A stretch of 64,000 nt of DNA, taken from Bacteroidetes bacterium GWA2_40_15 (GTDB lineage: Bacteria; Bacteroidota; Bacteroidia; Bacteroidales; VadinHA17). Shown here piece after piece: positions 1 to 64,000 of this stretch. Under the pieces are notes generated by a model. That model was not told the origin of the DNA. It ran no database searches and was given only the letters and a program-made list of their open reading frames with translations. Position 1 is the stretch's first letter; each line of letters starts with the position of its first letter. The position numbers and the translations under genes were made by a program. Location: contig MENI01000110.1 in the NCBI GenBank assembly GCA_001768195.1, positions 35,062-99,061 on the forward strand. The letters run 5' to 3'.

Positions 1-69
1 AAAAAACACCGGTATCATACCCGCTTCTGCCATCTTAAGTGCTACCTGAATTCTTGTGAATCTTGCCAT
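1..69 (-). CDS. kdgA: KDPG/KHG aldolase, N-terminal 23 residues only
   Basis: Only the first 23 codons lie in the window, and the gene continues off the left edge. The start is an ATG read on the minus strand at 67-69. The peptide begins MARFTRIQVALKMAEAGMIP, which matches the N-terminus usual for Bacteroidota 2-dehydro-3-deoxy-phosphogluconate aldolases. That enzyme splits KDPG into pyruvate and glyceraldehyde-3-phosphate in the cytoplasm. The gene sits 33 bp downstream of the KDG kinase that would make its substrate, so it is probably the last or a middle gene of the same operon. The identification rests on a short peptide plus context. Confidence 0.6.
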   Translation of the reverse strand, partial: MARFTRIQVALKMAEAGMIPVFF

Positions 70-102
70 TTTTTATATTATTAATTTGTTATGAATCTGT
101 TT

Positions 103-1140
103 TTATCTTGAAACACGTCCGGAACCATCTCCGCCCATAAGTGCTTCAACCTCTTTAACTGTAACAAGGTTAAAGTCGCCAATGATTGTGTGTTTGAGGC
201 ACGATGCAGCAACTGCAAAGTCAAGTGCCTTCTGGTCATTGCCGGTATATGTAAGAAGACCATAAATCAAGCCTCCCATGAAACTGTCACCACCCCCTAC
301 TCTGTCTACAATGTGAGTGATGTCATACTCAGGTGCCTGGAGGAGCTTCCTGCCATCCCAGAGAACGCCCGACCAGGTGTTATGATTGGCATTGATTGAT
401 CCGCGAAGCGTAATTATAACCTTTTTAGCTTTCGGAAATTTCTCCATAAGCTGCTTGCATACTGATTCATAGGCAGCTGCTTCAACATGGCCTTTCGTTA
501 CATCAACACCCTGCGGATGTATGCCGAATACCATTGCTGCATCTTCCTCATTTCCAAGAATAATATCGCATCCTGCAACCAGGTCGGGCATAACTTCTGA
601 TGCCTTTTTTTCCCATTTCCAGAGGTTCTTCCTGAAATTCAGGTCAGTTGAGACTGTAATTCCTTTCTTATTGGCAGCAACAATAGCTTCCTTGCAGACA
701 ACTGCAGCTCCCTCTGAAATGGCCGGAGTGATGCCTGTCCAGTGGAACCATGTTACACCATCAAAAACTGTATCCCAGTTTATCATTCCGGGTTTAATCT
801 CGGCAATAGCAGAGTTGGCACGGTCATAGATAACCTTGCTTGCTCTTGCAACTGCACCATTCTCAAGAAAGTAGATCCCGACGCGGTCACCTCCGAATAC
901 GATCTTCTCTGTACCTACATTGTATCTTCTGAGCTCCATCAGGCATGATTCTGCTATGTCGTTCTTTGGAAGACGTGTTACATAATCAACCTTCATCCCG
1001 AAGTTGGCAAGTGATACAGCCACATTGGCTTCTCCACCTCCGAATGATGCGCAAAACTGTTTTGCCTGGCTGAACCTTTCAAACCCTGGTGGTACAAGCC
1101 TCAGCATTATTTCTCCGAATGTTACGATTTTATTATCCAT
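103..1140 (-). CDS. kdgK: 2-dehydro-3-deoxygluconate (KDG) kinase, PfkB family
   Basis: This 345-residue PfkB-family kinase phosphorylates 2-keto-3-deoxygluconate to KDPG, the common endpoint of galacturonate and glucuronate breakdown. The N-terminal substrate region carries the GGGEANVA motif (residues 34-41). The C-terminal ATP/anion-hole signature is DRVGGGDSFMGG at about 279-290, with D285 as the expected catalytic base. Length is usual for Bacteroidota KdgK. It is co-directional with a transporter upstream (48-bp gap) and a KDPG aldolase downstream (33-bp gap), which gives a compact uptake-kinase-aldolase unit. The family is firm; KDG specificity comes mainly from the aldolase neighbour. 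Confidence 0.88.
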   Translation of the reverse strand: MDNKIVTFGEIMLRLVPPGFERFSQAKQFCASFGGGEANVAVSLANFGMKVDYVTRLPKNDIAESCLMELRRYNVGTEKIVFGGDRVGIYFLENGAVARASKVIYDRANSAIAEIKPGMINWDTVFDGVTWFHWTGITPAISEGAAVVCKEAIVAANKKGITVSTDLNFRKNLWKWEKKASEVMPDLVAGCDIILGNEEDAAMVFGIHPQGVDVTKGHVEAAAYESVCKQLMEKFPKAKKVIITLRGSINANHNTWSGVLWDGRKLLQAPEYDITHIVDRVGGGDSFMGGLIYGLLTYTGNDQKALDFAVAASCLKHTIIGDFNLVTVKEVEALMGGDGSGRVSR

Positions 1141-1188
1141 AAATATTTGTCTTTTTAATAAGTTATTAATTTCAAGAGAATTAGTTAT

Positions 1189-2508
1189 TTAATCAGGTGC
1201 CTGGCTTTGATTTTCTTTTGCAGCTTTTTCAATTTCCTCTTTTGGAGGTCTGGTTCTCCACCAGCTTGCAAGCGTTGATCCGGTCACGTTCATAAGCGGA
1301 CCATATATGGCCGGTGCGAGGCCTATTGTAGCTATATTTCCCATTGTAAGCGCCAGACCGGAAGCCAATCCGCCATTTGACATACTTACTTCAAATGCAA
1401 GGGTCCTGCAACTTTTTTCAGGTAATCCAAAGATCCTTCCGGCATTATATCCGAGAAAATATCCCAGGAGATTCTGCAACGTAACTACCAGCAGCAGCAG
1501 CGCTCCTACTGCCAGGAGGCTCTCACGTCCTGCAGCAGTGATAACTGTAACGATCACTGCAATACCGACCATTGACATAAGGGAAAGTATCTTTTTCTGT
1601 AATTGCAGATCTCCTTTAAGATAATGACGGAATAATAATGCGGCTACGTAAGGTAATACAAAAAATAGTCCCAGTGATTTAGCCGATTCCAGTAAATAAC
1701 CTGAAATGCCAACCTGATTAACCTGCATGTAGATAATATTAGCCAGCAGTATTACCACGATATATGAGACCAGCTGAATATTTTTTGAACGGGCCGTATT
1801 CTTACCTGCATTAATGAGATTGAATATGAATCCGGCTATTATCGGAAAAATCATCATCTTTATTATGTCCATCATCATACCCCAGATATTTATCTCCACA
1901 TACTGTCCGCCAATGATCTTCATCAGGAAGGGAGTTACAAACGGAGCAACTATAGTTGTTACAGCGCTTACAGCAACTGCCAGAACAAGATTTGCATTGC
2001 AAAGCAGCGACATCACATTTGAGGCCAGTCCGTTAGGAACACAACCTATAAGTATGATTCCGGCCGCAATCTCCGGGGGGAATTTAAAAACACTCACAAT
2101 CAATAATGCCGTTAAAGGCATTATGGTATAGTGACCGATAAATCCTACGAGAACTCCCTTCGGCTGTTTTATAACGCCTGCAAAATCATCAAAACTCATC
2201 TGTGATCCCATTCCAAACATGATGATCTGCAGCAGAGGTACTATTAAGGCTGTTGTTTTGAAGCTGCCATATGAAAGAAATAACTGTGGATAAAACATTG
2301 CTGCAGCCACTGCAGTGAACATCCACATTGTAAAAGAGAGGCCTTTGACAGACTGGAATCCTTTTACAGCAAATGAAAGAATTATAAACATCGCAATCAG
2401 GAAAGGCCCTGCCTTTGATCCGTTGCCGGTCAGGATCATTGTCAGTGATATTATCAGAAGCAAAATGGCAATGCCTATCCCGACCTGGTATCTGTTGAAG
2501 TTTTTCAT
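1189..2508 (-). CDS. Bile acid:sodium symporter (SBF/BASS) family transporter
   Basis: A 439-residue polytopic membrane protein with about ten hydrophobic segments, ending in a charged cytoplasmic tail (about 415-439). Features of the SBF/BASS fold include the FGMGSQMSF segment after the third helix, the IMPL segment, and a GLASNV-type crossover motif in the middle. BASS carriers move organic anions with sodium. The gene is the first of an operon with KDG kinase and KDPG aldolase, so a sugar acid such as KDG or a hexuronate is the likeliest cargo; this is inference from context only. A -7 promoter box lies 57 bp upstream. Confidence 0.75.
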   Translation of the reverse strand: MKNFNRYQVGIGIAILLLIISLTMILTGNGSKAGPFLIAMFIILSFAVKGFQSVKGLSFTMWMFTAVAAAMFYPQLFLSYGSFKTTALIVPLLQIIMFGMGSQMSFDDFAGVIKQPKGVLVGFIGHYTIMPLTALLIVSVFKFPPEIAAGIILIGCVPNGLASNVMSLLCNANLVLAVAVSAVTTIVAPFVTPFLMKIIGGQYVEINIWGMMMDIIKMMIFPIIAGFIFNLINAGKNTARSKNIQLVSYIVVILLANIIYMQVNQVGISGYLLESAKSLGLFFVLPYVAALLFRHYLKGDLQLQKKILSLMSMVGIAVIVTVITAAGRESLLAVGALLLLVVTLQNLLGYFLGYNAGRIFGLPEKSCRTLAFEVSMSNGGLASGLALTMGNIATIGLAPAIYGPLMNVTGSTLASWWRTRPPKEEIEKAAKENQSQAPD

Positions 2509-2564
2509 ATTTAAAGATTTGGATTTTAGGGTTTTAGAATTATAAAGGTTTAATGTCAGTGTGA

Positions 2565-2572
2565 CAAATATA
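2565..2572 (-). promoter_or_regulatory. Bacteroidota -7 box for transporter-kdgK-kdgA operon
   Basis: On the minus strand the sequence reads TATATTTG, an exact TAnnTTTG. It lies 57 bp upstream of the transporter ATG. No clear TTTG -33 box is seen at the usual spacing, so this rests on the -7 element and its position. Confidence 0.45.
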
Positions 2573-2934
2573 ATCCTTGGTTTTATAAATGCCTAATTTA
2601 ATGAAAACAGCATTCTGTTTTTAATCTTTTTTAAGAAATTAATTTTTCTGAATTTCGCCTTAACCTTTACTGTTCTTCCAGATTTAGAGTATTTTTAGAA
2701 TTAATTGACATTCATTCCTATTAAGAAGGCTGTATCAATTTTTATGGAATTGACCCCCCACCCGCCCAGGGGGGGCTTGTTTATGAGTAGAAATTTGAAA
2801 GTCCCCCCTGGGGGTCCCGATAGCTGCCGATAGCTATCGGGACGGGATAGGGTTATCTTATTAATAATGAACCTTTTGATATAACTCTATAATGAGTAAA
2901 ATAAAAATGATATTTAATTTTTAAATCTGGTTTT
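2573..2934. other. Divergent intergenic region with GC-rich palindromes
   Basis: No coding sequence is visible. The stretch between the transporter and the divergently transcribed dehydratase holds runs of C and G around 2754-2816 (CCCCCCACCCGCCC followed by G runs, then CCCCCCTGGGGG) and the perfect 14-bp palindrome CCGATAGCTATCGG at 2827-2840. Part of that palindrome (TAGCTATCGGGA) recurs at about 39303, at the broken end of a pseudogene, so it belongs to a dispersed repeat family. The 90 bases before the dehydratase start are AT-rich; no promoter box there is convincing. Confidence 0.5.
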
Positions 2935-4191
2935 ATGAACAGAAGAGATTTTCTCAGTAATTCATCAGCAGGAGCTTTAGGCCTCTTAGGATATAACCTT
3001 TTGACTCCATTTATTGAATCTGCAAGGGCGGCTGCACCAAAGCTTACAATAACCGGTATTGAAACAGTACGGTTTAAGAATGCTCACTGGATGTGGTTGC
3101 GATTACATACCAGCGAAGGCATCATCGGAACAGGAGAGACTTACCCGTTCAATGAGGCAAACAGCGGAGTAATAAAAGATCTTGAGTGGCACAGCTGGGC
3201 AGGTAAATTAATGGGCACCAATCCAATGGAAATAGAACAGACCTGGGAGAGAATATTCCGCCAGAATGCATATCATGGTACAGGTGGTGCTGAAATGCGT
3301 GCCCTTTCTGCTATCAATATTGCCCAGTGGGACATCCTGGGGCAGGTTTCTAAAATGCCGCTTTACCAGTTACTGGGAGGCTCTCGTGATAAGAAGATAA
3401 GAGTTTATAATACATATACAAATGGTGTAAGCAGGGCAATTAACGGATGGACACTTGAAAATGATATGGAGAAGATCGCTAAATTTCTTGTAACAGAAGG
3501 GATCAAAGCCATTAAATTCTGTCCGTTTGATAAAGCTGCATCGTTAACCAAAGGAGAATACATTTCTAAAAACGACATTGATAGAAGCCTCGACTGGATT
3601 AAAAGAGTAAGAGATTCAGTCGGTTACGATCTTGAAATCGGTTGTGAGTTTCACAGCAACTGGAACCTGCCCAGTGCCGTGCGTATAGTCCATTCTCTTG
3701 AACCTTATGAAATACTTTTCTGCGAGGATATGCTTCTTCAGGATAATCTTGAGGCTTATGTAAATCTTGAACAGGAGTCGAAAATCCCACTGGTAATAAG
3801 TGAAAGGCTTGCAACACGGTTTGGCTTCAGGGAGATGTTTGAAGCAAAAGCCGGATCGATAGCTATGTACGATCTTACCTGGTGCGGAGGTATTTCAGAG
3901 GGAAAGAAGATTTCCGATATGGCCAACACCTGGTATATACCTACAATGATGCATACTTCAGGCGGACCAATCCTCTGGTATGCTTCAACTCACCTGGCTG
4001 CTGCAGTTACAAACCTGTTTTATGTCGAAAGTGTCTGGCCCGAGTGGCACGACAGGAATAAGCTTTTCCTTGAGAATCCTCTTCCTGTAATGAACGGGCA
4101 TGTTGTTCCACCTGATCTGCCGGGACTTGGCCTGCAGTTTAAAAAAGGTCTCTTTGAGCAAAAAGATGTTATAATTGAAAAAATAGCCTGA
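2935..4191 (+). CDS. Tat-exported enolase-superfamily sugar acid dehydratase (MR/MLE family)
   Basis: A 418-residue member of the mandelate racemase/muconate lactonizing subgroup, resembling galactonate or gluconate dehydratases. The N-terminus NRRDFL followed by a hydrophobic stretch to about residue 33 is a twin-arginine signal. The catalytic core is complete by eye: K194 in the IKAIKF strand, metal ligands E238, E264 and E290, then D313 and H340 as a second acid/base pair, and a typical PPDLPGLG end. The expected reaction is dehydration of an aldonate or uronate-derived acid to a 2-keto-3-deoxy acid. It stands alone between the KDG operon and a GH35-like gene. Export of this usually cytoplasmic enzyme is unusual. 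Substrate unknown. Confidence 0.8.
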   Translation: MNRRDFLSNSSAGALGLLGYNLLTPFIESARAAAPKLTITGIETVRFKNAHWMWLRLHTSEGIIGTGETYPFNEANSGVIKDLEWHSWAGKLMGTNPMEIEQTWERIFRQNAYHGTGGAEMRALSAINIAQWDILGQVSKMPLYQLLGGSRDKKIRVYNTYTNGVSRAINGWTLENDMEKIAKFLVTEGIKAIKFCPFDKAASLTKGEYISKNDIDRSLDWIKRVRDSVGYDLEIGCEFHSNWNLPSAVRIVHSLEPYEILFCEDMLLQDNLEAYVNLEQESKIPLVISERLATRFGFREMFEAKAGSIAMYDLTWCGGISEGKKISDMANTWYIPTMMHTSGGPILWYASTHLAAAVTNLFYVESVWPEWHDRNKLFLENPLPVMNGHVVPPDLPGLGLQFKKGLFEQKDVIIEKIA

Positions 4192-4236
4192 AACCCCAGA
4201 CTTCAGTCTGGGGGTAAACGCTAACACCCAAAAACC

Positions 4237-5940
4237 ATGAAACCCTTAAACCTCCTTACTCTTATCCTCCTTTCTCTGCTCATAGCATCCTGTAATCAAA
4301 CAGCAAATGAACCTGTTTCAGGAAATCAAAATTCGTCCCTTCATATCCCATATCTTGAAAAGCATGGCACTGCTGCACGCCTTGTTGTTGACGGTAAACC
4401 CTTCCTGATGATTTCAGGCGAGTTGCATAATTCGACATGCGGTGGCTTTGAATATATGCGTCCGGTTTGGAAAAGAATGGCGGAAAAGAATCTTAATTCC
4501 GTTATCGCAACCGTTTCATGGGAACTGGTTGAGCCTGAAGAAGGAAAGTTCGATTTCGCACTTGTAGACAGCACAATCGCTGGAGCACTAAAAGCAGGAC
4601 TCAAACTTGCTCTAATTTGGTTCGGAAGCTGGAAGAATTCCGGATCAGTCTATATCCCATCATGGGTGAAGAAAGATTATGAGAAATATCCCAGGGTAAT
4701 TGATGAAGATGGTAAACCACTCGAGATACTGTCAACCCTGGGGAAGGAATCAGAAAAGGCTGATGCAAAAGCTTTTGCAGCACTTATGAAGCATATTAAG
4801 GAGGTAGATAATGATCATACTGTGATCATGATGCAGGTTGAAAATGAGATAGGGATCCTCGATATGCCCGGAAAGAATCCCGGTGCTGCACGACGCGATT
4901 TCAGCCCTCAGGCTAATGAAGCTTATAATGGGAAGGTGCCTCAAAAACTGATGGATTACCTTGTTGCGAATAAAGAAACTCTTTTCCCTGAACTGAAAAA
5001 AGTATGGGCAGCAAATGGTTTCAAAACTGAAGGCAGCTGGGAAGAGGTTTTTGGTAAGAGTACATTTAAACCTGATCCCAAAGACTGGCAGTATTACTCT
5101 TTTTATACTGAAGAGTTATTCATGGCCTGGAACTATGCGAGTTATGTTGGTGCGATTGCTGTTGCCGGAAAGGAAGAATATCCGTTACCGATGTACGTCA
5201 ATGCATGGTTAAAACAACCTTCAACAAGGTGGCCGGGTAAATATCCATCCGGAGGACCACTGCCTCAGGTTATCGATGTATGGAGAGCTGCTGCTCCTTC
5301 AATAGATTTTATAGCTCCCGATATTTACATCGATGAGTTTACATGGACTTGCGAAGAGTTTATGAGAAGCGGTAATCCTTTGTTCATCCCGGAAACCAGG
5401 GGAGGTGAAGCCGGTGCTGCAAGAGCTTTTTATGTATTCGGAGAATATAGCGCAGGATGCTTTGCCCCGTTCGGTATCGATAACCCGATGTGGGAGAATG
5501 GAGATCCGCTCGACCTGACATATGGAGCTCTCAGGAAACTTGAGCCTCTGATCCTTGAACACCAGGGGAAAGGAACAATGAAAGGAATTCTTATTGATGA
5601 AAAATCACCGTTATGCCGCTTTGAACTAGGTGATTATATTATTGAAGCAAAACTGGATTCACGTAAACTGAAGACTTCCGGGGGTATTATAATTCAGACA
5701 GGCCCCCAGGAGTTCGTTTGCACCGGCAGAGCCCTGGATGTCTTTTTTACACCAAAAGACAATTCATTCCGTATAGCCCTGGATGTTGTTGATGAAGGAA
5801 CTTTCATTGAAGGAAAATGGATCCCGGAACGCCGCTTAAATGGCGACGAAACTCATGCCAGCACTTTTGATGGTGCAGGTCTGAGGTTGCCGGAGGAAAG
5901 GATCTCTATCCAGAATGTCTCTCTCTATAAATATAAGTAA
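4237..5940 (+). CDS. GH35-like beta-galactosidase lipoprotein with DUF5597 C-terminus
   Basis: A 567-residue lipoprotein with signal peptide and lipobox ending at C19 (LLIASC). The TIM barrel has GH35 features: the acid/base Glu in QVENEIG (E204) and a probable nucleophile in FIPETRGG (E386). The C-terminal part, with a GTFIEGKWIPERRLNGDE segment, resembles the DUF5597 domain attached to GH35 enzymes such as xyloglucan beta-galactosidases. It probably removes terminal beta-galactose from plant side chains at the cell surface or in the periplasm. It follows the dehydratase by 45 bp on the same strand and converges on the uxuA-like operon. Confidence 0.8.
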   Translation: MKPLNLLTLILLSLLIASCNQTANEPVSGNQNSSLHIPYLEKHGTAARLVVDGKPFLMISGELHNSTCGGFEYMRPVWKRMAEKNLNSVIATVSWELVEPEEGKFDFALVDSTIAGALKAGLKLALIWFGSWKNSGSVYIPSWVKKDYEKYPRVIDEDGKPLEILSTLGKESEKADAKAFAALMKHIKEVDNDHTVIMMQVENEIGILDMPGKNPGAARRDFSPQANEAYNGKVPQKLMDYLVANKETLFPELKKVWAANGFKTEGSWEEVFGKSTFKPDPKDWQYYSFYTEELFMAWNYASYVGAIAVAGKEEYPLPMYVNAWLKQPSTRWPGKYPSGGPLPQVIDVWRAAAPSIDFIAPDIYIDEFTWTCEEFMRSGNPLFIPETRGGEAGAARAFYVFGEYSAGCFAPFGIDNPMWENGDPLDLTYGALRKLEPLILEHQGKGTMKGILIDEKSPLCRFELGDYIIEAKLDSRKLKTSGGIIIQTGPQEFVCTGRALDVFFTPKDNSFRIALDVVDEGTFIEGKWIPERRLNGDETHASTFDGAGLRLPEERISIQNVSLYKYK

Positions 5941-5963
5941 ATGTTTACTTATAGGACTTTAAG

Positions 5964-6013
5964 TTGGCAACTGCCTTTTGCCAACTGCCAACTGCCCTTT
6001 GCCAACTGCCAAC
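5964..6013. repeat. Short-word intergenic repeat (CCAACTGCC)
   Basis: Between two convergent genes the word TTGGCAACTGCC is followed by several copies of TGCCAACTGCC. TTGGCAACTGCC and the later GCCAAC words are partly inverted, so a hairpin could form. No coding function is seen. Similar low-complexity words fill other gaps of this window. Confidence 0.6.
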
Positions 6014-6031
6014 TTTTTAATCCAATAAAGA

Positions 6032-7165
6032 CTACCCCTCTGCAATCACCCTCTCAACAAGACCTTTCATATAACCCACTGAGAATGCAGTTCCTGTATG
6101 CGGACGTACCATTGTTGGAATATGGTCAGCAATTATGACGCCATCGAAATTAACCTCTTTTAATGCTTTAAGAATAAGGTACATATCAGCGTACCCATCG
6201 TCAAGGAAGGTTTCAGTGAAGTGCGGCATAGGCTGGTTAACGTTCCTGAAATGGACTTTGAAGATCTTCTTCTGAGCCCCGAAATACCTTATTGTCTCAA
6301 TAACATCTTTTCCCATCATTGTGCCACCTTCAAGCCAGCAACCAACGCAAAGGCACATGCCAACATTCGGACTGTCAGCTATTTCAAGAGCTCTTTTATA
6401 ACCGTCAAAGTTGCCAAATACGCATCTTGGTATTCCGCCCAGATCTTCAACAGGAGGATCATCAGGATGAATTCCGATACGTACATTCTGTTCCTCGGCA
6501 ACTGCAGCTGCCTTCCTGATGAAATATTCATAGTTGGCCCATATCTCGTCTTTTGAGTATTTTCTGCCGTGCGTAAGAGGCGCTTCATAGGTCACTCCGT
6601 GCCAATACCCTTTGTCTGCTTTACTGAGATCAAATGCACGTGCAACAGCTCCTCCGCGGGTAGTTTCTCTCTCTGTGCTCCATATGCCGTTTGCCATATG
6701 AGCATATGTAGTATAATGTATACCTGCTTTTCCAAGGTTACGTAAATGAGTAAGGTATTCCTCGACCTTTTCATCTCTTCCCGGCAGATTCAGGGTGATC
6801 TTATCCTGGTTATGCACATCCCAGTTTCCAAAGCCGAATACTTTTATGCCTGAGGCTTCATACAACTCACGACGGCTGTTGTAATATTCAAAACCGGCTT
6901 TTTTTGCATCAGTCCATAATACAACCTGGTCAAGCCCCATCTGCAGGATGAACTTAATATCTTCTTCAACCGGCTCGGCAGGAGCCTGGAGGGCAATTTT
7001 AATATATGGTTCCTTCCGCGGATCATATGCAGGATCCTTCAGGAAGCTTACTTTCTTTTCCTCCGGTGCCGGAGGAGGAGTTGTCTGGCAGGAGTTAAGT
7101 CCGGCAAGAGAAAGAGCTGCAAGTGCCCCTCCTTTTTTTAAGAATTCCCTTCTGTTGTCTTTCAT
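6032..7165 (-). CDS. uxuA: UxuA-like mannonate dehydratase with Tat lipoprotein signal
   Basis: A 377-residue protein of the UxuA fold (xylose-isomerase-like TIM barrel). UxuA converts D-mannonate to 2-keto-3-deoxygluconate with a divalent metal. Conserved elements are HPDDPP (233-238), a Cys-rich segment near 271-276, the metal-binding VHFRNV (H305) and the DDG segment (322-324). It starts with NRREFLKK, a hydrophobic run and a Cys at 26, a Tat-type lipoprotein signal, so the mature enzyme would be membrane-anchored outside the cytoplasm. It is the last gene of the dehydrogenase-kdgF-GH28-ROK operon, 5 bp after the ROK gene. It could be a related exported isomerase/dehydratase rather than true UxuA. 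Confidence 0.75.
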   Translation of the reverse strand: MKDNRREFLKKGGALAALSLAGLNSCQTTPPPAPEEKKVSFLKDPAYDPRKEPYIKIALQAPAEPVEEDIKFILQMGLDQVVLWTDAKKAGFEYYNSRRELYEASGIKVFGFGNWDVHNQDKITLNLPGRDEKVEEYLTHLRNLGKAGIHYTTYAHMANGIWSTERETTRGGAVARAFDLSKADKGYWHGVTYEAPLTHGRKYSKDEIWANYEYFIRKAAAVAEEQNVRIGIHPDDPPVEDLGGIPRCVFGNFDGYKRALEIADSPNVGMCLCVGCWLEGGTMMGKDVIETIRYFGAQKKIFKVHFRNVNQPMPHFTETFLDDGYADMYLILKALKEVNFDGVIIADHIPTMVRPHTGTAFSVGYMKGLVERVIAEG

Positions 7166-7170
7166 AATGT

Positions 7171-8166
7171 TTATTTTTCAGGATTTGGTTTAATTTTGTT
7201 GGCTGCTACCGAGAGTGAGGCCATATCACCTATTTGTTCTTCCAGTTGTGCCGGTACAATCCGGCATACTTTTCGGGCAAGTGGAAGCGATTCTTCAGCT
7301 ATTGCCTTTTCCATAGGTTTTAATAGCAGATGAGCTGACCTTACAAAAATGCTTCCAAGGACAATGCACTCCGGATTCAGAATGTCGATAATCACTGATA
7401 GCCCTTTCCCGAGATATGTCCCGCATTCTTCGAAGATCTTTTTTGCGAGGGCATCTCCTCTGTTAGCAGCTTCAGCAACCGACTGTGCTGAAATATTCGG
7501 CAGTTCAGGGATGGTTTTGCAGAATGATACTTTCTCACCCATCTGCAGCTTTTCAAGTGCCATGGTTCGTGCAAGCTGTGCAATTCCCCCTCCGCTGCAG
7601 AAACCTTCAAATGAGCCTGATTTTCCGTATCCTACCGGTCCCATCCTGTCCAACCTGATATGTCCCACCTCACCTGCATTGTCATTGGTTCCGGAATATA
7701 GCTTACCGTTCAGGATCAGTCCTGCACCCATTCCTGTTCCAAAGGTCAGAAAAACCATGTTTTGCGTACCCCTGCCGGCTCCGAATTTCCATTCGGCCAG
7801 GGCACAGGCATTGGCATCATTCTGTATGGCTACAGGTATATTGAACTCTTTTTCAAGTATTTGAACTATATGAACATCATCCCATCCGGACAGATTTGGC
7901 GGGGAGAGAATAATACCTCTTTTACTGTCAAGAGGTCCTCCGCAACTTATCCCTATTGCAGAGATATTTGCGATATCGAAATTTTGCTTTTTTAATAAAC
8001 CTGATATTTCGTCCTGAAAATGAGGAATCATAATATCCGGAGTCGGATAATCAGCAGTTGCACAACTATTTTTAGCTATGATTTTTATCTCACCATCTTC
8101 ACTTAAGTGTCCAAGGATGACAGCGCATTTTGTTCCACCGATATCTATTCCAATGAGGTTCATCAT
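7171..8166 (-). CDS. ROK-family sugar kinase lacking the zinc-binding cysteines
   Basis: A 331-residue ROK protein with the N-terminal phosphate-binding motif IGIDIGGTK and the second motif FGTGMGAG. It probably phosphorylates a hexose in the cytoplasm. The usual ROK zinc motif (GxxCxCGxxGCxE) is replaced by GPVGYGKSGSFE at the same place, so all three cysteines are absent. No helix-turn-helix domain precedes the kinase, which argues for an enzyme rather than a repressor. It sits between a GH28-like gene (14 bp) and the uxuA-like gene (5 bp) in one operon. Sugar specificity cannot be read. Confidence 0.8.
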   Translation of the reverse strand: MMNLIGIDIGGTKCAVILGHLSEDGEIKIIAKNSCATADYPTPDIMIPHFQDEISGLLKKQNFDIANISAIGISCGGPLDSKRGIILSPPNLSGWDDVHIVQILEKEFNIPVAIQNDANACALAEWKFGAGRGTQNMVFLTFGTGMGAGLILNGKLYSGTNDNAGEVGHIRLDRMGPVGYGKSGSFEGFCSGGGIAQLARTMALEKLQMGEKVSFCKTIPELPNISAQSVAEAANRGDALAKKIFEECGTYLGKGLSVIIDILNPECIVLGSIFVRSAHLLLKPMEKAIAEESLPLARKVCRIVPAQLEEQIGDMASLSVAANKIKPNPEK

Positions 8167-8180
8167 TCTGCCGGATCAGA

Positions 8181-9572
8181 TTACCTTATAAATATAATAT
8201 TTTCTGCAAACTGGTTTATTCTGAATTCAGCATCACTGAAACCAGTCAGCATTTTGTCTCCGATCCTGCAATTGTCGAAAACTACATTTTCAATTTTATT
8301 TTCTGCAGAAAAACCACTGAATATGAATGGTTTATCTTGGTTTTCCCATACTATATTCTTCATATACACATTCTTAATATGTCCGGGAGGATCTTCGCCA
8401 TAAAGAGTTCCGTCTGTAACTATCATTTCGAGACTCTTGAATTCAACATGTTCTTCGATCCTGATATCTTCATAGCGGATATTCTGCACAAGAGCCGGTC
8501 CGTCGCATACTATGCTGAAGGGTGCATGGCCTCCTGTCCTTCCTCCGCCGCGGGCATATAGAATGTCGCAGTTTTTTACGAGGATATTCTGAACAGGGCC
8601 GCCGTTCAGTTCGAATCCGATTGTCACACCATCACTGCATGACCACCCCACCATAACACAGTTGGTAACCATGATGGAATCAACACTCAGTTCATAGTTC
8701 CCTGACTTGATTGCGACACAATCGTCGCGGCAGCGCATGAAACAGTTATCAATAGTGAAGTTTTTACATGAAACCGGGTTTATTCCATCCACTGAATAAA
8801 TGGCTTCATAGCCAAATACCTTAACATTACGATAACTGCTGTTACTGCAGTTTGTAAGGGTATTGGTCCAACCTTTTGTATTCCTGATAAATACATCGCT
8901 CACATGAAGATTTGAAGTGTTATTCACACGTACCTTACCCTGTATCATCCCGCGTCCTGAAATAGTGACATCATGAAGATCTTTGCCTGCAATGTCAGCA
9001 TACACAATTGCCCCTGCGGCTATATATATCTTCTGATTGTTTTTCAGTTCAATTTTACCCTGATTATGAACACCAGGTCCGAAATATGTTAATCCGGGGG
9101 CATCTTCAGGAGGAGGATTATCTTCCGGAGGATCTGCAAAAACTGCCAGATGAGGCTGATCATTGATCTCAATATAAAGCTTTTGAGGAGAATCTATTGT
9201 AAAGCTGATCTCATTGCCGCTGACATCTGCCTTAATATTCCTGCTTTTAGGACGGATGATGTATGACTCAATCTTATCCTGTGCGGTTATCCTGATCTTA
9301 ATTTTGCCTGTGAATGCGAAGCTTGCCACATCCATGTCTTCCATCTTCCTGCCTCCATAGAGACCGATGGTATAATCAAAAGTATCCAGCTTGCTGGCTA
9401 CCCTCTCTACCCATACCGGCTTATTATTGACGGTCAGGGTAATATCAGGACTGGTCTGAAGAAGGGGAGGAGTGGGATAGGTAATGATGGTTGTACAACT
9501 GCTGTTAATAACGATCTCTAAAACAGAGATAATTATAATGATAAATTTTGCTTTTGAAAATGGAGGCTTCAT
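8181..9572 (-). CDS. GH28-like right-handed beta-helix glycosidase
   Basis: A 463-residue secreted or membrane-anchored protein with an N-terminal hydrophobic segment and a Cys near 26. After a beta-sandwich-like N-terminal part (about 40-150) comes a repetitive beta-helix region. The core resembles polygalacturonases: a VDGINP segment in place of NTDGID, then a CRDDCVAIKSG segment carrying the double Asp. The usual GHG histidine site appears as CSDGVTIG, so a key residue may be changed. It probably cuts a pectic or other acidic polysaccharide. The operon with KdgF and UxuA homologues supports uronate-containing substrates. Confidence 0.7.
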   Translation of the reverse strand: MKPPFSKAKFIIIIISVLEIVINSSCTTIITYPTPPLLQTSPDITLTVNNKPVWVERVASKLDTFDYTIGLYGGRKMEDMDVASFAFTGKIKIRITAQDKIESYIIRPKSRNIKADVSGNEISFTIDSPQKLYIEINDQPHLAVFADPPEDNPPPEDAPGLTYFGPGVHNQGKIELKNNQKIYIAAGAIVYADIAGKDLHDVTISGRGMIQGKVRVNNTSNLHVSDVFIRNTKGWTNTLTNCSNSSYRNVKVFGYEAIYSVDGINPVSCKNFTIDNCFMRCRDDCVAIKSGNYELSVDSIMVTNCVMVGWSCSDGVTIGFELNGGPVQNILVKNCDILYARGGGRTGGHAPFSIVCDGPALVQNIRYEDIRIEEHVEFKSLEMIVTDGTLYGEDPPGHIKNVYMKNIVWENQDKPFIFSGFSAENKIENVVFDNCRIGDKMLTGFSDAEFRINQFAENIIFIR

Positions 9573-9583
9573 AGTAGTTAAAG

Positions 9584-9904
9584 TTATAGTAAAAAATCTC
9601 TTCTAACAGGGCTGAAACTGTCAATCAGCCTTACATCAGGGCTCAGAGTCCGGACACAATGAGGCACATCAGGTGGGATAGTGATAAGATCACCTTTATT
9701 CAGATGAAATTCTTTTCCATCCTTATAAAAAAACAACTCTCCTTCAGCAACGTATGTTATCTGTTCATGAGGGTGGGAGTGAGGAGCTTCGGGTTTTTTC
9801 ATAGGGCCGTTCGAGAAATCACAAACCACAACCATTACATTATCGAGGTGTATGATGGTTCGCTTAAAATTTTTCGAAATTTTCTGTTCGATTATGTTTT
9901 GCAT
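9584..9904 (-). CDS. kdgF: KdgF-like cupin, unsaturated uronate linearisation
   Basis: A 106-residue single-domain cupin. The first cupin motif is PHSHPHEQITYVAEGEL, with probable metal ligands H44, H46 and Q48 or E47, and the second motif provides H82. This matches KdgF, which opens 4,5-unsaturated galacturonate or mannuronate released by lyases into a linear keto sugar. It lies 11 bp upstream of the GH28-like gene in the same operon. Small cupins are a broad class, so the assignment depends on the motif spacing and the pectin context. Confidence 0.65.
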   Translation of the reverse strand: MQNIIEQKISKNFKRTIIHLDNVMVVVCDFSNGPMKKPEAPHSHPHEQITYVAEGELFFYKDGKEFHLNKGDLITIPPDVPHCVRTLSPDVRLIDSFSPVRRDFLL

Positions 9905-9951
9905 ATTGCTATTTAATTTTTCCCTTTTTCCCTTTGCCTTTTTCCTTTTGC

Positions 9952-9998
9952 CTTTTGTCTTTTGTCTTTTGTCTTTTGTCTTTTGTCTTTTGTCTTTT
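9952..9998. repeat. 7-bp tandem repeat CTTTTGT, six perfect copies
   Basis: Six head-to-tail copies of CTTTTGT run from 9952 to 9993, preceded by degenerate CCTTTTGC/CCTTTTTC units from about 9915. They fill the 93-bp gap between the dehydrogenase and the kdgF-like gene within one operon, and the array touches the stop codon of the dehydrogenase. Copy-number variation here would not alter a protein but could change the leader of the downstream genes. Confidence 0.85.
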
Positions 9999-11032
9999 CA
10001 GAAATCTATCATCGCTTTCATGACACCATCACTGTAGCCTGCAACAAGGTCGAAAGCCTCTTTGGTTTGGCTGAACGGGAACCGGTGAGTGATAATATTC
10101 TCAATTTTTATTGTTCCTTTTTCCATCAGTAACAGGGATGGTTCCACACAATCGACCTGGCGGCGAATGAACTGGAGTGATATCTCTTTACGCCTGGTCT
10201 TTTCTACATTTACGATCCAGTTATCGAATTCAGGTATTCCGACAACAATTAACTTACCTCCCGGTTTTAATATTTCAATTGCCTGATCCATAGCTTCCTG
10301 CTGCCCGCAGCATTCAAAAACCACATCGAGTCCGAGAGATTCCTTATTATATAACTTTTCTACGATATTTTCATTCAGGGGATTGCCTGTGAGAGTCGCT
10401 CCCTCATTTTTTGCAATTGCCAGCCTTCTGTCGATCTTGTCAGATACAAAGAATGACTCTGCTCCTTCAGCCTTTGCTGCAAGCATGACACTCATCCCAA
10501 TCGGGCCATACCCCAATATCCCGGTTTTCAGATTTTTTACGCCATTTGATTTTTTTACAGAATAAACCCCTATCGCAAGTGGTTCAGAGATAGCGCCATG
10601 GTCTGTTGTTAGATTTCCTATTAGCGGGAGGCAGCTCTCTTCGGGCATTACAATATACTCCATAAGGCATCCTTCTGCCTGTCCAGGACATCCGAGGAAC
10701 TTTAGTTTACGGCAAGTGTGATGTCTGCCTGAAAGACACTGGTCACACTTCCAGCATGGCATTGCAGGCTCAATGGCTATCTTATCTCCGGGTTTGACTC
10801 TTTTTACACCTGTTCCTGTTTCCACAACTACTCCGGCACCCTCATGGCCAACAGCAAAGGGGTATTCGACAACCTGTGAACCGATCTGACCCTGTGTGTA
10901 ATAGTGAATATCAGATCCGCAAATGCCAACAACTGACATTTTTATCTTTACGTCGTTGGGATTTACAAGAACCGGTTCAGCGATCTCTTTTATTTCCATC
11001 TTCCTGATCCCTGTGAGCATCATTGCTTTCAT
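9998..11032 (-). CDS. Zinc-dependent polyol/sugar-acid dehydrogenase (MDR family)
   Basis: A 344-residue medium-chain dehydrogenase. Catalytic zinc ligands are visible in GICGSDIHYY and GHEGAG. The structural-zinc cysteine cluster is CWKCDQCLSGRHHTC, and the nucleotide-binding loop is GYGPIG. Relatives oxidise sorbitol, L-idonate or galactitol with NAD(P). As first gene of the KdgF-GH28-ROK-UxuA operon it may act on a uronate-derived aldonate or keto acid. It has its own -7 box 20 bp upstream and is divergent from the isochorismatase gene. Exact substrate is not readable. Confidence 0.8.
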   Translation of the reverse strand: MKAMMLTGIRKMEIKEIAEPVLVNPNDVKIKMSVVGICGSDIHYYTQGQIGSQVVEYPFAVGHEGAGVVVETGTGVKRVKPGDKIAIEPAMPCWKCDQCLSGRHHTCRKLKFLGCPGQAEGCLMEYIVMPEESCLPLIGNLTTDHGAISEPLAIGVYSVKKSNGVKNLKTGILGYGPIGMSVMLAAKAEGAESFFVSDKIDRRLAIAKNEGATLTGNPLNENIVEKLYNKESLGLDVVFECCGQQEAMDQAIEILKPGGKLIVVGIPEFDNWIVNVEKTRRKEISLQFIRRQVDCVEPSLLLMEKGTIKIENIITHRFPFSQTKEAFDLVAGYSDGVMKAMIDF

Positions 11033-11051
11033 AACTTCATTTCAATTTATC

Positions 11052-11059
11052 CAAACTTA
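11052..11059 (-). promoter_or_regulatory. -7 box for the dehydrogenase-kdgF-GH28-ROK-uxuA operon
   Basis: TAAGTTTG on the minus strand fits TAnnTTTG and lies 20 bp upstream of the dehydrogenase start. A -33 TTTG at ideal spacing is not evident. Confidence 0.45.
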
Positions 11060-11106
11060 CAAAAAACTTCGCATTTAATCTTCCTCAGTGTGCTTTGTGT
11101 AAATTC

Positions 11107-11139
11107 TTTGAGGCCTCTGTGTTTAAATTCTTATTTTTG
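11107..11139 (+). promoter_or_regulatory. Promoter of isochorismatase-family gene
   Basis: A TTTG at 11107-11110 and TATTTTTG at 11132-11139 are separated by 21 bp, close to the usual spacing of Bacteroidota -33 and -7 boxes. The start codon follows 23 bp later. Confidence 0.55.
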
Positions 11140-11162
11140 CCTGAGACCATATATAAAAAATT

Positions 11163-11705
11163 ATGCGAATACAGCTTGAAGATACGGCAGCAGTCGTGGT
11201 TGACATACAGGAAAGGCTATTGCCTCATATTTACCAGTGGGAGCAGACACTTCAGAACTGCCTTAAACTTATTGATGGATTACAGGTTCTTACAGTTCCG
11301 GTTGTGGTCACCCAGCAATATACAAAGGGTCTTGGCCCTACAGTTGCTGCCATTGTTAATAAAATAACAGCATTCAATCATATAGAGAAGAACTCTTTCA
11401 GCTGCTATGGCGAGCCTGTATTCAAAAATAAGCTAACTTCCCTTGGGAAGAAGAATGTCATCCTGTGTGGTATAGAATCACATGTTTGTGTTCTTCAGAC
11501 CTGTCTCGATCTGATAGAGGCAAGTTACATCCCGGTTGTGGTGGAGGATTGCGTTTCCTCAAGAAAACCTGATGACAAGACTATTGCCATTGAGCGAATG
11601 AGGCAGGAGGGAGCCAGGATCACAACTCTTGAAAGCCTTTTGTTCGAGCTTACACGATGTGCAGGTACCGATACATTTAAAAGTATTTCCAGACTTGTAA
11701 AATAG
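11163..11705 (+). CDS. Isochorismatase-family cysteine hydrolase
   Basis: A 180-residue isochorismatase/nicotinamidase-fold protein of the YcaC-like group. The catalytic triad is visible: D14 (VVVDIQ), K76 (EKNSFS) and C109 (ESHVCV). Family members hydrolyse amides or vinyl ethers. It is monocistronic or followed 106 bp later by a PfkB kinase on the same strand. The substrate and any link to the neighbouring sugar loci are unknown. Confidence 0.85.
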   Translation: MRIQLEDTAAVVVDIQERLLPHIYQWEQTLQNCLKLIDGLQVLTVPVVVTQQYTKGLGPTVAAIVNKITAFNHIEKNSFSCYGEPVFKNKLTSLGKKNVILCGIESHVCVLQTCLDLIEASYIPVVVEDCVSSRKPDDKTIAIERMRQEGARITTLESLLFELTRCAGTDTFKSISRLVK

Positions 11706-11811
11706 AATATCTTTTTTTTCAGGATCCCGGTCTGTTGTACCTCCCGGAAATTTCCAGAGAGCATTATAAATTTGTATATTCACAACCATAATTCAGATAC
11801 AGCCTAATTTT

Positions 11812-12750
11812 ATGAGAAAGATTTACGGAATAGGAGAGACGGTACTTGATATTATTTTCAAGGATGGTCAGCCACAGGCTGCAAAGGCAGGAGGATCGGT
11901 TCTTAACAGCGCTGTATCAATGGGCAGGATGGATTTGCCTGTATCATTTATAAGTGAATATGGTACTGATGATGTAGGAGAGCTTATTAACAGCTTCCTT
12001 AATGAAAATGGAGTAAACACATCATCAGTTCATCGTTTTGATGATGGTGCAACTTCCCTTGCTCTGGCATTCCTTGATGATAAGAATGATGCACATTATA
12101 CTTTCTACAAGGATTTTCCCGGTAAACGTCTGAATATTCATTTCCCTGTATTACAGGAAGATGATATTCTTCAGTATGGTTCATTTTATGCAATATGGCC
12201 TGAGATCAGGACGAAAATTAAAAAGTTTATTCAGAGTGCACATGATAATGGCGCTCTGGTGATTTATGATCCGAACTTCAGGAAGTCTCACCTCTCTGAG
12301 CTGGGATCACTGAAGCCTCTTATAATAGAGAATATGCGGATGTCGGGTCTGATAAGGGGATCTGATGAGGACTTCCGGAATATCTTCAGGGTCAACAGTG
12401 CTGATGAGGCATGGGAAGTAGTAAAAAATTACTGTATGTGTCTGGTATATACTTCAAATACCGACGGTGTATATGTGAGAACAAACTCATTCTCAGGGAA
12501 ATTCCCTGTCAGGACAATTACTCCTGTGAGCACTATCGGAGCAGGTGACAATTTCAATGCAGGAATGATCACATCAATTTACAGAAACAAAATCACTAAA
12601 AATCAGCTTTATAAAATGGGTCTGAAGGAATGGACCATTGTTATTGAAACAGCAGTTGATTTTGCAACTCACGTATGTCTCAGTTATGAGAACTATATTG
12701 ATTTAGCGTTTGCAAGGAGGTATTTTTCGGCTTCAAACGACCAGATATAG
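11812..12750 (+). CDS. PfkB-family carbohydrate kinase
   Basis: A 312-residue ribokinase/fructokinase-type enzyme with the N-terminal GGSVLNSA segment (27-34) and the C-terminal STIGAGDNF motif (240-248; catalytic Asp D246). PfkB kinases phosphorylate ketoses or nucleosides on a primary hydroxyl. Its 3' end overlaps the convergent SorE-like gene by 58 bp (12693-12750), and it is the only kinase beside the ketose/polyol-phosphate operon. It is therefore a candidate for producing the phosphoketose used there; that role is inferred. A TAAATTTG box at 11767-11774 may be its -7 element. Confidence 0.8.
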   Translation: MRKIYGIGETVLDIIFKDGQPQAAKAGGSVLNSAVSMGRMDLPVSFISEYGTDDVGELINSFLNENGVNTSSVHRFDDGATSLALAFLDDKNDAHYTFYKDFPGKRLNIHFPVLQEDDILQYGSFYAIWPEIRTKIKKFIQSAHDNGALVIYDPNFRKSHLSELGSLKPLIIENMRMSGLIRGSDEDFRNIFRVNSADEAWEVVKNYCMCLVYTSNTDGVYVRTNSFSGKFPVRTITPVSTIGAGDNFNAGMITSIYRNKITKNQLYKMGLKEWTIVIETAVDFATHVCLSYENYIDLAFARRYFSASNDQI

Positions 12751-13955
12751 TCGTTTTTTGAAACAATTTCGTGCAATCCTGCGTATAATATATTATCCCT
12801 TCCCATTTCTCCAAGCTTATAAAGCGACACCAGCGGCATTGAAATGTTCGTATAGATAAGCTTTTTACCTCCCGGAATCTGCGGAAGGTTCATGGTTGTA
12901 TCAACAACTGCGTCAAGTCCTCCGATATGTGTGATCATAATTGCAGGATTAATTTTCCCTTCACCCATAAGTTTTAGCGATTCGAGCATATCATCTGTGT
13001 TTCCTCCTGATGTGCCTGCAATGTGTGTAAATGCATAATGTACATTGTAAAAGTTGAATTCTGCCCTGAATTCAGGATTGGTAGGTCCGGCAAAGAAGTT
13101 CAGGCAGCCGTCGAAACCGAGTATGCAGTCTCCCTGCTCAACAACGTTCTTTACGGGAGCAAAAATAAAGACATCATCAAATCCGGTTCCGTCTGTCAGC
13201 TCACGCAGGTGCTTCACCGGATTATTCATTTTTCCTGTATTGACATACATCAGCTTTACACCCTCTTTTGCTGCATGTTCAGGAGTGAACAGGCAAGCCG
13301 CCCTGGCAAGACGGTTATCGTCGATATCCGTAACCACAAGTAATCCTGGTTTACGCTCCTGGTGAAGAGCATAATCGATTGCCCCAAGGCCCATGGGACC
13401 AACTCCAGCAAGTATTGCCATTTTTCCTCTTCTTCGTATACCCATTTCATGATTGTATGTCCCTGGCGGAATATGATAGCTGGCATGGAATGCACCTACT
13501 ATGCATGACATTGGTTCAGACAGGGATGCAGGGAAGAACGCTTCCCCGTCATATGGAAGAAGGCAGTTGGCCTCCATAACAATTGAAGGAATGATGATAT
13601 GAGTAGCATCACCTCCTATAAACCGGTATGAATATCCGGGGGCATTCAGTGTTCCCATATGGTTCATAGCAGGCTGAATGGAAAATTTCTGACCGGCACT
13701 GAACCTGTCCTTCCATTTATTTCCCACTTCAAGGATCACACCGGCAAACTCATGCCCGATCATAGTCGGATTGATATGGATATCATCAGGAACCCTTTTA
13801 TGATCGGCACCCTGAATGGCTGCTTTATGTGACGACATGCAGATGCTGTCGGAGATAACCTGTGCAAGTATCTCATCGTCTTTCATTGCCGGGAGTTCAA
13901 ATTCCTCAAGCCTGAGATCTTTCTTTCCGTAAATTCTGACTGCTTTGGTCTTCAT
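12693..13955 (-). CDS. SorE-like L-sorbose-1-phosphate reductase (Zn-type MDR)
   Basis: A 420-residue zinc-type dehydrogenase. Several stretches match what I know of Klebsiella SorE: EHKRVPDD-like at 51-58 (here DHKRVPDD), PAMGHEFAGV-like (here TMIGHEFAGV), GCLNFFAGPT, THIGGLDAVVDT, IPGGKKLIY and a terminal AEKYLLA. SorE reduces L-sorbose-1-phosphate to D-glucitol-6-phosphate with NADPH. It is the last gene of the long minus-strand operon, 24 bp after the aldolase-SDR fusion, whose SDR half would take the next step. The gene shares 58 bp of 3' end with the convergent PfkB gene. The family is firm; the natural substrate may be another ketose phosphate. Confidence 0.8.
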   Translation of the reverse strand: MKTKAVRIYGKKDLRLEEFELPAMKDDEILAQVISDSICMSSHKAAIQGADHKRVPDDIHINPTMIGHEFAGVILEVGNKWKDRFSAGQKFSIQPAMNHMGTLNAPGYSYRFIGGDATHIIIPSIVMEANCLLPYDGEAFFPASLSEPMSCIVGAFHASYHIPPGTYNHEMGIRRRGKMAILAGVGPMGLGAIDYALHQERKPGLLVVTDIDDNRLARAACLFTPEHAAKEGVKLMYVNTGKMNNPVKHLRELTDGTGFDDVFIFAPVKNVVEQGDCILGFDGCLNFFAGPTNPEFRAEFNFYNVHYAFTHIAGTSGGNTDDMLESLKLMGEGKINPAIMITHIGGLDAVVDTTMNLPQIPGGKKLIYTNISMPLVSLYKLGEMGRDNILYAGLHEIVSKNDYIWSFEAEKYLLANAKSI

Positions 13956-13979
13956 TATGTTGAATTTTCTATGTGACGC

Positions 13980-15953
13980 CTATCCTAACATTATTTGTCC
14001 GCCGGTGACCGGTATTGCCTGCCCGGTTTCGTATTCCTGTTCAATGATGTAAAAGATCGCCTTCATAACATCTTCAAGTCTGCAGCCTCTTTTCATGGGT
14101 ACCTGCTCTTCGTAGAATTTCCTTACATCTTCAATATTCCTTGCTCCCGGAACCTTGCCGGTCTTTAAATACTGTACAAACAATCCGGTATGAGGATCGG
14201 ACCATAACGGACCTTCATAAAAATTACCGGGGCATACAGAGTTGACCTTTATCCTGTAAGGTGCAAGCTCCATGGCAAACGACTGAGTAAGTCCTATACC
14301 ACCAAACTTTGCTCCGGCATAGGCAAAATTACGATTACTTCCCCTTAGTCCTGATTTTGAGTTTATCTGTATAATATCAGTGAAATAGTCATTATTCTCA
14401 TGATTCTGGATCTTCATAACCTCTGAAGCATACTTGGCACAATGAAAATAACCATTATAGTTAACTTCTGTTGTTTTTGAGAATATGTCGGGTTCCATCT
14501 CATCGAGCCCGCCGGCTTTCAATACTCCGGCATTGCTTACCATCAGATCCAGCCCACCCAACTCCATGACAGTTGAACTTATAAGCTCTTTAACTGATGC
14601 AGGATCTGAAACATCGGTCCTTATAAAAACTGCTTTTCCGCTGGATTTCTGAGCCGAAAGCTTTTCAACAAATGCTTTGCCTGCCTCTTCATTAAGATCA
14701 GCCACAACAACATTCATATTTTTCGAGTACAGAGCTTCTGCAATACCGGCACCGAATCCCTGCGCTCCTCCTGTAATAATTGCTGTTTTATTATTCAGAC
14801 TATTCTCTGAACCTGCTGCCTGTGATATTTTCCTCCTGTAATTTTCAACTTCCCATTTATCAATAAATGAAACCTGCTCGGGCGAAAGGAATTTAATCCC
14901 CCCACATCCTGATGCATAGTGGCTTATCCTTATAAGATCCTCATAAATATCAAGTGCTGATTCGGCAGATGCATAGCTTTCTGCTATTGCAAATATCCCC
15001 ATATCTTTAATTACCAGTATTTTAGGAATGAAGCCATATTCTTCGTTAAACCTGGGTAACTGGTAACGCACCGACTCTGTAATCTTTTCTGCAGATGATG
15101 ATTGTTCTACATACATGTAGCGTGTCTTGCAATATACAATGATGTCAGGTGTGAGCGGTAAAGATATCTTGTGAAACTCCTGCTGACTCTTGTAGTATTC
15201 TGCAATCAGTGAATTGTTACGGTGCCTTATAACACCCGGCTTATTGCCTGAGAGAAGCATCCTTAAAGCCGGCAGTGTTTTGTGCAGTATAGGGTTGTAC
15301 GCTATTGGTTCCGGCTCTCCGACCGGAGTTATCACTTCGCCTATTATTCTGATTAGTTCATCATAAATGTCTCTGATCTCATCTGTGGTATCGGCACTTA
15401 CAAATGAACCATGATTTTCAAGGAAAATTACTTTGGGGTCATTTGAATGATTCTCCCTGTAAGCAAGGATCTCCGATTCAAGTTTTTTAAAGAGAATATA
15501 GCCGGGATCTGTATATGGAATGAACAGGACCGGGTCGCCAAAAAGCTTATGAGTCAGGCTCCTGGCATTTCTGCTGCAGAGCAATCCGTTAATGAGGGTA
15601 GGATGGAGGTGTACCACAAACCTGTATTGTATAAGTTCATGAAGCGATGTTTCTACAGATGGTCTTTTGTTCTTCGAAGGATCTGAGATGCTTTTGAACA
15701 GATCATTTTTTACCTGTTCCTCTCTTCTTGCAGGGTCATCAGAATACTTTTCCGATGATATGAGATGCAGTTTTTCCCTGTCGAGAGCAACGAGTCCCTC
15801 TTCAGAAAGTTCTGCAAGAGGATAGCCGCTGGCTTTTATCCACATTGTAGTATCATCCTTGAAGGATGTATTCCCTCCTCCGGCTATTACATATTCCTTG
15901 TTGCTGCCATAAAGTCTTGATATGGTTATCAGATCTTTTATTTCCGGCTTCAT
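13980..15953 (-). CDS. Class II aldolase fused to sorbitol-6-phosphate-dehydrogenase-like SDR
   Basis: A 657-residue two-domain enzyme. The N-terminal part (about 1-240) is a class II aldolase/adducin domain with GGGNTS, a VVHLHP zinc pair and an ENHGSF third ligand. A linker follows (about 240-385), then a Rossmann SDR from about 398, with TGGAQGFGAG for NAD and YAGAK as the Tyr-Lys pair. The C-terminus VPMKRGCRLEDV...TGQAIPVTGGQIM resembles E. coli SrlD. The same architecture occurs in rhamnulose-phosphate aldolase/lactaldehyde dehydrogenase fusions, so that is the main alternative. Its place between a PHP protein (1-bp gap) and the SorE-like gene favours a polyol-phosphate role. Confidence 0.78.
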   Translation of the reverse strand: MKPEIKDLITISRLYGSNKEYVIAGGGNTSFKDDTTMWIKASGYPLAELSEEGLVALDREKLHLISSEKYSDDPARREEQVKNDLFKSISDPSKNKRPSVETSLHELIQYRFVVHLHPTLINGLLCSRNARSLTHKLFGDPVLFIPYTDPGYILFKKLESEILAYRENHSNDPKVIFLENHGSFVSADTTDEIRDIYDELIRIIGEVITPVGEPEPIAYNPILHKTLPALRMLLSGNKPGVIRHRNNSLIAEYYKSQQEFHKISLPLTPDIIVYCKTRYMYVEQSSSAEKITESVRYQLPRFNEEYGFIPKILVIKDMGIFAIAESYASAESALDIYEDLIRISHYASGCGGIKFLSPEQVSFIDKWEVENYRRKISQAAGSENSLNNKTAIITGGAQGFGAGIAEALYSKNMNVVVADLNEEAGKAFVEKLSAQKSSGKAVFIRTDVSDPASVKELISSTVMELGGLDLMVSNAGVLKAGGLDEMEPDIFSKTTEVNYNGYFHCAKYASEVMKIQNHENNDYFTDIIQINSKSGLRGSNRNFAYAGAKFGGIGLTQSFAMELAPYRIKVNSVCPGNFYEGPLWSDPHTGLFVQYLKTGKVPGARNIEDVRKFYEEQVPMKRGCRLEDVMKAIFYIIEQEYETGQAIPVTGGQIMLG

Positions 15954-15954
15954 G

Positions 15955-17190
15955 CTACTGTTTTTTTAAGTAATATTCAATAACCAGTTGTCCCAGGGAT
16001 GCCAGCTCATCTCTCTGGTCAGCGCTGTGTTTACCGTCAGGCAAAACATATCCCTGCCTTCCATCAGCCCTGAGGTACTGATGGGCAGCTATTATACAGG
16101 CTCCTTCCCATGCAATCTTCTTAAGGGATTCATCAAGTGGGACCGATCCTCTTGTTGATACTGTAAGAGGAAACATTTCAGGTGTATTATGCTCGGTACC
16201 AAAAGTAATAATGAATCCTTTTGAGTGGAAAAACTCAACGAATTTTTTCAATATTGCACCATCGTTTCTTCCGGGAATCAGCTCTATACATTCTACTTCA
16301 AGTTCTCTGAGTGATCTCCATAATTTTTCAGGATCTGATTCGAATTCAGTAAATTTTCCTGAAGGGTCATCCAGAAGCACCGGGTAGCATGGTATGCCAC
16401 CTGCCTTTACAATGATCCTGATAATCTTTTTAAGTTCCAGGAATGATTTTTCATCCTCTTCAACAAAAGCGGCACCACCGTTTTTCAGAAGGTTTGATCT
16501 TATCTCATTCTCGAAGGCTGCTGAATTGCTTACTCCTGTTTTTGATTTTTTCCCGTTATAAAGTCCTTCAATGAATTGAAGCTGCTGCTCTTCAATTGAA
16601 AAGTTTCTTTGCGCCAGAATACGCAGAGCTTTTGCCAGATGCCGCTCACGGACAAGGTCGTGAGCATACTCCTTCTTTATCTGTTCATAGCTGAGCTTAA
16701 GTGAAGGATCCTGTTTTTCAATAATCTGATTCAGTTTTGCTATCATTGCTTTAATCTGCATCTGGCTCTCTCTGATCACACTCCTCAGTTGCTGCCTGAG
16801 CATAAAGCCTGTATGAAAAGGATAATCAAGGCCTTTCCCGCTGAAATAGATGCGTCCCGGATTATTCGGATCATTGATCCTGATCCCGTTTTTTTGTTCT
16901 TCCTTAAGCAATCCGATGAATTCTATGTTAAAAAGAGGAAAGATCCGGTTTAATACACAGCCTTTGTGGAATGAGTCATAGCCATCTGCCACATAGAAAT
17001 CATTAATCCCGAGGACAGAGATATTTTCATTCACTGCCATTCTGAAAACAGTTTCCATATCTGAGAATGCACTGAAAGAATATGGTGTATGGATATGTCC
17101 GTTTACTTCGCGATACTCAGGTATAGTAAAACCCTTCATTTCATTAACAAGTGTTTCAACGGGCGGAAAGTCAGAAAGAAAGTGCTTCAT
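15955..17190 (-). CDS. PHP-domain phosphoesterase
   Basis: A 411-residue protein with the PHP metal motif VNGHIHTPYSFS at 30-41 and a further FGTEHNTPEM segment near 335-344, consistent with a multinuclear metal site. PHP proteins hydrolyse phosphate esters such as histidinol phosphate. The long middle (about 100-240) is helical and specific to this subgroup. It sits one base before the aldolase-SDR gene and 8 bp after the aldo/keto reductase gene, so translation is probably coupled. In this operon it may remove phosphate from a sugar intermediate; no direct evidence for the substrate. Confidence 0.72.
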   Translation of the reverse strand: MKHFLSDFPPVETLVNEMKGFTIPEYREVNGHIHTPYSFSAFSDMETVFRMAVNENISVLGINDFYVADGYDSFHKGCVLNRIFPLFNIEFIGLLKEEQKNGIRINDPNNPGRIYFSGKGLDYPFHTGFMLRQQLRSVIRESQMQIKAMIAKLNQIIEKQDPSLKLSYEQIKKEYAHDLVRERHLAKALRILAQRNFSIEEQQLQFIEGLYNGKKSKTGVSNSAAFENEIRSNLLKNGGAAFVEEDEKSFLELKKIIRIIVKAGGIPCYPVLLDDPSGKFTEFESDPEKLWRSLRELEVECIELIPGRNDGAILKKFVEFFHSKGFIITFGTEHNTPEMFPLTVSTRGSVPLDESLKKIAWEGACIIAAHQYLRADGRQGYVLPDGKHSADQRDELASLGQLVIEYYLKKQ

Positions 17191-17198
17191 GAATTCTT

Positions 17199-18197
17199 TT
17201 ATATCCTGGTTTCTAATTTAAGATCAGCGAGAAGGTCATTTATCTTTTTCATCTCTTCACCGGTCAGCTTAAAATCAACTGCTTTTACATTATCAAGAAC
17301 CTGTTCCGGATTCCTGGCCCCGGCAAGAACACATGTTATTCCCGGCTGCTCTTTTGTCCAGTTAAGAGCCAGCTGGGAAAGAGTTACACTTCGTTCATCA
17401 GCTATCACCTTAAGTTTAACTGTAAGATCTATTATTCTCGATAGGTTAGGCTCCTTATAATATGGAGTATCAGGCCGGCTGTCTCCGTCTCCGAAAGAAT
17501 GACCTTTCTTGAATTTGCCTGTAAGCAGTCCTCTCTGCAGCGGGCTGTAAGCAAGTATTCCGATATTATTATCTATGCAGTAAGGAACGATCTCTTTCTC
17601 GATTTCACGGTTTACCATGCTGTAAGGGATCTGGTTTGATGCTATCTGAAGCGTTTTAAGTGCTTCAGCCATCAGATCATGGGAATAATTAGATACAGCG
17701 CCTGCTCTGATTTTTCCTTTGCTGATAAGCAGTTCCAGAGCTTCCATCGTTTCTGAGACAGGTGTTGTGGCATCAGGCCAGTGGATCTGATACAGATCGA
17801 TATAGTCGGTGCCCAGGTTTTTGAGGCTCCTGTCGCAATCGGCCAGCACACGCTCCTTCGATGAGTATGCATAGATATCGATATCTTTGCCGTTGTTATC
17901 CTGTGTTGAGAAGTAAAACTTGCCCTTCTTCTCATCCCATATCATTCCGAATTTGGTGAGAATCTGTGCCTTATCTCTTTTTCCTTTGACTGCTTTTGCA
18001 ACAAGCTCCTCGCTCAGACCGAAACCATAAACAGCAGCTGTATCGATTGTTGTCATCCCGTGATCAATGGCAGTCTCAACAGCCCTTATAGCATCCTTTG
18101 CATCAGCGCCTCCCCAGAGCCATCCTCCGATAGCCCATGCCCCGAATGCAATTTCAGATACTTGGATCTCCGATTTTCCCAGTGTCCTGTATTCCAT
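17199..18197 (-). CDS. Aldo/keto reductase
   Basis: A 332-residue (beta/alpha)8 NADPH-dependent reductase. The family tetrad appears as D52 (TIDTA), Y58 (AAVYG), a Lys near 84 (ILTKFG) and the His of the YQIHWPD segment. The C-terminal LAGARNPEQV segment binds the nucleotide phosphate. It probably reduces an aldehyde produced by one of the two aldolases of the operon, or oxidises an inositol-like polyol. A repeat-filled 105-bp gap separates it from the upstream HAD gene, so it could have some independent expression. Confidence 0.85.
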   Translation of the reverse strand: MEYRTLGKSEIQVSEIAFGAWAIGGWLWGGADAKDAIRAVETAIDHGMTTIDTAAVYGFGLSEELVAKAVKGKRDKAQILTKFGMIWDEKKGKFYFSTQDNNGKDIDIYAYSSKERVLADCDRSLKNLGTDYIDLYQIHWPDATTPVSETMEALELLISKGKIRAGAVSNYSHDLMAEALKTLQIASNQIPYSMVNREIEKEIVPYCIDNNIGILAYSPLQRGLLTGKFKKGHSFGDGDSRPDTPYYKEPNLSRIIDLTVKLKVIADERSVTLSQLALNWTKEQPGITCVLAGARNPEQVLDNVKAVDFKLTGEEMKKINDLLADLKLETRI

Positions 18198-18223
18198 AAT
18201 TTATTTTTTATTTAACAACATCT

Positions 18224-18304
18224 AACCCACCCCTAGCCCCTCCCAGGAGGGGAACCGAAAATCCCTACCATTGCGCCGTTGCGCCGTTGTGCCGTTATGC
18301 CGTT
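18224..18304. repeat. Dispersed CCCACCCCTA palindrome plus 8-bp tandem repeat
   Basis: 18224-18254 is one copy of a repeat seen again at 24247-24277 and inverted at 37341-37369. Its core CCCCTCCCAGGAGGGG can fold as a hairpin. It is followed at about 18271-18304 by four imperfect copies of the 8-mer TTGCGCCG, running into the last codons of the HAD gene. It lies inside an operon, so it may act as an attenuator or mRNA-stability element; that is inference. Confidence 0.7.
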
Positions 18305-18947
18305 ACCATTCCAGCACCTCATCCGGTACTTCAAGAAGTGATGAGTAAATCCAGTCAGCTTCATGAAGTTCATCGACACTGAAAGAAGTTGTTACTGCAA
18401 GGCACCTGCAACCTGCCGACTTTCCTGATCTTATCCCGCTCACAGCGTCTTCAACCACAAGGCATTCCTCTGGTTTTAGTCCGAGGTTTTCTGATGCTCT
18501 GAGGTATATATCAGGGAAGGGCTTCTTGTTAGTCACATCCTCTCCGGTTATGATCGAGTGAAACGTTTCGGGCGGCAGTCCTATTTCAGTCAGGTTAACA
18601 AACATCTTGACACTGTCGGCGCTTGTGGCCAGTGCCATTTTTAATCCTTTATTACTGCACCTTGAAATAAATTCCAGAGCTCCGGGAAGAGCATACAGGT
18701 TATTCCTGACAATCTCTCCGAATACTTCATAGGTCCGTGCTTTAACAGCGGGCAGGTCAACCGTTATCCCATATTTCTCCGCTACCCCTCCTATGTACTT
18801 GTTTTCTCCCATCCCTACAAAAGGATGGAAATCCTCAGGTTTTGCGTGTACTCCAAGCTCTTCAAACATCATGATTGCAGCTTTTGCGATGAATGCTTCA
18901 GAATCAACCAGGACGCCATCCATATCAAAAAGTACTCCTTTTATCAT
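18303..18947 (-). CDS. HAD-IA phosphatase/phosphomutase, beta-phosphoglucomutase-like
   Basis: A 214-residue HAD protein with motif I DMDGVLVDS (nucleophile D8, D10), a helical cap, a KPFPDIYLRA segment carrying the motif III Lys, and VVEDAVSGI motif IV. Such enzymes remove phosphate from sugar phosphates or isomerise hexose phosphates. The start codon overlaps the stop of the class II aldolase gene by 4 bp, so both products are probably made together. This suggests it processes the aldolase substrate or product. Confidence 0.82.
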   Translation of the reverse strand: MIKGVLFDMDGVLVDSEAFIAKAAIMMFEELGVHAKPEDFHPFVGMGENKYIGGVAEKYGITVDLPAVKARTYEVFGEIVRNNLYALPGALEFISRCSNKGLKMALATSADSVKMFVNLTEIGLPPETFHSIITGEDVTNKKPFPDIYLRASENLGLKPEECLVVEDAVSGIRSGKSAGCRCLAVTTSFSVDELHEADWIYSSLLEVPDEVLEW

Positions 18948-19582
18948 CTGAAGATTTTTTCAATTTCAAAAGCCCTGCCCCGTGTAAGTGGACTTTTCTT
19001 TCTGGTAAGGTTCACTATCAGAGTCATTTTTGCAGCGTTTTCAAGGACCTCTGTTTTGTCGAAAGCCTGTAAAAGATTCGTACCTGTGGTTAGTACGCCA
19101 TGATTTTCAAGAAGAAGTATATCGGATTTCTCAATATATTCTGCTGCAAGATTTGCCAGACAGGCTGTTCCCATAAGAGCATATGGTACAACTACAGGTG
19201 TTCCGAGTATGGCACATGCTTCAGCTGTAAGATTGGTTTCGATGCTTAACTTCATGGCTGTAAAGGATGAAGCACACACCGGATGGGCATGTACAATTGC
19301 TTTAATATCAGCCTTCCTTTTATAAATGGCCAGGTGCATCCCCGATTCAATGGAAGGTTTCAGTTCAGGAGTAAGATTCTCACCGAGGATGTTCATTAAA
19401 CCAACCTCTCTCCATTTCATTCTGCCCTTGTCGGTTGCCGAAGGTGTTATGACTATTATGTCATTCGAAATCCGCAGACTTATGTTACCTCCTGATGTAG
19501 AAGTGAGGCCCTGTTTGTACAGGCGCCTCATGAACATGGCAACCTCTTTACGCTCCTTTTTAAATCTGTTGTTGTATTTCAT
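18944..19582 (-). CDS. L-fuculose-phosphate-type class II aldolase
   Basis: A 212-residue class II aldolase/adducin protein, the usual length for FucA-like aldolases. Catalytic E79 (SIESGMH) and zinc ligands H98, H100 (VHAHP) and H161 (ENHG) are all present, along with the phosphate-binding TSGGNIS (29-35). Such aldolases split ketose-1-phosphates into DHAP and an aldehyde. It lies 3 bp after the HAD-IIA gene and overlaps the next HAD gene by 4 bp. The substrate could be fuculose-, ribulose- or 5-deoxyribulose-type phosphates. Confidence 0.82.
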   Translation of the reverse strand: MKYNNRFKKERKEVAMFMRRLYKQGLTSTSGGNISLRISNDIIVITPSATDKGRMKWREVGLMNILGENLTPELKPSIESGMHLAIYKRKADIKAIVHAHPVCASSFTAMKLSIETNLTAEACAILGTPVVVPYALMGTACLANLAAEYIEKSDILLLENHGVLTTGTNLLQAFDKTEVLENAAKMTLIVNLTRKKSPLTRGRAFEIEKIFR

Positions 19583-19585
19583 GTT

Positions 19586-20374
19586 TTACTGCTGAACGAG
19601 ATCAATTACTCCGTTAAGTATATACTTCGGTCTGTAAGGGAAATTATTAACCTCATTGCGCGAAGTTATTCCGCTTAAAACCAGCAGAGTATCAATTTCA
19701 GATTCCATTCCGCACCTGATATCAGTGTCCATCCGGTCACCTATCACAACAGCGTCTTCTCTTTTTACTCCCAGTTTTTTGAGGGCAATTCTCATCATCA
19801 GCGGATTGGGTTTTCCGACAAAATAGGCTTTCTTACCCGTGGCAATCTCAATAGGGGCTATCAGTGCCTTTGTCGAAGGAGTGATCCCATTCTCAACGGG
19901 ACCGCTGATATCGGAGTTGGTTCCGATGAGTTTGGCCCCTTTTATCACAAGGTTTACGGCAAGTTCTATTTTTTCAAAATTATAACTGTGAGGATCCCCT
20001 ACGACCACATAATCGGGATTGACATTATTAACAGTATATCCAACGCTGTACATTGCATGGATCAGACCTGCATCTCCTATAATGTAAGCGCTCCCGTTGG
20101 GATTCTGACTTGAAAGAAAAGCCGCTGTTGCCAGTGCACTTGTATAGAAATGTTCCTCTCCCGAATTTATTCCCAGTCGTTTAAGTTTTTCATGAAGTTC
20201 TTTGGGTGTCCGTTCAGCAGAATTTGTAAGGAAAAGATATTTTTTCCCTGATGATTCGAGCCAGTTTACAAAATCGGTAACGCCCGGAAGGAGTCTGTTA
20301 CCATGGTAAATAACTCCGTCCATATCTATTATGAACCCTGCTTTTGATCTGATTTTCTGGATATCCTGTTCCAT
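19586..20374 (-). CDS. HAD-IIA (NagD-like) sugar phosphatase
   Basis: A 262-residue HAD-IIA hydrolase. Motif I is DMDGVIYHGNRLLPG, motif II is LTNSAERTP, the cap domain covers about 80-180, and VIGDRMDTDI is motif IV. NagD-like enzymes dephosphorylate glycolytic-type sugar phosphates in the cytoplasm. The gene lies 49 bp after the E1 gene and 3 bp before the aldolase gene, so two HAD phosphatases bracket one aldolase. Confidence 0.82.
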   Translation of the reverse strand: MEQDIQKIRSKAGFIIDMDGVIYHGNRLLPGVTDFVNWLESSGKKYLFLTNSAERTPKELHEKLKRLGINSGEEHFYTSALATAAFLSSQNPNGSAYIIGDAGLIHAMYSVGYTVNNVNPDYVVVGDPHSYNFEKIELAVNLVIKGAKLIGTNSDISGPVENGITPSTKALIAPIEIATGKKAYFVGKPNPLMMRIALKKLGVKREDAVVIGDRMDTDIRCGMESEIDTLLVLSGITSRNEVNNFPYRPKYILNGVIDLVQQ

Positions 20375-20423
20375 ATTGAATTAATTTGAGCTGCAAAGAT
20401 ATCAAAAAGGCGTTATACAGAAG

Positions 20424-22892
20424 TTACACTCCTTCTTTATTAAGTCTTATAGCTTTTTCTGTAGAGCAGTCTGTAGTTATCTGATGCCCCTTCAGCGGAA
20501 TTATTTTTTCATGGATTGCATCCAGTATCCATCCGGGTTGAGGGAAGAAGTATTCTTCCATCTCATAAGCAGGTGTTATCCAGTTCCTTGATCCGACAAC
20601 AACCGGAGGAGCATCAAGGTGATCAAAGGCCAGTTCGGTGATTGTCTGGGCCATCTCTTTCAGGAACGATCCTCTGGCTGAGGCATCGCTGGCAAGAACA
20701 ATCCTTCCGGTCTTTTTAACAGATTCAATAACAGGTTCATAATTGAATGGAACAAGCGATCTTGCATCAACGATCTCTGCACTTAACCCATATTTTTCTT
20801 TCAGGGTATCAGCAACCTTCAGAACAGGATAAAGAGTTGCCCCTATTGTGAGGATTGTAATATCTGTTCCAGCTCTTTTAATATCGGGTTCGCCCAGCGG
20901 GATCTCATAATAACCTTCAGGCACTCCGCCTTCATGAAACATCTCGCCTATATCGTATATCCTCTGGCTCTCGAAGAAAACAACCGGATCGGTTCCCTGC
21001 AGTGCAGTATTCATAAGACCTTTAGCATCATAAGGTGTTGCCGGGAATACAACCTTTAAACCCGGGATGTGTGCTGTAAGAGCTGTCCAGTCCTGTGAAT
21101 GCTGGGCACCGTATTTTGATCCGACAGAGACCCTAAGTACCACAGGCATCTTAATGATATTACCGCTCATTGCCTGCCATTTGGGAAGCTGATTAAAGAC
21201 TTCATCTCCGCAACGCCCCAGGAAATCGCAATACATTATTTCAGCAATAACTCTTCCTCCGCACATCCCATATCCAATAGCGGTTCCCACTATGGCTCCT
21301 TCTGAAATTGGTGAATTGAAAAGACGATGGTAAGGCAGCGCTTCGGTAAGACCCCGGTATACTGCGAATGCTCCGCCCCAGTCGCGGTTCTCTTCTCCCC
21401 ATGCTGCAAGGGTCGGATCTTTGTAAAAACGGTCAATGATGGCTTCAAATATGCCATCACGGAGCTGGAAAAGTCTTGCTTTTGAGACAAGTTTTCCATC
21501 TTTGTCCTTATAAAACCGCTCCTTTGTTTTCAGGGATTTAACCCTTGGATTCTCTTCAAGAGGCATAAGAACATCAGGTGTACCTTCCTCCATTTTATCA
21601 ACCGGGGTATTTGAAAACATCATTTTCCCGATCCAGTCCGGATCTTTTTTCATATCAAGTCGTGGGGATATTGTATCATCAATAGTCAATTTAAGTATCC
21701 GGGAGAGCAATTCTTTTGTCTCTGAAGTAATTTCATCCAGTATTTCCTGTTTGGCAATTCCTGAGGTGACCAGGGATTTCCCGTATGATAGTATGGAATC
21801 TTCCTGCTGCCAAGCCTCTATCTCCTCTTTTGACCTGTAGGATGATGCATCGGAGGGAGAGTGCCCGCTAATCCTGTAGGTAAGCGTGTCAAGCATAACG
21901 GGTCCTTTCTTCTCGTTCAATATCTGTTTTTTTCTTCTGAAAGCATCAATAACCGCGAGTGGGTTATATCCATCAATTCGTTCAGCATGCATCGATTCAG
22001 GATTTATACCTGCTCCGACTCTGGCAAGGATGTCAAATCCCATAGTTTCCCCCATAGTTTGTCCTCCCATACCATAAAGGTTGTTCATGAAGTTGAAGAT
22101 CAGTGGCAAACCTCCCTTTTGATCTCCTGTCCAGAGTGTTTTGTACTGGTCCATTGTGGCAAAGCATATTCCTTCCCACACAGGGCCACAGCCCATTGAA
22201 GCATCACCGATATTGCATACAACGATTCCCTGTTTACGGTTTATTTTCTTATACAGGGCAGCTCCGACGGATATATCACCTGAACCTCCGACTATTGCAT
22301 TGTTGGGATATATTCCAAAGGGAGTAAAGAAGGCATGCATTGAACCTCCGAGTCCCTTGTTGAAACCGTTCTCACGGGCAAAGATCTCTGCAAGCGCTCC
22401 ATAGAGAAGGAAGCTGACCGCAAGGTGCCTGATAGTACCCTGGAATCTCTTTTCAACAACTTTAAGCGCTGATCCTCCGAAATAGCTCTTCATCACATTA
22501 TAAAGGGTATCTTCATTGAGGCGGTGGATTGCTGATAGACCTTTGGCAAGTATTTCGCCGTGGCTGCGGTGTGATCCGAAGATATAGTCGTTGGCATCAA
22601 GGTTATAAGCCATCCCGACTGCTGATGCTTCCTGTCCTATTGAGAGGTGGGCAGGTCCGGGATGATTATAGGGAATGCTGTTATATTCGTTGGTTGTTTT
22701 GATTAGATTAAGCATGGTTTCAAATTCCCTTATAACAACCATGTCGTGATAGATCCTTACGAAATCCTCACTTGTGAAATTCTTCTTTTCTTCCTCAATT
22801 GATTTGTTATACTGGTTGACAGGTATCTTACCGAACTCAATGAATTTTGGCTTGCGTACCACCTTTGGATTAATATTCTGACTCTTTGGCAT
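20424..22892 (-). CDS. 2-oxoacid dehydrogenase E1, fused alpha and beta subunits
   Basis: An 822-residue thiamine-diphosphate enzyme that decarboxylates a 2-oxo acid and passes the acyl group to E2. The alpha part (about 40-400) has the TPP motif GDASMGCGP followed by MNNLYG. The beta part (about 470-820) carries SEGAIVGTAIGYG and the AEIMYCDF segment. Fused E1 proteins occur in Bacteroidota branched-chain oxoacid or acetoin dehydrogenases; this one is long because of N-terminal and inter-domain extensions. It is 49 bp downstream of E2 and precedes sugar-phosphate genes, an unexpected partnership. No E3 gene is in the window, so a shared E3 must come from elsewhere. Confidence 0.85.
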   Translation of the reverse strand: MPKSQNINPKVVRKPKFIEFGKIPVNQYNKSIEEEKKNFTSEDFVRIYHDMVVIREFETMLNLIKTTNEYNSIPYNHPGPAHLSIGQEASAVGMAYNLDANDYIFGSHRSHGEILAKGLSAIHRLNEDTLYNVMKSYFGGSALKVVEKRFQGTIRHLAVSFLLYGALAEIFARENGFNKGLGGSMHAFFTPFGIYPNNAIVGGSGDISVGAALYKKINRKQGIVVCNIGDASMGCGPVWEGICFATMDQYKTLWTGDQKGGLPLIFNFMNNLYGMGGQTMGETMGFDILARVGAGINPESMHAERIDGYNPLAVIDAFRRKKQILNEKKGPVMLDTLTYRISGHSPSDASSYRSKEEIEAWQQEDSILSYGKSLVTSGIAKQEILDEITSETKELLSRILKLTIDDTISPRLDMKKDPDWIGKMMFSNTPVDKMEEGTPDVLMPLEENPRVKSLKTKERFYKDKDGKLVSKARLFQLRDGIFEAIIDRFYKDPTLAAWGEENRDWGGAFAVYRGLTEALPYHRLFNSPISEGAIVGTAIGYGMCGGRVIAEIMYCDFLGRCGDEVFNQLPKWQAMSGNIIKMPVVLRVSVGSKYGAQHSQDWTALTAHIPGLKVVFPATPYDAKGLMNTALQGTDPVVFFESQRIYDIGEMFHEGGVPEGYYEIPLGEPDIKRAGTDITILTIGATLYPVLKVADTLKEKYGLSAEIVDARSLVPFNYEPVIESVKKTGRIVLASDASARGSFLKEMAQTITELAFDHLDAPPVVVGSRNWITPAYEMEEYFFPQPGWILDAIHEKIIPLKGHQITTDCSTEKAIRLNKEGV

Positions 22893-22941
22893 ATCTTTAT
22901 TTTTTCGTTTATTTTTTTCTCCCTTTCTCCCCCTCGCTTAC

Positions 22942-24162
22942 TTAAAATTGAAAATTCTCGATTTGGTTCTTAATCTCCTTAAGGAATAATGTAGCCGGTC
23001 CCCCATCAATTGCCCTGTGATCATAAGTCAGCGATAGTCCGATATATGGTACAAAACCGAAAACATTGTTCCCCAGGCTGGCAGGTCGGTTAATAATGGT
23101 GCATACTCCAAGTATTCCCACCTGTGGCAGGTTGATCACCGGTGTAAACATCTCCACCCCGTAGTTCCCAAGGTTGGAGACTGTGAAAGAGGCGGAGGTG
23201 CTCTGTATAAGTTCAGGACTGATACTTCCTTTTTTACATGAATCAGCTGCTGATTTCAGTTCCCTGGAAAGGGTAGGCAGATCCATCTCATTAGCATTCT
23301 TAACAGCAGGGACCATCAATCCGCGGGGGGTATCGACAGCCAGACCGAGATGTACTTTACTGAAGGTTTTTATCCTGTCTTCGAGGAAATGACTGTTGGC
23401 TTCAGGGAATTTTTCAAGAGCTCTTATAACACACCAGCATATCATGTCGTTCAGAGTGATATCCTGCTGTTTCCTGTCTGTTAAAAGCTTATTTTTAATT
23501 ACTAGTCTTAGTTCCAGCAGGCGACGCACATCGGCGCTCATGTGGTGTGTAAGCTGGGCCGAATTCTGCAGTGAACTGTGCATTGTTCTGGCAATGATCT
23601 TTCTTATGTTGCTTAAAGGCTGCTCGGTAAATTCAGCAGTTGTGGAAATAACTTCTTTATTCCCGGGCCGGGCCATTGACAATGCTTTTTCAATATCTGC
23701 AGCAACAACCCTTCCACTAGGTCCTGTTCCCCTGAGAGAGTTGTAGTTTATACCTTTCTCTTCAGCCATCTTTCTGGCTTTTGGCGATATCCTGGTTCTT
23801 TCCTCAGGGGCAATATCAGGTTCATCTGCTTTTATTTTGCCAACCGGTGTATTGCCAACTGCCTCATTTGCCTCTGCACTCATTTTCTCTCCCTGTACTC
23901 CAACAAACGCAGAGATGTCTTCGCCGCTTTGTCCGATCACTGCTACATTGAATAGTACCGGTACTTCATCTCCTTCATTGTAAAAAATATCAAGAAGGAT
24001 CCCTTCGGATGATGATTCAAGATCGAAAGCTGCTTTGTCAGTCTCATAGGAAAAGAGAATTTCCCCGGTTGTAACCTTGTCGCCCTTGCTTTTAAACCAT
24101 TTGGTTATGATGCAGGTCTCTACCGATTGCCCCTGCTTTGGCATTATTACTGCTGTTGCCAT
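22942..24162 (-). CDS. 2-oxoacid dehydrogenase E2, lipoyl acyltransferase
   Basis: A 406-residue E2. There is one N-terminal lipoyl domain (1-80) with the lipoylated Lys in ETDKAAF (K43), an E3/E1-binding domain at about 125-160 (SPKARKMAEEKG...GTGPSGRV), and a catalytic CoA-acyltransferase domain with the YDHRAIDGG active site (H382). It forms the core of the complex with the downstream fused E1. It is the first gene of the GntR-controlled operon, with a long leader of about 240 bp. Acyl specificity is unknown: pyruvate, acetoin and branched-chain acids are all possible. Confidence 0.88.
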   Translation of the reverse strand: MATAVIMPKQGQSVETCIITKWFKSKGDKVTTGEILFSYETDKAAFDLESSSEGILLDIFYNEGDEVPVLFNVAVIGQSGEDISAFVGVQGEKMSAEANEAVGNTPVGKIKADEPDIAPEERTRISPKARKMAEEKGINYNSLRGTGPSGRVVAADIEKALSMARPGNKEVISTTAEFTEQPLSNIRKIIARTMHSSLQNSAQLTHHMSADVRRLLELRLVIKNKLLTDRKQQDITLNDMICWCVIRALEKFPEANSHFLEDRIKTFSKVHLGLAVDTPRGLMVPAVKNANEMDLPTLSRELKSAADSCKKGSISPELIQSTSASFTVSNLGNYGVEMFTPVINLPQVGILGVCTIINRPASLGNNVFGFVPYIGLSLTYDHRAIDGGPATLFLKEIKNQIENFQF

Positions 24163-24246
24163 TTTAAAGATGTTATTTCGTGTCCTGTTTCTTTTTTCTT
24201 TTTTCTTGGGCTTTCTTCACCTCCCACTCCTTACCTCTCATGATTC

Positions 24247-24277
24247 AACCCACCCCTAACCCCTCCCAGGAGGGGAA
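24247..24277. repeat. Dispersed CCCACCCCTA palindrome, copy 2
   Basis: This copy differs from 18224-18254 by one base (TAAC for TAGC) over 31 bp and contains the hairpin-forming core CCCCTCCCAGGAGGGG. It lies in the leader between the E2 start and its promoter, on the untranslated part of that mRNA. Confidence 0.75.
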
Positions 24278-24341
24278 CTCTAAGTCCAAACCTTACTGCC
24301 TCATACCTCACTTCTCACCTCACGCCTTCCTCCTTTCGCCA

Positions 24342-24357
24342 ACTTGTTATTATAAGT
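24342..24357. promoter_or_regulatory. Palindromic operator, copy 1 (ACTTGTTATTATAAGT)
   Basis: This 16-bp imperfect palindrome matches the copy at 24425-24440 at 13 of 16 positions; both fit ACTTGTwwTTAyAAGT. Its centre is 83 bp from the other copy. It lies downstream of the predicted E2 transcription start, a place where a bound repressor could block elongation. GntR/HutC operators commonly contain GTA and TAC half-sites, which fits. Confidence 0.55.
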
Positions 24358-24407
24358 AAGTCAAATATTATCAATTGATTATAGAAATATCTAATAATCA
24401 GATACTA

Positions 24408-24438
24408 CAAAAATAAATATTTTAACTTGTATTTACAA
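24408..24438 (-). promoter_or_regulatory. Promoter of the E2-E1 operon, overlapping operator copy 2
   Basis: On the minus strand TATTTTTG (24408-24415) fits TAnnTTTG, and a TTG at 24436-24438 lies 20 bp upstream as a -33 element. The TTG is inside the right arm of the palindrome at 24425-24440, so a bound regulator would cover the -33 box. Confidence 0.5.
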
Positions 24439-24440
24439 GT
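24425..24440. promoter_or_regulatory. Palindromic operator, copy 2 (ACTTGTATTTACAAGT)
   Basis: The arms ACTTGTA and TACAAGT are perfect inverted repeats with a 2-bp spacer. The site is 38 bp upstream of the GntR start codon and overlaps the predicted -33 box of the divergent E2 operon, so one dimer could control both directions. The adjacent UTRA-type GntR protein is the obvious candidate binder. Confidence 0.65.
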
Positions 24441-24478
24441 AAAATGTTATATATTTACAGAAAAATTATCATCTGCAG

Positions 24479-25195
24479 ATGGTTGTTCCGAAAACAATAC
24501 CCCGGTACCGAAAACTTTATGAGGTACTACGGAAACACATCCTCGATGGTGTTTACAAGGAAGGAGACCTGTTACCATCGGAAAATGAGTTGTGTCAGTT
24601 ATACGGTATGACACGGCCCACTGTCCGTCAGGCTCTGAGCACACTCTCCAATGACGGTTTTATAAGGAAACACCAGGGAAAAGGAAGCATTGTACATCAT
24701 CTTCCGAGGGCAATAGGAATACTTTCTGTATCAGGAACAACTTCTGCTGTTGGTGACCGCAATCTTAAAACGAAGATCATAAAGAAACCTGTTCTGATAC
24801 AATGGCCTCAGAGTTTTATGTTTCCCTTATCTGAACTTGAAAATGAGTCAGGTTGCATATATATGGAAAGACTAAGGCTTCTCGACGATGTACCAATATT
24901 CTATGATATCAGCTATATAGGCAATATTAATCTTCCCAGAATAACCTCCCGGCAGTTTGAGAACAGATCACTGTTCCGGATACTCAGGGATCATTACCGT
25001 GTTGAGATAAAAGGAGGGGAGCAGAGATTAAAAGCAATACCGGCTAATGCGAGGATCAGCAAATTTCTTAAACTGCATAAAAACCAACCGGTCCTTCATC
25101 TCGAAAGGAAGATGGAGACCAATAATCCCGGTCTTTTTGTCTATTCTTCAATATTCTGCAATACAGAGAAATATTCCATATTCGGAAGATTCTAA
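24479..25195 (+). CDS. GntR-family regulator, HutC/UTRA subfamily
   Basis: A 238-residue regulator. The N-terminal winged helix (about 7-70) contains the family signature GDLLPSENELCQLYGMTRPT and a KHQGKGSIV wing. The C-terminal UTRA ligand-binding domain (about 90-235) usually senses a phosphorylated sugar or similar effector. It is divergent from the E2-E1 operon, and two palindromes lie in the gap. The natural reading is a repressor of that operon, relieved by a pathway sugar phosphate. The ATG at 24479 gives a full-length helix-turn-helix region. Confidence 0.88.
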   Translation: MVVPKTIPRYRKLYEVLRKHILDGVYKEGDLLPSENELCQLYGMTRPTVRQALSTLSNDGFIRKHQGKGSIVHHLPRAIGILSVSGTTSAVGDRNLKTKIIKKPVLIQWPQSFMFPLSELENESGCIYMERLRLLDDVPIFYDISYIGNINLPRITSRQFENRSLFRILRDHYRVEIKGGEQRLKAIPANARISKFLKLHKNQPVLHLERKMETNNPGLFVYSSIFCNTEKYSIFGRF

Positions 25196-25267
25196 AAAAT
25201 CCTTATTTTTATGGTTTCTTAAATGTTAATGGCAACTTATACTAACTATTAATAAACCTGATTGATT

Positions 25268-26590
25268 ATGAAAAATGAGAAAAAACAATGGTCACGGCGC
25301 CAGTTCATCAATGTTACGATTGGCAGTGCAGCCGGACTTGCAGTAATTCCTCACCTGAGTTCCTGCAAAACGACGCCGGCAGATACTGATATAAAACTCG
25401 GTTTCATCGGTCTCGGCCGCCAATCGATGTTCCTTTTGAACGGATTTATGCAGGTTCCGGGTGTGAAAGCAGTTGCCGGATGCGATGTTTATGGTATTAA
25501 GTGTAAGCGCTTTGAAAAAAGAGTTACTGAATTTTATGCCAAAGCAGGAAAAGAGGTTGATGTTAAAACTTATGAAAAGTACGAGGAGATACTGGCAAGA
25601 ACAGATATCAATGCTGTGGTAATTGCAGTTCCTGATCATTCTCATGCAAGGATAGCAATTGCAGCCTGCAGGGCAGGAAAGGATGTTTATCTCGAAAAAC
25701 CCATGACATTCACAATCAAAGAGGGACAGGAACTTAAAAAAGTTGTCAGGGAGAATAACCGTATCCTTGGTATCGGCAGCCAGCAGCGTTCAAGCGCTGA
25801 ATTCCAGCATGCTGTAAAGCTGGTACAGGATGGGGCGATCGGAAAGATTGTCAGCGTGAATGCTTATGTTGGTGCTCCACCGAAACCATATGACCTGCCT
25901 GAAGAAACCTTGCCATCTGATCTGAACTGGGATCTCTGGCTTGGATCACTGCCAATGCCGATACATTTCAATAATGAGCTTAATCCGCCTATTTCACTTG
26001 ATCCTCCTGTTGATGAGAAGATATGGGGTGCATGGAGATGGTACAAAGAGATGGGTGGCGGCTTCACTACCGACTGGGGAGCTCATATGTTTGATATTGC
26101 ACAATGGGGACTTGGAATGGACAAAAGCGGTCCTGTTGAGATCTCACCCATCGGTGATGGAACAGAATTCATGTCATTCAAGTATGCAAATGGTGTAATT
26201 ATGACCTCAGAGCCTTTCGACGAAAAACTGACCAAAGGTGTGAAATTCTGGGGCGAAAATGGATGGATAGAGGTCTCACGCGGATACTTTAAAGCCTCTG
26301 ATGAGAAATTCAATCCTCCTGCAAGTGCCACAGCGGATGAAGGACCCTATGAGACAAGAATACCTCATCAGGTTAACTTTATAGAGGCTGTAAGGTCAGG
26401 AAAAGATCCGGTTGTCCCGGTTGAAACAGGACACAGCAGCTGCACAGTCTGTACTCTCGGAAACATTGCATGTGAACTGAAGAGAACCATTAAATGGAAT
26501 CCTGAAACTGAGACATTTATTGATGATGCCGATGGAGCTGCCACTAAGCTCCTGCATTATGAATACAGGGCAGGGTATAAACTGATGTAA
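25268..26590 (+). CDS. Tat-exported Gfo/Idh/MocA oxidoreductase lipoprotein
   Basis: A 440-residue NAD-dependent oxidoreductase. I start at the ATG at 25268 rather than the upstream TTG. The signal has SRRQFI, a hydrophobic stretch and the lipobox Cys of LSSC, so a folded enzyme with bound cofactor would be exported and anchored. The Rossmann motif GFIGLGRQS and the catalytic EKPMTF region are present. Relatives oxidise sugars at C3 or act as GH109-like glycosidases. A strong terminator follows, then a DUF1080 gene whose family hydrolyses 3-keto-glycosides, so the pair suggests an oxidise-then-cleave pathway. Confidence 0.83.
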   Translation: MKNEKKQWSRRQFINVTIGSAAGLAVIPHLSSCKTTPADTDIKLGFIGLGRQSMFLLNGFMQVPGVKAVAGCDVYGIKCKRFEKRVTEFYAKAGKEVDVKTYEKYEEILARTDINAVVIAVPDHSHARIAIAACRAGKDVYLEKPMTFTIKEGQELKKVVRENNRILGIGSQQRSSAEFQHAVKLVQDGAIGKIVSVNAYVGAPPKPYDLPEETLPSDLNWDLWLGSLPMPIHFNNELNPPISLDPPVDEKIWGAWRWYKEMGGGFTTDWGAHMFDIAQWGLGMDKSGPVEISPIGDGTEFMSFKYANGVIMTSEPFDEKLTKGVKFWGENGWIEVSRGYFKASDEKFNPPASATADEGPYETRIPHQVNFIEAVRSGKDPVVPVETGHSSCTVCTLGNIACELKRTIKWNPETETFIDDADGAATKLLHYEYRAGYKLM

Positions 26591-26614
26591 CAGCGCATTT
26601 CTGCTGATATTATA

Positions 26615-26646
26615 AAGAACCACTCCGACAGTGGTTCTTTTTTTTT
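26615..26646 (+). terminator. Intrinsic terminator after the Gfo/Idh/MocA gene
   Basis: Perfect 10-bp stem AAGAACCACT / AGTGGTTCTT with a 5-nt loop, followed by a T run to 26646. It starts 24 bp after the stop codon. Confidence 0.9.
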
Positions 26647-26649
26647 TCT

Positions 26650-26736
26650 TAACCACGAGTTCCACGGAGTTATCACGGAGTTACACTGTAAAGTACTCCG
26701 TGTTTTACTCCGTGGTACTCTGTGTAACTCCGTGGT
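26650..26736. repeat. Long imperfect palindrome of ACGGAGTT words
   Basis: An 87-bp imperfect inverted repeat runs from AACCACGAGTT to AACTCCGTGGTT, with internal copies of CACGGAGTTA and its complement. It lies directly after the terminator and before the DUF1080 promoter. Such word-like palindromes are common between genes in Bacteroidota; no coding potential is seen. Confidence 0.75.
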
Positions 26737-26743
26737 TTTATCT

Positions 26744-26751
26744 TATATTTG
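26744..26751 (+). promoter_or_regulatory. -7 box for the DUF1080 gene
   Basis: TATATTTG fits TAnnTTTG and lies 25 bp upstream of the DUF1080 start. A -33 box would fall inside the preceding palindrome and is not clear. Confidence 0.45.
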
Positions 26752-26776
26752 ATAATTAAACTAAACTATCTTCGAA

Positions 26777-27532
26777 ATGCCAAATCACAAAAAATCCTTC
26801 ATGTTGCTGATTGTAACATTTGTTGCAATATCAATTGTTTACGGCCAGGGTGGAATGATCTCATTCGGAAAGTCATCATCCCTCGATAAAGCTCTCTTCA
26901 AAACAAAAGAGAAAGAGTTGCCTCTGAAATGGATTAATGTCAACACTGATCCGGATACGTGGCATGTTGAAAAAGATATTCTGATCTGCTCAGGTAAGCC
27001 GATAGGAGTTATGAGATCAGAAAAACAATATGAGAATTTTATACTTCATATTGAGTGGATGCATATGGAGGCCGGAGGTAATTCAGGTACTTTTGTCTGG
27101 AGCAACGCCACTCCACCGGAAGGAGGAAACCTTCCAAACGGTGTTGAGGTTCAGATGCTTGAACTAGAGTGGGTCAACCTGAATAAGCGCGATGGAGTAA
27201 CTCCTCCGATAGCATATGTCCATGGCGAATTATTTGGCGTTGGTGGGGTGACTACCGTACCTGATAATCCACGTGGTACACGGAGTAAATCAATTGAAAA
27301 CCGATGTAAGGGTAAGGGTGAATGGAACACCTATGATGTTGTCTGTGTCGACGGGGTTGTTAAACTATCTGTAAATGAAAAGTTTGTCAATGGTGTTGCA
27401 TGGGCATCTCAGAAGAAGGGTTACATCTGCCTTGAATCGGAAGGCGCTCCGATTCATTTCCGTAACATAAAGATAATAGAGCTTCCTGCTGGAGTGATTT
27501 CCCCGGATCAGATTGCAGCTGAAATAAAATAA
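26777..27532 (+). CDS. DUF1080 secreted 3-keto-glycoside hydrolase-like protein
   Basis: A 251-residue protein with a signal peptide ending near residue 23 (IVYGQ). The rest is a concanavalin-like beta-sandwich typical of DUF1080, with [34 protein letters not shown] and GVEVQMLE segments. The family includes enzymes that hydrolyse 3-keto-glycosides. It follows a Gfo/Idh/MocA oxidoreductase and precedes an HGSNAT-like membrane protein (11-bp gap). The pathway role is inferred from this pairing. Confidence 0.8.
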
Positions 27533-27543
27533 AGAAACTCAGG

Positions 27544-28674
27544 ATGAACAAATCAGAAAAAACATCCTCAGAGAGTACCAAAGGAAGACTGCTTTCACTC
27601 GATGCACTCAGGGGTTTCGATATGCTGTGGATAATCGGAGGCAGTGGCATCATAAATGCTCTTGCAAAAAACAGTGATGCAGGCTGGCTGAAAGTTCTCG
27701 ATGTCCAGATGACTCATGTAACATGGAATGGTTTTCATTTCTATGATCTTATTTTTCCGCTGTTCATGTTCATTTCCGGCATCGCAATACCATTTTCTGT
27801 TAAGTCCGCATTATCAAAAAATGTCTCTAAAGGAAGCCTCTTTTTGAAAGTTCTGAGAAGGATGATAATCCTGGTCATACTCGGTATTCTCTATAACGGA
27901 GTATTCCGCGATGGTTTCGAAAATGCCAGGTATGCCAGTGTGCTAGGGCAGATTGGTATCGCTTATTTTTTTGCATCCGTAATCTTCATCTACTCCAAAT
28001 CATTTAATGCTAACATGTACTGGTTAGCCGGTATTCTGCTTGGCGTATCAGCAATGCAACTATTTGTCCCTGTTCCCGGATTTGGCGCCGGAGTATTTAC
28101 TCCTGAAGGTTCAATGAACGGATACATCGACCGGTTATACCTGCCCGGAAGGCTGGCTTATTTCAATGGGATATTTGATGCTCTCGGAATACTATCAGTT
28201 GTTTCCGCTATAGGAATAACCATAATGGGAATTGCTGCAGGCAAGATCCTTCAGAATTCCTCATACAGTGAATACCGTAAAACAGGATTGCTTGCAGGAA
28301 TCGGATTGATATCAATACTTGTGGCTCTGGCTCTTTCTCCTTTATACCCGATAATAAAGGTCTGCTGGACAACAACATACAATTTGCTTGCAGGTGGTAT
28401 AAGTTTCATATTGATTGCGCTATTCTACTTAATAATTGATGTGTGGGGTTATCAGAAATGGTCCTTCTTCTTCAGGGTGATTGGAATGAACTCCGTTTTT
28501 ATATATCTGTTTGGAAGAATAATCTCTGTGGGATTAATAACAGGATTTTTCATTGGCTGGATTATTAAACCTCTGGGCGGTTTTGGTGAAGTGCTGGGGG
28601 CTATTTTTATTGTGGCAGCGGAATGGTTGCTGCTCTGGTTTATGTATAAGAAGAAGGTGTTTGTTAAGGTGTGA
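27544..28674 (+). CDS. HGSNAT-like (DUF5009) membrane acyltransferase-family protein
   Basis: A 376-residue protein with about ten transmembrane helices and the N-terminal motif RLLSLDALRGFDMLWI typical of DUF5009/heparan-alpha-glucosaminide N-acetyltransferase relatives. The conserved His in MTHVTWNGFHFYDLIFP would be the acetyl carrier in HGSNAT. In Bacteroidota such genes cluster with glycan enzymes, where they may acylate or transport sugars. It is 11 bp after the DUF1080 gene and probably co-transcribed. The cytoplasmic N-terminus has no signal peptide. Confidence 0.78.
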   Translation: MNKSEKTSSESTKGRLLSLDALRGFDMLWIIGGSGIINALAKNSDAGWLKVLDVQMTHVTWNGFHFYDLIFPLFMFISGIAIPFSVKSALSKNVSKGSLFLKVLRRMIILVILGILYNGVFRDGFENARYASVLGQIGIAYFFASVIFIYSKSFNANMYWLAGILLGVSAMQLFVPVPGFGAGVFTPEGSMNGYIDRLYLPGRLAYFNGIFDALGILSVVSAIGITIMGIAAGKILQNSSYSEYRKTGLLAGIGLISILVALALSPLYPIIKVCWTTTYNLLAGGISFILIALFYLIIDVWGYQKWSFFFRVIGMNSVFIYLFGRIISVGLITGFFIGWIIKPLGGFGEVLGAIFIVAAEWLLLWFMYKKKVFVKV

Positions 28675-28721
28675 TAGACCGTCAACCTAAGAGTTATATT
28701 ATAAATGAAGAGACTGGAAGG

Positions 28722-28992
28722 AGTTTCCCCTCCTTTTGAATGAGGGGTGGCCGGGACACTTGATTATCTGATTCTTACAAGGTTCATTCCCCGGCCGGGG
28801 TGGTTGATTTATTTGAACTTGACAGACTATATATGCAGACTGTGATAAACTATATAAATTTGAAGACAAGAAAAACTAAAGGTGAGCTTCGGATTCATGG
28901 TATTAATCAACCACCCCGGCCGCAAAGGTACTTTGCAATACATTAACTATCATTGTTCTGCGGCCACCCCTCCTTCAAAAGGAGGGGAAACT
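28722..28992. mobile_element. MITE-like element A with terminal and internal inverted repeats
   Basis: A 271-bp intergenic element with no coding sequence. The terminal inverted repeats begin AGTTTCCCCTCCTTTTGAA and are about 33 bp with one or two mismatches. A second perfect inverted pair, GGCCGGGGTGGTTGATT (from 28793) and its complement (to 28921), lies inside. The same ends, in the same order, occur in element B at 34492-34861, while the centres differ. No target-site duplication is obvious. It fills most of the gap between the DUF5009 gene and the next glycosidase gene. Confidence 0.7.
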
Positions 28993-29099
28993 TATACTTA
29001 TCTCTGGATTTACAATACCACTCTTAAGTTGATGGCCATGGGATTCAGGGGTAGTTATTAAATAGTAGTAGTTTTTATCTTTAAATACATTATTGAGTT

Positions 29100-30524
29100 A
29101 TGAAATCTTCCATTCATTTTTTCTTGTTACTAGCTGCGGCACTTTTATCAGCTTGCAGTTCTGATAATCAGCAATTACCTCTTTCCATTCATCCCCGGAA
29201 TCCACATTATTTTCTGTTTCGGGATAAACCGACTATTCTGATCGGTTCCACAGAACATTATGGCGCTGTGATGAATCTTGATTTTGACTACATTAAATAC
29301 TTTGATGAGATGGCAGCCTGCGGACTGAATACAACCCGTACATTTACAGGTATATATGTCGAACCCGTTGGAGCATTCGGAATTAAGAAGAACACAATGG
29401 CGCCTTGGCCGGGACGTTTCATTGCTCCCTGGGCAAGGAGTACAGAGGCAGGATATTCAAATGGCGGCAACAAGTTCGACCTGTCAAAATGGGATGAAGC
29501 ATATTTTGCCAGACTCAAAGACTTTGTGGTACAGGCCGGCAGCAGGGATATAGTTGTAGAGCTCGATCTCTTCTCAAATTTCTATGATACAATACAGTGG
29601 AAGCTATCTCCTCTGAATACAATAAATAATATAAACGGTATCGGCACTGTTAAGGATCATAAAGAGGTTCTTTCACTCAGGCATCATGAAATTCTTGCCG
29701 GGCAGGAGAAGATGGTCAGAAAGATAATTATTGAGCTTAAGGATTTTGATAACCTCTACTATGAAGTATGCAATGAACCATACTTCGGTGATACGCTTGC
29801 TCTGAGGGAATGGGAAGAGCTTATGACAGATGTGGTTGCAGATGCTGAGAAGGATTTCGTTCATAAGCACCTTATATCCAATAATGTACAGAATTTTAAA
29901 AGGCTTGTTCCGGAACCCCGTAAGCATGTTTCTGTATATAATTTCCATTATGCGGAACCTCCTGTTACTGTACCCCTTAACTATCATCTGAACCTGCCTC
30001 TGGGTGATAATGAAACCGGGTTCAGAGGTATCGAGGGTACTATTTACCGTATTGAGGCATGGCGTTTTCTGCTGTCCGGAGGAGCCCTCTTCAATCATCT
30101 CGATTATTCCTTCACAACTGAAAATGAAGATGGATCTAATGTCGTTCAGAAGGGTGAACCGGGTGGCGGGAGCAGAGAACTTCGTGAACAATTCAAAATA
30201 CTGGCAGGATTCATGCGATCACTGAACTTCATTAACATGAAACCGATTGGTAATGATGCTGTTAAGCCTGGTGCAGTCGGTACTTCTGTCGAGGGACTTA
30301 TTGAGGAAGGAAAAGTATGGGCTCTGTATCTTTCGGTGAAAGACACTGTCAGTATATCTTCAGCTATAGAAGTCAATCTGCCTGCAGGGTCATACAACCT
30401 TACATGGATTGACACCAAAACAGGCACTTCAACTCCTGAGGCACATGGCCATAACGGAGGCTGGCTTCAGATAAAATCTCCTGAATACCTTAATGATATT
30501 GCTCTCAGGATTGTTAAGAACTGA
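29100..30524 (+). CDS. Clan-A-like glycoside hydrolase lipoprotein
   Basis: A 474-residue lipoprotein (lipobox LLSAC, Cys 19). A TIM-barrel region (about 35-390) shows clan GH-A hallmarks: an NTTRTF strand, an Asn-Glu pair in YEVCNEPYFG (probable acid/base E226) and GDNETGFRG (probable nucleophile E305). A small beta-sandwich (about 395-474) closes the protein. The exact GH family is not clear; it resembles cellulase-superfamily and DUF4038-like enzymes. It is probably a surface or periplasmic exo-glycosidase. It stands alone between element A and a terminator-like repeat. Confidence 0.68.
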   Translation: MKSSIHFFLLLAAALLSACSSDNQQLPLSIHPRNPHYFLFRDKPTILIGSTEHYGAVMNLDFDYIKYFDEMAACGLNTTRTFTGIYVEPVGAFGIKKNTMAPWPGRFIAPWARSTEAGYSNGGNKFDLSKWDEAYFARLKDFVVQAGSRDIVVELDLFSNFYDTIQWKLSPLNTINNINGIGTVKDHKEVLSLRHHEILAGQEKMVRKIIIELKDFDNLYYEVCNEPYFGDTLALREWEELMTDVVADAEKDFVHKHLISNNVQNFKRLVPEPRKHVSVYNFHYAEPPVTVPLNYHLNLPLGDNETGFRGIEGTIYRIEAWRFLLSGGALFNHLDYSFTTENEDGSNVVQKGEPGGGSRELREQFKILAGFMRSLNFINMKPIGNDAVKPGAVGTSVEGLIEEGKVWALYLSVKDTVSISSAIEVNLPAGSYNLTWIDTKTGTSTPEAHGHNGGWLQIKSPEYLNDIALRIVKN

Positions 30525-30531
30525 CTTTCTG

Positions 30532-30660
30532 ACCTCATCCCCAAACCCCTTCTCCCGAGGGAGAAGGGGCTTTCTTAACATAATTAAGTCCCTCTCCCCT
30601 GGGAGAGGGATTTAGGGAGAGGCCCTGCTGGCGCCAATTTGCAATTGGTGCCAAAAATAT
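30532..30660. repeat. CCCTCTCCC-type palindromic repeat and adjacent hairpin
   Basis: Two stacked hairpins, CCCCTTCTCCCGAGGGAGAAGGGG (from 30546) and CCCTCTCCCCTGGGAGAGGG (from 30590), are followed by a third palindrome around GGCGCCAATTTGCAATTGGTGCC (about 30629). They separate two convergent genes and could act as a bidirectional terminator. The remaining bases to 30807 carry further direct words (CTGCGC, CGCTGATT) and no coding sequence. Confidence 0.65.
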
Positions 30661-30807
30661 AAAGCACGGATTACGCTTCGCTAAATCCGCGCCAGCGGAG
30701 GAGTGTCGTTCTTCTTATCTGCGCAAAATCTGCGCGATCTGCGGGACACAAATGTTTCCCGCTGATTCCGCTGATTTTCGCAGATTGAAATCATTTACCA
30801 TCTATTG

Positions 30808-33003
30808 TTAGTAAACCCAGATCTCATCAGTGAAGAACCACACCGGGTAGCCGACTCCGTAATGCCATGAAGGCCCTATCCCGACATTCTCAAAATGTAC
30901 TTTGATATACCTGGCTTTGACCTTCTGTTTTGCCTTTACTTCATAACTCACATACTTCACCGCAGGCGAACGGTCTTCTGGTATATCAACTCTTCCGAAA
31001 AGTGTAAAGTTTTTATTATCAGTTGAGATATGACAGGTCATACTCTTCGGGATCAGGATCCACGATCCCAGCTTATGAAGGAAATCGGCCTCCACTATTT
31101 CAATCTCTTTTACTTCTCCAAGGTCGATTATCACCTCTCCGTCATTCTTCTCCCAGCCAACCCAGCTCTCATTGAATGTTGCACCTCCAAGTAACCCGTC
31201 AGTGAGTGCCTTATCAGCAATCTTGTCGTATGGCTTGTTTGGAGGCAGTGTATAACTTACTGATGCATTTGATGCCAGGCTTTTCCTTGGATTTGGCAGG
31301 TTGCGTTTCAGATAGAGATCGCAGTACTCTTCAATTGTGTTGTTTCTCTCATTAAGAGTAGTCACTCCAAGCCGATGCGCCGTGTTCCTGAATAATGCAA
31401 GCTCTCTTTTGATCCTCTCAGTGTCTGTCATATCACCAGTCCTGGCGATCTCCAGTTCTGCAAACTGAATAGTGAGACGCTGTTGCCATACCCTTTTCAG
31501 AAGAGTGCTGTCTGAAGCAACAGCTTTTTCTGCATTATCATAGAGTTTCCTGTAACTCTTTATCATATTCGGATTTAGCATCCCCGTTTTATGAGTGATC
31601 GGAGTATCATAGATCCACAGGCCAATATTACTGCCAAGCAAAGCGCCTTCCTGTATTTTCATGTACTGATAGAGGAAAGGGGCAGCATTCCCATAATAAC
31701 CTTGCAGAAATGATTGTATGACTGAATCAACATTGCAATTAACATCCCAGAGCAGCTTTGATACCACATAGCTCCTTAATTCCGAGAAATCTCCGCCCTT
31801 TATGCTTGCGATCTGTGAAAAATGCATATTGACGTTATTTTTTTTGAACAACTGCATGTTTGTCTGCAGGATATGGAAGTTCGGGAAAGGAGAGATATAG
31901 TTGTCGAAGTTGATACCATAATCCCATACAAAGATGTTATCAGAGATCTGCGCCCATCCTTCAAGTGCCTTCATAAAGTGTTGACCTGATGCATTATCGG
32001 TTAATGGCACCTCTCTGTAACAGTCAATATTACAAAGCATTATATTGACATTTGGAAGAGGCTTGATGTTCTTTGGCGGATTCATAGAATAGAGGTAGGC
32101 CAGGGTCGAGAATTCCTTGTCGGGAAATCTTGCTGCAAGCTTGTTCATGAAATAAATAATACTGCCGGAAGGTCCTCCATTTTCGTCATCGATTTTTTTG
32201 CAATACCCGCACTGGCAGTTTGTGAAGTTTCCGTCATTCTGACTTACGGAAATCATTTTTTGGTCGGAATTGGCTTTGAAGATTGAGTCAATCTGTTTCG
32301 AGACAATCTCAAACACATCCTCATTTGTCAGGCACCACTGACTGGCCGATCCCGGACGCCTCTGCCCGTTAATGAATGAGTAGTATTCAGGATGAGTGGT
32401 TCCATATTTTGCTGATGGCAGAAGGCGGTCGAAGGTATGCACCCAGTAACCTGCAGCAAAGATCTCACGTGGTTCCTCAAGCCTGTTCCATACCTTATAA
32501 AGGGGATCGAGTGCGAGATTGTATGACTGTGTCTGCCTGTGGCGGAAACTGGGATTCTCAACCCTGTTAAGGTTTGCAGGGAGTGAAAGATTCCTGCTTT
32601 TTGGCCATGTACTGGCATTTGCTGCATAATACCTTACTCGGAAATAATCTTCCAGAACTGTAACAACTCCGTAAACAGTTCCCATTCCATCACCTCCTTC
32701 AATCAGAAATGAGTTCCCGTCTGAAGAAAGCCTGAATCCGTCTTCTTTTATGTCAGCATTTTTCGAAGTCTTAATGATTATATCGCCGGACTTATATTTT
32801 GTTCCTGATGATTCAACCGGAAGAGTGATCCCTGAAATCTTCTTCACATAGTCATTCAGAAGTGTTGCTGCCTGGTTTTCATTTTTATTATCGGGACCGA
32901 CGAGTATCCTTCCGGTTGGTTTGCCGTCTCTGACCAGATCTATACCGGCAAACAAGCCATTTGAAAGCATAAGTAATATGAAGTATATCGTAAATTTTTT
33001 CAT
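30808..33003 (-). CDS. DUF4838 secreted glycan-degrading protein with C-terminal F5/8C-like domain
   Basis: A 731-residue exported protein with a signal peptide (cleavage near residue 20). The N-terminal region (about 20-130) is like the alpha/beta domain that precedes GH20/GH67 barrels. A barrel-like DUF4838 region (about 150-480) contains the Cys-rich CQCGYCKKID segment. A beta-sandwich (about 600-731) looks like an F5/8 type C carbohydrate-binding module. No catalytic residues can be named with confidence. It is 25 bp downstream of a beta-helix lipoprotein on the same strand, so the two probably act on one polysaccharide. Confidence 0.75.
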   Translation of the reverse strand: MKKFTIYFILLMLSNGLFAGIDLVRDGKPTGRILVGPDNKNENQAATLLNDYVKKISGITLPVESSGTKYKSGDIIIKTSKNADIKEDGFRLSSDGNSFLIEGGDGMGTVYGVVTVLEDYFRVRYYAANASTWPKSRNLSLPANLNRVENPSFRHRQTQSYNLALDPLYKVWNRLEEPREIFAAGYWVHTFDRLLPSAKYGTTHPEYYSFINGQRRPGSASQWCLTNEDVFEIVSKQIDSIFKANSDQKMISVSQNDGNFTNCQCGYCKKIDDENGGPSGSIIYFMNKLAARFPDKEFSTLAYLYSMNPPKNIKPLPNVNIMLCNIDCYREVPLTDNASGQHFMKALEGWAQISDNIFVWDYGINFDNYISPFPNFHILQTNMQLFKKNNVNMHFSQIASIKGGDFSELRSYVVSKLLWDVNCNVDSVIQSFLQGYYGNAAPFLYQYMKIQEGALLGSNIGLWIYDTPITHKTGMLNPNMIKSYRKLYDNAEKAVASDSTLLKRVWQQRLTIQFAELEIARTGDMTDTERIKRELALFRNTAHRLGVTTLNERNNTIEEYCDLYLKRNLPNPRKSLASNASVSYTLPPNKPYDKIADKALTDGLLGGATFNESWVGWEKNDGEVIIDLGEVKEIEIVEADFLHKLGSWILIPKSMTCHISTDNKNFTLFGRVDIPEDRSPAVKYVSYEVKAKQKVKARYIKVHFENVGIGPSWHYGVGYPVWFFTDEIWVY

Positions 33004-33028
33004 ATAGCATCTGATTTAAATTTCAATT

Positions 33029-34267
33029 CTACCTTTGATCGGCTCCTGTATCCGGGTGCTTCTTTCGCTTTTGACGATCAATATCATCTCTTACTGTTGA
33101 AATCTGTAACCCTTTACCCAGAGCTGCTTTGGCAAGTTTTGTCAGATGCAGGTCTCCGGTAACAGGATTGACGAAATAGCCTTCCATATCTCCTGTCAGG
33201 TTGGCTTCAGAGAGTACCCCTTCGCCTTCGCCATAAATGCGGCCGCGTACAAGGTTGTTAGCGATAAACAGGCGGCTAATCTTCTGAAAGTAATGTATTG
33301 CCTGATATTCCGGATCAGTAGCATAGATTGTGTTATTACACACCTGGATATTATCGGCCCATACTACCTCAATACCTTTGCCCTGCCTGTCACCGGCAAC
33401 AATAAAATTATTACGGATGATGCCATCATAATTATGCAGAGTGCCAGGTTCATAGTAAGTCGGTTCCGAGGGATTCCCGAATGCTATACTGCGATCGCAG
33501 CCAACGAAGATATTGCGTTCCACTACAATGTTACGGCATTGGTTCCATACGAAAATTGCACCACGTCCGCCCCCGTTGGCTCCCCGTATGTTCCTGAAGA
33601 TGTTGTCACTGAATACCCAGTTGTCAAGATACATCATGTCAATTGCAGAGATATAGTCGCCATTGTAAAGCCATGAAGTATCAGGCATTTTTGTATTCTC
33701 AAAGATGCAATAGCTTACTGAACCGCCAACCAGATGCTTACGGTCCTTTGCAGCGGTACCTTTGAATGCGCGTGTCCCTATATTTAAAAAGTGGCAGCGG
33801 AAAATATTAATGTCTTTCAGATTAGACTTTACAGCTTTGGTTTCGGTGTCAAGCTTTATACCATAATGACTTACCTCTCTTATGGTCAGGTCAGCTATAA
33901 AAATATCTTCAGAATTGCGGATTACAATTAAGTCTGCAGGATCATTTTCTTTCCGTTCCCTATGGTAAAAGTCACTCCAGCCATCTCCCTGCAGAACTAC
34001 CTTTGAACTGTCACCTGATGAACTACGCAAAGTTAAGTGAGCCTTATTCTCAATTACAAGTGATTGCTTAAGGATGTAAATACCATCTTCAATAAGGATG
34101 GTTTCATGAGATTCTGCATTGAGAATTGCCAGAGCAAGTTCTTCTTCATTCGCAACTTTTACTACCCTCCCTGGTCTTTCAGGAAAATCAGGCTCCCGTA
34201 CACCACATCCAATTAATTGTGATATTACAACAATGAACAGAATTAATTTCCAGAATGATTTTGCCAT
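33029..34267 (-). CDS. Right-handed beta-helix lipoprotein, polysaccharide lyase-like
   Basis: A 412-residue protein starting at the ATG at 34265-34267. A longer frame to 34357 is rejected because a -7 box lies inside it. The signal peptide has lipobox LIGC. The mature part is a parallel beta-helix with many N-x-I/V-F rungs (NIFRNI, NIFVGC, NNTIYA), resembling chondroitinase-B/PL6-type proteins. Catalytic residues are not certain. The neighbouring DUF4838 gene (25 bp) supports extracellular glycan breakdown, possibly of a uronate polymer. Confidence 0.72.
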   Translation of the reverse strand: MAKSFWKLILFIVVISQLIGCGVREPDFPERPGRVVKVANEEELALAILNAESHETILIEDGIYILKQSLVIENKAHLTLRSSSGDSSKVVLQGDGWSDFYHRERKENDPADLIVIRNSEDIFIADLTIREVSHYGIKLDTETKAVKSNLKDINIFRCHFLNIGTRAFKGTAAKDRKHLVGGSVSYCIFENTKMPDTSWLYNGDYISAIDMMYLDNWVFSDNIFRNIRGANGGGRGAIFVWNQCRNIVVERNIFVGCDRSIAFGNPSEPTYYEPGTLHNYDGIIRNNFIVAGDRQGKGIEVVWADNIQVCNNTIYATDPEYQAIHYFQKISRLFIANNLVRGRIYGEGEGVLSEANLTGDMEGYFVNPVTGDLHLTKLAKAALGKGLQISTVRDDIDRQKRKKHPDTGADQR

Positions 34268-34326
34268 AATTAATTTATTAGCTTTAATCGTAGCCTCATT
34301 AATCCTTTTTTTATAAGGTATTATGA

Positions 34327-34334
34327 CAAATGTA
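34327..34334 (-). promoter_or_regulatory. -7 box for the beta-helix/DUF4838 operon
   Basis: TACATTTG on the minus strand fits TAnnTTTG and sits 59 bp upstream of the ATG at 34267. It decides between the two possible starts of the beta-helix gene. Confidence 0.5.
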
Positions 34335-34433
34335 ACTTTTTTCTGCAAACAGTTCACTCCTGCGGAGTCTGCTTTACTATAGTCCCGTCAGGGACGGACT
34401 GTTTGTAGAAATCAGGCATGAAAAGTATAATGA

Positions 34434-34968
34434 GCCCCATCGGGCATAGGCGTTAACTTAAGCATAGGTTGTTACAGGAAGGAATAGAAGAAGTTTCCCC
34501 TCCTTTTGAAGGAGGGGTGGCCGGAATAACTGATTATCTGATATTTACAAAGCTTATTCCCCGGCCGGGGTGGTTGATTTGTCTTTCCGGTCGATTAATT
34601 TCCTTTATTTAAAACTTTCCTTATCTCACTTTCAAATATTCGGATTTTAACATCTCCCATAATACAGCCTCAACCGAAGTGGAGCTCTTTTGGAGATGTG
34701 ATATGAAAGACTTTAATTCTTTTCGGTTGGAGGTTTTTATTTAACATATAAATAATGGTAGAATAAACTAATAGATCAACCGCCCCGGCCGCAAACAATC
34801 ATTGTAACATGTTAATAATCTATGTGCTGCGGCCACCCCTCCTTCAAAAGGAGGGGAAACTTTAATGACCAAACTTCATCTCAAAATTTTAATTCGGTTG
34901 CCTTTATTTATCTTCCATGGAAATCCTTTCTCAGACTCCTTAAGTTAACGCATATGCCAATCGGGGCG
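34434..34968. repeat. Outer inverted repeat flanking element B
   Basis: The arm at 34434-34464 (containing GCATAGGCGTTAACTTAAG) pairs with the arm at 34938-34968 (CTTAAGTTAACGCATATGC), about 31 bp each with a few mismatches. MITE-like element B lies between them. Left of it, GTCCCGTCAGGGAC (34382-34395) is another short palindrome. This 825-bp gap between two divergent genes therefore consists mostly of nested repeats; no gene is seen in it. Confidence 0.6.
34492..34861. mobile_element. MITE-like element B
   Basis: 370 bp with the same terminal inverted repeats as element A (28722-28992), starting AGTTTCCCCTCCTTTTGAA, and the same internal GGCCGGGGTGGTTGATT motif at its left end. The right internal copy has one change (CCGCCCCGGCC). 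The central 190 bp is unrelated to that of A and holds a small hairpin (CCTCAACCGAA with TTCGGTTGGAGG). No coding sequence. Confidence 0.7.
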
Positions 34969-35037
34969 ACCTGTATGGGAATGTTGTTAAAATCAATAGT
35001 TCAGGTCAAATAATATAAATATAGTCGGACACTATTG

Positions 35038-35045
35038 TACATTTG
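35038..35045 (+). promoter_or_regulatory. -7 box for the YjiK-like gene
   Basis: TACATTTG fits TAnnTTTG and lies 46 bp before the ATG at 35092. It overlaps the first codons of a longer possible frame (from 35035), which supports the later start. Confidence 0.5.
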
Positions 35046-35091
35046 TATTAAATTATCAGGTTTAATTGTTCCAATTCACGGCAAGAGATTA

Positions 35092-35853
35092 ATGAAATGG
35101 GTAGTATTTATAGGTATTCTAATATCTGTCTTTACAGAGACTTATAGAGGTTGTATAACCAATACTGAAAGTCAGAACTTCAGGGTTGATGTTAAAGCTG
35201 ATCTTTCAGATGTTTCTTTTCCTTTGAATATCAGAGAGCCTTCCGGTCTTTCCTTTTCTGTTTCAGGAGATGCCCTGTATGTCGTAAGCGACAAGACCGG
35301 GGGTATATGCAGAATAGGTTTCACCGGAGAGGTGCTTGAAAAACTTCCATTTCAGGGACATGACATTGAAGGTATTGAGGTAGACAAAACAACCGGGGAA
35401 ATCTGGCTCGTGGAGGAGAGAAAACAGGATATTTTACATCTCAGCAGAGATGGGGAACTTATTGAAAGAATAACTGACGTAAAAACAGATACAAAATACA
35501 ATTCAGGATTTGAGGGAATTGCCATGAACGGAGACCTTCTTTACATCCTTATCGAAAATCATCCCGGCAGCCTTATTGAGTACAGCATCTCATCAAAAAA
35601 ATGGGATCGCCATAAGCTCGATTTTGCAAAAGATTATACTGGAATTGACTATGACTCTTCTGATAATACTTTATGGATTGTAAGTCATGAATCGAGAACA
35701 CTCAACCATTGTACAATCCAAGGGAAGCTCATTTCGAGCCAGGAGATCGATGTGAAGCAGGCAGAAGGAGTAGCTGTCGACAGGGCAGCTAAGATTGCCT
35801 GGATAGTAAGTGATGCCGATAGCAAACTTCATAAAATAACTCTGAAAGACTAA
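35092..35853 (+). CDS. SdiA-regulated (YjiK-like) beta-propeller protein
   Basis: A 253-residue protein with an N-terminal hydrophobic segment and a Cys near residue 21, so probably a lipoprotein. Repeated strands (EPSGLSFS, DIEGIEVD, GFEGIAM, DYTGIDYD, QAEGVAVD) mark the blades of the SdiA-regulated/YjiK beta-propeller. The biochemical role of the family is unknown. The start at 35092 is chosen because a -7 box overlaps the longer frame. It is 5 bp upstream of the CYTH gene, and the two probably form one transcript. Confidence 0.75.
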   Translation: MKWVVFIGILISVFTETYRGCITNTESQNFRVDVKADLSDVSFPLNIREPSGLSFSVSGDALYVVSDKTGGICRIGFTGEVLEKLPFQGHDIEGIEVDKTTGEIWLVEERKQDILHLSRDGELIERITDVKTDTKYNSGFEGIAMNGDLLYILIENHPGSLIEYSISSKKWDRHKLDFAKDYTGIDYDSSDNTLWIVSHESRTLNHCTIQGKLISSQEIDVKQAEGVAVDRAAKIAWIVSDADSKLHKITLKD

Positions 35854-35858
35854 ACCTG

Positions 35859-36326
35859 ATGGGACAGGAGATTGAGCGTAAGTTTCTGGTTAATGGTGAT
35901 TTTAAGCGATTTGCGACCGGAAAGATAAGAATAAAGCAGGGTTATCTTTCATCTGCAAATGGAAGAACAGTACGGGTGCGTGTCAAAGACGATAAAGGTT
36001 TTCTGACAATCAAGGGAGAGGCAAGTGAATCAGGAATAAGTCGTTATGAATGGGAGAAAGAGATCCCTGTTACTGAGGCTGAAGAGCTGTTGTTACTATG
36101 TGAACCTGGATTGATCGATAAGACACGGTACCTGGTACCTGCCGGGGAATTCACATTTGAAGTTGATGAGTTTTATAGCGAAAATGAAGGATTGATCATT
36201 GCAGAAATTGAGCTTAAATCTGAATCGGATCAGTTTCCAAAACCTGAGTGGTTGGGAGAGGAGGTTACCGGCGATATGAGGTATTATAACTCAATGCTTA
36301 TAAAAAATCCCTTCACCGGGTGGTAA
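35859..36326 (+). CDS. CYTH-domain triphosphatase
   Basis: A 155-residue CYTH protein with the hallmark ExExK (E4, E6, K8) at the extreme N-terminus and the alternating charged strands of the triphosphate tunnel (TVRVRVKDD, FLTIKGEA, YEWEKEI, EVDEFY, IAEIELKSE). Short bacterial CYTH proteins mostly hydrolyse inorganic triphosphate. Cytoplasmic, no signal. The stop codon lies within the hairpin that also terminates the convergent reductase gene. Confidence 0.85.
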   Translation: MGQEIERKFLVNGDFKRFATGKIRIKQGYLSSANGRTVRVRVKDDKGFLTIKGEASESGISRYEWEKEIPVTEAEELLLLCEPGLIDKTRYLVPAGEFTFEVDEFYSENEGLIIAEIELKSESDQFPKPEWLGEEVTGDMRYYNSMLIKNPFTGW

Positions 36327-36333
36327 AGGGATT
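36302..36333 (-). terminator. Terminator for the convergent Tat aldo/keto reductase gene
   Basis: Stem AATCCCTT / AAGGGATT with a 12-nt loop; read on the minus strand it is followed by TTTTTT. It begins 24 bp after the reductase stop and overlaps the CYTH stop codon, so it is shared by the two convergent genes. Confidence 0.8.
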
Positions 36334-36356
36334 GTTATGGTCTGATAAACTTAGTG

Positions 36357-37253
36357 TTACGATCTGGCAATCCGCATCACCCTGCTTACGGCATCATCAA
36401 CCTGTTCTCTGCTTTCAAGACCCAGTGTCATGCAATGAACATTGCCGCTCTTGATCACATACTGAAGAGAAGCTTCCCTCTGATCCTCTTTTATAAGATC
36501 TCCCATTCCGAATACCTTCATGCCGATCACACCTTTCCCATTTTTACGGGCTGTTTCAAGAACCTTCATAACCTGTTCAGGTGTACCATCCATTTTTGAT
36601 CCCTTGTTATTTATCCTTGCAAGCAGTACATCCACCCATGGATTGCTTGCTGCATTTTCCATCGCCTCAAAGTTGTGGCATGATACTCCGACAGTCTTTA
36701 GGATACCCTTCTCTTTGGCCCTGGAGACCTGATCCATGTAATCCCTGTACTCTGAAGACCAGCCACCCTGCATCATGCAATGCAGCAGAAAAATATCAAA
36801 ATATTCGGATCCCGTTTCGATCCTGAAACGGTCGAGACTTGTCTGGAACGGCTCTTTCTTATACCAGCCCTCCTGGTCGTAAACCATCACTTTTGTAAGA
36901 ACCGATACTTTATCTCTCGGCATAACTTTCAGTGCTTCACGTACATATTCATGAGAGCCATACATGTCAGCTGTATCGAAAAAGCGGATCCCTTTGTCGT
37001 AGGCGTATTGTGAAAGCTCAACAAATCCTTTCATTCCGAGCCTGGTCTGGTTCGAAGCATTCTTCCACCCTCCCGATCCTGTTCCGAGGGCAACACGTGG
37101 TACATTGATACCGGTATTGCCAAGCTTTATCATATCAATAGTCTCAGCCGGAGCCATAAAATCATAATCCTTCAGTCCTGCCGAAATAGCTGCCAGTCCT
37201 GCAAATCCTGCAGCACTCTTCTGAAGAAACTCCCGACGGTTTGTTTTTTTCAT
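36357..37253 (-). CDS. Tat-exported aldo/keto reductase
   Basis: A 298-residue aldo/keto reductase with an N-terminal twin-arginine signal (NRREFLQKS then AAGFAGLAAIS). Family residues include the D-x-A-D-M-Y-G segment (FDTADMYGSH), a Lys in LTKVMVYD and a His in FLLHCMM. It may act on a sugar or aldehyde in the periplasm with a tightly bound nicotinamide cofactor. Length is on the short side of the family because the C-terminal loops are reduced. Single gene with its own terminator. Confidence 0.8.
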   Translation of the reverse strand: MKKTNRREFLQKSAAGFAGLAAISAGLKDYDFMAPAETIDMIKLGNTGINVPRVALGTGSGGWKNASNQTRLGMKGFVELSQYAYDKGIRFFDTADMYGSHEYVREALKVMPRDKVSVLTKVMVYDQEGWYKKEPFQTSLDRFRIETGSEYFDIFLLHCMMQGGWSSEYRDYMDQVSRAKEKGILKTVGVSCHNFEAMENAASNPWVDVLLARINNKGSKMDGTPEQVMKVLETARKNGKGVIGMKVFGMGDLIKEDQREASLQYVIKSGNVHCMTLGLESREQVDDAVSRVMRIARS

Positions 37254-37340
37254 AATATCTTTTTTAAAGTATTTACAAATTATATATCACCGTGTAAGCT
37301 ATTAATATTCCATGTTCAACAATACAATGTATTATAAGCT

Positions 37341-37369
37341 CCCCTCCCTGGAGGGGTTGGGGGTGGGTT
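37341..37369. repeat. Dispersed CCCACCCCTA palindrome, inverted copy 3
   Basis: Inverted and slightly shortened copy of the repeats at 18224-18254 and 24247-24277: CCCCTCCCTGGAGGGG followed by TTGGGGGTGGGTT. It lies in the gap upstream of the Tat reductase gene. The rest of 37254-37509 is AT-rich with no gene seen. Confidence 0.7.
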
Positions 37370-37509
37370 AAAAATTATTCCGTTCTTATCTTAAAGATGT
37401 TCAACTTAACAGAAACATCAAACCCAATACCCGGTAATTCAGCAAATATAACTTTTTAACAATTTAGTGATGCAAAAGGTTCAAATTGCGATGTGTTTTT
37501 ATGCAGATC

Positions 37510-39302
37510 TTATTTTAGAACATAGCTTCCTCTGCCTGCACCAACAAGGTTAGTCATTGATACACCATTGACAAATATCATTACCCTACCATTGCCCATA
37601 TTATTTGGGTACCTGAATGTTACAGGACCAGAACCGTCAAGATAAACATCACTTTTCCAGAGAAGTGTAGGTCTGAACTGAAACTCAGGAATCGATTCAA
37701 GTTCTTCTTTTACAGGGATGTAATATTCAGTTTCAGTGCGGAATATTCTTATTGGTTTAAAAGGGGATTACCTGGGTTTGCCTCATCATCGGGATCAATC
37801 CCGCCATTAAGCCTGTTTCCAATTTTTGTGGTTATTAGTATCGCCCCATAACTTGCTTCATTTCCATATCTTGCAAATCCCTGTGGCCCTCTTATAACAG
37901 TAACAGATGCTATTTCTGATGTACGCATTTGTGCTATCGGGGAATATGTTTGACCATAAATCGGAGCATTATCGACAACAAACATTCCGGGACGTAACCC
38001 ACCGAAATATAGTGCTCCACGAATATAGACCTTTTTGGCAGGTTTATCAACACAGTATAGATGTAACTTATAAAGAATATCCTCAAAAGTTTGTACATAT
38101 TTGAAGTCTTTATTATACAGTGTAAATGCATTTACATATTTGAATTCTTCAGCGTTTTTATCAACATATTTCTTTTGTATGGTCTGTTTTCCTTTGATGG
38201 TTACAGCCTCAATCATAATCGCACGGTCCTGATTAAAAACTGATGTATCATTAGCAATGAAAGCAAATTCAGGTTTAAAATAAATCGAACCGGTTTTTAT
38301 CAGCTTTGCACTATCAGTATATACCGTGTTCTCAGGAAATTCAACTATAACAGGATTTGAATTGCGTGAAGGGTCATCATCGGGAAGAACCATAATTTGT
38401 CTTGCATAGGCATCAAGAGAATCAAACGGTAAAAAGGTTTCCCTGCTTTCATTCAATCTTAGAATGGTAATTCCCCCGCCTTCAGGAGAAATCAGTCTGA
38501 TATCTGATCTTCCATTTTTTTCCGGACCGGGATTATTGATTTTCAGATGATCATAATTATCCTCTCTTTTTTCTTCATAAGCTAAAACAGATTCTTCCAG
38601 GGTATACTTCCTCCATCCATAAGTCATCATTAAGAGATCAATGGACTTACTGTCAAGATTTTTCAGACCCATACACCTTTTATTATATGGCAGATTGTTG
38701 TAAATCTCCCTGTCATAGAGAAATGCAGATTCAATATCCGGGAATGGAATTCCATTGTGATATCCTGATGCTGAGTCAATTGCAGATATTTAGATCACGG
38801 AGCTCACATTCTCCCCGGTGCCATCAGTTGTATTAACTGTCAGTTCTGTCTCCCGGACTGACCTGCCTTCTTCAGGTGATATGCTGATCTTAACATTCAT
38901 CCTGCTGTTCGGATTCAGGAATATCACTCTTTCCGCAACGGGATTCAAATCAGTTATTATTTCTTCGTTTAGTTTAATTATTTTTCCGGAGGCTTTAAGT
39001 CTTTTACCGTCTGAAGAGACTGCATTAAAGGAAAGCCGTTGTCTGACCCCGTTAATAAAAGTACCGCCTTCAGGGAGGAATATGAGATCGGCATTTCCAC
39101 TACTTATTATTGTATCAGATTGTTTTTGCCGGCGATCAGGTTTTATGAGATCAACTCTTAAAGGCATCCTGAAGGCAAACACCGGATCAAAATTCATCTG
39201 GCCACTTGTAAAAGCAAGTATTGAGTAATCACCAGCAGATGCAGTATCTGGAACTTTAAGCCATCCTGACGCTGTTGAATAACTGATCCTGAACCTGGCG
39301 CT
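37510..39302 (-). pseudogene. Decayed MG2/TonB-plug protein, copy 2 (5'-truncated)
   Basis: Reading down the minus strand, the frame begins abruptly at about 39302 (ARFRISYSTASGWLK...) with no start. It has lost 115 codons compared with copy 1 (junction at AAATCAGT, 38947-38954) and hits a TAA at 38790-38792 where copy 1 has Ser. It then continues in frame through YNKRCMGLKNLD and a TonB-plug-like part (VDNAPIYG...VTVIRGPQG...GAILITTK). A one-base slip near 37755-37762 (AAAAGGGG run) breaks the frame again, and the original C-terminus (RIFRTETEYYIPVKEELESI ... SYVLK stop at 37510) is still readable. The intact family consists of large envelope proteins with macroglobulin-like and plug domains. 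Confidence 0.8.
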
Positions 39303-39450
39303 CTAGCTATCGGGATTTGTGTTTTAGTGCCTTTGTGGCAAGAATAATACTTTTCGGGGCAGGCTCAAAATTGATTTATAATTTTTAGTTCCCCGGAAGC
39401 GGATTCTTTATGCCAGTTTTACCTTATTCAATATTTTTTTGTGGAGAGGT

Positions 39451-39798
39451 TTATAAACTATTGATTTCAAGACATCCGGTATCCTTATATTCGGGATCAT
39501 TAAGGAATGATTTTATTAATTCACAGTTCTTCCTGAGAACATTTTCAATATTCAGTGTAGAGGTATTTCCAAGCCTTAGCCAGATCACTTTTGGCGATGA
39601 TCCTTTAACAAGTCCCAGGTCGTAAAAATCACCATCAAAAGTGACAATGCAATAACCGTTCACTTTAGCATAGTTCCATAAAATAGAATCTTTTGAATTT
39701 TCTAACCCTAAGTACCGGACTTGTTCAGAGTCTGGAAATATGTCCTGGATTTTATTTGTAATCCGGAATGAAATATTCTGATCAAAAAGTAATTTCAT
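39451..39798 (-). CDS. DUF5615 PIN-like toxin
   Basis: A 115-residue PIN-like protein of the DUF5615/VapC45 type: MKLLFDQNIS at the start, then a conserved Asp in VTFDGDF and the VIWLRLGN strand. Such proteins are predicted RNases. Its ATG overlaps the antitoxin stop by one base (TGATG), a common arrangement for translational coupling of toxin-antitoxin pairs. The pair sits between the two halves of a broken duplicated gene. Confidence 0.85.
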   Translation of the reverse strand: MKLLFDQNISFRITNKIQDIFPDSEQVRYLGLENSKDSILWNYAKVNGYCIVTFDGDFYDLGLVKGSSPKVIWLRLGNTSTLNIENVLRKNCELIKSFLNDPEYKDTGCLEINSL

Positions 39799-40019
39799 CA
39801 GATCATCTGAAGTTTACGTTCTCTGTCAGCAGCAAACATTAAACTTGCTTTGATATCCTCCCTTGAAAGTTCCGGAAAGTCCTGCAGTATTTCTTCAAAA
39901 CTCATTCCAGAGCCTAACCATCCAAGTATATCAGATACTGTAATTCTGGTATTTCTGATGCAGGGTCTGCCAAATCTTTTGTCAGAGCTTATTTTTATTA
40001 TTTTACTGTAAGAACTCAT
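39798..40019 (-). CDS. DUF433 antitoxin
   Basis: A 73-residue DUF433 protein: GRPCIRNTRITVSDILGWL, then the helix-turn-helix-like MSFEEILQDFPELSREDIKASL. DUF433 proteins pair with DUF5615 toxins and probably repress their own operon. It begins 27 bp after the end of pseudogene copy 1 and overlaps the toxin start by one base. Confidence 0.88.
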   Translation of the reverse strand: MSSYSKIIKISSDKRFGRPCIRNTRITVSDILGWLGSGMSFEEILQDFPELSREDIKASLMFAADRERKLQMI

Positions 40020-40046
40020 GTGTCAAAGATAATACATTTTTTTAAT

Positions 40047-41454
40047 TTATTTTAAACTCATATGGTCTGAATGTGAATGGGTTGTATTAGAATTTGTCTC
40101 TGAATGAGGATATGCTGTTACATATTCTTTTAAGGTGTACTTCCTCCATCCATAAGTCATAAGTAAAAGATCGATGGACTTACTGTCAAGATTCTTCAGA
40201 CCCATACACCTTAATATTAGATGGCAGATTGTTGTAAATCTCCCTGTCATAGAGAAATGCAGATTCAATATCCGGGAATGGAATTCCATTGTGATATCCC
40301 GATGCTGAGTCTATTGCAGATACTGAGATCACGGAGCTCACATTCTCCCCGTTGTCATCAGTTGTATTAACTATCAGTTCTGTCTCCCGGCCTGATCTGC
40401 CTTCTTCTGGTGATATGCTGATCTGAACTTTCATCTTATTATTGTGGTTCAGGAATATCACTCTTTCTGCAACGGGATTTAAATCAGTATCGTAGATGGT
40501 GACAAATGCTGTGCCCGCAGGAATATCAGCAGTCTTTATCCTTGCAGTAAAAAGTGTATCCGGCCGGATCTCCTTTGAAAAGATCAATACATTATTCATA
40601 GTAACTGCCAGAAAATATTCTTTACCGGCTACTTCCCTTCCTCTTACAATTATATCTGTCAGGCCATTGCCCCGATTGTCAACCCGCAGGGAAATACCAG
40701 TGTCTTCGGCAGCAGGCAGGGGCCAGCTGATATTGCCGAATTCTTTTTCAACCGGCTTTGCATAATAAATCTCCCCGGGTTGTGGCGTAAATTCCACTAT
40801 TCCCGGACCATACGGACCGGTTGCGAAATCAGTTATTATTTCTCCGTTTAGTTTAATTATTTTTCCGGAGGTTTTCAGTCTTCTGCCTTCTGAAGAGACT
40901 GCATTAAAGGCAAGCCGTTGTCTGACCCCGTTAATAAAAGTACCGCCTTCAGGGAGGAATCTGAGATCGGCATTTCCACTACTTATTATTGTATCAGATT
41001 GTTTTTGCCGGCGATCAGGTTTTATGAGATCAACTCTTAAAGGCATCCTGAAGGCAAACTCCGGATCATAATTCATCTGGACGCTTGTAAAAGCAAGTAT
41101 TGAGTAATCACCAGCTGATGCGTTATCAGGAACCTTAAGCCATCCTGAGGCTGTCGAATAGCTTATCCTGAACCTGGCGCTGTCGATTGTAATGTGTTCA
41201 GGGTTAAGCAATAATACATACAGTGAAATGCTTCCTGTTTCAAACACCTCTGTCTGGTAGTCCCTGATATAGGCCTGGAACCTTATTGTGTCGCCACTAT
41301 GATAAAGATTCCTGTCAGTATGAATGAAAAGCTGATCAGCCGGCTGATTTTCTGAAATATTGTTCAGAAGTACATGTATTTTCTCTCTGCGGTCCTGAGA
41401 GAATATATTTCCATAAATAAAGAAAAGAAGTAATATAGAAACAAACCTTTTCAT
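40047..41454 (-). pseudogene. Decayed MG2/TonB-plug protein, copy 1 (3'-truncated, frameshifted)
   Basis: The N-terminal 410 or so codons are intact: signal peptide (FFIYGNIFSQ), then a macroglobulin-like MG2 region (FIHTDRNLYHSGDTIRFQAY; WLKVPDNASAGDYSI). One extra base near 40213-40223, compared with copy 2, shifts the frame so that it ends at 40186. The original frame resumes as MGLKNLDSKSIDLLLMTYGW and runs into unrelated sequence (about 40100) and a stop at 40047. The conserved plug domain is missing. A 422-residue secreted fragment could still be made. Confidence 0.78.
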
Positions 41455-41556
41455 TGCAGATATTGAGTATCCTCTAAGTTACAAATGTTTTTCGACCCTG
41501 ATAAGGAAAAAGTCAAAAAATGGGATTTAATTTCAATATTTCTGGAAATAAGGTAG

Positions 41557-42549
41557 TTATGCCAGTTTTACAGCAAGCTTTATAGCCTCAACCATACTCT
41601 CTTCATTTGCCGTGCCCTGCCAGGCGATCTCAAAAGCAGTTCCATGATCAACCGATGTTCTTATAAATGGCAAACCCACGGTAATGTTTACTCCTGTGTT
41701 AAATCCAAGCAGTTTCAGAGGTATATGACCCTGATCGTGATACATTGCCACTACCACATCATACATGCCATTCGCTGCTTTAAGGAAAACTGTATCAGGT
41801 GGAACCGGACCTTCAACATTCAGCCCTTTTAACCTCATTTTTTTAATTGCCGGGATTATCTCTCTGATCTCTTCATCGCCGAACAATCCATTTTCCCCGG
41901 AATGAGGATTTAGTCCCGCAACTGCAATCCTCGGTGATCTGCCGAGAAGTCTCTCCATTGAACTTTCAGCAAGTTCTGTCACTTTTTCAATTCTCTCCCT
42001 TTTAAGCCCTGTAACTGCCTCAAGAAGTGAAATATGTGTGGAAACATGGATTACACTCAGCCTTTTGTCATAAAGCAGCATCGCGTAATCTTCTGTATTT
42101 GTAAGATCAGCAAGGATTTCAGTATGTCCGGCATATTTATGTCCGGCCAGATGCAATGCTTCCTTGTTAAGTGGCGCCGTTGCAATTGCATCTATATCAA
42201 TATTCCTTGCAAGTTCAATTGCTTTCTTCAGACATTCAAATGCAGCCGATCCGGATGCAGCATTTACTTTCCCTGGCTGCAACTCATCCTTCCCGATCAG
42301 ATTCAGGTCAAGTATGTTCAGAACATCTTTACTGAATGAACAATTTGAAATATTCCGGGTACTTTTCAATTTAAAAGAATTGATCATTAGCATTTTATAT
42401 GCAGCAGCCATAACTCCATAATCACCGATTACAATTATATTGCATGAGCTTACTTCTTTATTCCCGAAGCTTTTCAGGATAATCTCAGGACCGATACCTG
42501 ACGGATCACCCATTGTAATACCTACAATTGATCTTTTCTTATCTGTCAT
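41557..42549 (-). CDS. PdxA2-like 4-phospho-tetronate dehydrogenase
   Basis: A 330-residue PdxA-family enzyme with GITMGDPSGIGPEI at the start and the metal-binding His residues in HKYAGHTEIL, STHISLLEA and YHDQGHIPLK. PdxA2 oxidises and decarboxylates 4-phospho-D-threonate (or erythronate) to DHAP, while true PdxA acts in vitamin B6 synthesis. The neighbouring DUF1537 kinase (4-bp gap) and the GntP permease favour the PdxA2 role. Last gene of a four-gene operon. Confidence 0.85.
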   Translation of the reverse strand: MTDKKRSIVGITMGDPSGIGPEIILKSFGNKEVSSCNIIVIGDYGVMAAAYKMLMINSFKLKSTRNISNCSFSKDVLNILDLNLIGKDELQPGKVNAASGSAAFECLKKAIELARNIDIDAIATAPLNKEALHLAGHKYAGHTEILADLTNTEDYAMLLYDKRLSVIHVSTHISLLEAVTGLKRERIEKVTELAESSMERLLGRSPRIAVAGLNPHSGENGLFGDEEIREIIPAIKKMRLKGLNVEGPVPPDTVFLKAANGMYDVVVAMYHDQGHIPLKLLGFNTGVNITVGLPFIRTSVDHGTAFEIAWQGTANEESMVEAIKLAVKLA

Positions 42550-42553
42550 ATGG

Positions 42554-43855
42554 TTAGCTATTCCTTAAGAAATCTAAAATCTGAAACAAAGCATCCTCAC
42601 CTCCGAAACCACCGGCTTTTGTAACAATTATGATATCCCTGTATTTTTCATCTGTGAAATATCCGTAGGGGACACCATGCAATATTTCATCTCTTATCTC
42701 AATTCCGGATATATTTATTGAGTGGGCGGCTTTTATTGCTGTGTCTCCGCCCGTAAATACTATCCCTTTAATGTTGTAATTATTAACAATCTCCTTCGCC
42801 AGTTCTCCAAGGAAGTCAGATATCGTGTCACTTACTTTAAAACTGTCAAGCCCAAGCTTATTTCCTTTTTCAAAACATCTTGCAACATCTTCTGCTGAAG
42901 AAGCGCTTCGGATTATTATATCATTCCCTCCGGAAACAGTATCCCTGATGAGCTCCAGGATTCTTCCCTTTTCCTGACCCTTATTTTTTGCCAGGATCTT
43001 ATCTGCATCAATATCAATTACATTTATATTCAGTTCACTCGCAGCAAACTCTATCTGACTGAGGGTTACTTTGTTTACGCTTCCGGCTATGACAATACTG
43101 CTCTTTTTCTCTTTATTAAGTATTAGGTGATTCGACAGTCTTTCAGCAAAACCCGAGCAACCGGCAAACATCACTCTTTCTTTTCTTTGTGAAAGAACGG
43201 ATGCTATCAGATCCAGGTCTTCATTTTCTTCTGCATCGATGATAATTATCTGAACGCCTTCATTTATAAGTATTTCAAGTTTATTAATGAATTGCAGTTT
43301 GCCTGCCAGGAGATCATCAAAGCAAATTACACCGGTTTTTTTGTCCGTTTGACGTGAAATAATTCCGGGAATATACGACTCTGTGACAGGATTTTTAGGA
43401 TCATTTGCGAATTCAGTATCTTCAAGCAGTATCCCCTTTACATAAACGTTACCGTTTAGGGTGGTTCTTCCATACTGCGGCAATGCAGGTACAACAAACG
43501 TGTGGCTGATATCAAGCGAATCCATCAGACCGGCGATCTCTGCCCCGATGTTTCCCCTCATTGTTGAATCCATCTTTTTATAGATGTATTTTATATTCTC
43601 CTGCTTAGCTGATTTTCCCGCGTTAAAAGTTTTATTGTATGCTGTCTGCATATCATCAAACCGGCTCTCTGTATCAATGACCAGAACATCGAACTCTGCG
43701 AGATTTTTCTTCAGATTATCATTGTTGGTCACAACAATGGTTTTCAGATTCTTTATGCTGAACTGAACCCCGGTGTCAACAGCACCGGTAAGATCATCGG
43801 CAACAACCAGTATCTTTTCTGCTTTATGAAAGGTATGTTGTTTATTATCAATCAT
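42554..43855 (-). CDS. Four-carbon acid sugar kinase (DUF1537 family)
   Basis: A 433-residue DUF1537 kinase. The N-terminal domain starts with VVADDLTGAVDTGVQF and has YKKMDSTMRGNIG (sugar acid binding). The C-terminal nucleotide-binding domain has VFTGGDTAI and VTKAGGFGG. Members phosphorylate D-threonate, L-threonate or D-erythronate at O4. The following PdxA2-like gene takes the product on to DHAP. The preceding 123-bp gap holds CTTTGTGCC-type repeats. Confidence 0.87.
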   Translation of the reverse strand: MIDNKQHTFHKAEKILVVADDLTGAVDTGVQFSIKNLKTIVVTNNDNLKKNLAEFDVLVIDTESRFDDMQTAYNKTFNAGKSAKQENIKYIYKKMDSTMRGNIGAEIAGLMDSLDISHTFVVPALPQYGRTTLNGNVYVKGILLEDTEFANDPKNPVTESYIPGIISRQTDKKTGVICFDDLLAGKLQFINKLEILINEGVQIIIIDAEENEDLDLIASVLSQRKERVMFAGCSGFAERLSNHLILNKEKKSSIVIAGSVNKVTLSQIEFAASELNINVIDIDADKILAKNKGQEKGRILELIRDTVSGGNDIIIRSASSAEDVARCFEKGNKLGLDSFKVSDTISDFLGELAKEIVNNYNIKGIVFTGGDTAIKAAHSINISGIEIRDEILHGVPYGYFTDEKYRDIIIVTKAGGFGGEDALFQILDFLRNS

Positions 43856-43978
43856 ATGTATTCAAAGCCGGATTTAAATTATCTCTTCGTGAATCTTTGT
43901 GCCTTAGCGCCTTTGTGGCCTATTTTTTTAATGCCACCAGGGCACGAAGACACCAGGGAACACAAAGTGTTTAATAAA

Positions 43979-45226
43979 TCAGAACGTTTTAAATTCAGAT
44001 TCGTTGAATAATCCGATATTTCTCTCAATAACCTCAATTTTTCCGGAGGCCTTTATCTCTTCAAGTACTGGATCCGAAACATACAGCTCCTCAAGATGCA
44101 GTGTATTCTTTATCCTGACAACTTTCTCTTCGCCTTTTTTAATATATCCGCAACCTCTTAATGCTATATCAAACGCCTCCCTGTCTGTCTCAGCTATTAC
44201 CGGGATCTTTATTCTTTCATAAAAGCTGCTGGTAATTCCGTTGGTATAGGTCGATGGGAAATCAATCTTATTGAAAAGCCTCCTTGGAATAACATCTGCC
44301 AACCCTACACCGATTGCATTTCCATGTGATTCTTTTGTGATATCTGCAATAATTATCGACTTAACTGCAGGACGGAGAGGCTCCGGTTGTCCATATATTT
44401 TCATCCTCCCGATTATATTAGGATCAACCCCCACACCGCTGAGGTTTTTGCCCATCTCATCAATTATCAGCAGGTCAATATTATCAGCAGGGATAAAAGG
44501 CATGTTTTCTTTTGCAGCTTTAAGGAGAGAAGGTTCCTTTTCAAAGAATTCATCAGCCCTCAGCGCACTTACCAACATGGTATCATCAAAGGCATTCTCC
44601 ACTATGGCCAGCCCCCCGATGATCTTTCCTGAAGATATTATTTGTTTTGCTACAACAGGTATCAGTTCAGCAAGTCCGTAAACCCCGTAACTGTGAATTG
44701 CAGAGGCCTGTTTCTCCTTTCCCAGCCCTATTACAGTCATCTTTACCAGTCCGCTTTCATATTGGCCATGATAATCGGTGTGTGCTTTGATCCTGTTGAT
44801 CAGTATAATCCCATCTGCCAGATATGCATTTTTATCAATGAAAATACCTGCAGGTGATGCTCCCTTTGGCAATTCCACCACATCCATTGATGATCTTACC
44901 GGAACTCCGAGGTTTTTTTCCGAGATCCCGTAGTCTGCCAGTATCTGTGCCTGTGTTTCAGCATCCGCATTTCCGTGACTGCCCATTGCAGGAACAATGA
45001 AAGGATTGGCATTATTTGCCCTTATAAAATCTGTTACTTCCCTGACAATCAGAGCTATGTTCTTAATTCCCCGGCTTCCGGCTGCCACTGCAATATTGCC
45101 ACCTGGTTTTATCAGTGGTCTCAGTCTGAGAAGCTCCTTTGATACTTCTCCCTTCACATCGGCAAGTCCGTTCTTAGGAAAATGCTGCCGGATTTTGGTA
45201 AGTTTAATATTTATGCTTGTAATCAC
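43979..45226 (-). CDS. LarA-like (DUF2088) lactate racemase-family protein
   Basis: A 415-residue protein of the nickel-pincer LarA superfamily. Visible features are the N-terminal GSRGIKNI/GSHGNAD segments, which fit nucleotide-like cofactor binding, and KAHTDYHGQYESGLVK, with two His and a Lys in an arrangement like the LarA His/Lys cofactor site. LarA relatives racemise or epimerise 2-hydroxy acids. In this operon a C2 epimerisation of a tetronate would fit (erythronate to threonate). LarB, LarC and LarE, needed to build the cofactor, are not in the window. Confidence 0.75.
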   Translation of the reverse strand: MITSINIKLTKIRQHFPKNGLADVKGEVSKELLRLRPLIKPGGNIAVAAGSRGIKNIALIVREVTDFIRANNANPFIVPAMGSHGNADAETQAQILADYGISEKNLGVPVRSSMDVVELPKGASPAGIFIDKNAYLADGIILINRIKAHTDYHGQYESGLVKMTVIGLGKEKQASAIHSYGVYGLAELIPVVAKQIISSGKIIGGLAIVENAFDDTMLVSALRADEFFEKEPSLLKAAKENMPFIPADNIDLLIIDEMGKNLSGVGVDPNIIGRMKIYGQPEPLRPAVKSIIIADITKESHGNAIGVGLADVIPRRLFNKIDFPSTYTNGITSSFYERIKIPVIAETDREAFDIALRGCGYIKKGEEKVVRIKNTLHLEELYVSDPVLEEIKASGKIEVIERNIGLFNESEFKTF

Positions 45227-45252
45227 GTTCTATCTTCTTTATGTAAAATTAC

Positions 45253-46590
45253 TCATAATATTATCAGGCTCATCAACCATGTTGCCAAAGAAGCAACAAC
45301 TCCGATGGTGAACGTCCCGAATGTCTGCAGCTTATATCCCTGATTAACATTCATTTTCGACAATTGTGTCACCACCCAGAAATAGCTATCATTTACATGG
45401 CTGGCAATCAAACTTCCTGAGCCCAGTGCAACTACAACAAGCGCTTTTGCCATTGGAGAATCGAGTCCCAGCGGAGTCAGAAGAGGAGCCATAAGGCCTG
45501 CCCCTGTTACTATAGCTACTGTTCCTGAGCCCTGAGCTGTCTTCAGAGAGGCAGCAATGAGAATCGGCAGAACTACACCAAGACTTTTTGCCCCTCCAAG
45601 GTTCTCCTTTATGAAATCGCCTATACCTGAATTCTGAAGGACCTGTCCGAATGCCCCGCCGCAACCTGTAATAATTATTATAGTTGCAGCTGCAAGAACT
45701 GCCTCTCCAACCCATCCGGCAGGAGAGATCATTTCACGTGTAAGTTTTTTTGGAAGCAGGAAAGCAAGGAATACTCCTAAAAGTAAGGCTATCACCGGCT
45801 GTCCCAGAAAAGTTATAAGATTTGATGCATTTCCTGTTCCGAAAGGAGCCGATGGGAGCAAAGCAACGGATCTGAGTATGATCAGAATTATTGGTGCGAA
45901 GATTGGGAACAATGATTTTGCTGCGGATGGATTGTATGTTGATTCAGATTTTGTGATCCCGGTATCGTATGAAGATTCATAACTGATTTTTGGTGCGACT
46001 TTAACTGCGAAGAGCCAGCCGGCAATAAGTGCTGCTATACTGACAGGGAATCCCAGAATTAACACAAGTCCCAGATCAGCATTCAGTATCCCTGCCGCAC
46101 CCACTGGTCCGGGTGTTGGTGGTATGATCGAGTGGGTTGTGATCAGCCCCAGGCTGAGTGCAATAGCGCCTACAGCGAACGAGATCCCGACCTGTTTTGT
46201 AAGGGCTTTTGCAAGGGGAGAGATAATTATGAACCCCGAATCACAGAATACCGGAATACTGATAACATACCCCATTATGCTCAGTGCAAGTGGCACGTTC
46301 TTTTCTCCTGTAATTTTAAGTGTGCTTGCAGCCAGGGTAAATGCTCCTCCTGATTTTTCAAGGAATGTTCCGATTATCGACCCTGCAAGAATTACAATTC
46401 CGATAAATCCAACCGTATTGCCAAATCCTGTATTAACTGATTTGACAACCTGTTCAAGGGTCATTGTACCTGAAAATGCCCCATATCCGATTGCAGCAAT
46501 CAGGAGCGACAGAAACGGATGCCATTTGAATTTTGTTGTAGTGATAACAATAAATGCAATCGCAAGAAATAGTAAGATTATCAGCCACAT
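45253..46590 (-). CDS. GntP-family gluconate/sugar-acid permease
   Basis: A 445-residue membrane protein with 12 or so helices and GntP signatures: ISIPVFCDSGFIIISPL, the THSIIPPTPGPVGAAG segment, and AASLKTAQGSGTVAIVTGA in the second half. GntP carriers import gluconate and related acids with protons. It is the first gene of the operon with the LarA-like protein, DUF1537 kinase and PdxA2-like enzyme, so a tetronate is the likely substrate. Confidence 0.88.
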   Translation of the reverse strand: MWLIILLFLAIAFIVITTTKFKWHPFLSLLIAAIGYGAFSGTMTLEQVVKSVNTGFGNTVGFIGIVILAGSIIGTFLEKSGGAFTLAASTLKITGEKNVPLALSIMGYVISIPVFCDSGFIIISPLAKALTKQVGISFAVGAIALSLGLITTHSIIPPTPGPVGAAGILNADLGLVLILGFPVSIAALIAGWLFAVKVAPKISYESSYDTGITKSESTYNPSAAKSLFPIFAPIILIILRSVALLPSAPFGTGNASNLITFLGQPVIALLLGVFLAFLLPKKLTREMISPAGWVGEAVLAAATIIIITGCGGAFGQVLQNSGIGDFIKENLGGAKSLGVVLPILIAASLKTAQGSGTVAIVTGAGLMAPLLTPLGLDSPMAKALVVVALGSGSLIASHVNDSYFWVVTQLSKMNVNQGYKLQTFGTFTIGVVASLATWLMSLIIL

Positions 46591-46769
46591 ATATGGTAAT
46601 ATTATTTACAGATAAGTCTTGTTAAAACTAAATCCATTAACCGCAAAGTTCGCAAAAGTATCTGCCAGCCGTAGGATACGAAGAACTTTGTTCCCTTTGC
46701 GGTTAAAATTATAGTTAAATATAATGTACCCTACCGAAATTATTTGATATGTTCAATGAATTTATATTT

Positions 46770-46777
46770 TAAATTTG
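46770..46777 (+). promoter_or_regulatory. -7 box for the sialidase operon
   Basis: TAAATTTG fits TAnnTTTG and is 22 bp before the sialidase ATG. A TTTG at 46743-46746 lies 23 bp upstream, slightly longer than ideal for a -33 box. Confidence 0.45.
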
Positions 46778-46798
46778 AAATAATTAACTCTTTATGAT

Positions 46799-47926
46799 AT
46801 GAAAAAAGCACTCTTCATTTGCCTGCTTACACTATTTCTGTTCCCGGCATATAACTTATCTGCCCAGGTACAAACAACTGAAAAGAAACTCGATTATCTC
46901 TTCGAAAGCGGCACCAATGGTTACAACACATTCAGGATACCTGCGATTATAACCACAAAAAATGGTACACTCCTGGCTTTTGCCGAGGGCAGGAAGAATA
47001 CATCTTCCGATACAGGAGATATCGATCTGGTAATGAAGCGTTCAGATGACAACGGTAAAACATGGAGCGAGTTAATCCTGATCTGGGATGATGGTGATAA
47101 TGTATGCGGAAACCCGGCGCCTGTACAGGATACAAAGAGTGGAAAGATATTTCTTCTATCCACCTGGAACCTCGGAAGTGACCATGAGCACGAGATCATA
47201 AATCAGACAAGCTGGGACACCAGGAGGATTTACCTGCTGGTATCCTCCGATGATGGATTGACATGGTCAGAACCGGTAGAAATTACAACAACGGTAAAGC
47301 TTAATAACTGGACATGGTATGCTACAGGACCCTGCCACGGGATTCAGCTACAGGCAGGTGAATATAAGAGTCGTCTGATAATTCCGTGCGATCATATTGA
47401 GGCAGGAACCGGGAAATACTTTTCACATATAATCTATTCCGACAACAATGGAAAGACCTGGAATCTGGGAGGAACAACCCCGCAGGACCAGGTAAATGAA
47501 TGTACCATAGCCGAATTGTCCGAAGGTAAACTGATGCTGAACATGCGGAACTATGACCGTACCCGGAAGACAAGAAAAGTCTCTCTGAGTAATGATGGAG
47601 GCATGACATGGAGTAATATTTATTCAGATCCTCTGTTAATTGAACCAATTTGCCAGGCCAGCCTTCTTAACCATCCCAAAAAAAAGATTCTGTATTTTTT
47701 AAATCCGGCAAGCGAAAACTCACGTGAGAAGATGACCCTTCGCATAAGCAATGATGAAGGTAAAACATGGGCTGTATCAAAGGTTCTCTATGATGGACCT
47801 GCTGCCTATTCGGATATTACCCTTCTGTCGACTGGAGAATTGGGTTGCTTTTATGAAGCAGGAGAAAAATCGCCATATGAGGGTATTGTTTTTAAAAAAT
47901 TATCTTTAAAGGAAATCAAATATTAG
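46799..47926 (+). CDS. Secreted sialidase-family enzyme (GH33-like)
   Basis: A 375-residue six-bladed propeller with a signal peptide (cleavage after LSAQ). It has the FRIP motif (45-48, with the first catalytic Arg R46) and five Asp boxes: SDDNGKTW, SSDDGLTW, SDNNGKTW, SNDGGMTW and SNDEGKTW. GH33 enzymes release terminal sialic acids; some family members hydrolyse other glycans. It is 24 bp upstream of the GHL10-GH171 fusion gene, so it is probably co-transcribed with wall-glycan enzymes. Confidence 0.85.
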   Translation: MKKALFICLLTLFLFPAYNLSAQVQTTEKKLDYLFESGTNGYNTFRIPAIITTKNGTLLAFAEGRKNTSSDTGDIDLVMKRSDDNGKTWSELILIWDDGDNVCGNPAPVQDTKSGKIFLLSTWNLGSDHEHEIINQTSWDTRRIYLLVSSDDGLTWSEPVEITTTVKLNNWTWYATGPCHGIQLQAGEYKSRLIIPCDHIEAGTGKYFSHIIYSDNNGKTWNLGGTTPQDQVNECTIAELSEGKLMLNMRNYDRTRKTRKVSLSNDGGMTWSNIYSDPLLIEPICQASLLNHPKKKILYFLNPASENSREKMTLRISNDEGKTWAVSKVLYDGPAAYSDITLLSTGELGCFYEAGEKSPYEGIVFKKLSLKEIKY

Positions 47927-47950
47927 TTGTCGGTATTTAATATCAAAACT

Positions 47951-50731
47951 ATGTTAAAAAGAACTCTGCTGTTTTTTGCTTATGTACTGTTATTAATTAC
48001 TGTAACAAGATGTGTATCTACTAAAACTGCTGCTACCGGTGATCCATCAGGCCGTACGCCAGGTGCTGAGAGGGAATTCCGGGCTGCCTGGGTTGCTACT
48101 GTTGCAAATGTTAACTGGCCGAGCAAACCAGGATTGCCAGTGGAACAACAGAAAAAAGAGGCAATTGAACTTCTTGATCTGCTTTTCAACAATAATTTCA
48201 ATGCAGTCATTTTCCAGGTAAGACCCCAATGCGATGCCATGTATCAAAGTGATCTTGAACCATGGTCTTACTATCTTACCGGGAAACAGGGTAAAGCTCC
48301 TGATCCATATTATGATCCGCTGGAATTCTGGATTAAAGAAGCACATACCCGTGGTATTGAACTTCATGCCTGGCTGAACCCATATCGTGCCCATCATGTT
48401 TCCGGCGGTGAGGTATCTGATGCCTCAATTGTAAAAAAAAGGACTGAACTCGTTGTTAAGCTTGAGCAGGGTTACTGGTGGATGGAACCCACAAAGCAGG
48501 CTACACAGGATCAGACCTACAATGTGGTTATGGACCTTGTCCGCAGATATGATCTTGACGGTATTCATTTCGACGATTATTTTTACCCTTATCCGTCCTA
48601 TAATAATGATAAGGATTTTCCTGATGAAGAAAGCTGGCAGGCTTATCAAAAGAGCGGGGGTAAATTATCACGGGGTGACTGGAGAAGAGAAAGTGTCAAC
48701 ATACTTGTGGAAAGGATTTATAAGGGGATAAAAGCAGAAAAACCTTACGTTAAATTCGGATTAAGTCCTTTCGGTATCTGGCGGCCATATAATCCGCCAT
48801 CAATAAGTGGTTTTGATCAGCATAATGTGCTGTATGCCGATGCACGCAAATGGCTTAACAAAGGTTGGGTTGATTACTATTCCCCCCAGCTCTACTGGCA
48901 GATCAACCAGATTCCTCAGAGTTATCCGCTGCTTCTCGGCTGGTGGAAAGACGAAAACAAAAAGGGCAGACATTTATGGCCGGGGATCAGTCTGAGTATC
49001 CAACCGGTTTCAAAGCTGATAGATGAAACTCTGAACCAGATCATGGTAGCCCGTGGAATGCTTCCTGAAAGTCCCGGAGTTGTCCACTGGAGCATAGGAC
49101 CTCTCCAGTATTCTCCGGGATTGGCAAAGGCAATCTCTGACGGACCATATAAAAAGAAGGCACTGGTTCCGTCTTCTCCCTGGCTTGACAAAAAACGGCC
49201 AGTTGCTCCGGAGATAAATATTTCACCGGATAAAGATATTCTTAGAGTCTCCTGGGTTAATAAAGATAAGGATGCCATTGGACGGTGGGTTGTTTACTTT
49301 AAACATGGCTCTCAATGGAACTATGATATATTTGGAAATAGTATTACATCGGATAGTGTCCCCGCATTTGTTGTCAACCAGTCCCTTTTAAACCGGGTCG
49401 ATCCGGGGACAATAACTAAGCCGGAGGATGTTCTTTTGCCATTAGACAGTATCGCAGTTTCTGCTGTCGACCGGTTTGGGAATGAAAGTGCTTTAACATA
49501 CAGGAAGATGTCAGGTTTTTCTTTCAGCGATGCTCCTGCCTTAACTGAGATCCTGGCAAAATTTGGTGCAGATAAAATAAAACCAGTTCTCCCTAAGCCA
49601 TTTGTTACACCCGGAATAGATCTGCTTGTAACCGATCACCTCGATCTGATAAGAGGCAAAAAGGTAGGTCTTATTACAAATCCATCTGCAGTCGGGTCTG
49701 ATTTAAGAAGCAGTATTGATATACTTGCCGCCACTCCCGGAGTAAACCTTGTTGCCCTGTTTGGAGCCGAACATGGAGTGAGGGGTGCATTGCAGGGACG
49801 GATAATTCAGGATGGGGAACCGGACCCGGTCACAGGAATACCGGTATATAGCATGTATGGCGACTCATTTGCCCCGAAGAAGGAATGGATAGAGAACCTT
49901 GATGCACTTATTTTTGATATTCAGGGTGTAGGATCAGCCTGGTATACATTCAAATATTCCATGTCATTCGCTATGCAGGCATGCGCAGAGGCAGGGATCC
50001 CTTTTATCGTTCTCGACAGGCCAAATCCTCTGGGAGGCAGGGTTGTTGAGGGTCCATTACTTGATACGGTTAGTATATTCCGCCACCCTCTTCCGCTCAG
50101 ACATGGTATGACCTATGGTGAATTGGCAACCATGTGGAATGAAACTGAGGGATATGGTGCAGACCTTACAGTAATTAAGATGAAGGGGTGGAGAAGGAGT
50201 ATGCTTTGGAACGAGACCGGGCTTTTATGGGTCATGCCATCGCCGAATATGGGAACACTGGAAACTGCAATAGTCTATCCGGGTCAATGCCTGTTTGAAA
50301 GGACAAACATTTCTGAAGGAAGAGGTACAACTAAACCATTTTTAATATCAGGATCAACCTGGATAGATGCTGAAAAGGCAGCAGCTGATCTCAACAGCAG
50401 GGGCATTAAAGGAGCAATCTTCAGACCCGTTCATTTCATTCCTGAAAATTCCGCGACAGGTTCCAATCCGCGGGGAAAACCATGGAACATGATGAGTCAT
50501 GGAGTGGAAGTAATGGTTACAGATCCGGCAGTTTTCATGTCTGTTGAAGCAGCAGTGCATACTTTTGATGCATATCGTAAAACCAGCCCTGATTCACTTA
50601 TATGGTCTCCACCTGCTGTCATAAAACGAATGGATGAGCCCGGGGTGAATGCTGAAGAGATAATAAAAGCATGCCAGGATCAGGTGAGTGAGTTCTTAAA
50701 AGTCAGGCAGAAATATCTCTTATACCGATGA
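47951..50731 (+). CDS. GHL10-GH171 (NamZ/DUF1343) fusion lipoprotein
   Basis: A 926-residue exported protein, taken from the ATG at 47951 rather than the TTG at 47927. A Cys after the signal suggests lipidation. Domain 1 (about 40-410) is a GHL10/DUF187 barrel: REFRAAWVATV, WLNPYRA, DGIHFDDYFYP. An Ig-like linker spans about 430-530. Domain 2 (about 555-925) is DUF1343/GH171: VGLITNPSAV, LFGAEHGVRG, FDIQGVGSAWYTF, LDRPNPLGG, SPNMGTLETA. GH171 NamZ removes MurNAc from the non-reducing end of peptidoglycan glycans. Fusing two glycan-active domains suggests sequential cutting of one substrate. The stop overlaps the amidase start by 4 bp. Confidence 0.85.
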   Translation: MLKRTLLFFAYVLLLITVTRCVSTKTAATGDPSGRTPGAEREFRAAWVATVANVNWPSKPGLPVEQQKKEAIELLDLLFNNNFNAVIFQVRPQCDAMYQSDLEPWSYYLTGKQGKAPDPYYDPLEFWIKEAHTRGIELHAWLNPYRAHHVSGGEVSDASIVKKRTELVVKLEQGYWWMEPTKQATQDQTYNVVMDLVRRYDLDGIHFDDYFYPYPSYNNDKDFPDEESWQAYQKSGGKLSRGDWRRESVNILVERIYKGIKAEKPYVKFGLSPFGIWRPYNPPSISGFDQHNVLYADARKWLNKGWVDYYSPQLYWQINQIPQSYPLLLGWWKDENKKGRHLWPGISLSIQPVSKLIDETLNQIMVARGMLPESPGVVHWSIGPLQYSPGLAKAISDGPYKKKALVPSSPWLDKKRPVAPEINISPDKDILRVSWVNKDKDAIGRWVVYFKHGSQWNYDIFGNSITSDSVPAFVVNQSLLNRVDPGTITKPEDVLLPLDSIAVSAVDRFGNESALTYRKMSGFSFSDAPALTEILAKFGADKIKPVLPKPFVTPGIDLLVTDHLDLIRGKKVGLITNPSAVGSDLRSSIDILAATPGVNLVALFGAEHGVRGALQGRIIQDGEPDPVTGIPVYSMYGDSFAPKKEWIENLDALIFDIQGVGSAWYTFKYSMSFAMQACAEAGIPFIVLDRPNPLGGRVVEGPLLDTVSIFRHPLPLRHGMTYGELATMWNETEGYGADLTVIKMKGWRRSMLWNETGLLWVMPSPNMGTLETAIVYPGQCLFERTNISEGRGTTKPFLISGSTWIDAEKAAADLNSRGIKGAIFRPVHFIPENSATGSNPRGKPWNMMSHGVEVMVTDPAVFMSVEAAVHTFDAYRKTSPDSLIWSPPAVIKRMDEPGVNAEEIIKACQDQVSEFLKVRQKYLLYR

Positions 50732-53247
50732 AAAACCAAAGAACCATTATCAGTTTGGGTACGATCCCCATTATCCTGGCTCTGATACTTTCAGGATGTA
50801 AAACTCTGCAGAAAGTCCCCGGGGAACAGCCTGTGAAAGAAGCTGAACAGAGTACGATTTTTTTCTTCACCGATGGAGGATTGTCTTCGCTTAAAGATGA
50901 TGTAAGGGAGGCTCACGCGAATCAGCATAAGATATATGCAGTTATTAACTTCCCGGGACATACTGACCCTGGACGGATCATCCCCCTTCAGATGATGATA
51001 GCTAATCTTAAAGAGGAGGTGAACAACCTGGTTACAAACTATGATATTGATGGTCTGGGAATGGATATTTCAGATCTTGCTCCGGAACTTATTGAAGTTA
51101 TGGTAGTTGAGGCTATGATGTTAAAGCCGTATCTTGTAAATTTTGTAATCTGGTCAGAAGACGAAGAGTATAAAAGTGCATCTGTCTTCCTTAACGAAGG
51201 AATGGTTGACATGATAATTCCTGAAAGTAAAATTGCAAGAACAGATACCAAACTTCATGAGGGACTGGCAAATCTCCACCTTAATCTGAAAAAGATTAAA
51301 CCGGAGCAGGTAATAAGACTTGATCTGTCTCATTTGTTTCCTGAAAGTCCTGGTGGCAGAAAATTGAAGCTGGGTCAGAGTAATAAATCATTGATAACAG
51401 ATTCAGACGGATGCGTAAGCTTCATTTTAACAAAACCAGACACTATTGAACTGATGACTGAAGCTGGATCTGTTGAGATTTCAACTGCAGACTGGATTGT
51501 TCCATACAGCTACATGGTAAATACTGGTGGAAAGACTGTCCGAAAATCACCCTGGGTTGAATTCCGCAGAATGCCAAAGCAATTTACAGATGTTCCTGAA
51601 TTTGATCTGTTATGTAAAACTGATTATCCTGCAAAAGTCTGGATAAATGGTGACTCCGTTAAACAATACAAAACAGGGATATTCTTTAAGAAGATCAAAC
51701 TGAATGAGGGAGAGAACCGGGTAAGGGCAACTGTGATGACATATGATTCTCTCTCAACTTTTTATGAACGGGAGTTCTACTATACCAGGAGTGACAGGAA
51801 AATAGCACCATTCCCTTTGTGGATTGATGAAAAATCTGTTGAGCCAGTAGCTGATATTGAACTTTTGCGGGATGATGCCGTACAGATAAGCTTTCGTGGT
51901 TCATTGGGTCAGGATGCATATGTATATCTTACTCATGGAAAGAATCCAATAAAATGTATGCGGGAAGATAATGAAGATTATTCGCGGTACAGGGCTGAGT
52001 TACCTCTCGGAAAACTTACTCCGGGAAAATCTTACAAGTTGATCTTAAAACTTATACCCCTGGAAGGTTCAACTGATAAGCAGGCCCTTGAATTTACTGT
52101 TCAGAACATAATAAAGATCAGGGAACTGGTTGACTTTCCGCATGTAAGGGTCAGAAATGAAAACTCAAGATTAACCTATAACCTTGGAGGCCCCCGGCTT
52201 GGAGGACCCATAAGGTCTGAACTGGAGCCAGGGGTGATTATGAAGACCACCGGTAAAATCGGTGAAAATTACAGGGTCCGTCTCAGCAGTATTGAAAGTG
52301 GTTTCATTCATCAGGATGATGTTGAAATGCTACCTGCAGAGACTCTGCTGCCGTCATATTACATTACAAGTATGTCGTGTGCGCCTTCCTCAGATGCCGA
52401 TGTTTTATCGATACCATACCCGGAACCTGTTCCCTATGAAGTTTTCCCGGATCCTGACCAGAAAAGGATTGTTGTAACTCTTTTCGGAGTTCAGACCAGC
52501 AGTACATGGATAACCCATATGGCAGGACGCAGGATGATTGACTTGATAACCTGGGAGCAAACAACGCCCTGTACATATCGTATTATCGTGAATCTGAAAA
52601 CCAAAGATATATGGGGTTATGATTTGCGTATCGATGGGAAACGGCTTGTCCTTAAAGTTAAATATCCGCCGGTGTATGATCTGAGTAATGAAAAACCATT
52701 AACCGGTTTGAAGATAGCGATTGAGGCTGGGCATGGAGGCTCGGGTATCGGAGCAGTTGGTTTATCAGGCCTTCCTGAGAAGGAGATCAATCTTGACCTT
52801 TCATTCAGGCTTGGGGAGTTATGTCGATCAATGGGCGCTGAAGTTATCCAGGTTCGCGATTCAGACAAGGACATGTCACTTATTGAGAAACGTGATATAG
52901 CAGAGCAATCCGGAGCGAATCTTCTTATAAGCATACATGCCAATGCAGGTGGCAGGGGATATCTATCGGTAGCTGGAACCAGTACATACTGGCATAATCC
53001 ATTCTGGGCACCATTAGCCGGGAATATATATGACCGTCTCCTCGAGCTCGGCCTGAAGGAATTTGGAGTGATCGGATCTTTTAATTACACTGTTACAAGG
53101 ATTTCTCAGATGCCTTCAGTGCTTGTGGAACAGGCATTTATGTCACACGCTGAGGATGAAGAAAAGCTTGCTGATCCGAAATTCAGACAGCAGATGGCTC
53201 AGAAGATATACGAAGGATTAATCGACTACCTGACGGCCATGAATTAA
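50728..53247 (+). CDS. N-acetylmuramoyl-L-alanine amidase lipoprotein, multidomain
   Basis: An 839-residue lipoprotein (lipobox LILSGC, Cys 24). The N-terminal part (about 45-230) looks like a degenerate barrel (YDIDGLGMDISDL). Then come an Ig-like region (about 290-370), an SH3-like stretch (GVIMKTTGKIGENYRVRL, about 510-530), an AMIN-like part (about 570-650), and the zinc amidase_3 domain (about 663-838) with EAGHGG, SIHANAGG and VEQAFMSHAEDE. It cuts the bond between MurNAc and the stem peptide. It is translationally coupled to the GHL10-GH171 gene, so glycan and peptide cuts would be made together. Confidence 0.88.
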   Translation: MKNQRTIISLGTIPIILALILSGCKTLQKVPGEQPVKEAEQSTIFFFTDGGLSSLKDDVREAHANQHKIYAVINFPGHTDPGRIIPLQMMIANLKEEVNNLVTNYDIDGLGMDISDLAPELIEVMVVEAMMLKPYLVNFVIWSEDEEYKSASVFLNEGMVDMIIPESKIARTDTKLHEGLANLHLNLKKIKPEQVIRLDLSHLFPESPGGRKLKLGQSNKSLITDSDGCVSFILTKPDTIELMTEAGSVEISTADWIVPYSYMVNTGGKTVRKSPWVEFRRMPKQFTDVPEFDLLCKTDYPAKVWINGDSVKQYKTGIFFKKIKLNEGENRVRATVMTYDSLSTFYEREFYYTRSDRKIAPFPLWIDEKSVEPVADIELLRDDAVQISFRGSLGQDAYVYLTHGKNPIKCMREDNEDYSRYRAELPLGKLTPGKSYKLILKLIPLEGSTDKQALEFTVQNIIKIRELVDFPHVRVRNENSRLTYNLGGPRLGGPIRSELEPGVIMKTTGKIGENYRVRLSSIESGFIHQDDVEMLPAETLLPSYYITSMSCAPSSDADVLSIPYPEPVPYEVFPDPDQKRIVVTLFGVQTSSTWITHMAGRRMIDLITWEQTTPCTYRIIVNLKTKDIWGYDLRIDGKRLVLKVKYPPVYDLSNEKPLTGLKIAIEAGHGGSGIGAVGLSGLPEKEINLDLSFRLGELCRSMGAEVIQVRDSDKDMSLIEKRDIAEQSGANLLISIHANAGGRGYLSVAGTSTYWHNPFWAPLAGNIYDRLLELGLKEFGVIGSFNYTVTRISQMPSVLVEQAFMSHAEDEEKLADPKFRQQMAQKIYEGLIDYLTAMN

Positions 53248-53292
53248 GTGTCATGTTCTTATTTCTTTCAGTTCTGTAGTTGCTGAAAACAA

Positions 53293-53326
53293 AAAGCAGT
53301 TGTCTGATCAATCAGACAACTGCTTT
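53293..53326. terminator. Bidirectional hairpin between amidase and histidine kinase genes
   Basis: Perfect 16-bp stem AAAGCAGTTGTCTGAT / ATCAGACAACTGCTTT with a 2-nt loop. On the minus strand it is followed by a T-rich tail (TTTTTGTTTT), so it should stop the kinase transcript; it is also 45 bp after the amidase stop. Confidence 0.85.
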
Positions 53327-53507
53327 AAGGTAATTAAATTGGTTTCAATTAAACAAAGTACATAAGATTTTACCATTCGCAACTGATAATATCCTATCTT
53401 TTACTTTTGAGATTTGATCTTCTTAATCTCAGCAGGTGCAAATCTATGGATGAATTACCTGTAACTTATTAGAAACTTATTAGAAATTCATTAAAATCTG
53501 CTTAAAT

Positions 53508-54863
53508 TTAAGGAATTGAACGGCTGAACTGTAAATTTATCCGTGTTCCTTCATTCTCCCTGCTCGCAACGGTGATAGCTGCTTTATGCAATTGCATAAT
53601 TCTGGAGACCATAGTGAGTCCGATACCAAAACCTCCTATGTACTTAACATTTGATCCTCTTGTGAATGGTTTATAGATATTTCCGAGCTCTGCCTCAGGA
53701 ATTCCGATTCCGCTATCAGCAACAGCCACATTAATTTTCTCACCATCAAACCCGAATTCCACAATAACAATATCATTTGAAAACTTGCAGGCATTGTCAA
53801 TCAGGTTTTTAAAGGCAATGGTAAGCAGTCCCTCATTACCATTAATTACCAGATCCTTTTCATTTTCGGGATATTGAATTCTGGGAATGATCTTGTGATA
53901 GTGGTACTTGTTCTTGACCTGATGCATGGCATCAAAGACAATCTCATCAATGCGGACAGGAGAGAAGCCGATATTTTTATCTTTCGAAACCTGGGCCAGC
54001 TCAAGAAGACTGTTCAGGAGAGTGTTAATTTTCTTAAGATCATTAATTAATGCGGCAATATGGTCAGTATATTCCTCCCTCGTTCTTTCCCTGCTGAGGA
54101 AATAGTCTGTCTCACTGATCATAACAGAAAGAGGTGTGCGTAACTCATGGGATGCATTTGAAACAAAGTCTTCCTGGTTCCGGAAGGCAATTTCAAGGTC
54201 GGAAAGCATCTGGTTGAAAGTTACGGAAAGCTGATCTATCTCATCTTTTCTGTCACCTTCATCGAGCCGGTTGCCAAGGCGGAGTGAGTTGATTTCTTTT
54301 ACACTCCTGATTATAAGAGAAATAGGTCTTATAGCTCTTCGTGCGAACAGGTAAGAGAGAAGTACTGATAGTGTTATACTGAACAAAATACTCCAGAAGA
54401 GAATTTTTCGCAGTTCTTCTAGATATGCTGACCTGGTCTTATCATAGGCCAGCGAAAAAATATAGTATGTCCTGTTTTCAAAAATGTGCCTGTAAAATAC
54501 ACCCTCTTTATCAGCAACCACAAAATAGTGCGAATTCCGATAAGCGTTTTTAACCAGTGTTAAACTATCAGAGAGATATTCAATATTGTTGCTGTACAGG
54601 ATGTTGTAAGCAGTGTCGGTAATTGCCAATTCTTCTCTTTCCCATAGAATAGCTGATTCCTGTATTTTATTCAATAAAACCGAATCAACTTCAGCAACAT
54701 TAATGAAAAGAGTGGCATAATTTTTTGCACCGTCAAGTATATTCTGCCTGAATTTGGCATGCTGTCTTGAATAGGAAAAATAGTAAACAAGAACAGAAAA
54801 AAACAACAAGATCCCTGTAACAATCAGAGTGAACTGAAGTGATAATCTTATCTTGATATTCAT
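53508..54863 (-). CDS. Sensor histidine kinase
   Basis: A 451-residue membrane kinase. There is one N-terminal helix (about 8-30), a periplasmic sensor of about 120 residues, a second helix (about 155-175), HAMP (about 176-230), a HisKA domain with SHELRTP (phospho-His H239), and an ATPase domain with N (LIDNACKFS), G1 (DSGIGIP) and G2 (GGFGIGL) boxes. It is 3 bp downstream of its response regulator gene. The sensed signal is unknown. Genes nearby do not reveal the target. Confidence 0.9.
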   Translation of the reverse strand: MNIKIRLSLQFTLIVTGILLFFSVLVYYFSYSRQHAKFRQNILDGAKNYATLFINVAEVDSVLLNKIQESAILWEREELAITDTAYNILYSNNIEYLSDSLTLVKNAYRNSHYFVVADKEGVFYRHIFENRTYYIFSLAYDKTRSAYLEELRKILFWSILFSITLSVLLSYLFARRAIRPISLIIRSVKEINSLRLGNRLDEGDRKDEIDQLSVTFNQMLSDLEIAFRNQEDFVSNASHELRTPLSVMISETDYFLSRERTREEYTDHIAALINDLKKINTLLNSLLELAQVSKDKNIGFSPVRIDEIVFDAMHQVKNKYHYHKIIPRIQYPENEKDLVINGNEGLLTIAFKNLIDNACKFSNDIVIVEFGFDGEKINVAVADSGIGIPEAELGNIYKPFTRGSNVKYIGGFGIGLTMVSRIMQLHKAAITVASRENEGTRINLQFSRSIP

Positions 54864-54866
54864 ATC

Positions 54867-55559
54867 CTATATCTCCTTATCGCTGCAATAGAAACCGAAC
54901 CCGAATTTGGTATGTATCAGCTTTGGTTCGAAATCCCTGTCTATTTTTTTCCTTAAATAATTGACATATACGTCAATAATATTCGTGCTTGGATCAAAAT
55001 CAATTCCCCATACTTTTTCAATAATGAAATCGCGTGTCAGTAGTTTATGACGGTTCTTAAGGAATGTCTCCAGAAGAAGAGACTCCTTGGCTGTCAGATC
55101 GATTCTCCTGCCGGCACGTGTAACGTTTTTTGTTTTAAGGTCCATCTCCAGATCAGCCAGATCAATCTTCTCAGAATCAATGGTTCCAGGATCAGCTCTT
55201 CTCAGGAATACATTGATCCGGGCAAGCAATTCTCTGAAATCAAATGGTTTTACCACATAGTCATCTGCACCTGTGTCGAATCCTGAAATTTTATTTTCGG
55301 GAGTTCCGAAGGCGGTAAGCATTATGATCGGAGTTTTATTGTTTGTTTTACGGATCTCCCGGCATAGATCATAGCCATTTATAAGGGGCAGATTAATATC
55401 AAGGATAATGAGGTTATAGGCATTCTTTTCTGTCATTTGTTTACCTATATACCCATCATATGCTATTTCTGCTGCAAAACCTGATTCTTCGAGCTGCTTC
55501 TTAAGAACGTCAGCCAGCCTCTGTTCATCCTCAACTATTAATATCTTTATATCGCCCAT
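54867..55559 (-). CDS. OmpR-family response regulator
   Basis: A 230-residue regulator from the ATG at 55557-55559. A start at 55580 is unlikely because a -7 box lies there. The receiver domain (1-120) has acidic E10-D11, phospho-acceptor D54 (LIILDINLP), Thr in MLTAFG and Lys in VVKPFD. The winged-helix DNA-binding domain (about 130-228) ends with DVYVNYLRKKID and GFGFYC. It is the first gene of the two-component operon and probably regulates its own promoter. Confidence 0.9.
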   Translation of the reverse strand: MGDIKILIVEDEQRLADVLKKQLEESGFAAEIAYDGYIGKQMTEKNAYNLIILDINLPLINGYDLCREIRKTNNKTPIIMLTAFGTPENKISGFDTGADDYVVKPFDFRELLARINVFLRRADPGTIDSEKIDLADLEMDLKTKNVTRAGRRIDLTAKESLLLETFLKNRHKLLTRDFIIEKVWGIDFDPSTNIIDVYVNYLRKKIDRDFEPKLIHTKFGFGFYCSDKEI

Positions 55560-55577
55560 TCTGATTAATTGTTTTTG

Positions 55578-55585
55578 CAAATTTA
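55578..55585 (-). promoter_or_regulatory. -7 box for the two-component operon
   Basis: TAAATTTG on the minus strand fits TAnnTTTG and lies 18 bp before the chosen ATG. Its position overlaps a possible earlier start codon, so it supports the shorter response regulator. Confidence 0.5.
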
Positions 55586-55713
55586 CAATATCAAAGGCAA
55601 GATAGAGTAGTTTAACAGGTTTTAAAACTATCTTTTTCCTGAGTCGGTGGGAGCAGGGCGAAAATTTATTGTATAAAATACAACAATAGTTTATGGTAAT
55701 CTTTTGAAAAAAA

Positions 55714-56121
55714 TCAGAGTTTTTTATGTAACGAAGGATCTTTTATCATTACGAAGTTAAAAGGAAGATCGAGATATATAGAAAAACACTCGCCCTTTTC
55801 AAGGATATCCTCGTCACCCTCTTCATAATACCAGTTAATAATCAGTTTCTTCCCTTTCAGCAATACTGTTTTGATTTTTTTTACAATCTCAACATAATAC
55901 CCTGAACTAAATCCTCCGATATATTCGAGCCTGATTTCAATAATTGTACTTTCGGCAGGGTCGGAAAGATATTCTTCCAGCCAGGCATCAACCTGAGGTG
56001 GAAGACCCTTAACCTCGCCACTGATTGATCGTCCTTTGATTACAATTACACCATCAGGGTTCAGGACTAACTCAGGTGTATTTTTTGTCGGCAATATCTT
56101 TTTACATAATAACATACTCAC
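55714..56121 (-). CDS. SiaC-like (DUF1987) regulatory phosphoprotein
   Basis: A 135-residue protein resembling SiaC/DUF1987: SISGEVKGLPPQVDAWLEEYL, EIRLEYIGGFSSGYYVEI, then LIINWYYEEGDEDILEKGE near the end. SiaC is a small partner-switching protein, phosphorylated on a Ser or Thr in the stretch equivalent to FSSG (S72/S73), that controls a diguanylate cyclase or other partner. The start overlaps the stop of an upstream PAS-like frame by 4 bp, so the two were built as one unit. No SiaB kinase or SiaA phosphatase is adjacent. Confidence 0.7.
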   Translation of the reverse strand: MSMLLCKKILPTKNTPELVLNPDGVIVIKGRSISGEVKGLPPQVDAWLEEYLSDPAESTIIEIRLEYIGGFSSGYYVEIVKKIKTVLLKGKKLIINWYYEEGDEDILEKGECFSIYLDLPFNFVMIKDPSLHKKL

Positions 56122-56300
56122 ACCTCCTTACAGGTTGGATAAACAAATAGAATACAATTTTCATCGACAGATTGATTAATAAATTCAAAATCATCCGGAT
56201 GCGGAACTTTTCTGAAATATTCTGATCCTAATTTATTTGATTCTTCCTGAGAATAACCGGTAATTTCAATTGCGAATTTATTCAGGTACACATTTCTCAT
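56118..56300 (-). CDS. PAS-domain fragment upstream of the SiaC-like gene
   Basis: The 60 residues from the ATG at 56300 match the second half of a PAS domain as found in Bacteroidota regulators (YLNKFAIEITGYSQEES, then HPDDFEF). The same frame stays open upstream to a TAA at 56406-56408, and its translation (LYDALDKAPCFLYINEIG) looks like the first half of the same PAS domain. There is no ATG in that part. Either translation starts at a rare codon (ATT at 56402) or the gene lost its start. GGAGAA precedes the internal ATG. It is coupled to the SiaC-like gene by a 4-bp overlap. Confidence 0.55.
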   Translation of the reverse strand: MRNVYLNKFAIEITGYSQEESNKLGSEYFRKVPHPDDFEFINQSVDENCILFVYPTCKEV

Positions 56301-56411
56301 CGTATTCTCTTCTCCGATTTTCCCAATTTCATTAATATACAGAAAACATGGTGCTTTATCTAATGCATCATATAAATTGGTATCGTTTTGTTGAACCTTA
56401 ATGGGTTACAA

Positions 56412-56795
56412 ATGTTTAAATTGAAAGATAATTATATGGATATCGTTGTTATTGTTCTGGCTTCATTTTTTACAGCGATTCTGACATTCTTTTCCGGATT
56501 TGGACTTGGGACAATCTTAATGCCGGTATTTGCTATCTTTTTCCCAATTGAAATTGCAATAGCATTAACAGGGGTAGTCCATTTTTCCAACAATCTGTTC
56601 AAAATCATGCTGGCCGGCAGGAATGCTAATAAGGAAGTTCTGTTGAGATTTGGGATTCCGGCAATAATTGCATCTTTTGCAGGAGCCTTCATTGGTTATA
56701 TATTTTTAAAGAAAATAACCTTACGATTTATTCAGGTATTAGTTGCTGTAATGCTATTTGTTATAGCACTTGGTTTAGGTGCGGGAATTATTTAA
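56412..56795 (+). CDS. Half-size TauE/SafE-family membrane protein
   Basis: A 127-residue protein from the ATG at 56412 (an ATG at 56436 would give 119). It has about four hydrophobic helices and the N-terminal TauE/SafE features GFGLGTILMP and GVVHFSNNLFKI. Family members usually have about 250 residues in two similar halves; only the first half is here, with a clean stop. It may work as a dimer, or it may be a truncated gene. Family members export sulfite, sulfonates or similar anions. It is 12 bp upstream of a DoxX gene on the same strand. Confidence 0.7.
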   Translation: MFKLKDNYMDIVVIVLASFFTAILTFFSGFGLGTILMPVFAIFFPIEIAIALTGVVHFSNNLFKIMLAGRNANKEVLLRFGIPAIIASFAGAFIGYIFLKKITLRFIQVLVAVMLFVIALGLGAGII

Positions 56796-56807
56796 AATCA
56801 TTTAAAT

Positions 56808-57269
56808 ATGAAGAAAATTCAAAGTTTGATTTTCAAAACAGTTGACGATTACAGGTCAGTTTTACCGAGATTGATTGTTAGTTTGATATTTCTTTCTGAA
56901 GGAATCCAGAAGTTTCTTTTTCCCGAACTGGTAGGAGCAGGACGGTTTGAGAAGATTGGTTTTGCAAATCCTGAGTTTCTTGCATCATTCGTTGCTTCTC
57001 TTGAAATTGTCTGTGGCGCTCTGATTTTAATTGGCTTATCAGTCAGAATTGCTGCAATACCTCTGCTAATCATCATGATAACTGCAATTACCACAACCAA
57101 GATTCCGATTTTGCAGGAGAAAGGATTCTGGCAGATGGCACATGATTCGCGGACAGACTATGCAATGACACTGCTCAGTTTTTTCCTGTTTATTTATGGT
57201 GCTGGTAAAATTTCATTTGATTGCATGATTTATAGGAAAATGAATTATCGCTCCTGTGCAACACGATAG
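56808..57269 (+). CDS. DoxX-family membrane protein
   Basis: A 153-residue four-helix membrane protein of the DoxX type: LIVSLIFLSEGIQKFLFPE, then GRFEKIGFANPEFLASFVASLEIVCGAL and a final helix with GAGKIS. Length and the early Glu-Gly-x-x-Lys segment fit the family. DoxX proteins are linked to thiol or quinone metabolism in some bacteria, but their function is not settled. It is probably co-transcribed with the upstream half-size TauE/SafE gene. Confidence 0.82.
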   Translation: MKKIQSLIFKTVDDYRSVLPRLIVSLIFLSEGIQKFLFPELVGAGRFEKIGFANPEFLASFVASLEIVCGALILIGLSVRIAAIPLLIIMITAITTTKIPILQEKGFWQMAHDSRTDYAMTLLSFFLFIYGAGKISFDCMIYRKMNYRSCATR

Positions 57270-57360
57270 AATTCAATATTTACCGGAAGTAACTTTTTTA
57301 CGACCTGCCCCGAAAAGCCAGAAAACCGGTAAATAACTATCTTTGGGATTTTTATCAAAA

Positions 57361-57739
57361 GTGGATATAACTGAAAGACTTTCATACCGGAGGATATTTC
57401 TATTCTGGGGTCCTCTGGCTCTTACCTGGCTGATTTATGTTTTATTAATATCTCCGGACTGAGTAAGGAACTTGCAGATCTATCATATCTTCCACTTAAG
57501 ATACTGATCTTTTTACCGGCAATGACAGTCCTCCTAAATTTCCAGAGATCCTCGCTTATAGCAAACGGTACAACGGGGCCTATCTCAGCTGCAACTGCAG
57601 TTGAGCTTGTTGTGATAATTGTGGTATTGCTCTTATGTGTGGTATTCCTGAACCTTACCGGTGTGGTCGCTGCCTCAATCGCTTTTATAGCCGGTAAAGG
57701 TCTATCGAACCTCTTTTTGCTTTTAGAAATCTCCCCCTC
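57361..57739 (+). pseudogene. Remnant of a multi-helix flippase/MATE-like gene
   Basis: The frame from the GTG at 57361 encodes DITERLSYRRIFLFWGPLALTWL, the typical N-terminus of a MATE/flippase-like protein, and stops at 57460-57462. In another frame (from about 57441) the sequence continues as KELADLSYLPLKILIFLPAM, NFQRSSLIANGTTGPISAAT and two more helices, which resemble the C-terminal part of the same family. The middle 200-300 codons are missing, so an internal deletion joined the two ends out of frame. It probably makes no functional product. Confidence 0.6.
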
Positions 57740-57885
57740 ACCCTTTCTCAACCCTGCGGGGGTAATTCACTTCGTTCATTGATCCCTTAGCTCCAGTCCT
57801 GCAAATAGAAAACAAGCACCATGCTGCGCATGGTAATTGATTTATTTCATTCAGTGAACAAGTGTGAGTGTGAGAGTGAGTGCGG

Positions 57886-57916
57886 GAAAAAGAGCGAGAA
57901 TCTTCGCTCTCGCTCT
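57886..57916 (-). terminator. Intrinsic terminator of the tmRNA gene
   Basis: Stem AGAGCGAGA (57891-57899) pairs with TCTCGCTCT (57908-57916) around an 8-nt loop, and on the minus strand it is followed by TTTT. It lies 26 bp beyond the tmRNA 3' end. The flanks are further GAGTGTGAGAGTGAG words. Confidence 0.85.
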
Positions 57917-57941
57917 CACTCTCACTCTCGCTCTTTTTTTG

Positions 57942-58354
57942 TGGAGCTGGCGGGAGTCGAACCCGCGTCCAAACACGGAAGCCATACGCTTTCTACATGC
58001 TTAGTTCTGCTTGATTTTCGTGACCTGTCAGCTGCAGAACAACCTAACCTGCCCTTATTTCCTGTTTGTTTCGCCATCGGGTCGGAACAACCTTCAGACT
58101 AGCCCCGGATTGCGTGCGTCTCCGTGTCGGGTTGGATCAGGGCATGACCGCCCGGGAAACGTCTCGTCCGGACACATGTGCCCGGAGTTTATGCCTTTCG
58201 GCGTAAAGTGCTTAAGCTACTGTTATTCGCTTATGCTGCGAGAGCGTAATTGTTTTCGCCTTTTGTTGTTTTGTAACTCTGTTTAAGGGACGCGTCACCA
58301 CACCCTGCATGCTTACATACCACCACTCATGCTGTCAAAACCATGTCAGCCCCT
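57942..58354 (-). ncRNA. ssrA: Transfer-messenger RNA (tmRNA)
   Basis: About 413 nt. The 5' end GGGGCTGACATGG and the 3' end with the T-arm GTTCGACTCCC and acceptor CAGCTCCA pair as the alanine-tRNA-like domain, and CCA is not encoded. The tag frame at 58231-58260 (GGC GAA AAC AAT TAC GCT CTC GCA GCA TAA) gives GENNYALAA, close to the tag of Bacteroides. The RNA rescues stalled ribosomes and marks the unfinished proteins for proteolysis. A hairpin terminator follows. Confidence 0.95.
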
Positions 58355-58360
58355 AAAGTG

Positions 58361-58391
58361 GCTCAGGGCACAGAGCTCAGGGCTCAGGGCA
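58361..58391. repeat. GGCTCAGGGC word repeat upstream of tmRNA
   Basis: Three copies of the word GCTCAGGGC, with GCACAGA between the first and second. The rest of 58355-58628, upstream of the LYS1-like gene and of the tmRNA 5' end, holds AGCGTAAAGC words near 58492 and no gene. Confidence 0.6.
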
Positions 58392-58628
58392 AAAAAAACC
58401 AGAACCCCCGAACTTAATGCTCCTGAAAACAATGCAAAGATACGAAAAAAAGCCTGAACTGTAAACATTAGTTGGCAATTGGCAATAGGCAGCGTAAAGC
58501 GTAAAGCATAGAGTGTTGACCCCTTCAGCCCTCAGCCTTCCGCCATCCGCCTTTAAATACTACATACTTCCTGAATTTTTAGCCCTGAAATTCGTATCTT
58601 CACCAGTTGTGGCTATTTGACCTGCATT

Positions 58629-59846
58629 ATGACAAAGACACTCAGAGTTGGAATATTACGTGAAACAAGGAATCCTCCCGACAGGAGGGTGCCTCTCACT
58701 CCGCCTCAGATAACAGCTCTTGAGGAGACTTACCCTGATGTACAGTTTTTTGTCCAGCCAAGCGATATCCGGTGCTATTCCAACGAGGAATATGAGTATC
58801 TCGACATTCCCCTGAAAGAAGACCTTAAGGATTGTGATATCCTGCTGGGAGTGAAGGAGATTGATAAAAGAACTTTCATCACTGGTAAAACATATATGTT
58901 CTTTGCCCATGTAGCAAAGAAACAGCTGCATAACCTCGATATGTTCAGAGAGATGGCTCAGAGAAAGCTTACCCTTGTCGATTTCGAATATTTGACAGAT
59001 GATAAAGGTCGCAGGGTAGTAGCCTTCGGAAGGCATGCAGGAATCGTCGGAGCCTATAACGGTCTGAGGGCAAGAGGGATAAAAACCAACAGGTTCAAAC
59101 TCAAACCGGCTTATCAGTGCCACGACCTGGATGAAATGTGGGCAGGTCTCCGGAAAATAGAGCTTCAGCCCGGACTGAAAATTCTGGTTACAGGAGAAGG
59201 ACGGGTTTCAGGAGGGGTAATAGAAACATTGAATGTGGCAAATGTTGTTCAGGTAAGGCCTGAAGATTTTCTTAACAGGGAATTTGATGTTCCGGTTTTC
59301 TGCCAGGCAGGTCCGCAGCACTATACAAAACATAAAGGAGGCAGGGAGTTCAGCTTCACTCAATTTGCAAGATTTCCTCAGGAGTATGAGTCTGCATTTC
59401 AACCTTTTGCAGAAGTAACGGATATCCTCATAACAGGGCACTACTGGGATCCGCGATCTCCCCACTTCTTTTCAAGTGAGGATATGAAGAAACCTGAATT
59501 CAGGATCACGGTTATTGCTGATATAAGCTGCGATATAAATGGACCTATCCCTTCAACATGCAGGGTTACAACAATCTCCGATCCTTTCTATGGTTATAAT
59601 CCTCATCTTGGTTTAGAAGAACCTGCTTTTTCGCGTCCGTCCAATATCACGGTGATGTCGATCGACAACCTTCCGGGTGAACTCCCGCGCGATGCCTCCC
59701 AGGATTTCGGCAGGATGCTGATAAATAATGTTTTACATGACCTGCTTATGGGAACAGACAGTCCGATGATCAGCCGGGCAACCATCCTTAAAAACGGTAA
59801 TCTCACTTCAAGGTACTCATATTTAAATGATTATCTCAGGGTATAG
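58629..59846 (+). CDS. LYS1-like saccharopine/alanine dehydrogenase-family enzyme
   Basis: A 405-residue protein from the ATG at 58629 (a TTG at 58617 is less likely). The N-terminal alanine dehydrogenase/transhydrogenase-like domain has VGILRETRNPPDRRVPLTP and FFAHVAKKQ, with AFGRHAGIVGAYNGL in the middle. The Rossmann half has the glycine loop in LVTGEGRVSGGV, and the C-terminus shows VIADISCDINGPIPST. This resembles NAD-dependent saccharopine dehydrogenase (lysine-forming). It may work in lysine breakdown or in a related amino acid reaction. Single gene, cytoplasmic. Confidence 0.8.
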   Translation: MTKTLRVGILRETRNPPDRRVPLTPPQITALEETYPDVQFFVQPSDIRCYSNEEYEYLDIPLKEDLKDCDILLGVKEIDKRTFITGKTYMFFAHVAKKQLHNLDMFREMAQRKLTLVDFEYLTDDKGRRVVAFGRHAGIVGAYNGLRARGIKTNRFKLKPAYQCHDLDEMWAGLRKIELQPGLKILVTGEGRVSGGVIETLNVANVVQVRPEDFLNREFDVPVFCQAGPQHYTKHKGGREFSFTQFARFPQEYESAFQPFAEVTDILITGHYWDPRSPHFFSSEDMKKPEFRITVIADISCDINGPIPSTCRVTTISDPFYGYNPHLGLEEPAFSRPSNITVMSIDNLPGELPRDASQDFGRMLINNVLHDLLMGTDSPMISRATILKNGNLTSRYSYLNDYLRV

Positions 59847-59853
59847 AGATGAT

Positions 59854-59920
59854 GCACGACTCACGACACACGACTCACGGCTCACGGCTCACGACACACT
59901 GTTTACCTCTCACGGCACAC
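59854..59920. repeat. CACGACTCACGG word repeat
   Basis: Multiple imperfect copies of CTCACGGCTCACGAC and CACGACACAC in the gap between the LYS1-like gene and the amidohydrolase gene. No coding function is seen. Confidence 0.65.
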
Positions 59921-60038
59921 TACTCATACTTTTTATATCCTTGCGTCGTGCGTCGTTCAACCTTTGCCTTTCGCTATTAATCATAAAGAACTATATTTAC
60001 CCTGAACTATAAACCCAAATTGTTAAACCTTCTTTTCT

Positions 60039-63023
60039 ATGCGAAAAACACTCTTCCTTATTCTGCTGTTTATCTCAGCCCAGATCCGGGCACAACAGGA
60101 CAATGCTCCTGTAGTGGGCGTAAGCGACAGGAGGATCGAAATCCACGGTCTGAGAAATGCCCGTGTTGTGGTAGACTACCAGACAACTATTGAAAACGCC
60201 GATATCCTTATCTCAGATGGCAGGATTAAAGCAGTCGGTAAAAGCCTGACATTCCCTAAAGGGACAATCATTTATGATCTCACCGGTAAAACAGTTTACC
60301 CGGCCTTTATCGATGTTTATGCAGGAAATTATGGTATTAAAGCACAAGCCTCGTCAGCAACTGCAAATCCATATGCTGCTCTCATCGCTCAAATGCAGGG
60401 AGTCAGAACTTCTGTTCCGCCTGTACCTGAACCCAGAGCGGCAGATTACTGGAATGATGGCATCAATGCTTCATACGACATATCTGCTGAATTTATTCCC
60501 GACCCTAAGATCGCCGGAGAATTCCGGCAGGCAGGTTTCGGAGCTGTAGTGACGTTTAAGGCTGAAGGAATTGCCCGTGGCACATCTGCCCTGGTAACTA
60601 CCGGTGATGGAAAAACAAATAACCTGATATTAAAAAACAGAACCTCGGCAAATTATTCTCTGGTCAGAGGCCGTTCAGCTGATCTCTACCCGGCATCACA
60701 ATTTGGTATCATTGCTTTGCTCAGGCAGTTAAACTACGATGCCCAATGTTATAAACAGCTTCCTGCCGGATATTTTCATGATGACGGACTGGAAGCATAC
60801 ACAGCGAACCTGACTCTTCCCCAGATATTTGAAGTGACGAACAAAATAGAAGTACTGCGGGCTGACAAACTGGGAAAAGAGTTTGGTATAAAGTATATTG
60901 TAAAAGGAGGCGGAGATGAATACCAGACAATAAATGATATCCTGAAAGCAGGTAACAAGCTCATAATACCTGTCAGTTTTCCTGATGCCCCCGATGTAAA
61001 GGATCCGTATGATGCTGCTACGGTAACCTATTCAGCTCTGAAACACTATGAGCTTGCTCCTCTGAACCTTTCAAAAGTATCAAATGCCGGCCTGACATTC
61101 GCCATAACCTCTTCAGATCTTAAGCAGCGCTCATCATTCCTGGTAAATCTGAGAAAATCAGTAAAATACGGACTGTCTGAGACTGAGGCGCTTAAGGCAC
61201 TTACTTATACTCCTGCCAGCATGGTAGGAGCCTCTGATCTGCTTGGAGCAATTAAGAAAAACATGATTGCCAACCTGCTGGTAACCTCAGGGAATATCTT
61301 TAATGATGAATGTACTATTGATGAAAACTGGGTACAGGGTGTGCCATACAGGTTTATTGACCTGCGACTGAAAGACCTCAGAGGAACCTATTCCCTTGTT
61401 GTTGATACTGCTCATTATAAAATGGTGTTATCCGGAAAAGCTGATAAGCCATCGGTTAAAATGACCTTTGATTCAACCGAGGTAAAAGGCGTTACACTCA
61501 ATATTGACAAAGACCTGGTTAGCATCACATTTGACAGGTCAGGAAGTAAATACAGATTAACAGGTTATGTGAAAGACAATAACCTGGAAGGGAATGGCCA
61601 GCTTTCCGATGGCAGCTGGATCAGATGGAATGCGAAATTCACAAATAGTGATTCAGAGGCCGGGAAAGGCCGAAGTAAGCCTGATGTAAAAGAGCCTGAG
61701 AAAGGAAAAGTGATTTATCCTTTCGCAGCATATGGCAGTACTGAAATACCAAAACAGGAAGATGTTTTGTTTAAGAATGTTACAGTATGGACAAATGAAA
61801 AGGAAGGTAATCTCCTGAATACAGATGTTCTGGTGCAGAAAGGCAAGATTGCCAAAGTGGGCAAAAACCTTACCGCTCCTTCAGCAACAAGAATCATTGA
61901 TGGTACAGGTATGCATCTTACTCCGGGCATAATTGATGAACACTCCCATATGGCCCTTGATGCAACAAATGAGATGGGACAGGCAATAACTTCCGAAGTC
62001 AGGGCCGGAGATGTTGTGGATCCTGAAGATCTGACAATCTACAGGCAGCTTGGAGGTGGTGTAACAGCATCTCATATTCTTCATGGATCGGCAAATCCCA
62101 TAGGCGGGCAGTCAGTAATAATAAAGAACCGCTGGGGACATAATGCCGAGGAGCTCAAAATTGATAACCAGGTGGGATTTTTAAAACATGCGCTTGGCGA
62201 AAATGTCAAACGGAGTGTCAATCGCTATCCTAATACAAGGATGGGAGTTGAGCAGATCATCCGCGATTCTTACCAAAGAGCTGTAGATTATAATATGCAG
62301 TGGAAAGCTTGGGATTCAATGAAAACTGCTGAAAAAATTGGTAAGGTGCCTCCAAGGAGGGACCTTGAACTGGATGCTATTGTTGATGTGCTTGAGAAAA
62401 GAAGCTTTATAACATGTCATACATATATTCAGTCGGAAGGGACGATGATCATGAACCTTGCAAAAGACTTTGGCATTAAGGTAAACACCCTGATCCACTT
62501 CAATGAAGGATATAAGATCGCAGATCAGATTGCTGCCAATGGAGTTGCCGCATCGGTTTTTTCCGACTGGTGGAATTATAAATATGAAGTTTATGAGGGT
62601 AATACATATAATGCAGCACTTTTGCTGAACCAGGGTGTTTTGACATGCATTCATTCAGATGATCCTGAGATGGGCAGGCGCCTTAATCAGGAAGCGGGAA
62701 AAATAATGAAGTATGGTGGAATCGCTGAAACAGAGGCGCTTAAGCTTGTAACTCTTAATCCTGCAAAGATACTTCACCTCAACAACAGGATGGGGAGCAT
62801 CAGGGAAGGAAAGGATGCCGACCTTGTTCTCTGGACTGATTATCCTTTGTCGGTTTATGCACGTGCAAGCAAAACCATGGTTGACGGTACTATCTACTTT
62901 GATGAGGATCAGGATTCAAAACTGAAAGAACAGATTGATAAAGAACGGAACCGGATTATAGCAAATATCCTTCTTGAAGCTCCATCAGCAATCTCTACAA
63001 CTCCTAATTTCCCAGGAAGATGA
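60039..63023 (+). CDS. Tandem amidohydrolase-family protein, exported
   Basis: A 994-residue protein with a signal peptide (cleavage near IRAQ, residue 19). The N-terminal amidohydrolase-like domain (about 25-410) has YPAFIDVYAGNYG where the metal-binding HxH should be, so it is probably inactive. After a beta-rich link (about 440-550), the C-terminal domain (about 565-960) has the intact site TPGIIDEHSHMAL, plus CHTYIQSEG, IHFNEGYK and CIHSDDPEMG as later metal ligands and catalytic Asp. Substrates may be cyclic or linear amides such as dipeptides. Its stop overlaps the next amidohydrolase-like gene by 4 bp. Confidence 0.85.
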   Translation: MRKTLFLILLFISAQIRAQQDNAPVVGVSDRRIEIHGLRNARVVVDYQTTIENADILISDGRIKAVGKSLTFPKGTIIYDLTGKTVYPAFIDVYAGNYGIKAQASSATANPYAALIAQMQGVRTSVPPVPEPRAADYWNDGINASYDISAEFIPDPKIAGEFRQAGFGAVVTFKAEGIARGTSALVTTGDGKTNNLILKNRTSANYSLVRGRSADLYPASQFGIIALLRQLNYDAQCYKQLPAGYFHDDGLEAYTANLTLPQIFEVTNKIEVLRADKLGKEFGIKYIVKGGGDEYQTINDILKAGNKLIIPVSFPDAPDVKDPYDAATVTYSALKHYELAPLNLSKVSNAGLTFAITSSDLKQRSSFLVNLRKSVKYGLSETEALKALTYTPASMVGASDLLGAIKKNMIANLLVTSGNIFNDECTIDENWVQGVPYRFIDLRLKDLRGTYSLVVDTAHYKMVLSGKADKPSVKMTFDSTEVKGVTLNIDKDLVSITFDRSGSKYRLTGYVKDNNLEGNGQLSDGSWIRWNAKFTNSDSEAGKGRSKPDVKEPEKGKVIYPFAAYGSTEIPKQEDVLFKNVTVWTNEKEGNLLNTDVLVQKGKIAKVGKNLTAPSATRIIDGTGMHLTPGIIDEHSHMALDATNEMGQAITSEVRAGDVVDPEDLTIYRQLGGGVTASHILHGSANPIGGQSVIIKNRWGHNAEELKIDNQVGFLKHALGENVKRSVNRYPNTRMGVEQIIRDSYQRAVDYNMQWKAWDSMKTAEKIGKVPPRRDLELDAIVDVLEKRSFITCHTYIQSEGTMIMNLAKDFGIKVNTLIHFNEGYKIADQIAANGVAASVFSDWWNYKYEVYEGNTYNAALLLNQGVLTCIHSDDPEMGRRLNQEAGKIMKYGGIAETEALKLVTLNPAKILHLNNRMGSIREGKDADLVLWTDYPLSVYARASKTMVDGTIYFDEDQDSKLKEQIDKERNRIIANILLEAPSAISTTPNFPGR

Positions 63024-64000
63024 AAAAGTATACAATTATCATATTAATATTAATTGCCTCTGTTGGCCAGGTAATATCGCAGAGCCCGGTTGTGGCTCCG
63101 GCACAGAAAAAGACAATCATGCTGACGGGTGGAACGATCCATACCGGGACCGGTGATGTAATAACAGACGGAACAGTAGTTTTCTCAGGCGGAAAGATAA
63201 CCTTCGTTGGAAAATCAGCCGATAATAAGCTTGACAAAGCAGGTGCTGAAGTGATAGATGTTTCAGGCAAACATGTATATCCCGGGCTCATATTTCCTGC
63301 CACAAGCATCGGACTTGTAGAGATAGGCAGTGGCGTTGATGTAGCTACCGATAACCGTGAGACAGGTGAGCTTAATCCTAATGTTCGCGCCATTGTTGCC
63401 TATAACACTGATTCTCACGTCATTCCGGTAATAAGGTCAAACGGAATATTGCTTGCACAGATCGTTCCTGTAGGTTCACTTCTTCCCGGAACTTCAAGCG
63501 TTGTTCAGCTCGATGCATGGAACTGGCAGGACGCTGCCTATAAGCCTGATAACGGTATTCAGCTTGTATGGCCAAACAGGTATGCAGCTGCAGGCAGGCT
63601 TGGGGGAGGGTATTTCCCTGGTGCTGAGAGCAGCGCTGCATCCTATGATAATAAGGTAGAATCTCTTGAAGATATTTTCACCGATGCTGCAGCTTATGCC
63701 GCTGTGGAAAAACCAAAAGATGCGAACCTGAGGCTGGAGGCTCTTAAAGGTTTGTTCGACGGTACCAAAACTATGTTTATCAGTTCTGGTGAACCCAAAG
63801 GAATTATGGCTGCTGTATCATTCGGGAAAAGGCATGGGGTTAAAAAAATGGTGCTTACCGGAGCCGATGAATCTGCATGGCTGGTAAAGGATTTTCTGAA
63901 GGAGAATAATATTCCGGTACTGCTGGCCGATCCGCTGAGCGTGCCTAAATATGATTACAGTGATACTAAACTGCCTTTCAGGCTTGCTGCCATGTTTAAG
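63020..64000 (+). CDS. Exported amidohydrolase-like protein, partial at right edge
   Basis: 327 codons from the ATG at 63020 run off the window with no stop. A signal peptide (cleavage after VISQ) is followed by an amidohydrolase-type N-terminal region: TIMLTGGTIHTGTGDVI and KHVYPGLIFPATSIGL. The HxH that should follow PG is missing, as in the first domain of the upstream protein, so this looks like a non-catalytic partner. The ATGA overlap suggests both are translated together and may form one complex. The C-terminal part is outside the window. Confidence 0.8.
   Translation, partial: MKKYTIIILILIASVGQVISQSPVVAPAQKKTIMLTGGTIHTGTGDVITDGTVVFSGGKITFVGKSADNKLDKAGAEVIDVSGKHVYPGLIFPATSIGLVEIGSGVDVATDNRETGELNPNVRAIVAYNTDSHVIPVIRSNGILLAQIVPVGSLLPGTSSVVQLDAWNWQDAAYKPDNGIQLVWPNRYAAAGRLGGGYFPGAESSAASYDNKVESLEDIFTDAAAYAAVEKPKDANLRLEALKGLFDGTKTMFISSGEPKGIMAAVSFGKRHGVKKMVLTGADESAWLVKDFLKENNIPVLLADPLSVPKYDYSDTKLPFRLAAMFK

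Follow-up and report, generated by a model that had tools for sequence, protein, structure and literature searches.

An operon with a fused dehydrogenase E1, conserved from Bacteroidota to Clostridia, is probably involved in the breakdown of L-rhamnose and L-fucose

L-Rhamnose and L-fucose are supplied by the cell walls of plants, by algae and by glycans of animal or other hosts. In the L-sorbose pathway of Klebsiella, the pair of SorE and SorD/SrlD shifts the keto group of the sugar to the other end of the molecule. The degradation of AI-2 by LsrK, LsrG and LsrF, like the route proposed below, converts a phosphorylated methyl-ketone sugar into acetyl-CoA and a sugar phosphate, but LsrF does not use thiamine, and no NAD is needed. 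For L-rhamnose, the part of PMC3870299 available to us describes two kinds of route, namely aldolase cleavage to lactaldehyde and a non-phosphorylated route via rhamnonate. It also presents RhaEW, an aldolase-SDR fusion, as a characterised rhamnulose-1-phosphate aldolase/lactaldehyde dehydrogenase. The original prediction for the locus studied here held that no described pathway is known to have its gene set, and none was found in the accessible portions of the literature searched for one.

We analysed a stretch of 64,000 nucleotides from a Bacteroidota genome (the window). As originally predicted, it contains an operon of nine minus-strand open reading frames with short gaps (12693-24162) and a divergent regulator (Table 1). 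Starting from the 3'-most gene, successive gaps amount to 24, 1, 8, 105, -4, 3, 49 and 49 bases, and 316 bases separate the first gene, encoding E2, from the regulator. The convergent PfkB gene overlaps the end of the last operon gene, and no E3 gene lies within the operon. A scan for consensus promoters and terminators gave no signals above those of shuffled sequences; we therefore infer a single transcription unit from gene spacing only. The predicted gene families were backed by Pfam and NCBIfam for the Zn-ADH, the aldolase_II-SDR fusion, the aldo/keto reductase, HAD-IA, aldolase_II, HAD-IIA, the fused E1 alpha/beta, the E2 with lipoyl and E3-binding domains and the GntR/UTRA regulator. For the PHP protein, the Pfam match was weak (21.5 bits, cut-off 26.4). 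Its AF2 model was confident (pLDDT 93.3) and the best Foldseek matches were PHP phosphoesterases, a fold search that indicated no substrate.

Table 1 Features of the operon and its surroundings in the window. Longer loci are the 34 E1 loci of at least 19 kb.
Feature	Position	Strand	Length (aa)	Evidence	Longer loci with the gene
Second zinc dehydrogenase (sugar/polyol type), often adjoining the operon	9998..11032	-			
PfkB-family kinase, convergent; candidate ketose 1-kinase	11812..12750	+			13/34
SorE/YggP-family zinc dehydrogenase; proposed 6-deoxyketose-1-phosphate reductase	12693..13955	-	420	Pfam, identity	26/34
Fusion of N-terminal RhaE-like class II aldolase domain and SrlD-like SDR (~residues 384-657)	13980..15953	-	657		32/34 (SDR with or without aldolase half)
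PHP-fold metal-dependent phosphoesterase-like protein; usual member	15955..17190	-	411	Pfam, AF2/Foldseek	30/34
Aldo/keto reductase, YdjG-like; optional	17199..18197	-	332	Pfam/NCBIfam	6/34
HAD-IA phosphatase-like; optional	18303..18947	-	214	Pfam/NCBIfam	12/34
Class II aldolase (small), FucA-like; optional	18944..19582	-	212	Pfam/NCBIfam	12/34
HAD-IIA phosphatase-like; optional	19586..20374	-	262	Pfam/NCBIfam	14/34
Fused E1 alpha/beta; proposed 1-deoxyketose-phosphate-cleaving subunit	20424..22892	-	822	Pfam/NCBIfam, trees	
E2 (lipoyl, E3-binding, acyltransferase domains); first gene of the operon	22942..24162	-	406	Pfam/NCBIfam	34/34
GntR/UTRA regulator, divergent	24479..25195	+		Pfam	31/34

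To assess conservation, tblastn matches of at least 60 bits were counted in those 34 of the 80 E1 loci that span at least 19 kb (Table 1). The nine-gene operon is conserved more than expected by chance, and the linkage of the E1 cluster is maintained from Bacteroidota to Clostridia. Judging from their low counts, HAD-IIA, HAD-IA, the small aldolase and the aldo/keto reductase are optional members. The idea of a single pathway, which was to fail if relatives never kept E1 and E2 with the aldolases, holds: the neighbourhood is conserved, and relatives with E1/E2 and aldolases together do occur. The substrate and the role of E1 are revised below.

The SorE-like reductase is 49-50% identical over its full length to annotated SorE proteins of Klebsiella, Serratia and Citrobacter and 53% identical to YggP, with SorE/YggP-type matches spanning 47-53%. 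Among the best 25 of 87 records, the next plasmid match after this group has 26.7% identity. The earlier label of a SorE-like enzyme is thus borne out, set well apart from other zinc dehydrogenases. The SDR of a Clostridial cluster scored above the cut-off of the sorbitol-6-phosphate dehydrogenase model PRK12384 (381.9, cut-off 307). The SDRs of the window (233) and of Anaerophaga (231.7) remained under it, and PRK12384 was the best model for both by 62-75 bits; for the window SDR, the next model reached 158 and RhaW-type models 128-134. Its best solved structure was likewise a sorbitol-6-phosphate dehydrogenase (160.5 bits, next 106.3). In a tree, the cluster SDRs and SrlD were joined at 96/95, with SorD and RhaW placed elsewhere. 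We propose that this SDR makes 1-deoxyketose-6-phosphate. The ketose-phosphate chemistry predicted from the SorE-like and SrlD-like enzymes is supported, and a flip of the keto group by the two appears fairly likely. The locus shares with the L-sorbose pathway a ketose-1-phosphate reductase of the same family and a hexitol-phosphate SDR. Unlike that pathway, it has no PTS and instead the isomerase and kinase genes of rhamnose/fucose, its SDR belongs to the SrlD and not the SorD group, and an E1/E2 complex follows.

RhaEW is comparable in its Aldolase_II-SDR layout, its length (657 residues in the window fusion versus 676 model positions) and its link to rhamnose. However, the window fusion is only 25-27% identical to plasmid RhaEW and scores 245.5 bits against the RhaEW model TIGR02632 (cut-off 567.75). 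We rejected a reading of the fusion as plain RhaEW, as the SDR half falls outside the RhaW clade in the tree.

Judging from sequence comparison, the 822-residue fused E1 represents an enzyme family in its own right, with members in Bacteroidota, in Clostridia and on rhizobial plasmids. In trees, it was separated from the PDH-like and BCKDH-like sequences used for comparison, and the best NCBIfam pyruvate dehydrogenase scores lay below the cut-offs for both E1 (221.5 vs 321) and E2 (257.8 vs 445). One tree joined it to acetoin E1 at 81/65; this tie was absent from a second tree. The placement thus varied between trees, and we dropped a sister relationship. A beta-chain segment, DF.G.C.D..FNQ..K, is common to the E1 and three acetoin operons and absent from the PDH-like and BCKDH-like comparison sequences. 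The catalytic histidines are common to nearly all kinds of E1 and hence do not discriminate between them. Rhizobial relatives comprised 16 records at 52-53% identity. All four rhizobial loci read contain E1, a lipoyl protein and an alpha/beta hydrolase, whose best model is acetoin E2 with a score below that model's cut-off; two of the four encode a xylulokinase above cut-off. The acetoin dehydrogenase complex (AcoABC/AcoL) therefore resembles our system in this segment, in the acetoin-type E2 pieces beside rhizobial E1 and, by proposal only, in E1/E2/E3 acting on a methyl ketone. It differs in that the window E1 is fused and forms a long separate branch, the window E2 is of the acyltransferase type (Pfam), and neither acoX nor a sigma-54 regulator was recognised in the operon. 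The 2-oxo acid originally suggested for E1 could still be its substrate, but no operon gene clearly makes one, and the rhizobial relatives examined adjoin acetoin-type E2 and a sugar kinase. A precedent for the E1 chemistry proposed below comes from the accessible part of PMC3424233, according to which purified PDH makes 1-deoxy-D-xylulose out of pyruvate and glyceraldehyde, and a title cited there also covers acetoin dehydrogenase. The available part of PMC3333776, on the Rhizobium plasmid pRL8, contains nothing on acetoin, rhamnose or a dehydrogenase E1.

Genes for L-rhamnose or L-fucose use lie near the cluster in several lineages. A Clostridial E1 locus (L107) encodes a rhamnulokinase (530.1, NCBIfam cut-off 527.95) together with lipA, lipB, E2, E3, E1, SDR, PHP and the SorE-like gene. 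In L076, L102/L112 (648.5 in L112, cut-off 572), G043 and G463:C107, a rhaA gene and the E1 cluster are no more than ~10 kb apart; the aldolase adjoining rhaA in G043 is a remnant. In the Clostridial genome of L111 (G457), rhaA adjoins lipA-lipB on a 4.8-kb contig. One genome (G016, locus L066) shows the contiguous order lipB-lipA-909 aa-fucI-135 aa (membrane gene)-PfkB-operon, and in the window's own genome fucI (1065, cut-off 775) is divergent from lipA-lipB. Altogether, 12 of the 80 E1 loci carry a rhaA, rhamnulokinase-like, fucI or fuculokinase gene, or 14 if the FGGY kinases of L110 and L114, not scored against models, are included; L082, L100 and L103 represent one MAG. Against such linkage, one genome (G031) keeps E1/E2 without rhaA and without other cluster genes nearby, and lipA adjoins fucI in 5/5 same-genus regions and 0/3 others; by eye, its flanking genes are housekeeping-like. 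The PfkB protein, originally named as the kinase, is a plausible one given its contiguity with fucI in G016, but elsewhere rhamnulokinase or fuculokinase is encoded at other sites.

Co-occurrence was examined at two levels, with genomes that are not independent. With each family of the order represented by a single genome (4 with E1, 20 without), we found rhaA in 4/4 versus 6/20 (p 0.020) and fucI in 4/4 versus 4/20 (p 0.0066). AraA also tracked E1 (3/4 versus 3/20, p 0.035), which counts against specificity and suggests that part of the signal reflects sugar generalists with many pathways. Within the genus, rhaA was present in 33/34 genomes with E1 and in 0/3 lacking it or having it broken (p 0.0005), while the araA control gave 30/34 and 3/3 (p 1); an E1 cut by a contig end (G030) was not scored as lacking. 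A further genome (G035) has rhaA in two pieces and an E1 with five in-frame stops. When it was scored as E1-broken, the counts became 32/33 versus 1/4 for rhaA (p 0.002) and 30/33 versus 2/4 for fucI (p 0.08), and with broken copies re-checked the fucI tie drops to p 0.04 or 0.08. In G023, E1 and E2 are broken by stops and frameshifts and both rhaA and fucI are absent. Of the 26 genomes to which named loci belong, 23 encode RhaA; it is missing from G465, G469 and G477. Taken together, the linkage and co-occurrence of rhaA, rhamnulokinase, fucI, fuculokinase and lipA/lipB point to L-rhamnose and L-fucose, with isomerase and kinase genes both represented. The operon probably constitutes the downstream half of this deoxyhexose catabolism, and the cluster probably breaks down both sugars by a route not yet described. 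L-sorbose, sorbitol, tagatose and inositol, which the original prediction had named along with fucose as compounds to try, are not supported as likely substrates by these genes: the SorE and SrlD families fit L-sorbose or sorbitol, the linked genes do not, and for myo-inositol the IolM model scores only 57.7 on the reductase (cut-off 450).

In the pathway that we propose, RhaA or FucI would form the 6-deoxy-L-ketose, and a sugar kinase would phosphorylate C1 to give L-rhamnulose-1-phosphate or L-fuculose-1-phosphate. The SorE-like enzyme would then reduce C2, yielding a 6-deoxyhexitol-1-phosphate, whose C5 would be oxidised by the SrlD-like C-terminal half of the fusion. Numbered from the opposite end, the product would be a 1-deoxyketose-6-phosphate (CH3-CO-CHOH-R), an acetoin-like methyl ketone. 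E1/E2, with an E3 from elsewhere, would cleave it by thiamine chemistry like an acetoin dehydrogenase, to acetyl-CoA, NADH and an aldotetrose-4-phosphate, which would be D-threose-4-phosphate if the known stereochemistry of SorE applies. Rhamnose and fucose would yield the same products, since the carbon at which they differ after the flip, C3 of the 1-deoxyketose, would end up as the aldehyde. We consider the action of E1 on a 1-deoxyketose phosphate about as likely as not, and give the scheme from flip to cleavage, as the best explanation of the whole, likewise about an even chance. Any roles of the PHP protein, the HADs, the aldo/keto reductase and both aldolases are likewise putative. A KdsD-like/transaldolase pair neighbouring some clusters could handle the tetrose phosphate, yet it may represent a housekeeping Kdo gene, given a match of 271 bits with a capsule isomerase of Bacteroides, and we dropped the pair as strong evidence.

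With somewhat less than an even chance, the fused E1 would be the first of a group of acetoin-type 1-deoxyketose-phosphate dehydrogenases that run the DXS-like C-C bond formation backwards. If so, it would serve a third route for L-rhamnose/L-fucose in Bacteroidota and Clostridia, via the SorE/SrlD flip to acetyl-CoA and tetrose phosphate. In rhizobia, kinase and complex would convert 1-deoxyketoses, e.g. 1-deoxy-D-xylulose, to acetyl-CoA and triose phosphate. Acetyl-CoA formed without pyruvate or lactaldehyde would alter the fermentation products predicted for anaerobic Bacteroidales and Clostridia, and an E1 family currently annotated as alpha-ketoacid dehydrogenase would gain a function.

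The strongest rival, which we regard as rather unlikely, is conventional aldolase cleavage, in which the complex would be a dedicated pyruvate dehydrogenase. Here, the RhaE-like domain and the FucA-like aldolase would split rhamnulose-1-phosphate and fuculose-1-phosphate to DHAP and L-lactaldehyde; the SDR would make lactate, some enzyme pyruvate and E1/E2/E3 acetyl-CoA, with the aldo/keto reductase turning lactaldehyde into propanediol. The fusion layout matches RhaEW, and some rhamnose regulons include lactate dehydrogenases (both in the available part of PMC3870299). Moreover, the two aldolases of the operon would yield the identical aldehyde, and they account for two of only four class II aldolase matches in the window's genome, beside an araA-adjoining one (C92) and one on C43. 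A RhaE-like domain, fused or separate, is retained in most of 32 genomes searched, which the flip and E1 reading does not account for; in three Clostridial genomes it adjoins rhaA, as the aldolase route would lead one to expect. This retention clearly does not extend to G461, G471 or G477; G471 has a different aldolase next to rhaA, and G470 and G479 are ambiguous. The SDR stands without an aldolase half in ten loci, and we abandoned the notion that the aldolase was lost there, as most such genomes encode a separate RhaE-like protein elsewhere. However, the aldolase route leaves the SorE-like ketose-1-phosphate reductase without a task, the SDR resembles SrlD and not RhaW, and no enzyme from lactate to pyruvate was recognised within the operon. 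E1 and E2 also fall under the PDH cut-offs given above, and in the four rhizobial loci read E1 is accompanied by a sugar kinase and by no annotated aldolase. Furthermore, the genome of Anaerophaga (G461), which combines rhaT/rhaA/kinase with the E1 cluster, gave a single class II aldolase match, of AraD length.

The flip could also be followed by aldol cleavage, with the fused domain or an FSA-like aldolase cutting 1-deoxyketose-6-phosphate to hydroxyacetone and glyceraldehyde-3-phosphate, E1/E2/E3 acting on hydroxyacetone or methylglyoxal and the aldo/keto reductase reducing the remainder to propanediol. This improbable variant would explain why an aldolase is fused to an SrlD-like SDR. FSA favours hydroxyacetone as donor, an FSA-like gene occurs in six loci, including Anaerophaga, which is without the RhaE-like domain, and the aldo/keto reductase resembles the methylglyoxal reductase model (232 bits, cut-off 550). 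Yet E1 would need to release formaldehyde or formate, Thermophagus carries both FSA-like and RhaE-like genes, and we know of no class II aldolase of the fusion's family with a hydroxyacetone-type donor. Less probable again is the same flip on ordinary ketose phosphates, with E1 producing glycolyl-CoA and the rhamnose/fucose genes as mere frequent neighbours. Hexose phosphates that are not deoxy sugars are indeed substrates of SorE and SrlD, a D-lyxose/D-mannose isomerase-like gene and a PfkB gene lie by E1 in L080, G180 has a hexose transporter, and araA tracks E1 at order level. Against this stand the rhamnulokinase within a Clostridial operon, the linkage of rhaA and lipA/lipB and the loss of rhaA where E1 is broken. 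Finally, the general Pfam domains of E1/E2 would suit a housekeeping pyruvate or branched-chain dehydrogenase merely beside a sugar operon. We consider this very improbable, given the linkage from Bacteroidota to Clostridia, the separation of E1 from PDH-like and BCKDH-like sequences and its occurrence in only 2 of 395 genomes of a phylum sample, one being the window's own genome.

The nine consecutive minus-strand ORFs of the operon and the divergent GntR/UTRA gene were confirmed where the original prediction had placed them, and domain searches of the operon proteins matched the domain content it had named (i.e., E2, fused E1, HAD-IIA, fuculose-type (FucA-like) aldolase, HAD-IA, aldo/keto reductase, PHP, an aldolase-SDR fusion and a SorE-like reductase). 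The fusion joins a RhaE-like class II aldolase domain to an SrlD-like SDR. The intergenic gaps within the operon measure 24, 1, 8, 105, -4, 3, 49 and 49 bases. The genome containing the window comprises 4.77 Mb and is 99.98% complete. Judging from the genes that flank the operon, its surroundings suggest a plant-polysaccharide region.

Location of the operon and its neighbors, with the gene content of two further E1 loci
Feature	Source	Position	Content or remark
Operon	window	12693-24162	nine ORFs, minus strand
Genes upstream of the regulator	window	25262-28674	GFO/IDH/MocA oxidoreductase, 3-keto-disaccharide hydrolase-domain protein, NagX-like membrane protein
Genes flanking the operon	window	6032-9572 and 29100-33003	UxuA-like, ROK kinase-like, GH28-like, GH5-like, DUF4838
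tmRNA gene	window	57941-58353	tag ENNYALAA
Locus L211	own genome (G000), contig C44	7205-14475	UTRA regulator, separate E1 alpha and beta, tagatose/fructose-bisphosphate aldolase-like, E2, HAD, FSA-like aldolase, PfkB kinase
Locus L132	genome G180		in order: GluP/FucP-like transporter, MtlD-superfamily-like gene, E1, SorE-like gene

Searching genome contigs with the E1 returned 361 relatives, and 80 loci were kept, whose E1 is 71-90% identical to that of the window. Their hosts are nearly all Bacteroidota, together with three Clostridia (loci L107, L108 and L111). Among the 34 loci that span 19 kb or more, E1 is accompanied by E2 in 34, the SDR in 32, the UTRA regulator in 31, PHP in 30 and the SorE-like gene in 26, while the GFO gene is retained in 11 of them; E3 lies inside 18 of the 80 loci. 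The three Clostridial loci missed the 60-bit line for a PHP match, and a PHP-like protein is nevertheless encoded in L107 and L111. The catabolic module is real and conserved and, as far as the searched literature shows, undescribed. The E1 family is rare, being found in 2/395 genomes of the phylum sample, one of them the window's own. Of the Bacteroidota E1s found, that of L132 is the most divergent (61%), and neither an SDR nor an aldolase occurs near it. In one metagenome-assembled genome, G463, the E1 cluster occurs three times (L082, L100 and L103), alongside three rhaA genes.

The distribution of sugar isomerases argues that the module most likely belongs to the use of L-rhamnose and L-fucose. 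At the order level (24 genomes, one per family; p values ignore kinship), rhaA was present in 4/4 genomes with E1 and 6/20 without (p 0.020), fucI in 4/4 versus 4/20 (p 0.0066) and araA in 3/4 versus 3/20 (p 0.035). Among 37 genomes of the genus including the own one, in three of which (G023, G024, G033) E1 is absent or broken, the corresponding values, again ignoring kinship, were 33/34 versus 0/3 for rhaA (p 0.0005), 31/34 versus 1/3 for fucI (p 0.04) and 30/34 versus 3/3 for araA (p 1). In two sets of genomes behind named loci, which partly overlap with the genus sample, rhaA was found in 13/14 and 10/12. The telling case for the tie of E1 to rhaA and fucI is G023: stops and frameshifts run throughout E1 and E2, both isomerase genes are lost, and between the UTRA and SorE-like genes neither PHP nor the fusion gave a match.

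Physical linkage was observed as well. A rhamnose operon adjoins the E1 cluster in G043; rhaA, a rhaT-like gene and a kinase do so in L102 and L112, and rhaA and a kinase are linked to it in L076. In G463, it is joined by rhaA, a rhaT-like gene and an alpha-L-rhamnosidase-like gene (931.8 bits, not reaching the cut-off of 1720). L107 encodes a rhamnulokinase above cut-off and L111 a relative. The lipoylation genes lipA/lipB lie within L107 and L108, adjoin rhaA in G457, and stand next to fucI in 5/5 regions read from the same genus and 0/3 outside it.

SorE and SrlD together convert a ketose-1-phosphate via a hexitol phosphate to a ketose-6-phosphate numbered from the opposite end. The zinc enzyme of the operon is 49-53% identical to SorE/YggP, the next among the matches listed being at 26.7%. 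For the SDR half, sorbitol-6-phosphate dehydrogenase ranked first among solved structures (160.5 vs 106.3 bits) and among NCBIfam models (233 vs 158; cut-off 307). The Clostridial form scored 381.9 on this model, above the cut-off, and matched plasmid-borne srlD at 47-51% identity. In our tree the cluster SDRs group with SrlD (96/95), whereas the RhaW domains of three annotated RhaEW proteins, known rhamnulose-1-P aldolase/lactaldehyde dehydrogenases, are placed apart. A flip of the sugar by the SorE-like and SrlD-like enzymes is likely.

In the proposed route, an isomerase and a kinase would yield a 6-deoxyketose-1-phosphate, which the SorE-like enzyme would reduce at C2 and the SrlD-like SDR would oxidize at C5 to a 1-deoxyketose-6-phosphate, whose CH3-CO-CHOH- end is also that of acetoin. 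E1 would then form hydroxyethyl-ThDP, releasing the remainder as an aldotetrose-4-phosphate, and E2 with E3 would complete the reaction to acetyl-CoA and NADH. By Fischer projection, D-threose-4-phosphate would result from L-fuculose-1-P as well as from L-rhamnulose-1-P, provided that C2 is set as in the sorbose route. According to one report, purified PDH makes 1-deoxy-D-xylulose, i.e., the same bond in the opposite direction, and a mutant PDH E1 rescues the loss of DXS in E. coli (PMC3424233).

The E1 itself scores far under the cut-offs of the NCBIfam PDH models, and its nearest solved structures are PDH/BCKDH-type E1 chains, at no more than about 205 bits. In trees with reference E1s from annotated plasmid operons, the fused-E1 family forms a single clade (100/100) on a long stem. 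Its sister was acetoin E1 in one tree (81/65); a second, from which one faulty row had been excluded and others thinned, showed no such tie. A segment of its beta chain is also present in three classical acetoin operons. The odds that the fused E1 acts as a 1-deoxyketose-phosphate dehydrogenase are about even.

Relatives on plasmids (16 records, 51.9-53.5% identity) come from Rhizobium, Agrobacterium and Pleomorphomonas, one residing on pRL8 of R. johnstonii. Each of the four loci read (L115, L117-L119) combines E1 with a lipoyl-domain protein of ~80 aa and an alpha/beta hydrolase. For the three of these hydrolases that were scanned, the acetoin E2 model was the top match, its score held under cut-off by the split of the protein. 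A sugar kinase lies close to E1 (~9 kb away in Agrobacterium), either of the PfkB type or a xylulokinase above its cut-off, and sugar ABC transporters and sugar-binding regulators accompany the rhizobial relatives (L117-L119). No aldolase is annotated in the four stretches, whose gene tables are incomplete. Extending the 1-deoxyketose-phosphate dehydrogenase assignment to the whole family, rhizobial relatives included, is tentative.

The main rival to this route is ordinary aldolase cleavage to lactaldehyde. The RhaE-like domain is retained, fused or separate, in most genomes searched and adjoins rhaA in three Clostridia, which does not fit the proposed route. It may provide the usual ketose-1-phosphate cleavage as a parallel branch, may interconvert rhamnulose-1-P and fuculose-1-P with the FucA-like enzyme through reversible aldol reactions, or may cleave the 1-deoxyketose-6-phosphate. 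Anaerophaga (G461), a draft genome that may have gaps, gave one class II aldolase match, of AraD length. The canonical aldolase near the G043 cluster survives as a remnant that covers residues 2-76 and 99-170 of 430, split over two frames. In the own genome, a rhaT-like gene, rhaA and an FGGY kinase share one contig, with no aldolase found beside them; the genome has no class II aldolases other than the two of the operon, a third near araA and a fourth on contig C43. The proposed route is also at odds with the absence of RhaA from three genomes (G465, G469 and G477) and with G031, where E1/E2 are present and the remaining cluster genes are not nearby.

Another sugar cluster of the own genome (L211) also encodes E1 and E2, and its E1 falls outside the fused-E1 family in the tree.
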